Shown: positions 1 through 33,743 of the stretch, piece by piece
Layout: every line of letters starts with the position of its first letter
Position numbering within the stretch: the stretch's first letter is position 1
Assembly (NCBI GenBank): GCA_018608625.1
Contig: JABAZC010000032.1
Location: forward strand, 1-33,743
Origin: Flavobacteriaceae bacterium
GTDB lineage: Bacteria > Bacteroidota > Bacteroidia > Flavobacteriales > Flavobacteriaceae
Direction: 5' to 3'
DNA length: 33,743 nt
Notes under the pieces: model-generated
Databases searched by the model: none
What the model saw: the letters and a program-made list of their open reading frames with translations, nothing else
What the model was told of the DNA's origin: nothing
Program-made: the position numbers and the translations under genes

Positions 1-498
1 ACCTAGTTGCATTAAGAATGAGTAGTTATCGAAAAAATCTTGTTCCTTTAGTACTTTTCCATCTTTCATCAATACTATGGTAGTCCCACTGATGTCTACT
101 TTTTTGTTAGTAGCAGGGATTCCAAACATTTCCCCATCATGTGTTCCTTTAAAATTCCAATGTTTAACTATTTTGTCTCCTTGCCCAATTATATCAATAA
201 AATTAAATTCCGCATCAGAAAAACCAGTTAAATAATTGTTGTAATAATCTCGAAAAGCTTCAATACCAGTAATGTTACCTTCTGCGGTTACTACTGTTAC
301 TTGCTCATCAAAACTGTCAGTATTTATAGCGTTACTATCTCGGGTTTCAAAAAAAGCATCCCAAGCCATTTTATATGTATTGATGTTTTTATCTGTTTGT
401 TCACTCACTTTTGCTAAGGACTCACACTCATTATTTAATTCTTGTTTACAACCAATAAGTAGAAATGTTGTAATTGATAATAGAATAATTTTTTTCAT
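1..498 (-). CDS. SnoaL-like lipoprotein, 3' end cut by window edge
   Basis: Reading leftward from an ATG at 498-496, the frame stays open for 166 codons to the first base of the window, so the gene is partial. The protein begins with a lipoprotein signal (hydrophobic stretch, lipobox LIGC with Cys17). What follows looks like a SnoaL/NTF2-like fold: an N-terminal helix region (NTYKMAWDAFFETRD), then GNITGIEAFRDYYNNY, and a beta-rich part containing KHWNFKGTHDGEMFGIPATN, a pattern common in ester-cyclase/SnoaL proteins. Such domains bind small hydrophobic molecules or act as cyclases or isomerases; the substrate here cannot be told. It is divergent from another NTF2-like gene at 943. The coding call is firm because the long frame starts with a clean lipoprotein signal; the function is only a fold-level guess. 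Confidence 0.8.
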   Translation of the reverse strand, partial: MKKIILLSITTFLLIGCKQELNNECESLAKVSEQTDKNINTYKMAWDAFFETRDSNAINTDSFDEQVTVVTAEGNITGIEAFRDYYNNYLTGFSDAEFNFIDIIGQGDKIVKHWNFKGTHDGEMFGIPATNKKVDISGTTIVLMKDGKVLKEQDFFDNYSFLMQLG

Positions 499-942
499 AA
501 TTGTTTATTTAAGTTAAAATAGAAATCTAATTTAATAAATTTTATCGAATTCGGGGGTAAATTCAATCATGTGAATTATCAACTCAAAATCTCTCGTAGT
601 AAAACTAATGTTCGACATTTCGATAGTAAAACTGGCAGAAATTATTGTCTGCCAGCAGAAAAACTTCTAAGAACCTCAGCAAATACCAAATAAACTTATC
701 GAAGTCGAAATAATGCTGTTGAAGCTGGTTTTGTGTTTTTCGATAACTGACGCATAAACTCAGGATGTATTATTAAAGATTACTACAGGTTATTAATTTT
801 ACAATAAAAGTATAAACCGAGACTGTTTTCATGCGGATTATGCAAAAGTCTGTTCAGATTTAATAATTTAAACATGATAACTTGCTAATGACAAGTTTAT
901 ATTCTACATTCACTTGCTAATTAAAACTAATAAATTATAGCT
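499..942. other. Intergenic region between divergent SnoaL-like genes
   Basis: These 444 bases hold no convincing gene. I see an 8-bp inverted repeat (632-639 with 648-655, 8-nt loop) not followed by a T run, a 10-base direct repeat TAGTAAAACT at 597-606 and 624-633, and a second direct repeat ACTTGCTAAT at 880-889 and 912-921. The first ACTTGCTAAT copy overlaps an inverted repeat, AACTTG (879-884) and CAAGTT (892-897). The last two lie just upstream of the gene at 943 and could be regulator-binding sites. No consensus TTG/TAnnTTTG promoter was found for either flanking gene. Confidence 0.5.
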
Positions 943-1419
943 ATGAAAAAAAATATTACAACTCTTTTACTATTTATGTCCCTTGGACTGTTTTCTCAAC
1001 AACAAGTCGCTTATTCTGCAGCATGGCCGGCCGAATGGACTATAGACCAAAATACGTCAGCTTTAGAATTGGTACTAGAGCTACAAAAGGCAGCGGAAAA
1101 CTCTGATTATATAACTGCAAGGTCATTATTTCATTCTGATTTTACAGCCATATTATCTGACGGCTCACCATTGAATGGCTTAGATGAAATGGATGCGGCT
1201 TTCAAAGATTTTATAAACAATTACAAAATAAGAATCCGTCCATTAACATGGATTCCTCTTAAAGATAAAGCTACTGATCAGCGATGGGTATTGCTTTGGA
1301 CTTACGAAGAGTTTGTAGCTTCCGACGGAAGTTCTCAACAACTTGCAGCACATGAAATGTTTAGAATTGAAAACGGCAAAATCATTTATCTTAGTCAGTG
1401 GCAAAGGCCGCTTAAATAA
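943..1419 (+). CDS. Secreted SnoaL/NTF2-like protein
   Basis: A 158-residue protein with a classical signal peptide (MKKNITTLLLFMSLGLF, probable cleavage near residue 26, AYSAAW) and no lipobox cysteine, so it should be soluble in the periplasm or outside. The mature part has the usual layout of a small NTF2/SnoaL-like (DUF4440-type) domain: an N-terminal helix (LELVLELQKAAENSDYITAR), a short FHSDFTAILSDGSP strand segment, a second helix (GLDEMDAAFKDFINNY), and a beta-sheet ending in HEMFRIENGKIIYLSQWQ. Family members bind small ligands or act as isomerases or cyclases. I cannot assign a substrate. A hairpin terminator follows, so it is probably a single-gene transcript. Another SnoaL-like lipoprotein lies divergently upstream. 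Confidence 0.85.
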   Translation: MKKNITTLLLFMSLGLFSQQQVAYSAAWPAEWTIDQNTSALELVLELQKAAENSDYITARSLFHSDFTAILSDGSPLNGLDEMDAAFKDFINNYKIRIRPLTWIPLKDKATDQRWVLLWTYEEFVASDGSSQQLAAHEMFRIENGKIIYLSQWQRPLK

Positions 1420-1497
1420 AGGGGTTAATCAAAAGAGCTCTACTTTTGAAGTCTGGTTATTTTTAATTTCGACAATTTAATAGAGTTATCTACTATG

Positions 1498-1524
1498 AAG
1501 GTCTTCATTTGAAGGCCTTTTTTT
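1498..1524 (+). terminator. Rho-independent terminator after the NTF2-like gene
   Basis: AAGGTCTTC (1498-1506) pairs with GAAGGCCTT (1511-1519) with one T-G wobble and a four-base loop, and runs straight into seven T residues (1518-1524). It lies about 80 bases after the stop codon of the NTF2-like gene. A smaller repeat, CAAAAG (1430-1435) with CTTTTG (1443-1448), lies closer to the stop codon. Confidence 0.85.
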
Positions 1525-1584
1525 ATGGTGAGTTATAAGTTAGTAATCCCTTTCTAAAACGCCAACTATGGGCGACTTAATGGC

Positions 1585-1614
1585 TTGGTATTTAATCTTA
1601 ATCCTCTATATTTG
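1585..1614 (+). promoter_or_regulatory. Bacteroidota-type promoter for the DUF285-repeat lipoprotein
   Basis: TTG at 1585-1587 is followed, after exactly 19 bases, by TATATTTG at 1607-1614. This matches the sigma-70-type consensus of Bacteroidota (TTG, about 19 nt, TAnnTTTG) at every fixed position. The start codon is 20 bases further on, so the leader is very short. Confidence 0.8.
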
Positions 1615-1634
1615 TAGAATAAATCAATTTAATT

Positions 1635-2828
1635 ATGAAGAAATTACTTCTTCTTTCCGCTTTACTAATTTTCGCTTGTTCGGAAGATTATGAAGTTCTT
1701 ACTTGTATTGATAATCCTATTTTATCTACATTTCCTGCCACTAATATCACCAAATCAGCAGGCACTTTAAGTGGTGTTATAAATACTTTTCCCGAGTTCT
1801 GCGGAGAAGGTGACGGAAATGGTAATTATAATCTAGGGTTTATTTATTCAACAGAAACCCAGCCCAATTTAGAGGATTCTATAGTTAGCGGAAGTTTTGA
1901 TCTAACATTACTTTTGGTAGACGGATACATAAATGCAAGAATAGAAAATCTTGATTCAAATACCACTTACTACTTTAGAGCGTTTTTGTCTAATCCTGCA
2001 GGTAATTTTTATGCAGATGACATAAGAAGCTTTACGACTAAAGTGAATTATGAGCCTACTAATTGTGATATAGTTTATTTAGCCGAAAATGGAATAACCA
2101 TAAAAGCCTGTGAATCCGCTAATGTAGGCGACGTAGGGACTATTAATGGAATCGAATATACTATTGTGAGCGGGTCTGGTCTTAAACAGATGATTGACAA
2201 TAATGCAGATGTTACTTCTATATGTATCTCAAAAGTTACAAATATGAGTCAGTTTTTTTATCAAAACAATGAGTTTAATCAGGATGTTTCCAGTTGGGAT
2301 GTAAGTAACGTGACTAGTATGTTTCGGATGTTTGAGAAATCTGCTTTTGATCAAGATATATCCAGTTGGGATGTGAGTAATGTAACTAATATGTCTAGGA
2401 TGTTTGAAAAGTCTACTTTTAATCAAGATATTTCAAATTGGGATGTAAGTAATGTAACTAATATGTATGGGATGTTTAAGGGCAATTTAGCCTATAATCA
2501 GCCTCTAGAAAGTTGGAACGTTAGTAGTGTGAACAAAATGGGAAGAATGTTCGAAGGTTCAGCTTTTAATCAGCCCATAAATAATTGGGATGTAAGTAGT
2601 GTAAATGAGATGTGGTATATGTTTTTTAATGCTTCTAATTTTAATCAACCTATAGGAGATTGGGATGTCAGTAGCGTGATAAATATGTATTCAATGTTTA
2701 GTGGGTCTTTATTTAACCAAGCTATAGGAGATTGGGATGTAAGTAATGTTTTAGAATGTGATGGTTTCAGCTATAACACACCTGGATGGACACTACCTCA
2801 ACCTAACTTCACAAACTGTGCACCATAA
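1635..2828 (+). CDS. Surface lipoprotein with DUF285 (BspA-type) repeats
   Basis: The 397-residue protein begins with a lipoprotein signal (lipobox IFAC, Cys15). Acidic residues right after the cysteine (CSEDYE) resemble the surface-export signal described for Bacteroidota lipoproteins. Residues about 35-135 look like a fibronectin-type/immunoglobulin-like domain (LGFIYSTETQPN, NLDSNTTYYFRAFLSNPAGNFY, SFTT), common in Flavobacteria surface proteins. From residue 214 to about 372 there are seven near-identical repeats of about 24-26 residues built on FNQxISxWDVSxVTNMxxMF, the DUF285/BspA-like pattern. Such repeats form elongated leucine-rich-like or beta structures thought to bind host or cell-surface ligands. 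The C-terminus ends in a Cys-containing tail; no T9SS sorting domain is visible. Its promoter is a perfect consensus. It is probably a surface adhesion or binding protein; the ligand is unknown. Confidence 0.85.
   Translation: MKKLLLLSALLIFACSEDYEVLTCIDNPILSTFPATNITKSAGTLSGVINTFPEFCGEGDGNGNYNLGFIYSTETQPNLEDSIVSGSFDLTLLLVDGYINARIENLDSNTTYYFRAFLSNPAGNFYADDIRSFTTKVNYEPTNCDIVYLAENGITIKACESANVGDVGTINGIEYTIVSGSGLKQMIDNNADVTSICISKVTNMSQFFYQNNEFNQDVSSWDVSNVTSMFRMFEKSAFDQDISSWDVSNVTNMSRMFEKSTFNQDISNWDVSNVTNMYGMFKGNLAYNQPLESWNVSSVNKMGRMFEGSAFNQPINNWDVSSVNEMWYMFFNASNFNQPIGDWDVSSVINMYSMFSGSLFNQAIGDWDVSNVLECDGFSYNTPGWTLPQPNFTNCAP
2274..2750 (+). repeat. In-gene tandem repeats coding for DUF285 units
   Basis: Units of mostly 72-78 bases repeat within the lipoprotein gene. 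Each contains a near-constant core, TGGGATGTAAGTAATGT or a variant, coding for WDVSNV. The first copies are the most alike at the DNA level and later ones diverge more, as expected from unequal recombination. Copy number could vary between strains. Confidence 0.85.
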
Positions 2829-3004
2829 TGAAAAAACCGTTATATACAATTGCATCAGTGATAATCGCATTATTTATTAGTGAACGAACCCTTGATGTTT
2901 TTTTTGACATTGGGCCTTTTGCTCCAAGACCTATTAAGCTTTTGTTTATAGCTACTGCTCTAATTTTATTTGGCATCCATTTTTATAAAAAACCCAAATC
3001 GTAG
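2828..3004 (+). CDS. Small membrane protein, 58 residues, coupled to upstream lipoprotein
   Basis: The ATG at 2828-2830 overlaps the stop codon of the DUF285-repeat gene by one base (TAATG), the classic arrangement for translational coupling. The frame gives 58 residues starting MKKPLYTIASVIIALFISE and ending HFYKKPKS. There are two hydrophobic segments (residues 5-18 and 37-53) separated by a short loop with FDIGPFAPRP. Both ends are Lys-rich, so N-in/C-in topology with a hairpin in the inner membrane is likely. I do not recognise a family. The case rests on overlap, length, membrane pattern and a Lys-rich start; it could still be a chance frame. Confidence 0.5.
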   Translation: MKKPLYTIASVIIALFISERTLDVFFDIGPFAPRPIKLLFIATALILFGIHFYKKPKS

Positions 3005-3105
3005 GCATTTCTTCATTTAATTCAGCTATTCCTAAACTTGGTAAGTAGATCAAACTTACACTTAAAGAGAAATGCCCCATAGCTTTCTGTAACTTGGTTA
3101 CAGAA
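3004..3105. other. Cluster of nested inverted repeats (possible structured RNA or 3' end)
   Basis: Three perfect inverted repeats lie in about 100 bases: GGCATTTCT (3004-3012) with AGAAATGCC (3068-3076); inside it GTAAGT (3041-3046) with ACTTAC (3054-3059); and after it TTCTGTAAC (3085-3093) with GTTACAGAA (3097-3105) around a three-base loop. The last hairpin is followed by a moderately T-rich stretch and may end the transcript of the lipoprotein and small membrane protein. Confidence 0.5.
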
Positions 3106-3158
3106 CCAATTCTTTTAAAGATTTGTATAGTTCCAGAGTATCTAAATGAGCACAATTT

Positions 3159-3188
3159 TTGTCTTTATTTATTAAAACATTAGTTTTG
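3159..3188 (+). promoter_or_regulatory. Bacteroidota-type promoter for the S9 peptidase gene
   Basis: TTG at 3159-3161, a 19-base spacer, then TAGTTTTG at 3181-3188, matching the TTG/TAnnTTTG consensus at all fixed positions. It lies 61 bases before the start codon of the peptidase gene. Confidence 0.75.
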
Positions 3189-3249
3189 GTATTAATGTAA
3201 ATTCTTAATTGATTACTTTTAGATAGTTAATGATTTAAACCCTGAGACG

Positions 3250-5394
3250 ATGAAAAATTTAACCCTTATTATGCTTTTTACTAGTCTAATTTTCGCCTCT
3301 TGTATAAAAGAAACAAAACAAAAAAGCATTAAATTGAACTATCCCAAAACAATAAAAAAAGCCGTTATAGACACTCTTTTTGGAACCGAAATAATCGATA
3401 ATTACAGGTGGCTGGAAGATGATCGAAGTGAAGAAACCGAAAGCTGGGTAAAAGCAGAAAATGAAGTTTCCTTTAACTACTTAAGTGAAATTCCGTTCAG
3501 AGAGCAACTAAAAAGGCGGTTGACAGAATTATGGAATTACGAAAAGCTAAGTGCCCCTTTTATTGAGGGCGATTATACTTATTTTTATAAAAATGACGGC
3601 TTGCAAAATCAAAATGTTATTTATCGAAAAAAAGATGGTAAAGAAACACTTTTTTTAGATCCAAATACATTTTCAGAAAACGCAACTACCTCACTAGGTT
3701 CCTTGAGTTTTTCTAAAAACGGAAAAACAGTTGCCTATTCCATTTCTGAGGGTGGTTCGGATTGGCGTAAAATAATTATTATTGATGCTGAGTCTAAGAT
3801 AATTAAAGAAGACACCTTGGTTGATGTGAAGTTCTCAGGTATTTCTTGGTATAAAAATGAAGGTTTTTATTACTCAAGTTATGACAAGCCCAAAGGAAGT
3901 GAGTTGTCTGCTAAAACAGATCAACACAAATTATATTACCATCAATTGGGCACTTCCCAAACAGAAGATGCGGTTATTTTTGGTGGAAACCTCTATGAAA
4001 AGCATAGATATGTTAGAGGGTCTACAACCGAAGATAGTCGTTATTTATTGATAGATGCCGCTACCACAACTTCTGGAAATAAGTTATTCATTAAAGACCT
4101 CAGTGTAAGTGACAGCAAACTAATTCCAATAATCGATACGTTTGATAGCGATACTTATCTGATACAAAATATCCAAAGTAAATTATATTTAGTTACTAAT
4201 TTGAATGCTCCTAATAAAAAAGTGGTTACAGTTGATGCAAAAAACCCAACACAAGAAAATTGGATAGATTTTATTCCTGAAACAGAAAACGTATTAAGCT
4301 TAAGCTCTGGAGCGGGCTACTTCTTCGCCGAGTATATGATTGATGCCGTTTCAAAAGTACTACAGTATGATTTTGAAGGTAATTTAATTCGGGAAGTAAA
4401 ATTGCCAGGCGTTGGATCTTCAGCAGGTTTTGGCGGAAAATTGGATGCAAAAGAATTATATTTTTCTTTCACAAATTACTTTACTCCAAGCGCCTCTTAC
4501 AAATTCAACCCTAAGCAGGGTACTTACGTTTCCTACTGGAAACCAACTATCAGTTTTAATCCCTCTGATTACGACAGTAAACAAGTGTTTTACAGCTCAA
4601 AAGACGGCACCAAGGTTCCAATGATTATCACTCACAAAAAAGGGGTAGTGCTAAACGGAAAAACTCCAACAATCTTATATGGCTATGGAGGTTTTAATAT
4701 CAGTTTAACTCCTTCATTTAGTATTGCAAATGCCGTTTGGATGGAACAAGGGGGTGTTTATGCCGTTGCAAACTTACGCGGTGGTGGTGAATATGGTAAA
4801 AAATGGCACGATTCCGGAACTCAAATGCAAAAGCAAAATGTGTTTGATGATTTTATTGCAGCAGCAGAATATCTGATCGATGTAAAGTATACTTCTTCGT
4901 CTTACTTGGCCATTAGAGGCGGTTCAAATGGGGGGCTTTTAGTAGGGGCAGTAATGACACAAAGACCCGATTTAATGAAAGTAGCACTACCTGCTGTTGG
5001 TGTATTAGATATGTTACGCTACCACACATTTACAGCAGGTGCCGGTTGGGCATATGATTATGGAACGGCAGATGACAGCATTGAAATGTTTGAATATTTG
5101 AAAGGATACTCACCTGTTCATAATGTAAAAAATGGAATAAAGTATCCAGCTACTTTAGTGACCACTGGAGACCATGATGATCGAGTAGTGCCTGCTCATA
5201 GTTTTAAATTTGCTGCAGAATTACAAGAAAAACAAACAGGAGAAAATCCAGTTTTAATTAGAATAGAAACCAACGCGGGTCATGGTTCAGGAACTCCTAT
5301 TGCAAAAACAATTGAGCAGTATTCTGATATTTTTGGATTTACATTATTCAATATGGGTTTTGTAGAACTGCCTAACCCGTCTAAAATCAAATAA
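3250..5394 (+). CDS. Prolyl oligopeptidase family (S9A) lipoprotein
   Basis: The 714-residue length is typical of prolyl oligopeptidases (about 700) after adding a lipoprotein signal (lipobox FASC, Cys18). Residues about 30-430 form the N-terminal beta-propeller region, beginning with the family signature NYRWLEDD. Residues about 440-700 form the alpha/beta-hydrolase domain: [25 protein letters not shown], the nucleophile elbow GGSNGG (Ser559), the acid in DHDDR (641-645), and the histidine in NAGHGSG (His678). The full catalytic triad is therefore present. The family cleaves short proline-containing peptides, usually after Pro. The lipid anchor places it in the periplasm or at the outer membrane; no acidic surface-export motif follows the cysteine (CIKETK), so periplasmic is favoured. 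It has its own promoter and probably serves peptide nutrition. Confidence 0.93.
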
Positions 5395-5479
5395 AATAAT
5401 CAAAGACAACTCAGAAGAGTTTATATGTGGAGTTAGTTGCAGATTATGAACTTCTTCAATTTAAAAATCATACAAAATA

Positions 5480-6769
5480 TTACTTAAAACTAGTGACTAA
5501 TTTGTTAAATCTCATAGACGCCCACAGCCCTACTATTGAAAACACCACAAGCATCGAAAACACATACTGATGCCCAATTATTCCAGGGTAAGTGTCTAAT
5601 AAGTAGCCAATAACAGGGCTTGCAAATATATCAGGGGTATATCCAACAACAGAAATGACTCCTACCGCAGTTCCCGTCAATACGATTGGAATACGTCCTT
5701 CTTGCATAAGAGAAAAGTATAAAGCACGAATCGCATAGGTCCCTGTAGCGACTACAATTAATGAAAAGAAAAATACATAATTCATGTTTACTTGAACGAT
5801 TCCTAATGAAAAGACTAAAGCACCCACCAACATAATAATAAAACCAATAATAATTAAATGAATATAGCTTTTTTTATCTGCAAACAATGCAATTAGTAAA
5901 CACACAATTGGGCGAAGATACAATTGTAACGACCCTATGTTTGCGGCTTCTAAGTTATCAAAATTCATAACATCAGAAGCATACAGTGAGTAAATGTCGG
6001 TTACCTTATAGCCGACATATGCAGCTATGATGATAACCATAATAAGCCAAACAGATTGGATTTTTAAAACAGATTTGATATTAGGAATTAAAGAGGCGCT
6101 CTTGTTTATAGCGCTCTCTATGCTTGATTCCATAAAGACAATGATAAGTATCCCAGTTAGAAAAACAATTAATGAAGAGAATAAAATTACATATCTAAAC
6201 GCATTTTTACGTTCAACCAAAGAAGCCAACTCGATGTCATTTGTTAAAAACATAGAAAAAATCACCACACCTAAAGTTCCCATTGAAGCGGCAACTAAAC
6301 CTCTTCCTCCATCTAACAATCCAAAAGCTTCCCCTTGATTTTTTGAGCCTCCCCACACGCGAGTAGCTTTGATCATGGCTCCCCAAAATAAAAATACAGT
6401 TGTAAAACCCCAATATCCCCATAGTATTTGCAACATCAAATAGGAGGGGTAGGTGGATAAAACAGTTCCCCCAAAAGCAGTAAAAAAGAGAGAGATGGCG
6501 ATCAATTTCTTAGGTTGAAATTTGTCTGAAATTACGCCCCCATAGAGGTAAGAGAGTATAGCCACTGTTCCGTAAATAGAGAACAAGCTGCCTAATTCAA
6601 GATTAGTTAAGTTGAATACTTCTAAAAATGTAGGTCTAAAGACTCTCGCTAATACATAGGGTAATAAAAAAATTAATTCTCCTGAAAGTATTAAAAGAGT
6701 GATGCTTAAAAAAGAACCTTTCTTAAGTTCTGGGTCTTTAAATTTCATGTTTTTATTGGTTTCCAACAA
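5480..6769 (-). CDS. Major facilitator superfamily transporter, substrate unknown
   Basis: A 429-residue protein with about twelve hydrophobic segments and no signal peptide. The loop after the second segment carries an MFS motif A variant (GGVISDKFQPKKLIAIS), and a second-half counterpart (LIALFADKKSYIH) sits after the eighth. FWGAMIKATRVWGGSKNQGEAFG and the GTAVGVISVVGY segment give a general MFS look, closest in feel to organophosphate or nitrate-type antiporters, but I cannot name a substrate. Met8 is an alternative start. The gene converges on the S9 peptidase, so peptide or amino-acid uptake is possible, though nothing in the protein shows it. It is not the GPH-type symporter of the downstream glucan operon. 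Confidence 0.85.
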   Translation of the reverse strand: MLETNKNMKFKDPELKKGSFLSITLLILSGELIFLLPYVLARVFRPTFLEVFNLTNLELGSLFSIYGTVAILSYLYGGVISDKFQPKKLIAISLFFTAFGGTVLSTYPSYLMLQILWGYWGFTTVFLFWGAMIKATRVWGGSKNQGEAFGLLDGGRGLVAASMGTLGVVIFSMFLTNDIELASLVERKNAFRYVILFSSLIVFLTGILIIVFMESSIESAINKSASLIPNIKSVLKIQSVWLIMVIIIAAYVGYKVTDIYSLYASDVMNFDNLEAANIGSLQLYLRPIVCLLIALFADKKSYIHLIIIGFIIMLVGALVFSLGIVQVNMNYVFFFSLIVVATGTYAIRALYFSLMQEGRIPIVLTGTAVGVISVVGYTPDIFASPVIGYLLDTYPGIIGHQYVFSMLVVFSIVGLWASMRFNKLVTSFK

Positions 6770-7259
6770 GATACACTAATTAATAAGATTCTATTTTATA
6801 GATTTTAATTCCCTAATTAAGTTTCATATTTATTCATTAATCATATTTGCAGAGAGTGATTGTAAAGCCTCTAATTTAAGCACTACCTCCACTTCTAGAG
6901 TCTAATTATAGATATTTAACAATGTCATCATCGAGATACTAGCTATTATTCAAAATTTAGCTCTAGGTAGGGTTTATCTGTTCAAATATTAATCATGAAA
7001 AATACGATCTTTGTGATTTGTATCGAGCGATTTGAGCTTAAACAACTATACATCACTACAACAAGTCTTACTAAATCCCTTTTTTCCCCTTATAAATATT
7101 TTCTTTACTCCGTAGGCCTTCGTAGTCTAAGTTGTGGTGTTTTGTATGTTCATTGTAGCATGAATAATTATACTGAATATTAAAAATATCTTATTTTAGT
7201 GGGCATTAGATCGTATTTAGAATAACCAACCAAAATTAAAATCAAAAAGTAATAAAAAA
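6770..7259. other. Intergenic region upstream of the glucan operon
   Basis: These 490 bases separate the minus-strand MFS gene from the first gene of the glucan operon, so promoters in both directions must lie here. I find no full TTG/TAnnTTTG match; the nearest boxes are CATATTTG (6842-6849) and TATTTTAG (7192-7199), each one base off and lacking a TTG at the right distance. The 62-codon frame at 6995-7183 has no family features and is probably chance. The base composition is AT-rich, and no riboswitch-like or repeat structure stands out. Confidence 0.5.
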
Positions 7260-10200
7260 ATGACTCAAAATAAAACCATAAATATTGGTCCTCACTTAGC
7301 TCAGCTCTCAGATTTGAATGTTAAAGGAGAACAGATGAAAATTGACGGAGAGAGTTTTTATAAAATTTCTAATGTTAATGGTATGCGTCCATTTTTCATG
7401 AGTATCGTTAGCCATTCAAACCATTGGATGTTTATTTCTAGCACGGGTGCATTGTCTGCAGGTCGAAAAGACAGTGATGCAGCCTTATTTCCTTATTATA
7501 CAGATGATAAAATATCTGATTCTTTTGAAACCACCGGGAGTAAGTCTATTTTTCTAGTTGAGAAAAACGGACAAACGTTTTTGTGGGAGCCTTTTTCCTT
7601 GCGTCAAGCATCGTTATACAAAATATCACAAAACCTCTACAAGAATGCCTTTGGTAACAAAGTGATCTTTGAAGAAATTAACCACGATCTTGAAATACGC
7701 TTCACTTATGAGTGGAACTCCACGGATCGTTACGGATTTGTTCGAAAGTCTTCGTTATACAATACAGCGAACTCAGCGGTTAAAGTTCAATTTATTGATG
7801 GGATTCAAAATGTATTGCCTTACGGCGTTGAAGAAGCGCTTCAAAATGGCACTAGTAACCTTGTTGATGCGTACAAGAGAACTGAACTTGTTGAAGGTTC
7901 TTCCCTTGCTATTTTTGCATTGAGTGCCATTATCGTTGATAAAGCGGAGCCAAGTGAGGCTTTAAAATCAAATATTACTTGGTCTATTGGACTTGAAAAC
8001 CCCACCATTCTTTTATCTTCTTTGCAACTAGATGCATTTAGAAGGGGGCAGGAAGTCTCGCAAGAAACGGATGTCAAAGCCGAAAAAGGGGCTTATTTTC
8101 TACATTCCGAAGTAGCCTTAGAGTCAAATGGATCAAAAGAGTGGCTATTGGTCGCTGATGTTAATCAAACCATCTCAGATGTGGTTACTATTAAATCACA
8201 GATACTAACGAATTCAGATTTAAAATCAACCATCCTAAATGATGTTGAGTTGGGTTCTGAACAACTTACCGAACTAGTAGCTGCGTCAGATGGACTCCAA
8301 AAAACAGCCGATGGTCTTCGCAATGTTCGCCACTTCTCAAACACCATGTTTAATATCATGCGAGGTGGGATTTTTGACGATAATTATCAAATTGAAAAAG
8401 CAGATTTTGTTCCTTACATTGAAAAGTTAAATAAAAAAGTATTCCGACACAAAGAAGCGTTGTTAAATGCCTTACCAACACTTTTCAAACTGGAAGACTT
8501 AAAGGCTTTATATCAAGACGATGAGGATAAAAACTTCAAACGTCTTTGTTGCGAATATTTACCTTTAAAGTTTAGTCGTCGCCATGGCGATCCAAGCCGT
8601 CCGTGGAATAAGTTTTCTATAAATACTAGAAACGAAAATGATGGCTCCAAAATATTAGATTATCAAGGTAACTGGCGTGATATTTTCCAAAACTGGGAGG
8701 CTTTAGCGCATTCCTATCCAGAGTTTATGGAAGGAATGATTCATAAGTTTTTAAACGCAACTACTTTTGACGGTTATAACCCGTACCGTGTTACAAAGTA
8801 TGGATTTGATTGGGAAACAATTGAGCCAGATAACCCGTGGTCATACATTGGCTATTGGGGAGATCACCAAATTATTTATTTGCTTAAGTTTCTTGAATTT
8901 ATGGAAGCCTATTACCCAAGCAAATTAGCAACCTATTTTTCTCAAGATTTATTTGTCTATGCCAACGTTCCTTACAAGATTAAGCCATACGAATCTATTT
9001 TGGAAGATCCAAAAAACACTATAGATTTTGATTTTGAAAAGGAAGAAAATATACAGTTCAAAAGGGATGAAATCGGGGTTGATGGAGCGTTGCTAAGAGA
9101 TACAACCGCCTTTATTTACAAAGTTAATTTTGTAGAAAAAATACTAGCTACTGTACTAGCAAAAATGTCTAACTTCATTCCAGAAGGTGGTATTTGGATG
9201 AATACCCAACGCCCTGAGTGGAACGATGCAAACAACGCCCTTGTGGGAAATGGAGTATCCATGGTCACCTTGTATTATTTGAGACGCTTTTTAAAGTTCT
9301 TCAACAAAGTATTGGATCAGGACACCGCAAGTCAGTTTGAAATATCCAATGAGCTGCTAGAGTTTTTCAACAAAGTATCTCAAACCTTGGAAGCGCACAA
9401 GCAGCTGCTTGAAGGTAGTTTTACCGATGAAAGTCGAAAGCTAGTCTTAGACGGTTTAGGACAAGCAGCGAGCAACTATAGAACACAGATTTACGATCAA
9501 AAGTTCTCAGGCTATAAAACAGCCGTTTCTAAGGCTTCCTTGTTAGAGTTTTCTATCACAGCCTTGGATTATTTAGAGCACTCAATACGTGCTAATAAAC
9601 GAACTGATAATTTATTTCATGCGTATAATCTGATGACCGTAACCGACCATAAGGCCGTTTCTATTTCCTATTTACCTGAAATGTTAGAGGGGCAAGTAGC
9701 GGTATTGAGCTCTGGTTATTTATCGAGTCAAGAAAGTTTAGACGTTTTAGACGGTCTAAAAAACAGTCCGTTATTTAGAGAAGATCAGTACAGCTATATC
9801 TTATATCCAAACAAAGAGCTTCCTAAGTTTGTACACAAAAACACCATTGCAGCAGCAGATGTTAAGTCATCGAAATTACTGACCCAACTTCTTGCAGATG
9901 GTAATACACAATTAATTAATCAAGATGGAAATGGTGCTTACCACTTTAATGGCGGTTTTAATAATGCTGACTCCGTACAGTCAGCCTTGAGTGGTCTTTC
10001 AGAATCGTACGCAACCCTTGTGGATGCGGATTCTAAAAAGGTGCTTGATATTTTTGAATCTGTATTTGACCACAAATCATTTACAGGAAGATCGGGCACC
10101 TTCTTTGGGTATGAAGGTCTTGGGTCTATTTACTGGCATATGGTATCCAAGTTATTATTGGCGGTCTATGAAGTCACTCAAAAAGCACTGTCTGAATCAG

Positions 10201-10724
10201 AAGATAAAGAGCTTATAGGTCGATTATACGATCATTATTTTGAAGTTAATGCAGGAATAGGAGTTCATAAATCACCAGAGCTTTATGGGGCGTTTCCTAC
10301 AGATGCGTATTCACATACGCCCGGTGGTAAAGGCGCACAGCAACCAGGGATGACCGGTCAAGTGAAAGAAGATGTTCTGAGTAGATTTGGGGAGTTAGGA
10401 GTCAAAGTACGTAATGGCGCTGTTGAATTTAACCCAGAAATCCTACGAACAGAAGAGTTTTTAGCAACGAAAGATGTGTTTAATTACATCAACCTAGCCA
10501 AAGAAAAATGTCATGTAGATTTAGAAGTAGACTCATTGGCTTTTACATATTGTCAAGTGCCGGTAATTTACCAGAAAGCATCTAGTTCAGCTATTAAAGT
10601 TTTTCTAAGTGACGGCAGAGTTTCATCCTTTAAAGGGAAGTCCCTAGATGTTGAAACGAGCCAAATGCTGTTTAATAGAGGTGGGCAAATAGATAAATTA
10701 GTGGTATCTGTAATTAAGCTCTAA
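7260..10724 (+). CDS. Cytoplasmic beta-1,3-glucan phosphorylase, GH149 family (GH94-like)
   Basis: This 1154-residue protein has no signal peptide. It shows the plan of GH94-type inverting phosphorylases: an N-terminal beta-sandwich region (about 1-330), a helical linker, an (alpha/alpha)6-type barrel (about 400-1040) and a C-terminal part. The general acid is probably Asp656 in RPEWNDANNALVGNG, equivalent to the WND aspartate of GH94. The segment GAQQPGMTGQVKED (Thr1032-Gly1033) matches the phosphate-binding loop position. Size and the WNDANNAL form point to GH149, the family founded on Euglena EgP1 and bacterial Pro_7066, rather than to GH94 (about 800 residues) or GH161. GH149 cleaves beta-1,3-gluco-oligosaccharides with phosphate, releasing alpha-glucose-1-phosphate. 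Partners in the operon (GH17, GH30, sugar symporter) fit this role. Family assignment is from memory of motifs and context. Confidence 0.82.
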   Translation: MTQNKTINIGPHLAQLSDLNVKGEQMKIDGESFYKISNVNGMRPFFMSIVSHSNHWMFISSTGALSAGRKDSDAALFPYYTDDKISDSFETTGSKSIFLVEKNGQTFLWEPFSLRQASLYKISQNLYKNAFGNKVIFEEINHDLEIRFTYEWNSTDRYGFVRKSSLYNTANSAVKVQFIDGIQNVLPYGVEEALQNGTSNLVDAYKRTELVEGSSLAIFALSAIIVDKAEPSEALKSNITWSIGLENPTILLSSLQLDAFRRGQEVSQETDVKAEKGAYFLHSEVALESNGSKEWLLVADVNQTISDVVTIKSQILTNSDLKSTILNDVELGSEQLTELVAASDGLQKTADGLRNVRHFSNTMFNIMRGGIFDDNYQIEKADFVPYIEKLNKKVFRHKEALLNALPTLFKLEDLKALYQDDEDKNFKRLCCEYLPLKFSRRHGDPSRPWNKFSINTRNENDGSKILDYQGNWRDIFQNWEALAHSYPEFMEGMIHKFLNATTFDGYNPYRVTKYGFDWETIEPDNPWSYIGYWGDHQIIYLLKFLEFMEAYYPSKLATYFSQDLFVYANVPYKIKPYESILEDPKNTIDFDFEKEENIQFKRDEIGVDGALLRDTTAFIYKVNFVEKILATVLAKMSNFIPEGGIWMNTQRPEWNDANNALVGNGVSMVTLYYLRRFLKFFNKVLDQDTASQFEISNELLEFFNKVSQTLEAHKQLLEGSFTDESRKLVLDGLGQAASNYRTQIYDQKFSGYKTAVSKASLLEFSITALDYLEHSIRANKRTDNLFHAYNLMTVTDHKAVSISYLPEMLEGQVAVLSSGYLSSQESLDVLDGLKNSPLFREDQYSYILYPNKELPKFVHKNTIAAADVKSSKLLTQLLADGNTQLINQDGNGAYHFNGGFNNADSVQSALSGLSESYATLVDADSKKVLDIFESVFDHKSFTGRSGTFFGYEGLGSIYWHMVSKLLLAVYEVTQKALSESEDKELIGRLYDHYFEVNAGIGVHKSPELYGAFPTDAYSHTPGGKGAQQPGMTGQVKEDVLSRFGELGVKVRNGAVEFNPEILRTEEFLATKDVFNYINLAKEKCHVDLEVDSLAFTYCQVPVIYQKASSSAIKVFLSDGRVSSFKGKSLDVETSQMLFNRGGQIDKLVVSVIKL

Positions 10725-10725
10725 T

Positions 10726-11988
10726 ATGAAGTACACAAGACATTTACTGTTAATCGCACTAATTTTTAATTTATGCTTTTGCCTAGGGTCTTGTAAAGAT
10801 AAAAAAATGAATGAATTACCTGTAAATAAGAATAAGTCAGCCGCTGAATTTCTAGGGCACTCTGATTATAGAGCCATGTCCTATGGAGGGTATCGGACCT
10901 TAACAAGAGATGATCAGCCTTCTTTATCTCAGATTAAAGAAGACCTCAAGATTTTATCGGCTATAGGGATCAAAGTAATCCGCACCTATAATTTACAACT
11001 AGATCAGGCTCATAATATTTTAAAAGCTATACGAGCTTTAAAAATGGAGGACGCTAGTTTTGAAATGTATGTGATGCTTGGTCTTTGGATAGAATGTGAA
11101 AATGCTCGTCAGTCACCAAATCATGGGGCGGAAGATATTGCCGTTAATACTGCTGAAATTGAGCGTGCCATAATATATAGCAATCAGTATCCAGATATCG
11201 TTAAAATTATTGCAGTAGGTAATGAAGCGATGGTTCATTGGCAAGCCGATTATTTTGTATTGCCGTCTGTAATTTTAAAGTGGGTAAATCATTTACAAAA
11301 ATTAAAAACGGAACATAAGTTACCTTCAGAATTATGGATTACAAGTTCAGATAATTTTGCATCATGGGGCGGTGGAGACGCTGCTTATCACAACGAAGAT
11401 TTAACCGCTTTGATTAAGGCAGTCGATTATATTTCACTACATACGTATCCATTTCATGACACACACTATAATTCCAGTTTTTGGCTAGAGAGTCAAAAGA
11501 ATATCGAACATTTAGATGCCAAAGTACGAATTGAATTGGCAGTACAGAGTGCGGTTGATTATGCCGTATTTCAGTACCAAGCCGTTGAAAGTTATGTAGA
11601 AAGCTTAGGAGTTCAAACTCCGATTCACATAGGGGAAACAGGATGGGCTACAGCATCAGAGAATCTTTATGGCACTTCGGGGACTCAAGCCGCTGATGAA
11701 TACAAGCAAGCTCTTTATTACCAAAAAATGTCTGACTGGACCATAGCAAATGAGGTGAGTTGTTTTTATTTTGAAGCTTTTGATGAACCTTGGAAGGATG
11801 CACCTCGTCCTAGGGGGTCTGAAAATCATTTTGGACTTATTGATGTCGAGGGAACTCTTAAATACGCCCTTTGGGATGAATATGATTCAGGTGTTTTTAA
11901 GGGCATGACTCGCGATGATATACCACTTAAAAAATCGTTTAATGGGGCATTTGAGGAGATGTTCAGTACAGTTAAACTACCAAACTAA
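10726..11988 (+). CDS. GH17-family beta-1,3-glucan-active lipoprotein
   Basis: The start is one base after the stop codon of the phosphorylase gene. The signal ends in a lipobox (LGSC, Cys23), giving an anchored protein of about 397 residues. It is a GH17 TIM-barrel: acid/base Glu167 in IAVGNEAM, nucleophile Glu304 in HIGETGWATAS, and FEAFDEPWK near the end, a conserved aromatic/acidic strand of this family. GH17 enzymes hydrolyse or transglycosylate beta-1,3-glucans with retention. Fungal and bacterial relatives with this short form include glucanosyltransferases, so elongation or branching is as possible as hydrolysis. The cysteine is followed by KDKK, not a clear surface-export signal, so a periplasmic location is favoured. 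It is a paralogue of the signal-less GH17 at 16917, sharing YGGYR/YSGYR, SQxKEDL and EAFDEPWK. Confidence 0.87.
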   Translation: MKYTRHLLLIALIFNLCFCLGSCKDKKMNELPVNKNKSAAEFLGHSDYRAMSYGGYRTLTRDDQPSLSQIKEDLKILSAIGIKVIRTYNLQLDQAHNILKAIRALKMEDASFEMYVMLGLWIECENARQSPNHGAEDIAVNTAEIERAIIYSNQYPDIVKIIAVGNEAMVHWQADYFVLPSVILKWVNHLQKLKTEHKLPSELWITSSDNFASWGGGDAAYHNEDLTALIKAVDYISLHTYPFHDTHYNSSFWLESQKNIEHLDAKVRIELAVQSAVDYAVFQYQAVESYVESLGVQTPIHIGETGWATASENLYGTSGTQAADEYKQALYYQKMSDWTIANEVSCFYFEAFDEPWKDAPRPRGSENHFGLIDVEGTLKYALWDEYDSGVFKGMTRDDIPLKKSFNGAFEEMFSTVKLPN

Positions 11989-11993
11989 ACATA

Positions 11994-13010
11994 ATGAAAT
12001 TAAAATTAAAACATATATTTATCTTTGGACTTCTTAGTCTTTCTTATAGTTTTATATCTTTTGAGGATACTGAGGTGGTTTCGGTCAAAGATAGACAGTT
12101 ACGAATTAATGAGACGCCGTACTTTATAAAGGGAGTTTGTTACAACCCCGTCGAAAAGGGGCGTGTAGAAAGAGATTTCACGAATATCGATCTTGACCTT
12201 GCCTTAATGAAAGAAGCAGGTATAAATACCATCCGCGTCTACATGCCTATTGATGAGGTTTCTGTTTTGGATAAGATTGCTGCTGCAGGGATTAAAGTGA
12301 TTACAAGTTTTGGCTACAACCAAGAAGGGCGTTATGATATGGTCACAGGTTCTTATTTAGACTATGTTAACAAATACAAAAATCATAAAGCAATTTTATT
12401 ATGGGAGCTTGGGAATGAATATAACTACCATCCAGAATGGTTTGAAGGTGATATAAAAAACTGGTATGACAGTTTGCAAAACGCAGCAGATGCCATTCAT
12501 CAAAATGATCCAAATCACCCTGTTGCCTCAGCGCATGGTGAACTTCCAGATAGCGCTGCTTTGGCTGCATCGACCAATATCGATTTATGGGGCCTGAATG
12601 TGTACCGTTGGGATAATCCAGAAAAAATATTTAAACAATGGTCAGCCTTAAGTGATAAGCCTATGTATCTTTCAGAGGCCGGGAGTGATAGTTATATGAC
12701 TGTTGCCAACCATGGGTTTTCTAAAGGGGAGAACCAGCACGCACAAGCGCAGTCTTTAAATAATATTTTGAGTGATGTTTTTGAGCATAAATTGATTAGT
12801 ACTGGTGTTTTAGTATTTTCTTTTACAGACGAGTTATGGAAAGCGGGAAGCCCAGATGTCCAAGATATTGGTGGCTGGGCTCCAGCCAGTAGCGGGGTGC
12901 CTTATGACGGAACTGCTAATGAAGAATATTGGGGGCTGTTAGACGTTAATCGCGATAAAAAAGAGGCGTTTTATGTACTGAAAGAATTTTATAATAACCT
13001 AGATAATTAA
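11994..13010 (+). CDS. Secreted clan GH-A glycoside hydrolase, GH2/GH5/GH72-like
   Basis: A 338-residue protein with a Lys-rich hydrophobic signal peptide (about 20 residues, no lipobox). The mature part is a single TIM barrel of clan GH-A: strand 1 YFIKGVCYNP, strand 2 EAGINTIRVYMP, acid/base Glu142 in LLWELGNEYNYHPEW, nucleophile Glu228 in MYLSEAGSDSY, and a final VFSFTDELWKAG strand. Automated tools would probably call it a GH2 TIM-barrel protein, but it lacks the flanking sugar-binding and immunoglobulin-like domains of true GH2 enzymes. The start (FIKGVCYNP, AGINTIRVY) also recalls GH72 beta-1,3-glucanosyltransferases. Placement between GH17 and GH30 genes points to a beta-glucan substrate. 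The precise family and whether it hydrolyses or transfers glucosyl chains stay open. Confidence 0.75.
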   Translation: MKLKLKHIFIFGLLSLSYSFISFEDTEVVSVKDRQLRINETPYFIKGVCYNPVEKGRVERDFTNIDLDLALMKEAGINTIRVYMPIDEVSVLDKIAAAGIKVITSFGYNQEGRYDMVTGSYLDYVNKYKNHKAILLWELGNEYNYHPEWFEGDIKNWYDSLQNAADAIHQNDPNHPVASAHGELPDSAALAASTNIDLWGLNVYRWDNPEKIFKQWSALSDKPMYLSEAGSDSYMTVANHGFSKGENQHAQAQSLNNILSDVFEHKLISTGVLVFSFTDELWKAGSPDVQDIGGWAPASSGVPYDGTANEEYWGLLDVNRDKKEAFYVLKEFYNNLDN

Positions 13011-13017
13011 TCTTTTC

Positions 13018-14517
13018 ATGATGCGAAATACAATATTTAATCCCCCCTTTTTTTTAGTAGTAATGTCCTTGTTTTTAGCTTCGTGTGATTCAAAAAAAGA
13101 AATGATGATAGAGGTCTATGAAACATCTGCCGCGGGACATAAATTAACCCCATTAAACTCCTTTTCCATAGGGGGTGTAGTTTCCGAAATTAATTTAAAC
13201 TTGGAAGAAAAACTACAAACGATTACTGGATTTGGTGGAGCTTTTACAGAATCTTCAGCCTATCTTTTAAATCGACTAAGCCCCGAAAAAAAGGACCAAA
13301 TAATCAATGCCTATTTTTCTAAAGAAGGCGCCGCCTATTCTTTGACGCGAACCCATATGAATTCGTGTGATTTTTCTTTGAGTAACTATTCTTATACGGC
13401 GATTGAAGGCGACACTGAACTTGAACACTTTTCTATAGAGCATGACAAAGATGATCTTATTCCAATGATCAAGGCTGCACAGGCAGCTTCCAAAGACGGA
13501 TTCAAACTTTTCGCATCGCCTTGGACTGCTGCACCATGGATGAAAGACAATAATTCATGGGTTGGAGGGAAATTAAAGCCAGAGTATTATGATACATGGG
13601 CGTTATTTTTCTCTAAATATGCCGATGCTTACAAAGCTGAAGGCATCGATATCTGGGGTTTTACGGTTGAAAACGAACCTATGGGTAATGGAAATAACTG
13701 GGAGAGTATGGTTTTTAGCCCTGAAGAGATGACGCATTTTGTTCAAAACCATCTTGGTCCTACGCTAGAGGCCAAAGGACAGGAAGACCTGGTCATATTG
13801 GGTTTTGATCAAAATAGAGGCGACCTTAAAGAGTGGGTAGATGTAATGTTTAAAGATGAGGCAAGCTCAAGATATTACGATGGAACGGCTATTCACTGGT
13901 ATGAAAGTACCTATGATTATTTTCCAGAAGAGTTACAATACGCACATTATAAAGCACCTAATAAATATTTAATTCAAGCTGAAGCATGTGTGGACTCAGA
14001 GGTTCCAGCTTGGAAGGATGATGCTTGGTACTGGTCTAAAGAAGCCACCGATTGGGGTTTTGATTGGCGTGAGGCTGAAAAAAAGTACTTACACCCTAAA
14101 TACGCACCTGTTAATCGCTATGCGAGGGATATTATTGGTTGCTTAAACAACTGGGTTGACGGATGGGTCGATTGGAACATGGTTCTTGACCGACAAGGGG
14201 GTCCTAATTGGTTTAAGAATTGGTGTGTAGCGCCAATAATTGTAGACCCAGAACAAGACGAAGTTTACCTTACCCCGCTCTATTATGTTATGTCTCATTT
14301 TAGCAAATTTATTAGGCCTGGAGCGCGTGTTATTCAAGTCCATAAAACAGATGATGATTTAATGGTCTCTGCAACTGAAAACCTTAATGGTTCTATAGTG
14401 GTGGTGGTTTTTAATGAAGGACTTTCTGAAAAGTATTTTAATTTAAATTTATCTGGAGAAACCCATGCTTTGAGCGTAAGCCCCCAAGCCTTACAAACTA
14501 TAATTTTCACAAACTAA
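13018..14517 (+). CDS. GH30-family beta-glucosidase/beta-1,6-glucanase lipoprotein
   Basis: A 499-residue lipoprotein (lipobox LASC, Cys23; ATG codons at 13018 and 13021 are both usable). GH30 features run through the protein: GFGGAFTESSAYLLNRL near residue 75, RTHMNSCDFS, SPWTAAPWMKD, acid/base Glu220 in TVENEP, AIHWY, nucleophile Glu322 in LIQAEAC, NWVDGWVDWNM and the C-terminal beta-domain starting around YYVMSHFSKFIRPGA. These are the marks of the glucosylceramidase-like GH30_1/GH30_3 group. Marine Bacteroidota use such enzymes to remove beta-1,6-linked glucose from laminarin, which fits the neighbouring beta-1,3-glucan genes. The lipid anchor places it outside the cytoplasm. The sequence after the cysteine (CDSKKE) is not strongly acidic, so surface exposure is uncertain. 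Confidence 0.9.
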   Translation: MMRNTIFNPPFFLVVMSLFLASCDSKKEMMIEVYETSAAGHKLTPLNSFSIGGVVSEINLNLEEKLQTITGFGGAFTESSAYLLNRLSPEKKDQIINAYFSKEGAAYSLTRTHMNSCDFSLSNYSYTAIEGDTELEHFSIEHDKDDLIPMIKAAQAASKDGFKLFASPWTAAPWMKDNNSWVGGKLKPEYYDTWALFFSKYADAYKAEGIDIWGFTVENEPMGNGNNWESMVFSPEEMTHFVQNHLGPTLEAKGQEDLVILGFDQNRGDLKEWVDVMFKDEASSRYYDGTAIHWYESTYDYFPEELQYAHYKAPNKYLIQAEACVDSEVPAWKDDAWYWSKEATDWGFDWREAEKKYLHPKYAPVNRYARDIIGCLNNWVDGWVDWNMVLDRQGGPNWFKNWCVAPIIVDPEQDEVYLTPLYYVMSHFSKFIRPGARVIQVHKTDDDLMVSATENLNGSIVVVVFNEGLSEKYFNLNLSGETHALSVSPQALQTIIFTN

Positions 14518-14527
14518 AACTATAATT

Positions 14528-16012
14528 ATGAATTCACAAACTAATTTAGTGCGCAGTCGAGTTTCTTGGGGTCAAAAGATAGCCTTTGGCTTTGGCATGC
14601 TCGCCAATCAAATGTTTCCAGCGGTAATAAGTATTTTCATTGTTGTACTGGTTCAAAATTTAGGTTTTCCAGGGTGGATGTGGGGTGTTGTGTCGCTAGC
14701 GCCAAGGATTTTCGATTCTATTACAGATCCAATTATGGGGTTTATTTCAGATAACACAAAATCTAAGTGGGGCAGACGGCGACAGTATGTGTTGATTGGA
14801 GCCCTAATTATGGGGGTCTCATTTATCATTATGTGGCAGTTATTTCTAGATAATGGTGTGGATTATAATTTCGTATACTTTTTAATGTGGTCTCTTGTGT
14901 TTTATTTAGGTCTTACCATATTTGGAGTTCCTTATGTAGCGATGGGCTATGAAATGAGTGATGATTTTCATGAGCGTACGCAGATTATGGCCGTTGCTCA
15001 ATGGATCGGACAATGGGCATGGGTCATAGCACCTTGGTTTTGGGTTGTTATGTATGCTGACCCCAACTCTGTTATGTTTTCAATATTTGATTTCCAAACT
15101 AATGGCTGGTTTGAGTCTGCTGAAGTTGCTGTAAGAGAGTTAGCAATTTGGGTTGGAGTTGTCTGCATGATTTTTGCTATGATTCCTGCCATATTCATTA
15201 AAAGTGAATCTACATTAGATAAAGATTACGCTCCTTTAACCCTCAAAAACATTGGAGGGAGTTTCAAGGAAATTGGAACTAGTTTTGTAGAGGCATCCAG
15301 GTCCAAACCGTTTAGAAAACTGTGTGTTTCTACTTTTTTCATCTTTAATGCTTTTAATACCGTCGCAGGGTTCACCTTTTTTATTATTGTCTATTATTTA
15401 TTTAATGGCAATACCGGCGATGCAGGTATTTGGCCCACATTGTTTGGAAGCTGTGGTGCCTTAGTGACTACCTTCTTAGTCATCCCAATTGTTACCTATA
15501 TGTCTAAGAAAGTAGGTAAAAAGAAAGCTTTTTTAATTTCACAGAGTATATCAATTGTAGGGTACGTCATGTTTTGGTTTTTGTTTATCCCTGGAAAGCC
15601 TTATATGTTTTTATTCGCCTTGCCTTTCTTTTCTTTTGGAATCGGAGGGTTGTTTACGTTAATGATGTCAATGACGGCAGATGTTATTGATTTAGATGAG
15701 CTTCATACAGGTAAAAGACGAGAAGGTGTTTTCGGTGCAATTTACTGGTGGATGGTCAAGTTTGGTTTTGCCATCGCAGGCGGTTTGACTGGAACAATTC
15801 TGACGTTAGTTGGTTTTACATCTGGGGCAGACTCACAACCTGAAAATGCGATAATAGGTCTTCGATTATTTTTCACTGGCTTCCCAATACTAGGAACTTT
15901 AATTGCTATTTATGTAATGTGGGATTATGATATCACGGAAGAGAAAGCCAATGAAATTTCAGAAGCGCTAGCCAAAAGAAAATCAGAGAATACAATTAAA
16001 TCTAATCACTAA
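14528..16012 (+). CDS. GPH-family (MelB-like) sugar:cation symporter
   Basis: A 494-residue inner-membrane transporter with about twelve hydrophobic segments. It carries the GPH signature after the first helix pair: Asp63 and Asp67 in FDSITDPIMG, at the same DxxxD spacing as the cation-site residues Asp55 and Asp59 of MelB, then ISDNTKSKWGRRRQY. GYEMSDDFHERT and DVIDLDELHTGKRREGVFGA are further family marks. Members import glycosides such as melibiose, xylosides and glucuronides with Na+ or H+. Here it should bring beta-gluco-oligosaccharides made outside into the cytoplasm, feeding the GH149 phosphorylase and the two signal-less GH17 proteins. It is the only transporter in this operon. Confidence 0.9.
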   Translation: MNSQTNLVRSRVSWGQKIAFGFGMLANQMFPAVISIFIVVLVQNLGFPGWMWGVVSLAPRIFDSITDPIMGFISDNTKSKWGRRRQYVLIGALIMGVSFIIMWQLFLDNGVDYNFVYFLMWSLVFYLGLTIFGVPYVAMGYEMSDDFHERTQIMAVAQWIGQWAWVIAPWFWVVMYADPNSVMFSIFDFQTNGWFESAEVAVRELAIWVGVVCMIFAMIPAIFIKSESTLDKDYAPLTLKNIGGSFKEIGTSFVEASRSKPFRKLCVSTFFIFNAFNTVAGFTFFIIVYYLFNGNTGDAGIWPTLFGSCGALVTTFLVIPIVTYMSKKVGKKKAFLISQSISIVGYVMFWFLFIPGKPYMFLFALPFFSFGIGGLFTLMMSMTADVIDLDELHTGKRREGVFGAIYWWMVKFGFAIAGGLTGTILTLVGFTSGADSQPENAIIGLRLFFTGFPILGTLIAIYVMWDYDITEEKANEISEALAKRKSENTIKSNH

Positions 16013-16018
16013 AATAGT

Positions 16019-16903
16019 ATGTCATACAGAAAAGAAAAGAAAAAATCGTTAGTAGGTCTAAATTATTCAGAGTATAGTTCTGAACAACTTCAATCTCTTT
16101 GCAGCACAGTTTTAGATAACGGAATGCATGGTTTGTGTTTTAGTCCTTACGAAGAAGGTCAAAAACCAGGCGATTTAATAACGGAGGCTCAAATCCGAAA
16201 ACGTCTTGAAATCATAGCACCCTATACTAAGTGGATTCGTAGTTTTTCATGTACTGAGGGAAATGATTTAATTCCTAAATTAGCTAAAGAGTACGGACTG
16301 AAAACGCTAGTTGGTGCTTGGTTAGGAGATGATAAGGTCGTCAATAACAAAGAAATGAAAGCGCTTATTGAGCTTAGTAAAGCTGGGTTTGTAGATGTAG
16401 CAGCTGTTGGAAATGAGGTTATGTACAGGGGAGATCTTACAGAAGCTGAACTTATAGATCATATTCAAGCGTTTAAAACAGCTGTCCCAACTGTTGATGT
16501 TGGTTATGTAGATGCGTATTATGAATTCACTGATCGTCCAAAAATTACAGAAGCCTGTGATGTTATTCTTGCTAATTGTTATCCCTATTGGGAAGCCTGT
16601 CATATGGACTATTCCTTGCTTTATATGAAGCAGATGTACCAACAAGCATTGCATGCCGCGAATGGTAAAAAAGTAATTATTACCGAAACTGGATGGCCAA
16701 GTCAAGGAAGTGATTTAGGGATCTCCCACCCTTCATATGACAATGCCCTTAAGTATTTTATCAATGCTCAACTTTGGTCTAACCAAGACCAAATTGAAAT
16801 GTTTTATTTCTCCTCTTTTGATGAATCTTGGAAAGTGGGAACCGAGGGAGATGTAGGGGCTTTCTGGGGGCTTTGGGATAAAAATGAAAAATTAAAATTT
16901 TAA
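16019..16903 (+). CDS. Cytoplasmic GH17-like protein (single compact barrel)
   Basis: A 294-residue protein without a signal peptide (start MSYRKEKKK, charged), in the same operon as the symporter (6-base gap). GH17 marks: acid/base Glu133 in AAVGNEVMY, nucleophile Glu223 in IITETGWPSQGS, the exact textbook ETGWP form, and FSSFDESWK near the end. It resembles the short bacterial/fungal exo-type beta-1,3-glucanases and glucanosyltransferases of GH17. Its cytoplasmic location is unusual for GH17 and suggests it acts on imported oligosaccharides, either cutting them or rearranging them into substrates for the phosphorylase. It is clearly more distant from the two other GH17 proteins of the operon than those are from each other. 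Confidence 0.83.
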   Translation: MSYRKEKKKSLVGLNYSEYSSEQLQSLCSTVLDNGMHGLCFSPYEEGQKPGDLITEAQIRKRLEIIAPYTKWIRSFSCTEGNDLIPKLAKEYGLKTLVGAWLGDDKVVNNKEMKALIELSKAGFVDVAAVGNEVMYRGDLTEAELIDHIQAFKTAVPTVDVGYVDAYYEFTDRPKITEACDVILANCYPYWEACHMDYSLLYMKQMYQQALHAANGKKVIITETGWPSQGSDLGISHPSYDNALKYFINAQLWSNQDQIEMFYFSSFDESWKVGTEGDVGAFWGLWDKNEKLKF

Positions 16904-16916
16904 AAAATATATTTAG

Positions 16917-17873
16917 ATGACCATTATGAATTATTCTGAAGTTTTCTCTATTCCAGCAGCCTCAGCAGTTTGTTATTCAGGCTACCGATCAGGCCAAGTG
17001 CCTGGGGTGACATATCCAACTTATAGTCAGGTTAAAGAAGACTTACTTATAGTTCAACAACATTGGACCTACATTCGTCTGTACAGTTGCGACACCCATT
17101 CAAAAACTGTTTTAGAGGTTATCAAAATTGAAAAATTAGACCTTAAAGTCATGCTTGGGGCCTATATTATTGCTGAAGAAAACAACCATAATTGCCCATG
17201 GGGTGGAGGGGTACATTCTGAAGAAACCTTACAAAAGAATAAAGTAAATAACCAAATAGAAATTAATAAGCTTATTGAACTTGCCAATACATATCCTTCT
17301 ATTATTTTTAGTCTTTCAGTTGGTAATGAGGCCTGTGTAGAATGGACAGATCATATGGTACCAGTTGCTAAGGTTATTGCGTACGTAAATCAGCTTAAAG
17401 AAGCGACGAAACAACCCGTTACGTTTTGTGAAAATTATGTGCCTTGGTTAGATAAATTAGCACCTTTAGTAGAGGCTGTTGATTTTATATCTATTCATAC
17501 CTATCCTCTTTGGGAGTATAAAACCATTGACGAAGCCATTGCATTTACAAAAACAAATTACGAGGCAGTTGCCGAAAGGTACCCTAATAAATTAGTGGTT
17601 ATAACTGAAGCCGGCTGGGCATCGACTTCAAATGGGCAAGGCATTCCAAGAGAGCATGCGAATCCTGTTTTTCAAAAAATTTACTACCAAGAACTCAGCC
17701 GTTGGTGTGAGGAGGAAATGATACTTACCTTTATTTTTGAAGCATTTGATGAGCCATGGAAGGGATCTGATGATCCTGATGAACCTGAAAAACATTGGGG
17801 TTTATATTATGAAAACCGAAGCCCAAAACTAGTACTTCAAAAAAAGACAGCGTATAAGACGGAAGTTTTATAA
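16917..17873 (+). CDS. Cytoplasmic GH17-like protein, paralogue of the GH17 lipoprotein
   Basis: The 318-residue protein lacks a signal peptide (start MTIMNYSEVFSIPAASA; Met4 is an alternative start). GH17 marks: acid/base Glu138 in LSVGNEACVEW, nucleophile Glu231 in VITEAGWASTS, and FIFEAFDEPWKGS at the end. The usual ETGW motif has become EAGW (Thr to Ala), while both catalytic glutamates remain. It shares YSGYRSG, YSQVKEDL and EAFDEPWK with the lipoprotein at 10726, so the two are likely duplicates sent to different compartments. It is the last gene of the operon, 13 bases after its neighbour, and converges on the HxlR-type gene. A transglycosidase or exo-hydrolase role on imported beta-glucan fragments is inferred. 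Confidence 0.82.
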   Translation: MTIMNYSEVFSIPAASAVCYSGYRSGQVPGVTYPTYSQVKEDLLIVQQHWTYIRLYSCDTHSKTVLEVIKIEKLDLKVMLGAYIIAEENNHNCPWGGGVHSEETLQKNKVNNQIEINKLIELANTYPSIIFSLSVGNEACVEWTDHMVPVAKVIAYVNQLKEATKQPVTFCENYVPWLDKLAPLVEAVDFISIHTYPLWEYKTIDEAIAFTKTNYEAVAERYPNKLVVITEAGWASTSNGQGIPREHANPVFQKIYYQELSRWCEEEMILTFIFEAFDEPWKGSDDPDEPEKHWGLYYENRSPKLVLQKKTAYKTEVL

Positions 17874-17897
17874 ATTATTTGTGTTGCTAAAAAATGT

Positions 17898-18332
17898 TTA
17901 TACTTCTTTAAGCTCCATAACAAACTTTAGGTACTCTTCTGAAACCCTGTTATGAAAGCTTTTATGGTCTTTCAGAATTTCTTTTTTAATACGCATTTGA
18001 GAGTCATTAAGCTTGGATTCATCAATTGAATGAATAGAAAATAAATATAATTCGATGATAATTGGAAGCGCTGAAAGGGCTCTTTTTGTACCGATATATT
18101 GCTTGTTTTTCTTGAATCCTTGGGGGTCTAAAAGTTCAAGAAAACCTTCTTCTACCAAAAACTTTAATCTATTGGTAAGGATGTTAGTAGCAATTTTTTC
18201 TTTAGAGCTTCTAAACTCTTTGAACCTAGATTTTTTATGTATGACAACATCTCTTAAGATCAAAAGAGACCACTTGTCTCCTAAAAGATCTATAGAGTAA
18301 GCGATTGCACATGTGCGTTTAGTGTCTAACAT
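17898..18332 (-). CDS. HxlR-family winged-helix transcriptional regulator
   Basis: A 144-residue DNA-binding protein. The N-terminus holds the HxlR signature: Cys8 in RTCAIAYSIDLLGDKWSLLILRD, then RFKEFR, the recognition region IATNILTNRLKFLVEEGFLELL, and a wing region (FKKNKQYIGTKRAL) leading to the TKRALSALPIIIELYLF dimerisation helix. The family's N-terminal cysteine acts as a redox or electrophile sensor in YodB/HypR-type members. The C-terminus (about 100-144) is a longer helical tail than usual. It is divergent from the NTF2-ABM lipoprotein gene with a palindrome between them, so autoregulation and control of that gene are the likeliest roles. Its convergent position to the glucan operon does not in itself suggest control of that operon. 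Confidence 0.9.
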   Translation of the reverse strand: MLDTKRTCAIAYSIDLLGDKWSLLILRDVVIHKKSRFKEFRSSKEKIATNILTNRLKFLVEEGFLELLDPQGFKKNKQYIGTKRALSALPIIIELYLFSIHSIDESKLNDSQMRIKKEILKDHKSFHNRVSEEYLKFVMELKEV

Positions 18333-18344
18333 AGACTATAAAGG

Positions 18345-18358
18345 TACTATAAATAGTA
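18345..18358. promoter_or_regulatory. Palindromic operator candidate TACTAT-AA-ATAGTA
   Basis: A perfect 6-base inverted repeat with a two-base spacer lies 12 bases upstream of the HxlR start codon, and an extra half-site (ACTATA at 18335-18340) is next to it. On the minus strand TACCTTTA (18339-18346), one base off the TAnnTTTG box, overlaps the palindrome, so binding there would block transcription of the regulator. It is the natural site for the HxlR protein in this divergent region. Confidence 0.6.
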
Positions 18359-18454
18359 TATATGTAGCAGAGAAAATGAAATATTCCAGATAATTAATTT
18401 CATAATGAAAGTGTTTTTTATTATTTTTAACCTTAATTTTTAAACTATATTATA

Positions 18455-19318
18455 ATGAAAAAAATAGCTTTACTACTTGTTTTTGTAGTTCTATCCTGTC
18501 AAAATCCGTATGGAACCGTTTCCACTGACGATGAAAAGTCTGCAGTCATAGCAACTGTTTTTAAGAGTGTAGGAGATGAACAAATAGAGTATCTAAAGGA
18601 CGTGTTCTCGGACAAAATGGAATTGGTTAATTCTCAAGGAGCTAGTTCTGATAAAACATCTTTTATTGCTGGGGTCGAAAATATGATGGACTTGTTTGAT
18701 GACATTCGTTTTACAGACATGAATGGTGATGCAGAAGGTGCGGAAATTGAAACAAACTCCTATGCGAATGGGATTGTTTGGACTAATATTTGGAATACAT
18801 TTTCTGCCACAGGAAAATATACAGGTCAGGAAGTTAACTTTCCATTTCATATCTCATACCAGTGGGAAGGAAATAAAATTATTAAAGAGGTGCAGTTTTT
18901 TGATACGACAGAGATCGAAAACGAAATGAACGCCAAACTTGCGGCGGCTAATGCATCAGAGAAAATTGTAGTGCTTCTAGAACTAAAAGTTAACAACGGA
19001 TACTCTAAAGCTGATGTCGCTGCTTTGGTACAAAAACTTAATAACTTTGTAAGAGCCAACGAACCCAATACTTACGATTACACTTATTTTATTTCTACAG
19101 ATGCTCGCAAAGTTTTTCTACTTGAAAAATATTATTCATCAGCAGACATGATTTTACATGCACAAAATTTTGAAGGAGGACCAAATTTCACCCCTTTTAT
19201 GTCCACTTTTGAAGTTGATTCATTTATTGTAGCTGGTAATGTTACAGATGAATTAAAAGAAACTTTAAAAGCATACCCCGTTGAATACCGATCTTCGATA
19301 GGAGGTTGGATCTATTAA
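18455..19318 (+). CDS. Lipoprotein fusing NTF2-like and ABM-like domains
   Basis: A 287-residue lipoprotein (lipobox VLSC, Cys15). Residues about 25-155 form an NTF2/SnoaL-like domain (helix EKSAVIATVFKSVGDEQIEYL, strand FSDKMELVNSQG, later GIVWTNIWNTFSATG and HISYQWEGNKIIKEVQFFD). Residues about 165-265 look like an antibiotic-biosynthesis-monooxygenase (ABM, ferredoxin-like dimeric barrel) domain: IVVLLELKVNNGYSKADV, FVRANEPNTYDYTYF, FLLEKYYSSADMILHAQNF. ABM proteins include heme-degrading enzymes and quinol oxygenases such as YgiN. Fused to an NTF2 domain and lipid-anchored, it would bind or oxidise a small aromatic compound in the periplasm. Divergent from an HxlR regulator, it is probably induced by an electrophile or quinone. 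The function is inferred from fold patterns only. Confidence 0.75.
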   Translation: MKKIALLLVFVVLSCQNPYGTVSTDDEKSAVIATVFKSVGDEQIEYLKDVFSDKMELVNSQGASSDKTSFIAGVENMMDLFDDIRFTDMNGDAEGAEIETNSYANGIVWTNIWNTFSATGKYTGQEVNFPFHISYQWEGNKIIKEVQFFDTTEIENEMNAKLAAANASEKIVVLLELKVNNGYSKADVAALVQKLNNFVRANEPNTYDYTYFISTDARKVFLLEKYYSSADMILHAQNFEGGPNFTPFMSTFEVDSFIVAGNVTDELKETLKAYPVEYRSSIGGWIY

Positions 19319-19351
19319 TGATTTCAAAATAAGACGATAAATATATTTTAC

Positions 19352-19390
19352 AAAGGAAAAGCTTCTTACTTTGAAAAGCTTTTCCTTTTT
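19352..19390 (+). terminator. Strong rho-independent terminator after the NTF2-ABM gene
   Basis: A perfect 13-base-pair stem, AAAGGAAAAGCTT (19352-19364) with AAGCTTTTCCTTT (19376-19388), an 11-base loop, and a T run to 19390. It begins 33 bases after the stop codon, isolating this gene from the receptor downstream. Confidence 0.9.
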
Positions 19391-19480
19391 GAGTTTAAAT
19401 TCCAACTAACAAGAAAGATGATTAGAGTTTGAGAATCCCTTCGCCAAAAACATTCAATATTTAATAATACAATCACTTCT

Positions 19481-19511
19481 CTGTAAAAAACTCAGGTAAT
19501 TATTATATTTG
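19481..19511 (+). promoter_or_regulatory. Promoter for the TonB-dependent receptor
   Basis: TATATTTG (19504-19511) fits the TAnnTTTG box of Bacteroidota exactly. The upstream element is weak: CTG at 19481-19483, 20 bases away, in place of TTG. The start codon is 20 bases after the box, the same layout as at 1585-1614. Confidence 0.6.
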
Positions 19512-19530
19512 TAGACAGATATTAAATCCC

Positions 19531-22035
19531 ATGAATACTAAGTTTTTAGATTTCCTTTTCCTTATTTCTGTACAATTAGTTTGCGCTCAAATATCAGGTA
19601 CTATTATTGAATTAGATGAGAGCCTCCCTTTAGAATATGCAACTGCAGCTCTTTTTCGTGAACAAGATAAGAGTCTTCAGACTGGAGTCATCACGAACCA
19701 GGATGGATTTTTTGAGATAAAAAACATCCCTAATGGACGTTATTATTTAGAAATATCATTTATAGGTTATTCAACAAAAACCGTTGAAAACCTAGAACTT
19801 TCTAAGAGTCAAAAATCCATTAATGTCGGATTGGTTTCTCTTGAGCTGGGAAATCAGCTTGGTGAAATTGAATTACGTTCTGAACGGTCTACGGTCATTC
19901 ATAAAATTGACCGTCAAGTTTTTGACTCCAGAAACTTTCAGTCTAGCCTAGGCGGTACCGCCACTGACGTGATTAAAAATCTTCCTTCCGCTAGCGTGAA
20001 TGGACTTGGAGAAATTAGTATTAGAGGAAGTAATGGCTTTACTGTATTAATAAATGGGAAGCCAACTCAAGGACAAGTCAGTGCCATTTTAGGACAATTA
20101 CCAGCAAATTCTTTAGATAAAATTGAAGTTATTACCGCACCTTCAGCCAAATACGATCCGGATGGTAAAGGGGGTATATTAAATATCATTACCAAAAAAG
20201 GAGTTACCAACGGCGTTTTTTCTCAGGTTAATGTTCGGGGAGGCCTTCCATCTATTGAGCCTTATGGGACTCAGCGAGCAGCACAGCGTTACGGAATAGA
20301 TGCTACTGTTAATAGCCGAACTGATTTATGGAACATTTCTGCATCTGCGAGTTACAATCGAAATGACAAAACAGGAAGAAGAGAAGGGGAGTTGTATATC
20401 ATTAATATACTCCAAGACCGACAAACATTTCTTCCGTCTGATGGCGAGCGAAGCTTTGATGATGTAAATTATAATGGCCGTTTAAATTTTGAATACACGC
20501 CTAATAAATCTGATCGCTATTCGTTGGGGTTTTTTGCAGGAAAACATACCAAAGAACGTCTAGCTGATATTACTTACTATAATAACCAATCGGTAAGTCC
20601 AATTGGATCTGATCAAAGTTCTAGCTCATTTTCTTATTATAACCACAACCTAAGAATACGTCGTGGTGATTTTGTTTTAAGTAGTTTTGACTATGATCAC
20701 GACTTCTCAAATGGTTCTAAAATCACCAATTCAGTCTTGTACGAATACACGTTTCTTGGAGGGCCAACGTATAATGACAATGTTGATACTCCCGACTATA
20801 ACACGATTTATCAACAGGAATACAATACCAACGACAATCCCCTGCATGGATTTCGTTATAATTTAGACTATGCATTCAAGCCTTTTCCGTTTGGACAGCT
20901 AGAAGCTGGATATCAGTTTAGATCCCTGAATCATAAAGGAGATTTCGTGTATCAACGGGACGGTGAGCTTGTACCAGAATTCTCAAGTAACATACAACTC
21001 AAACGAATCACTCATTCGGGGTACTCCCAGTTTGCTGGGACTAACAATAAATGGGATTATATGGCAGGTATCCGTCTGGAGTCCATGGATAGATCCTATT
21101 CAGAATTTCTTTTAAGTGAGGCAAGTCCCAATGACTATACGTATGAATATGTGAAGTTATTTCCTTCAGCCTCGTTACAATACACAGTAAATGAGGATAC
21201 AAAAATAAAAGCAGCGTATAGCAAGCGAGTGAACCGCACGACAACCCTTAAAATGAATAGTTTTGCTGAACGCGAACATTCTGAGGTTTTTGAACAAGGA
21301 GATAACCGGTTGTTACCAGAATTCATTGACTTGGTTGAGTTGGGGATTACCAAAGAGTTTGATTCTAAAAATTCCGTTTACGCCACTCTTTATTATAGAC
21401 ATGTTGATAATGTGATTAATAGAGTAAATACGTTGGCTTATCAATCTAACGGGGTTGTGATTGACAGTATTTTAAATCGTGTATATTCAAACGTAGGAAA
21501 AAGTAATGCGAAAGGAATTGAGTTAGGCGCTCAATTTAAACTAAACTCCAATTGGAGTAATTTTATAGGAGCCAATATTTTTAACTATGATATTGATGGA
21601 CAGTTTGTGTTTAGACACCGCGATGGGGTGAATCGAAACTACAGGGTTAACAATCAAAATACAGTGTATTCTTTTAATATGAATTCTACCTACGCCCTAA
21701 AGCAAAACGCTTCTATTCAATTCACGTTTAATTATATTTCTGAAAGAAATACTGCTCAAGGAAAAGATTCTCGGTTTTACACTCCCAATCTAACATTCAA
21801 AAAATCCTTTTTAAATAACCAATTGGTGGCTACTTTACAGTGGCAGAATATAGACATGGGATTGTTGAAATCCAACGAGCAAAGTATAGCGACTTCTAGA
21901 GCGAATGAGTTTTATACCTACACTAATTATGTATATGAAGTTGATATGATTATTTTAAATATTTCTTATACATTTAACAAAGTTAAAAATCGCTCTAAGT
22001 TCATCAAAAGTGAGTTTGGTAAGCGTGAATTCTAG
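19531..22035 (+). CDS. TonB-dependent outer-membrane receptor (OMP_b-brl_3 type, SusD-less)
   Basis: The 834-residue protein starts with a signal peptide (cleavage near VCAQ-ISG). Residues about 21-105 form a carboxypeptidase-regulatory-like domain (SGTIIELDESLPLEYATAAL, GVITNQDGFFEIKNIPNGRYYLEISFIGY). Residues about 130-230 are a TonB plug (FQSSLGGTATDVIKNLPSASV, ISIRGSNGFTVLINGKPTQ, KIEVITAPSAKYDPDGKGGILNI). The remainder is a beta-barrel rich in aromatic-ended strands, matching the outer-membrane beta-barrel family 3. It is about 200 residues shorter than a SusC and has no SusD next to it, so the ligand is probably not taken from a SusD lid. It has its own promoter and a terminator in front. 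The ligand is unknown; siderophores, small oligosaccharides and peptides are all possible. Confidence 0.9.
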   Translation: MNTKFLDFLFLISVQLVCAQISGTIIELDESLPLEYATAALFREQDKSLQTGVITNQDGFFEIKNIPNGRYYLEISFIGYSTKTVENLELSKSQKSINVGLVSLELGNQLGEIELRSERSTVIHKIDRQVFDSRNFQSSLGGTATDVIKNLPSASVNGLGEISIRGSNGFTVLINGKPTQGQVSAILGQLPANSLDKIEVITAPSAKYDPDGKGGILNIITKKGVTNGVFSQVNVRGGLPSIEPYGTQRAAQRYGIDATVNSRTDLWNISASASYNRNDKTGRREGELYIINILQDRQTFLPSDGERSFDDVNYNGRLNFEYTPNKSDRYSLGFFAGKHTKERLADITYYNNQSVSPIGSDQSSSSFSYYNHNLRIRRGDFVLSSFDYDHDFSNGSKITNSVLYEYTFLGGPTYNDNVDTPDYNTIYQQEYNTNDNPLHGFRYNLDYAFKPFPFGQLEAGYQFRSLNHKGDFVYQRDGELVPEFSSNIQLKRITHSGYSQFAGTNNKWDYMAGIRLESMDRSYSEFLLSEASPNDYTYEYVKLFPSASLQYTVNEDTKIKAAYSKRVNRTTTLKMNSFAEREHSEVFEQGDNRLLPEFIDLVELGITKEFDSKNSVYATLYYRHVDNVINRVNTLAYQSNGVVIDSILNRVYSNVGKSNAKGIELGAQFKLNSNWSNFIGANIFNYDIDGQFVFRHRDGVNRNYRVNNQNTVYSFNMNSTYALKQNASIQFTFNYISERNTAQGKDSRFYTPNLTFKKSFLNNQLVATLQWQNIDMGLLKSNEQSIATSRANEFYTYTNYVYEVDMIILNISYTFNKVKNRSKFIKSEFGKREF

Positions 22036-22049
22036 GCAGTAGTTCCTTA

Positions 22050-22065
22050 TTAACTAAGCAGTTAA
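22050..22065. other. Short inverted repeat between convergent genes
   Basis: TTAACT (22050-22055) and AGTTAA (22060-22065) around AAGC form a 6-bp hairpin between the receptor gene and the convergent GH92 gene. There is no T run on either strand, so a terminator role is weak. Confidence 0.3.
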
Positions 22066-22113
22066 ATCAAATGAATTAAACAGCTAAGGACGTCAATGCC
22101 TCGATATTTACAA

Positions 22114-24378
22114 CTAGTAAACGATAGATTTTGGCCTGTACTTTTCTTCTGTTCCGAACTCTAAATTTGGAGTTGGCCCCATTACAAACTTAAGCTCACC
22201 TCCATTAACTAACTCTTTATGAGTTATATAAGAGTATTTATGCTCAGCCCCATTAAGTGTTACTTCTTGAATATAGATATTGGAGTCAGAATTGTTTTCT
22301 GCGATAATTTTCATGATTTTACCATTGCCTAAATTTAAATCTACCTCGTCAAACAAGGGACTTCCAAAAACGTAAGCGCCGTTTGAAGGGTTTACAGGAT
22401 AGAAGCCCATAGAAGAAAATATATACCAAGCAGACATTTGTCCACAGTCTTCATTCCCACTTAAACCATCTGGTTTGTCTGTATACAAATTAGTAGTTAT
22501 ATATCTCACATTTTCAGGTATTTTATATTGCTGCCCTGCATAGGCATACATATAAGTGGTGTGGTGGCTAGGCTCGTTTCCGTGTGCATATTGCCCAATC
22601 AGTCCAGTAATATCCATTGAAGACCCTTCTTCCAAATCAGAAGAAATACTAAACAATTGGTCTAGCTTTGAGGTGAACCCTTTATCTCCTCCAAGTAATT
22701 CAATCAGACCTTCTGGGTCTTGTGGAGTTAGCCAAAGATATTGCCAAGCATTTCCTTCACAATAATCGTTGACTCTGTGCTGAGCAGACTTAGGATCAAA
22801 AGGAGTTCGCCAGCTGCCATCAGCCATCTTACCTCTCATGAATTTTGTTTCAGGATCGAAATAATTTTTATAGGACTTCGAGCGATTTAAAAAATACTCA
22901 TAGTCTTTTGGCTTATTTAATTTAGCTGCGAGCTGCGCAATTCCCCAATCTGCTATTGCATACTCCATGGTACTCGCGATTGATTCCGCCATATAATCTG
23001 AAGGAATATATCCATATTTCATTAAGTCTTTTACCCCAGGCTCGTGGTCTCCAGTTGCACTTTCTTTCACCGCTGCATATACTTTTTCTAAGTCAATCCC
23101 TTCAAATCCTTTTAGGCAGGCATCAACAACAACAGGGATAGCACTGTAACCCGGCATCGTATTAGTTTCATTTCCTCTCAAGTGCCATACGGGTAATTTA
23201 CCTTGTTGCTCAAATATTTTAACCATCGAATTTACCATGTCACTCACTCTCTCTGGCTGCGTTATCGTATACAAAGGGTGCGCAGCTCTGTAGGTATCCC
23301 AAAGAGAAAATAGAGTATAGTTGGTAAACGTTGTGTCTTTATACACCTTTTTGTCAGTCCCTCGGTATTCGCCATTAAGATCTTGGAATAGATTAGGGGC
23401 AATCATATTGTGATACATTGCTGTATAAAAGACTCTCTTTTTAGCTTTGTCTCTTGTTTTAATATGAATTTTTGAAAGTTCTTTATTCCATTTGTCTTCT
23501 GCATCTTTCAACACTCTATTGAAATCCCACCCTGGAATTTCTATCATTAAATTATCTAATCCATTACTTGAACTTACAGGAGAAACACCCATTTTCAAAT
23601 AAATCACTTCATCTTTTTTAGTAGAAAACTCTAAAAAACCTTTTAAAAATTTACCTTTTTTTTCAGAGGCTTTTGCTCTTCTACCATTATTATAAATAAT
23701 AAAATCTTTAACAGGTTTAGAGACCACTAATGAGAAAAACTCTCTTTGGTCAGATGCCCAACCTGATGAAAACCGATACCCTTCAAATAAAGTGTCGTTA
23801 ATTTGTCTCAAATAAGTGTCGGTTGGGCGGTCAGCACTTCCTTCACCTAAATCTATTATGATCCTTGATTTTGAAGATTCGGGAAAGGTGTATCTGTGCA
23901 ATCCAGAGCGTTCGGTGGCCGTTAATTCAACCTTAATATCATAGCGATCTAACATGACTTGGTAGTATCCAGGGCTTGCACTTTCTTTATCTTTCGAATA
24001 TAAAGAAGCATACCCTTTCATATGTCTGTCCTGTGTTCCAGCATTAATTTTTAACTCGCCGGTCGCCGGCATGACTGTAAGTTCACCTAAATCTGACATT
24101 CCAGTACCACTTACATTTAAATGGCAAAACCCTTTAACAATACTGTCTGAGTGATGGTAGGACGATGACCAATCCCAGCCTTTATTAAAATTTGTTGGGC
24201 CCACTTGAACCCCGCCAAATGGCACATTAGCCCCTACGAAAACATGCCCATGACCACCAGATCCGATAAAGGGATCAACATATTTTATATAGTTATTCGG
24301 CTTCATACTTTTAAAACCAAAACTTATTAATATGAGCGCCATTACAGCAAATATGTTTTTAAAATTAAGATGTTTCAT
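22114..24378 (-). CDS. GH92 alpha-mannosidase (exported)
   Basis: A 754-residue protein of usual GH92 size with a hydrophobic N-terminal signal and no lipobox cysteine. The N-terminal beta-sandwich begins with the family signature YVDPFIGSGGHGHVFVGANVPFGGVQVGP. The (alpha/alpha)6 catalytic region contains LFSLWDTYRAAHPLYTI, GNEPSHHTTYMYAYAGQ (Glu602) and GLSGNEDCGQMSAWYIFSSMGFYP (Asp644), where family acid and base residues lie. GH92 enzymes are calcium-dependent inverting exo-alpha-mannosidases, mostly alpha-1,2 but also 1,3, 1,4 and 1,6. It is probably periplasmic and is the only glycoside hydrolase of the susCD operon. That makes alpha-mannan, or mannose-capped N-glycans, the likely substrate; the linkage cannot be told here. 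It lies 82 bases after the preceding gene. Confidence 0.94.
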   Translation of the reverse strand: MKHLNFKNIFAVMALILISFGFKSMKPNNYIKYVDPFIGSGGHGHVFVGANVPFGGVQVGPTNFNKGWDWSSSYHHSDSIVKGFCHLNVSGTGMSDLGELTVMPATGELKINAGTQDRHMKGYASLYSKDKESASPGYYQVMLDRYDIKVELTATERSGLHRYTFPESSKSRIIIDLGEGSADRPTDTYLRQINDTLFEGYRFSSGWASDQREFFSLVVSKPVKDFIIYNNGRRAKASEKKGKFLKGFLEFSTKKDEVIYLKMGVSPVSSSNGLDNLMIEIPGWDFNRVLKDAEDKWNKELSKIHIKTRDKAKKRVFYTAMYHNMIAPNLFQDLNGEYRGTDKKVYKDTTFTNYTLFSLWDTYRAAHPLYTITQPERVSDMVNSMVKIFEQQGKLPVWHLRGNETNTMPGYSAIPVVVDACLKGFEGIDLEKVYAAVKESATGDHEPGVKDLMKYGYIPSDYMAESIASTMEYAIADWGIAQLAAKLNKPKDYEYFLNRSKSYKNYFDPETKFMRGKMADGSWRTPFDPKSAQHRVNDYCEGNAWQYLWLTPQDPEGLIELLGGDKGFTSKLDQLFSISSDLEEGSSMDITGLIGQYAHGNEPSHHTTYMYAYAGQQYKIPENVRYITTNLYTDKPDGLSGNEDCGQMSAWYIFSSMGFYPVNPSNGAYVFGSPLFDEVDLNLGNGKIMKIIAENNSDSNIYIQEVTLNGAEHKYSYITHKELVNGGELKFVMGPTPNLEFGTEEKYRPKSIVY

Positions 24379-24460
24379 GTATTATATTTTTTAATTTGTA
24401 TTAAGGTTGGCAGTTTTTTTTTATTTGTAGCTTTAAAATCTCTTACTAATTATTAAGCAC

Positions 24461-26212
24461 CTAGTTTGTAATTGCACCATAACCTGACAACTCTACTTCT
24501 ATTAATTGAAATGCTTGATTTCCAACGGTTGAGGTATACCGTAATCGGATGTATCTTGAAAATGGTCCAGTAGGAAAATCAAACTCAATTGTTTGGAGGT
24601 CACCACCGCTAATGCTTTGATCGACGATAAGCTGCCAGCCAGCATTTTCAAAACTTTCAGTTGAAACAGGGTCAGAAACTACTGTATTTCCAATGGATTG
24701 AAATACTGGTAAGGTTTCTGCATCCTCTAAATTGGGTCTTCCCCAGATCTCTAATTGAGTGGGGTTGTTTCCAGAAAAGTTATTGGGATCTCTAAAGTGT
24801 AATTTACATTTTGTTAATTGAGTCGTAACCCCTAAATCTATTGTAAAATGTCCAGGGACTGCATCTTCTCCTGAGTGATATCCATAAGCATCATTGCCAG
24901 ACCATAAAGAGTTGTTATCCCATAAATAATTGGAAGGGTTTCCACCATAAGAGTTTCCTGGATTGTCGCTAGGCATCAATGACATAGAAAATAGAGATTT
25001 ATCATGAACTAAAGGCTGACTATCTTGCCCATATAGAGTCATTTCCGTTAGCTGTGAATTGGTATTTCCAACCGTGGACAAGACTCGGTATCTAAGATAT
25101 CGTACTTGGTTTGCAGGGCTGACTAAAAAACTACTACTCGCCATCGTTTCGCCATCAACAGTTCCTTCGTATAGTAGGCTCCAACCTGCATTATAAAAAG
25201 CAGCGTCAGTATTAGAACTCGTTTCTGCGAATTCAATATTATCACGACCCCATATTTGTACTTCAGTTGCATTGTTTTGAGGGGAAGAACTTGGAGTAGG
25301 CATTTCTAGTTTGACCTTTCTTAGTGTGGTGTTTAAGCCCAGATCTAGAGTGAAATGATGTGGCATGTCTCCTGGATTTGAATAATAGGTGAAAGTGTCA
25401 TCGCCAGCCCACGAGCCATCCCCATCAAATAGGTATAGTTCTGGATTTGCGTTATTATATGTCCCTAGGTTATCACTAGGCATTTGTACGAGCTGAAAAA
25501 AACTTTTTTCAAGTTCACTATACGGAACGTCTGGTAGGGTATAGCTATTAGCGGATAAAGGGATGGTGTCAATCCCATTTAGTCCTGATTGTATATATGA
25601 TTTAGCATCTATGTTGCCCAAAGGATTAAAGTCTATTAGTTCGACTCTATTGTCTTCAAAAAATGCAGTGTCTCTAACGATTTCATTTGCTTCGTTTTCG
25701 TAATCGATAGTAGTGAAAATTACATATTCAGATTCTGCATTTTCACTAAAATTAACATAATTCCCATCGCTATCAAAACTATAACCAGTAATTTCTCTTG
25801 GGTCCTGATTTGAAACAAATTCATCACCTATTGCGAAACCGGCTACAAATTGTGGGATCGATAAATTCCCATCGGGATCTTGGGTGGTAACACTAAACTC
25901 GTAGCTTTCTTCGTCTAAGTCAGACAATAGAGCGGCATAAATTTCATCATTGTTGTTTATGTCAAATGTTTGTATTGCTCCATTAAATTCTATGATTAAT
26001 TGATCTGAATTTCCAAGGAATTGAGTGTAACCCTCTAATTGCGCTCTATAGTATCCAGGTCTAATGGTCAAAGTGTCTAACCTTCCTGCGTAGATAATTT
26101 CTCCATTTAAATACTGTTTATGGATGGATTCTATATCTCCACAACGTAGTAAGAACAGCGGTAAGACTAACAAAAAAAGTAATAAATAGGGTTTAGTTTT
26201 AAATATTCTCAT
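24461..26212 (-). CDS. Surface glycan-binding lipoprotein, DUF4998 plus two discoidin-like domains
   Basis: A 583-residue lipoprotein (lipobox LLRC, Cys24; next residues GDIES). Residues about 25-225 match the DUF4998-type start common in SusD-linked lipoproteins (YLNGEIIYAGRLDTLTIRPGYYRAQLE, DPDGNLS). Two C-terminal F5/8-type (DUF5000) domains follow at about 235-397 and 404-580. They are clear duplicates: MPSDN, HHFTLDLG/GHFTIDLG, IWGRDN/IWGRPN and STVGN occur in both at the same order and spacing. Discoidin-like domains of this kind bind glycans. It is probably a surface glycan-binding protein serving the SusCD transporter, with GH92 as the downstream enzyme. It lies 15 bases after the preceding gene. 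Confidence 0.85.
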   Translation of the reverse strand: MRIFKTKPYLLLFLLVLPLFLLRCGDIESIHKQYLNGEIIYAGRLDTLTIRPGYYRAQLEGYTQFLGNSDQLIIEFNGAIQTFDINNNDEIYAALLSDLDEESYEFSVTTQDPDGNLSIPQFVAGFAIGDEFVSNQDPREITGYSFDSDGNYVNFSENAESEYVIFTTIDYENEANEIVRDTAFFEDNRVELIDFNPLGNIDAKSYIQSGLNGIDTIPLSANSYTLPDVPYSELEKSFFQLVQMPSDNLGTYNNANPELYLFDGDGSWAGDDTFTYYSNPGDMPHHFTLDLGLNTTLRKVKLEMPTPSSSPQNNATEVQIWGRDNIEFAETSSNTDAAFYNAGWSLLYEGTVDGETMASSSFLVSPANQVRYLRYRVLSTVGNTNSQLTEMTLYGQDSQPLVHDKSLFSMSLMPSDNPGNSYGGNPSNYLWDNNSLWSGNDAYGYHSGEDAVPGHFTIDLGVTTQLTKCKLHFRDPNNFSGNNPTQLEIWGRPNLEDAETLPVFQSIGNTVVSDPVSTESFENAGWQLIVDQSISGGDLQTIEFDFPTGPFSRYIRLRYTSTVGNQAFQLIEVELSGYGAITN

Positions 26213-26227
26213 GATTTAAATATATCG

Positions 26228-27466
26228 TTATTCAACGAGGCCTCCCCAAAATGAGAGTTCTCCAATTACTGACACCATTTGATTATTCCAAGATTCTAAG
26301 TTTACAAATCGTATGTACTTAATATTGTATTGTTGTGCGTCATAGCCAAAAACAAAATCTTCTCCGTTATCTTGAAATAAGTAATCTTCTTCAGTATTTG
26401 AACCAGGGGGCAACCCTGAAGGTTTAAAGGACTCAAATTCCCCTAAAAGTATCCAGCCATCCCCAGGGTTTTCGGGACTATAGATAGGTAAATTATCTAA
26501 GTTTTCACGGCCATAAATTTTAAATCTCTTTGGGTTTCCATGTTTATATAATTCGGAACCACCTCTTTGGTATAATTTAAACCTATTTAATTTAACGGTT
26601 TGCCCTAAACTGATGGTTAACTGGTGTGGAAGTGCTAAAAAGCTAGTGTGTCCACAGTTCCATTGGCTACTCCATGACCCATCCCACATTTGATTTGCAG
26701 AGAATCCATATTCGCTGAAGCTTTCGTCTCCTGGCATTGGTTGTATCGAGAAATAGCCTTTATCTAAAAACACATCCTGCAAGGGGGTTGTTTCTAAAGT
26801 TTTTGTTATGGTTTGATTTCCCCAACGATCTTCAACATAAATAATAAATGTAGTAGGAACAGGATCATATCCTCTAAAGCTGTAGGAACTATTGGCCTGA
26901 CTTGTATAAAAGGATTCTTTAAACACCTGGTTTCCTTCTGTATCAATAATAGACATATTTAAGGAGACCTCTGCTCTAGTAGGATTTAGGTATGAGATGT
27001 TGATTCCACCAAAATCTTGAGCCCCTTCAATAGATTCTAATATCGCATGTATTGGTGCTTCCAAAGGAGAGATTATAGTAGTAACTGCTTCCGATTCGTT
27101 GTCCCCCGTGTCTACAGCTGTAACATCTACAGAGTAGTCTCCAGATTGCCCAAAGCCAATAATGCTTAAAGTGTCTATTACTGAGGATACGATTACTTGT
27201 TTAGAAATACCATTTTCATCGCTGTAAGCTCCTTTTATATATAACAAGTCTTGGTTTGTTGGTGGGGTAAATCGGATGATTGCTCCCCCTGCTCTGTTTT
27301 CTACAGAATTAATTACAACGGGACCGGGAGGAGTTCCGTCGGATCCGTATGCTCTGTGTTCTTCTTCTGTACACCCCAAAATTAAGAGCAAACAAATTAG
27401 AGAATATACTATACTGATTTTCGGTTTTTTCATTTTTCGTTTAATAACGTTTGTTGTTTTTACCAT
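26228..27466 (-). CDS. Surface glycan-binding lipoprotein, DUF4959/DUF5126/DUF5000 type
   Basis: The open frame from 27466 gives 412 residues and overlaps the end of susD by seven bases. An internal ATG at 27433 (Met12) would give a more standard lipoprotein signal of 20 residues before the lipobox LILGC and is my preferred start. The cysteine is followed by TEEE, which suits surface export. The order of domains is typical of SusCD operons: DUF4959 (about 35-140, GTPPGPVVINSVENRAGGAIIRFTPP), DUF5126 (about 140-240) and a C-terminal DUF5000 F5/8-like domain (about 245-410, MPGDESF, WDGSWSSQW, HQLTISLGQTVKLNRFKLYQ, FKIYGREN). It likely captures the glycan at the surface. The last domain resembles those of the next gene. 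Confidence 0.86.
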   Translation of the reverse strand: MVKTTNVIKRKMKKPKISIVYSLICLLLILGCTEEEHRAYGSDGTPPGPVVINSVENRAGGAIIRFTPPTNQDLLYIKGAYSDENGISKQVIVSSVIDTLSIIGFGQSGDYSVDVTAVDTGDNESEAVTTIISPLEAPIHAILESIEGAQDFGGINISYLNPTRAEVSLNMSIIDTEGNQVFKESFYTSQANSSYSFRGYDPVPTTFIIYVEDRWGNQTITKTLETTPLQDVFLDKGYFSIQPMPGDESFSEYGFSANQMWDGSWSSQWNCGHTSFLALPHQLTISLGQTVKLNRFKLYQRGGSELYKHGNPKRFKIYGRENLDNLPIYSPENPGDGWILLGEFESFKPSGLPPGSNTEEDYLFQDNGEDFVFGYDAQQYNIKYIRFVNLESWNNQMVSVIGELSFWGGLVE

Positions 27467-29403
27467 CCTGGGTTTTGAATTAAGTTAGGATTTCTTAGTA
27501 ACTCTGTTTGACTAATAGGCCACAAATAGTCTTTAGTTAGGTAATTTCTATAAAAGATATTTTCAACTTCGTAAAAGCCCGCGACATCGGGTTTAAATAT
27601 GTTCCAGCCTCTAATAGGCTTACTGAAATATTCACCTGCTAGTTTCCATCGTCTTAAATCCCAGTAGCGATGCCCTTCAAGGGCTAGTTCAATCATCCTT
27701 TCTTGGTGTATGATAGCTCTCATGCCATCTTTTGTGCTAGGTTTACTTGGGTTTGCAGAATGCATCTGCCAAGTATTTACTAAGTCACCCCCAACATCCA
27801 ATCCGGCTCTATCTCTCACTTTTTGAATGTATTCATAAACATCGGCATCTGGCGCTGCCTTTGTTTCATTAGAAGCTTCAGCATACATTAAATATAAGTC
27901 TGAGAGTCTGATTATAGGAAATGAATACCCTTGTATAGTAGAGCCTTCTAATGAGATTATATTTTCGTAGTGAACTAGTTTTTTTGCAAAATAGCCTGTA
28001 ATTGAATAAATTTCAAATCCTTGTTTTCCAGATGGCGCTCCAGCCTTAGCATTTAAATGTGGTATGAAATTCATGTTTTCAGTCTCTAACGAAAACCACT
28101 TACCACCATCAAAACCTAAAGTAGAGTAAAACCGGGGCTCTCTAAAAGTGTGTAATTTAGCTGTAGCATAATCATCTTCTATATAAAACTCATGATAATT
28201 TTCATTATCAGCATCTAATATTGGGGTTTGAACAACATCAAATCGATTTCCATACTCCCATGAAATATCTTCGTCAATTGGGACTCCATTTCGAGTGTAA
28301 AATGTTTCAACCATATTTAGAGTTGGAGCATGAGACTTTTTAGTGTAGCCAAATAGTGCTGAGTGGTCTGCGGTCCATCTTGGCTGACACCATTGTTGCA
28401 ATTCGCCTGTCCAATCAGCTGAAAATGCCCAGATTATTTCAGAATTAAATGGCTCAGTGATGGCTGCCCTAAGACTTAGTTCTTGGGTTATTTGGTCACT
28501 AATTTCTCCGATTATAGGAAGTTGCTGATTAAATTGATATAGGGAATGCCCATTAGCTTCTGCACTTTCAATAGCATCTAATATGGCGTCTTTAGCTAAG
28601 ACCCATTTTTGAGGGTCATAGGACTGGTTAACTAAGCTGTTACCTTGATTGTCAATAAGACTGCTAAAATCTGTATTTCCATTGAAAATAGGGCTAGCGC
28701 TTAGCATTAAAATTTTAGCCTTAAGTGCTTTTGCTATTGGCATAGTGATTCTACCTTGTTCTGTGTAAACATAATTAATAAGCCCCGGCAAGTTGTCTGC
28801 CACTATAACTTCATCTAGTAAATCGGTTAGGTAAGTTACAACTTCATCAATTGAGGCTCTATATACATTTGTTTCTGTCGATGGGGCACTAACAGGAATA
28901 TTAGTGTCTACTATTGGAATCGGACCATACATCTGCATGAGCCAAAAGTGATAAAATGCTTTAAGTACTTTCACTTCATCAAGCCAACGAATGCGTTCTT
29001 CTTCGTCAAGCCCTGGAACTGCTACTAGATTATCTAGAAAGATGTTACAATCTCTGAGAGCATTAAATAGACTTCGCGGAGCTCCTCTACCACCTTCCCA
29101 GTAGTTTAAGTATGGACTTGAAGAATTTTGCATTCCTTTAGCGACTCGAAAGCTTGTTTCGTTGTTCATGTAAAAATCATTTTCAGCATAATACCAAACT
29201 TCATCTCCAGCTAGCAATGAAAAGTTCTGCTCAACGTGTGCATGTTCAGGAATATATGTGTAGCATGTTGAAAGAAAATTTTCAGCTGTAGACCGCGTAT
29301 TAAAAGCTAAATCAATAGTTGCAATATTGTCTGGAACAACATCTAGATAATCATCTTCACATGAGGTGAAAATTAAAACAAAAAGTATAAGTATTTTTCT
29401 CAT
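27460..29403 (-). CDS. susD: SusD/RagB-family outer-membrane lipoprotein
   Basis: A 647-residue SusD homologue: lipobox FTSC (Cys15), followed by acidic EDDYLD, a strong surface-export signal and the start of the family domain (DDYLDVVPDN). Tetratricopeptide-like helices follow (NALRDCNIFLDNL, WLDEVKVLKAFYHFWLMQMYGPIPIV), the RagB/SusD segment ITMPIAKALKAKILMLSASP is present, and the C-terminal SusD signature RMIELALEGHRYWDLRRW is intact. It forms the lid on the SusC channel and binds the glycan outside the cell. It is nine bases downstream of susC. The substrate is inferred to be an alpha-mannoside from GH92 in the same operon. Confidence 0.95.
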   Translation of the reverse strand: MRKILILFVLIFTSCEDDYLDVVPDNIATIDLAFNTRSTAENFLSTCYTYIPEHAHVEQNFSLLAGDEVWYYAENDFYMNNETSFRVAKGMQNSSSPYLNYWEGGRGAPRSLFNALRDCNIFLDNLVAVPGLDEEERIRWLDEVKVLKAFYHFWLMQMYGPIPIVDTNIPVSAPSTETNVYRASIDEVVTYLTDLLDEVIVADNLPGLINYVYTEQGRITMPIAKALKAKILMLSASPIFNGNTDFSSLIDNQGNSLVNQSYDPQKWVLAKDAILDAIESAEANGHSLYQFNQQLPIIGEISDQITQELSLRAAITEPFNSEIIWAFSADWTGELQQWCQPRWTADHSALFGYTKKSHAPTLNMVETFYTRNGVPIDEDISWEYGNRFDVVQTPILDADNENYHEFYIEDDYATAKLHTFREPRFYSTLGFDGGKWFSLETENMNFIPHLNAKAGAPSGKQGFEIYSITGYFAKKLVHYENIISLEGSTIQGYSFPIIRLSDLYLMYAEASNETKAAPDADVYEYIQKVRDRAGLDVGGDLVNTWQMHSANPSKPSTKDGMRAIIHQERMIELALEGHRYWDLRRWKLAGEYFSKPIRGWNIFKPDVAGFYEVENIFYRNYLTKDYLWPISQTELLRNPNLIQNPGW

Positions 29404-29412
29404 GATTAGTTG

Positions 29413-32400
29413 TTAAAAATTTAAATTTACGCCAATGTTAGCTCCTTGCTGTATTGGGTAACCTAGTCCGTTACCACCCATTTCTACATCCCATAATTTA
29501 AACTTGCTAAATGTGAACAGGTTTGATCCCGTAATATAAACCCTTGCAGATGATAAATTAACACGAGATGCTAAACGGTCCGGTATAGAGTAACCGAACT
29601 CAACAGATTTGAGTCTTAGAAAAGAGCCATCTCGAAGCCACCATGTGCTATTTCGATTGTTATTGTCTATCAATTGATCAGAAAGTCGTGGCCAAGCTGC
29701 ATAAAGGTTTCTGTCATTTTCAGACCAATGGTCATTAGCCCAAGCACTTAAAAGGGCATTGTTTCCAATAGAACTTCCACTTGTGTCAATAAATGGTGAT
29801 GTGTTGTAGGCATCTATAAAAAAAGAAGACTTCAGGGATCCTTGGAAAAAGAACGACAAATCAAAGCTTTTGTAAGAGCTAGAAATACCAAAACCGTAAA
29901 TTATTTCTGGAGTTGTTGGATAGCCTATCGCAACTTCATCATTGATGTCTATAATCCCATCTTTGTTAATGTCTTTATATTTTATATCTCCTGCTATATA
30001 GTCTCCAAAAGTTTGTAGTGGGGAATTCGCAATATCAGCTTCGTCAATAAATAACCGCTCAGCGATGTATCCAAATGGTTGTGATAAGTTCATGCCAATT
30101 CTTGAGCGCCATGGTAAACCTGCATTCCTATAGTCTAATTCTTCATAAACTTCATACTTGCTTGTTGCAAAAGAAAAGTTAGCTCTGGCAGACACAAAGA
30201 GATCATCACTAAGGCTGTCTTTGTAGTCGATAGTAAACTCAAAACCTTTTGAAGATGCTTCTCCCACATTAGCTCTTAATGGAGCTTGAAGCCCCATGGA
30301 TGCGGGAATCTGAGCTCGATCCATTAAAATGTTAGAACGGTATTCAGTAAAGTAATCTGCTTGGATATCTAAAACTCCCAATAAACCAAGTTCAACTCCC
30401 ACGTTTAACATCTTTGCTTTTTCCCAAGTAATTTGATCATTTGCATAACGATCTATACTTACACCATTAATGTATGTTCCAAATTCTTGCCCAAAACTAG
30501 ACCCCATTGAGCCGTTATTTAAGTTGACTTGAGAAATATAGAAAAATCTATCGTCGGCGCTCCCAATTTGATCATTACCTACAAGTCCATAGGTCCCTTT
30601 GAATTTTAACTTAGTAATGGTATTTGAAAGAGGTTCCATAAATTCTTCATTTGATACATACCATCCAAATCCAAATGATGGAAAAAACCCAAATCTTTCT
30701 GATTTTGCAAACCGTTCCGATCCGTTGTAACCAAAATTAAACTCAGAGAAATATCTGTCGTCAAAGCCATAAGTGAATCTTCCTGAGAGCCCGATGTTCC
30801 TATATGGTAATGAGCTTTGAAGATTTCCAGCATTAGCATATTTGAGTTCTCTTAAAATTCCAATTAACATCCCTGAAATTTCATGTTTTTCATTCAGGGT
30901 TTTTTTATAGTTTATTGAGCCCTCAAAATAAGTGGAATTCGTTATGATTTTAGTGCCTTCGTTATATTCTAAATATTCAGTTCCTTGGTTTGGGTTTAAT
31001 GCCACCAAGGTATATTGGTCGCTTTGGAAATCATAATTTCCAAGGGAATAGTAAAATGGATTGTAACGCCTTTCTAAATTATAAAATGAATAGCGTGAGG
31101 TGTTAGCTAGTAGCCTGGCGTTTAATCCTTCTGTTATAAAGCCTAAGTCTTGCTTAACCTCAACGGTTGCTAAAAAGTTATTATAGCTCTCGTCCTTGTA
31201 GCCCCTCATAAGGTCTGCATAGGGATTTAAATATCCTCCAAACTGACCTGCATTTCCAAAAAGCACATGAGATGAGTTTTGAAACTGCGCATCTGGCTCA
31301 TAAAATTTTGGATACAAAACAGGGTTTGCTTGCATTGCTTTTCTATAAGTTGCTTCTCCGCCATCTATAGGGCCTATGTAGTCATCGAAATTGCCATTAA
31401 ATTTAAGAGCCACTTCAGTGGTAGGTGTTAAATTTACATTAATGTTAGATCTCAGCGAAATTCGTTTAAAATTTATATTGTTATTAAAATTATTTCGAGG
31501 GTCTACCTTCAAGTTTCCGTTATCAGTATTTACGGTAGTAGCCAAATAATATCTAGCGATTTTACCACCCCCGCTAATGTTGAAGTTAAATCTACTATTA
31601 AGGGTATAATCTTCTAGTAATTCATCGAACCAGTCTACCGTTGGGTAGGCCATTTTGTTCCTGTTGGGATCTTTTGAGATTAGTATTTTCTCTAACGAAT
31701 AAATCCTGCCTCCTAAGGCGTTTCTTGTTACCAAAGCTTCATTGTGTAAAGTCATGTAGGTAATTGGGTCTGCTATTTCTAGAGAACGTGTTGGTGCGGA
31801 GTAGGATTTTTCATAGCGCACATTAACCCTAACAACGCCTTCTTTCCCTACTTTTGTGGTCACTAAAATAACTCCATTTGCACCCCTAGCTCCATAAAGT
31901 GAAGTTGCGGTAGCATCTTTCATTATAGAAAAGCTAGCAATATCATCTGGCTGCAAGCGAGCTAAATCTGTCGAAGTTGTTTCTATCCCATCAATTAGAA
32001 TTAATGGGGATCTAGCATAACCAAATGTACTGACCCCTCTAATAAAAAACTCGGCATTATCTCTTCCAGGCTCTCCGCTCCTTTGAAAAGCAATGACTCC
32101 AGCTACGCGTCCTGCCAATGCAGTGGTCAAATTGCTTGATGATGTTTTTAGTTCTGTTGGGTCAATAGATGTTACCGCTGCAATGACACTTGATTTTTTT
32201 TGTTTACCATAGGCGACTACTGTTACTTCATCTAGCGCTGAAAGATCTTCCTGTAATATAATTTTTAAATTGGTTTCTGTTGTGATGTTAACCACTTGAG
32301 ATTCATAACCCACATAGCTAAAAGATAATCGTGAACCAGGGTTAATCGCGATTGAAAAATCTCCATCAAAATCAGAAACAACACCATTTCTTGGGTTACT

Positions 32401-32559
32401 TTCTTCAATGATGTTTACTCCAGGAATGGGTGTGTTTGAGTTGTCAATGACAGTTCCCGAAATTATTTGTTGTTGTTGAGCCGAAACACTTAAAAAAACA
32501 AAAAAGAAGAAACCCATGAAAGAGTTCTTGGAAAAAAGGACTGTGATGGAATTAATCAT
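29413..32559 (-). CDS. susC: SusC/RagA-family TonB-dependent transporter
   Basis: A 1048-residue receptor, the usual SusC size. A signal peptide (cleavage near SVSA-QQ) is followed by a carboxypeptidase-regulatory-like domain (about 33-105, ISGTVIDNSNTPIPGVNI, FDGDFSI), the SusC linker LDEVTVVAYGKQKKSSVIAAV, the plug (RVAGVIAF, FFIRGVSTFGYARSPLILIDGIE, IKDATATSLYG-like MKDATATSLYGARGANGVILVTT) and the barrel. Met15 (32517) is a possible later start. It imports oligosaccharides with the SusD lid, driven by TonB/ExbBD. First gene of a five-gene minus-strand operon ending with GH92. Confidence 0.96.
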   Translation of the reverse strand: MINSITVLFSKNSFMGFFFFVFLSVSAQQQQIISGTVIDNSNTPIPGVNIIEESNPRNGVVSDFDGDFSIAINPGSRLSFSYVGYESQVVNITTETNLKIILQEDLSALDEVTVVAYGKQKKSSVIAAVTSIDPTELKTSSSNLTTALAGRVAGVIAFQRSGEPGRDNAEFFIRGVSTFGYARSPLILIDGIETTSTDLARLQPDDIASFSIMKDATATSLYGARGANGVILVTTKVGKEGVVRVNVRYEKSYSAPTRSLEIADPITYMTLHNEALVTRNALGGRIYSLEKILISKDPNRNKMAYPTVDWFDELLEDYTLNSRFNFNISGGGKIARYYLATTVNTDNGNLKVDPRNNFNNNINFKRISLRSNINVNLTPTTEVALKFNGNFDDYIGPIDGGEATYRKAMQANPVLYPKFYEPDAQFQNSSHVLFGNAGQFGGYLNPYADLMRGYKDESYNNFLATVEVKQDLGFITEGLNARLLANTSRYSFYNLERRYNPFYYSLGNYDFQSDQYTLVALNPNQGTEYLEYNEGTKIITNSTYFEGSINYKKTLNEKHEISGMLIGILRELKYANAGNLQSSLPYRNIGLSGRFTYGFDDRYFSEFNFGYNGSERFAKSERFGFFPSFGFGWYVSNEEFMEPLSNTITKLKFKGTYGLVGNDQIGSADDRFFYISQVNLNNGSMGSSFGQEFGTYINGVSIDRYANDQITWEKAKMLNVGVELGLLGVLDIQADYFTEYRSNILMDRAQIPASMGLQAPLRANVGEASSKGFEFTIDYKDSLSDDLFVSARANFSFATSKYEVYEELDYRNAGLPWRSRIGMNLSQPFGYIAERLFIDEADIANSPLQTFGDYIAGDIKYKDINKDGIIDINDEVAIGYPTTPEIIYGFGISSSYKSFDLSFFFQGSLKSSFFIDAYNTSPFIDTSGSSIGNNALLSAWANDHWSENDRNLYAAWPRLSDQLIDNNNRNSTWWLRDGSFLRLKSVEFGYSIPDRLASRVNLSSARVYITGSNLFTFSKFKLWDVEMGGNGLGYPIQQGANIGVNLNF

Positions 32560-32663
32560 TTAATAATGAATTTTTGATAGTGTGAAATAAAAGCTGAATC
32601 TAGCTCTTGTGTAAATATAGCTAAACGAACTATATTTTTATTGCGGATATTACCTATATTACG

Positions 32664-32686
32664 TTAATTAATTAGGAATTAATTAA
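32664..32686. promoter_or_regulatory. Ten-base inverted repeat upstream of susC
   Basis: TTAATTAATT (32664-32673) and AATTAATTAA (32677-32686) are perfect complements around AGG. A run of A follows on the plus strand, so it cannot work as a terminator for either gene. About 105 bases from the susC start, it could be an operator, although AT-rich palindromes also arise by chance. Confidence 0.4.
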
Positions 32687-32846
32687 AAAAAATAAAAATT
32701 AATCATTTATTAACCGGCACTTAATCTCGCTGTTAACCTACACAAATTATATTTATACTTTAAATGTTCTAGTTATGGTTTTAGGTATAAGTAAAATAGT
32801 AGAGCTTTTCTAAACATCAAACCTATTATTTTTAAAAATAATCTTA

Positions 32847-32865
32847 ATTTGTGATAGTCGCAAAT
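32847..32865 (+). promoter_or_regulatory. Imperfect palindrome overlapping the promoter of the T9SS gene
   Basis: The 19 bases fit ATTTGnGAnnnTCnCAAAT, with 14 of 18 paired positions complementary. It ends 20 bases before the start codon at 32886 and overlaps the best -7 box (32844-32851). The TGTGA half resembles Crp/Fnr-type sites, but the other half is TCGCA and the central spacing is short. An operator role is a guess. Confidence 0.4.
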
Positions 32866-32885
32866 ATCTAACCAAAATTAACTTT

Positions 32886-33617
32886 ATGAAAAAAATTACT
32901 TTTCAAAGAAAACAGAATGTTATTAAAAAGCTTTTTATTGTTTTAATAATTGCATTCGTTTCTAATCTTGATGCACAGACCACTCTACTAAGTGTAGGAT
33001 CAAGTGGCGCTTTAACAATTAATAGTGGAGGGACTTTAAATGTCTCTGGCTTGGAGTTGAGTCCAAGCTCTGACTATACTATTAATGAAACACAAGTTTC
33101 AAAAGAGTTGACAGCTGTCTTGTTGGATGGGACTCCAGCCATGGAGAAAGTTTATTCACTAAATGCTGACATCGAAAACTTTTTAGGGACTATCTCCTAC
33201 AATTATGTAGATAGCGAAATGAACGGACTTTCTCATGATGCGTCTATGTATGTTTACGATACTACAAGTTCTGAATGGACCGAGTATTTAGATACGGATT
33301 CTTCGGATTACACAGTAACAAGTACTTTCGAATCCCCAATTCAAATAAACCAGGTCACAGTAGGTGCTCCAAACAGCTTAGCTGTTGAGGACATAATTGC
33401 TATGGGAATCAGAATTTACCCAAATCCATCTTCCTCTGTCATAAATATAGACTACCATGAAGACTTACAATTGACCTTATTTAATGTTTTGGGACAACAA
33501 GTAATGAGTTCTAATTCTAAATCAATCAATATTTCAAACTTAGATCAAGGAACTTATATCTTAAGGGCTAAAGATTCAAACAATACTATTAATAACTTCA
33601 AAATAATCAAAAGATGA
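32886..33617 (+). CDS. Small secreted protein with T9SS C-terminal sorting domain
   Basis: The 243-residue protein has a Lys-rich signal peptide (cleavage near DAQ-TTLL). Residues about 30-170 are a beta-rich, low-complexity region (SVGSSGALTINSGGTLNVSG, TAVLLDGTPAMEKVYSL) with no enzyme motif that I recognise. Residues about 172-243 are a type A type IX sorting domain: RIYPNPSSSVINID, LTLFNVLGQQV, ISNLDQGTYILRA and the terminal FKIIKR. This domain is cleaved as the protein is secreted or anchored at the surface. It is divergent from susC and overlaps the next gene by four bases (ATGA), so they are co-transcribed. It may be a surface filament or adhesin-like protein. Confidence 0.87.
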   Translation: MKKITFQRKQNVIKKLFIVLIIAFVSNLDAQTTLLSVGSSGALTINSGGTLNVSGLELSPSSDYTINETQVSKELTAVLLDGTPAMEKVYSLNADIENFLGTISYNYVDSEMNGLSHDASMYVYDTTSSEWTEYLDTDSSDYTVTSTFESPIQINQVTVGAPNSLAVEDIIAMGIRIYPNPSSSVINIDYHEDLQLTLFNVLGQQVMSSNSKSINISNLDQGTYILRAKDSNNTINNFKIIKR

Positions 33618-33743
33618 AAAAACACATTCAATTAACTTTAATATTTGCTATTGCATTTACTTTCAATTACTCATTCTCACAGCCAGCAGATCAAGACAAA
33701 CAGTCTGCGCTTGTTTTTGTTGAGAACGGAGATGCACAACCTC
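33614..33743 (+). CDS. Exported protein, 3' part beyond window
   Basis: The ATG at 33614 overlaps the stop codon of the T9SS-sorted gene (ATGA), implying coupling. Forty-three codons are visible: a signal peptide (MKKHIQLTLIFAIAFTFNYS, cleavage near SFSQ) and the beginning of a mature part (PADQDKQSALVFVENGDAQP). No family can be assigned from so little. Its coupling to the T9SS-sorted gene suggests a secreted or surface partner. Confidence 0.75.
   Translation, partial: MKKHIQLTLIFAIAFTFNYSFSQPADQDKQSALVFVENGDAQP

Follow-up and report, generated by a model that had tools for sequence, protein, structure and literature searches.

A GH149 phosphorylase cassette and a separate SusCD-GH16-GH3 locus as predicted halves of a laminarin-use system in a Flavobacteriaceae bacterium

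Organization of the cassette

Positions 7260-17873 of the window, which is the whole stretch of 33,743 nucleotides analysed here, are occupied by seven co-directional open reading frames (ORFs), all on the plus strand, whose coordinates were checked in the window. The gaps between consecutive ORFs are 1, 5, 7, 10, 6, and 13 bases, and the order from 5' to 3' is GH149, GH17A, a TIM-barrel clan GH-A enzyme, GH30, a GPH/MFS transporter, GH17B, and GH17C. A preliminary description of seven genes spaced 1-13 bases apart, namely a GH149-type enzyme, three GH17 proteins, a clan GH-A enzyme, a GH30, and a GPH symporter, is thus borne out by ORF positions on one strand and by Pfam and NCBIfam matches. 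The features are as follows:

7260..10724, plus strand: GH149 beta-1,3-glucan phosphorylase without a recognizable signal peptide, predicted cytoplasmic; NF058639, PDB 6hq6, active-site residues
10726..11988, plus strand: GH17A, probable endo-beta-1,3-glucanase, lipoprotein; PF00332, PDB 6fcg, GNE and ETGW motifs, lipobox
11994..13010, plus strand: TIM-barrel enzyme of clan GH-A, 338 residues, not assigned to a specific family, probably exported; PF02836
13018..14517, plus strand: GH30, probable exo-beta-1,6-glucosidase (GH30_1-like), lipoprotein; PF02055, PF17189, lipobox
14528..16012, plus strand: GPH/MFS_2 symporter, probably for oligosaccharides; PF13347
16019..16903, plus strand: GH17B, probably a cytoplasmic hydrolase/transglycosylase; PF00332, PDB 4wtp, Y136/W191/E192
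16917..17873, plus strand: GH17C, probably a cytoplasmic GH17 lacking the transglycosylase Tyr; PF00332, PDB 6fcg, 4wtp

The Pfam scan covered 20 of the 21 window ORFs of at least 120 amino acids, the one left out being a 127-amino acid antisense ORF at 16322-16705; signal sequences and lipoboxes were judged by eye. From their spacing and common strand, the seven genes would be transcribed as a single unit. Neither promoter-like sites (41 versus 37.7 +/- 6.1 in shuffles) nor terminator-like sites (7 versus 7.8 +/- 3.0) are in excess. The intergenic region 6770-7259 contains no instance of a Bacteroidota-type promoter pattern, which occurs five times in the whole window, where 3.05 matches are expected. 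No regulator gene was found within the cassette. An HxlR gene adjoins it on the opposite strand.

Enzymes and transporter

The 1154-residue protein encoded by the first gene is a GH149 beta-1,3-glucan phosphorylase. It scores 1789.7 bits against the GH149 equivalog NF058639 (cutoff 1150; model positions 4-1133 of 1134) and 1586.6 bits against PDB 6hq6 (residues 18-1152), so that a best match outside GH149, GH94, and GH161, which would have spoken against the preliminary assignment, was not obtained. In the alignment to PDB 6hq6, WND 654-656, RD 473-474, E952, and H960 coincide with the active-site residues W651-N652-D653, R470-D471, E951, and H959 of Pro_7066 (PMC6771811). Phosphate-dependent release of glucose-1-phosphate is predicted.

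All three GH17 proteins exceed the PF00332 cutoff of 28.2 bits, GH17A with 36.8 bits, GH17B with 43.2 bits, and GH17C, with 28.9 bits, only just. GH17A matches PDB 6fcg, a GH17 crystal chain which we take to be FbGH17A of Formosa, over its full length with 512.8 bits. It contains the motifs GNE (165-167) and ETGW (from 304) as well as a lipobox, LGSC, with Cys23, and is a probable endo-beta-1,3-glucanase and lipoprotein; the structure of FbGH17A has been solved (PMC6246565). GH17B matches the beta-1,3-glucanosyltransferase PDB 4wtp (111.9 bits), and its Y136, W191, and E192 bear the same numbers as Tyr136, Trp191, and Glu192, the key residues named for MlGH17B (PMC11005184), which points to a probably cytoplasmic hydrolase/transglycosylase. 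GH17C scores 95.9 bits against 6fcg and 44.9 bits against 4wtp; a valine aligns with Tyr136 of GH17B, and the protein would probably be a cytoplasmic GH17 devoid of the transglycosylase tyrosine.

The GH30 protein matches PF02055 (261.4 bits) and PF17189 (33.6 bits) and carries a lipobox, LASC, with Cys23. Its closest PDB chains are glucosylceramidases, while its top NCBIfam model, endo-1,6-beta-glucanase, stays below the cutoff (217.9 versus 700 bits). By analogy with FbGH30 (PMC6246565), it is a probable GH30_1-like exo-beta-1,6-glucosidase. The transporter matches PF13347 (MFS_2) with 224.7 bits and TIGR00792 with 188.8 bits, the latter below the cutoff of 231.35; its substrates are probably oligosaccharides.

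The 338-residue clan GH-A enzyme

The residual novelty of the cassette is the 338-residue protein, the only one of its enzymes without a family. The sole Pfam model above cutoff is PF02836, the TIM barrel of GH2 (34.8 versus 21 bits, residues 29-233), which is also matched by 38 of the 39 rows of the protein's alignment, where E142 and E228 are invariant. Searches by PDB sequence, profile, and fold did not yield a name, since only generic GH2 and GH158 barrels were matched. With an AlphaFold2 model (pLDDT 81.8, pTM 0.82), the top ten Foldseek hits are GH2 and GH158 chains of 18-19% identity, those of GH158 with TMq values of 0.62-0.63 and likewise 18-19% identity; the profile comparison with the GH158 chain 9oro gives 44.1 bits over 138 positions only. 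The GH2 architecture of a TIM barrel plus beta-sandwich domains is not seen in this protein of 338 residues: Pfam matched the barrel model only, and no sandwich domain was recognized in the secondary structure of the AlphaFold2 model. No specific curated family matched, and a literature search for the identity of PDB 9fz9 returned no match. The enzyme is probably exported and probably corresponds to the "GH0" of PMC10108472.

When 296 genomes of the order were sampled, the enzyme was present in 17, of which 14 belong to one genus, and it invariably lies 1.27-1.38 kb after GH149 (17 of 17). GH-A matches around GH149 were termed strong at 50% identity or above and weak below 35%. Among 80 GH149 loci (the best 80 of 132 relatives), none combines the 338-residue enzyme with a homologous upstream enzyme of about 1,045 residues; of the 26 weak upstream ORFs, 25 have 1038-1066 amino acids and one (L052) has 872. 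Locus L035, which has the strong form, also contains a downstream GH-A-like ORF of 29% identity, broken by the locus end, and counts against mutual exclusion. As a tentative proposal, which we consider somewhat less probable than its opposite, the 338-residue TIM-barrel family (mostly lipoproteins) and the catalytic half of the upstream proteins of about 1,045 residues would form an undescribed clan GH-A family. Its members would serve GH149 specifically, by carrying out a step needed by phosphorolysis, for instance removal of a branched or non-reducing-end block in laminarin; the small lipoprotein and the large secreted form would replace each other, and whole cassettes would move between marine Bacteroidota lineages.

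Conservation among GH149 loci

Of 132 confirmed relatives, the best 80 supplied the genome loci with which gene order was compared. Matches below 45 bits or overlapping a better match were ignored, and GH17B and GH17C were told apart by best score only. At least 7.2 kb of downstream sequence is available for 62 of these 80 loci, and there GH149 is followed by MFS in 61, GH17A in 56, and GH30 in 47, the order GH17A-GH30-MFS-GH17B/C occurring in 39. Within about 10 kb of GH149, the 39 of the 80 loci with full flanks contain GH16 in at least 35, SusC in at least 12, and SusD in at least 13 cases. Close relatives vary; L017 is without GH17A and GH30.

A first tree was built from 83 of the 84 rows available (80 loci, the window, and three genus-mate stretches), L086 having been dropped due to a stop inside GH149. 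The cassette lineage of the window differs from that of the genus-mates tested (AU test, p = 2e-6, post hoc, as the 40 rows were chosen after the first tree had been seen). This is evidence that two separate lineages of the cassette can occur within one genus.

A probable second laminarin locus in the same genome

The genome (completeness 90.7%) contains, outside the cassette, a SusC-SusD locus on contig C89 (SusC 837.6 bits, SusD 102.2 bits) and a GH16-GH3-GH16 locus on contig C44, together with a Y_Y_Y-domain regulator. The ends of the two contigs overlap exactly by 55 bases; adjacency is only likely, since the overlap is situated in a repeated domain. In a genus-mate (G010), homologues of the regulator, SusC, SusD, the C89-end protein, a 293-amino acid protein, GH16, and GH3 are consecutive on one contig; a second GH16 was not found in that locus. 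The genome search returned just two GH16, both on C44, and neither GH16 nor GH3 is on the contig of the window. The only SusD of that contig, with a SusC-like TonB-dependent receptor, is encoded at 27460-32559 on the minus strand and adjoins a GH92 gene; four further SusD genes exist in the genome, as do PGM/PMM-type genes. The earlier statement that SusCD and GH16/GH3 are absent consequently holds for the cassette and fails for the organism, for which the genome search ruled it out.

Proposed pathway

The cassette is very probably the inner, that is, periplasmic and cytoplasmic, half of a laminarin-use system, with the genes of the outer half (regulator-SusC-SusD-binding proteins-GH16-GH3-GH16) located on other contigs. 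Protein families, active-site residues, gene order, conservation, and the second locus are observed; from these we infer cellular locations, substrate, co-transcription, and the split between phosphorolysis and hydrolysis. According to the second locus, laminarin would be cut by surface GH16 and the pieces imported by SusCD. Debranching and shortening in the periplasm would fall to the 338-residue enzyme and two lipoproteins, GH30 and GH17A, and the GPH symporter would carry linear laminari-oligosaccharides through the inner membrane. Cytoplasmic GH149 would then liberate glucose-1-phosphate, which could enter glycolysis via a phosphoglucomutase-type enzyme, and short chains would be hydrolysed or re-shaped by GH17B and GH17C. 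Of the periplasm-to-cytoplasm route centred on phosphorolysis that had been suggested before, the route itself stands, given GH149, an inner-membrane transporter, and partner enzymes that are likely to debranch and to act in endo mode. A purely phosphorolytic one does not, because two signal-less GH17 lie beside GH149; for one of these two, the enzymes that correspond in position and in key residues have been described as an exo-glucosidase (FbGH17b) and as a transglycosylase (MlGH17B).

It is improbable that the cassette works alone, scavenging only small laminari-oligosaccharides made by others and taken up through porins. Such a role has been proposed for proteobacterial Type I clusters (PMC5827456), SusCD, GH16, and GH3 genes are not adjacent to the cassette, and SusCD-less GH149 neighbourhoods are common among the 39 full-flank loci; yet SusC, SusD, two GH16, and GH3 in an apparent single laminarin locus of the same genome lead one to expect use of the polymer. 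Even less probable is synthesis or storage, in which GH149 in reverse and transglycosylation by GH17B would build beta-1,3-glucan from glucose-1-phosphate. Phosphorylases can work in either direction, the transglycosylase residues are present in GH17B, and a storage role for MlGH17B products has been suggested in Muricauda (PMC11005184, PMC13188888), but the transporter and the exported GH17 and GH30 are co-located, and GH149 clusters have been read as degradative (PMC5827456, PMC6484121).

An origin of the MFS and GH17B genes from a broken MFS::GH17 fusion was rejected as very improbable. The two genes do share a frame, with only one TAA and six bases between them, and among the best 80 of 132 loci 12 are fused, with 37 separate, 19 that could not be resolved, and 12 without MFS. 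Frame agreement among the separate pairs (10 of 37) is, however, close to the third that chance would give, a second GH17B match occurs in 10 of the 12 fused loci, and GH17B has its own ATG.

Laminarin, an algal storage sugar, is among the largest sugar pools of the ocean, and which bacteria phosphorolyse it bears on the energy yield in algal blooms. The window locus, from a marine flavobacterium, is an additional example rather than a new principle; useful leftovers are the family-less enzyme at its fixed place after GH149 and the evidence for two cassette lineages in one genus.

Comparison with known systems

The cassette had been set apart from most described marine laminarin loci. It does not lie outside the described loci, as it resembles reported GH149 clusters that include GH17, GH30_1, and/or an MFS gene (PMC5827456, PMC6246565, PMC10108472, PMC13188888), including some without susCD (PMC5827456, PMC10108472, and Colwellia in PMC10811738). 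In situ expression of "GH149-GH0-GH30_1-GH17" has been described for the MAG to which locus L019 corresponds (PMC10108472).

In the "variant 1" PUL of the Cd. Prosiliicoccus MAG AB_MB380 (PMC10108472; locus L019 bears the isolate name), GH149, an unclassified GH, GH30, and MFS are ordered as in the window, and separate GH16_3-GH3 and GH16_3 PULs parallel the split in the window genome. GH149 is 89% and the 338-residue enzyme 82% identical, whereas MFS is only 66% identical, and tblastn found no GH17 within 10 kb, although the article lists one in the PUL of that MAG. Formosa sp. Hel1_33_131 shares the GH149, GH17A, GH30, MFS, and GH17B components and has three laminarin PULs in one genome (PMC6246565, PMC6298971). 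Its PULs are laminarin-induced, with a GH30-GH17A-GH17b cascade in vitro (PMC6246565), but its MFS is fused to GH17b (PMC6246565), a fusion also reported in PMC10108472; loci of this kind (L049, L143) have an upstream GH2_C-type enzyme of about 1,045 amino acids and GH16 in place of the 338-residue enzyme. The Muricauda PUL (PMC13188888) shares the series GH17A lipoprotein, GH30_1, MFS, and cytoplasmic GH17B, with GH149 upstream in most clusters; it differs by GH16 and GH2 inside the locus and by two GH17 genes, GH17C not being mentioned in the text consulted.

Variant B/variant 1 is characterized by GH30_1 and at least two GH17, for which the window offers GH30 (at family level) and three GH17. 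GH16 is not within the locus, as both are on C44, nor is the susCD of a strict PUL, the SusD pair of the contig adjoining GH92 on the other strand; a susCD-less variant 1 has been described in NS4 W_MB115 (PMC10108472). Bacteroidetes clusters without susCD combine GH149 with GH17 and/or GH16 and GH3 and/or GH30_1 (PMC5827456), and in the usage of PMC5827456 and PMC10108472 the co-located CAZymes with another transporter constitute a susCD-less GH149 CAZyme cluster. The cassette is a further case of the known GH149-type laminarin clusters (variant 1/variant B).

Organization of the Cassette and Its Enzyme Families

The seven open reading frames, their strand, and their intergenic gaps are as given in the preliminary description, in which they had been read as an operon for phosphorolytic use of β-1,3/1,6-glucan; the observation of these genes is correct and well described. 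The features are as follows.

1635–2828, plus strand: 397-amino acid protein with strong matches to DUF285 (210.8 bits), a repeat family that takes its name from Mycoplasma but is encoded here by a marine flavobacterium
7260–17873, plus strand: seven-gene cassette, by profile scans GH149, GH17 (GH17A), GH2-type TIM barrel, GH30, MFS_2, GH17 (GH17B), and GH17 (GH17C)
11994–13010, plus strand: the TIM barrel, a 338-amino acid clan GH-A enzyme
14528–16012, plus strand: the MFS transporter
17898–18332, minus strand: HxlR-type regulator gene, converging on the cassette 24 bases past its last stop
22114–32559, minus strand: second PUL, with a SusC-like receptor, SusD, a GH92 protein, and two proteins containing DUF4998/DUF4959/DUF5126/DUF5000 and F5/8-type C domains

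The proposed GH149 identity of the phosphorylase was borne out by NF058639 (1789.7 bits, curated cutoff 1150) and by a match of PDB 6hq6 over residues 18–1152 (1586.6 bits); in an alignment, all the active-site WND, RD, Glu, and His residues given for Pro_7066 in PMC6771811 are kept. The GH149 assignment is firm. Two Glu motifs of the catalytic type known from clan GH-A are kept in each of the three GH17 proteins, the GH30 protein, and the 338-amino acid enzyme, and GH17B possesses the transglycosylase residues Y136, W191, and E192.

Protein locations were predicted from N-termini read by eye. GH17A and GH30 show a hydrophobic stretch followed by a lipobox ending at Cys23, while no signal was seen in GH149, GH17B, and GH17C. 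The N-terminus of the 338-amino acid enzyme is hydrophobic; in its 39-row alignment, a simple pattern finds a lipobox in 26 sequences, but none in the window's own protein.

The 338-Amino Acid Clan GH-A Enzyme

The GH2 barrel model matches this protein with 34.8 bits, and 38 of the 39 alignment rows likewise, but sandwich domains are not present in it. Its predicted structure (pLDDT 81.8, pTM 0.82; weak stretches 234–238 and 280–311) most closely resembles GH2 barrels and GH158; among the ten best hits, identity is 18–19% and TMq 0.62–0.69. An NCBIfam scan of the enzyme and two homologues gave nothing near cutoff.

Among 296 sampled genomes of the order, at least 85% complete, the enzyme (E ≤ 1e-50) occurs in 17 and GH149 itself in 49. 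In all 17, GH149 shares its contig and strand, and the match positions place 1,274–1,381 bases between the two; one genus supplies 14 of the 17, which counts against independence. In 39 fully flanked GH149 loci, the enzyme is found in 17, an upstream large form with a related barrel in 20, both in none, and neither in two (L061, L068); the best 80 loci have the enzyme in 40, the large form in 26, and both in none. This exclusion partly follows phylogeny, so its Fisher p of 3e-9 should not be read literally. The large form measures 1038–1066 amino acids in 25 of 26 loci, and locus L035 has an additional GH-A-like ORF downstream (29%). Profile-profile comparison relates the two families (probability 99.9%, E = 1e-34, 297 columns), and GNE-NY, second Glu, DGWWK-like, and NEE-WG motifs are common to both. 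In 17 genomes of the window's genus, the small form occurs in three (81–87% identical), weak matches only in 11, most of them to ORFs some 1,050 amino acids long, and no match in three.

The Probable Outer Half Elsewhere in the Genome

The window comprises a complete contig, C17, of a 1.9 Mb genome in 92 contigs. At 90.7% completeness, the only GH17 matches in this genome are the cassette's three, while GH16, SusD, and GH3 total two, five, and five matches, respectively. GH16-GH3-GH16 are clustered near the end of contig C44, and contig C89 encodes a Y_Y_Y-domain regulator (LuxR match below cutoff), a SusC, a SusD, and a binding-protein-like product that matched no Pfam model. The reported absence of SusCD, GH16, and GH3 thus holds for the cassette, but not for the organism. 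The ends of C89 and C44 overlap exactly by 55 bases. Binding-protein-like ORFs with near-repeated domains bridge these ends (L096 on C44, L098 on C89), and these domains may be the reason for the assembly break. In the genus-mate genome G010, a single contig (L144) carries counterparts of the regulator, SusC, SusD, the C89-end protein, a 293-amino acid protein, GH16, and GH3 in succession; the second GH16 was not found at this locus. The C89/C44 gene set is close to laminarin variant A, a GH3 framed by two GH16, as described in PMC6298971. Contig C59 carries another SusD of similar length to that of the second PUL, with a T9SS-tailed protein two genes further on.

Distribution and Ancestry

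Scanning the 84,980 species of the genome_contigs collection for GH149 yielded 132 confirmed relatives. The comparison covers the best 80, and 62 of these have at least 7.2 kb downstream. There, MFS follows in 61, GH17A in 56, GH30 in 47, GH17B or C in 46, and the 338-amino acid enzyme in 32. The order GH17A-GH30-MFS-GH17B/C is found in 39/62 loci, GH149-GH17A-338aa-GH30-MFS-GH17B in 14/62, and the exact seven-gene order in 4/62 (L029, L034, L045, L046). Families given in the record titles include Flavobacteriaceae, Schleiferiaceae, Cryomorphaceae, Cyclobacteriaceae, and Saprospiraceae. Among the 39 loci flanked by at least 9.8 kb on each side, GH16 is nearby in 35, SusD in 13, SusC in 12, and GH3 in 9; these are lower bounds, the tblastn queries being this genome's own proteins. 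L020, L030, and L057 (Flammeovirgaceae, Cyclobacteriaceae) have GH17C upstream of GH149, the latter two also GH17B, and GH17A and GH30 were not found in their available flanks; they are a rearranged form of the cassette. The GH149 match of a Saprospiraceae MAG (L086:2141–5560) contains one internal stop, either an assembly error or a pseudogene.

In the GH149 tree, the window groups with L016–L019, L078, and L090 within a 28-row clade that also includes Schleiferiaceae, Cyclobacteriaceae, and Flammeovirgaceae records, whereas the genus-mates L143, L150, and L151 group with the named records L049, L043, L052, L054, and L067. Forcing the two groups together is rejected (AU p = 1.8e-6, lnL difference 186); the test included two genus-mates, and its groups were chosen with the first tree already in view. 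Compared with G010, the outer half is 83% (SusD), 78% (SusC), and 82% (GH3) identical, and GH149 only 64%; this contrast is not uniform, since outer-half GH16 (64%) and binding proteins (33–54%) are low and GH30 and MFS of the cassette reach 70–73%. The pattern would fit either displacement of the cassette by one from another lineage or an old duplication with different losses. The transporter, in turn, seems to have been exchanged within the cassette: in L018 (6859–8310) and L019 (16312–17757) it is only 65-66% identical to 14528–16012 of the window at about 90% GH149 identity, and in L017 and L078 90–92%.

Proposed Route and Comparison with Known Systems

The system would most likely work as follows. 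Surface GH16 and SusCD of the other locus would import laminarin pieces, from which GH30 would take off β-1,6 branches, and GH17A, perhaps also the 338-amino acid enzyme, would cleave the backbone. Linear oligosaccharides would be carried inward by the GPH symporter, glucose-1-phosphate would be released by GH149, and GH17B and GH17C would handle chains that GH149 cannot finish. Phosphorolysis spares ATP relative to hydrolysis plus glucokinase. PGM/PMM-type genes are present, a weak indication, as the family also matches in all 14 control genomes.

The cassette is another case of a known system type and as a system ordinary; what stays of interest is the GH-A partner without family assignment and the distinct lineage of the cassette within the genus. 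The literature describes GH149 as part of PULs and of susCD-less CAZyme clusters (PMC5827456); GH149, GH17A, GH30, and MFS::GH17b, with hydrolase biochemistry, in Formosa laminarin PULs (PMC6246565); a GH17A-GH30_1-MFS-GH17B block with GH149 (PMC13188888); and Colwellia loci without susCD whose GH17, GH16_3, and GH149 are expressed in spring (PMC10811738). The window's predicted locations are split like those reported for Muricauda, with GH17A a lipoprotein and GH17B cytoplasmic, but its GH30 has a lipobox, unlike the GH30_1 predicted there as cytoplasmic (PMC13188888). According to PMC10108472, NS4 W_MB115 has a variant 1 locus without susCD, and Cd. Prosiliicoccus AB_MB380 has an expressed variant 1 locus, "GH149-GH0-GH30_1-GH17", beside GH16_3-GH3 and GH16_3 loci. 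Locus L019 carries the isolate name AB_MB380 and is 89% (GH149) and 82% (GH-A enzyme) identical to the window. It has no GH17 within 10 kb, which counts against a full match; judged by gene place in L019, "GH0" would correspond to the 338-amino acid enzyme.
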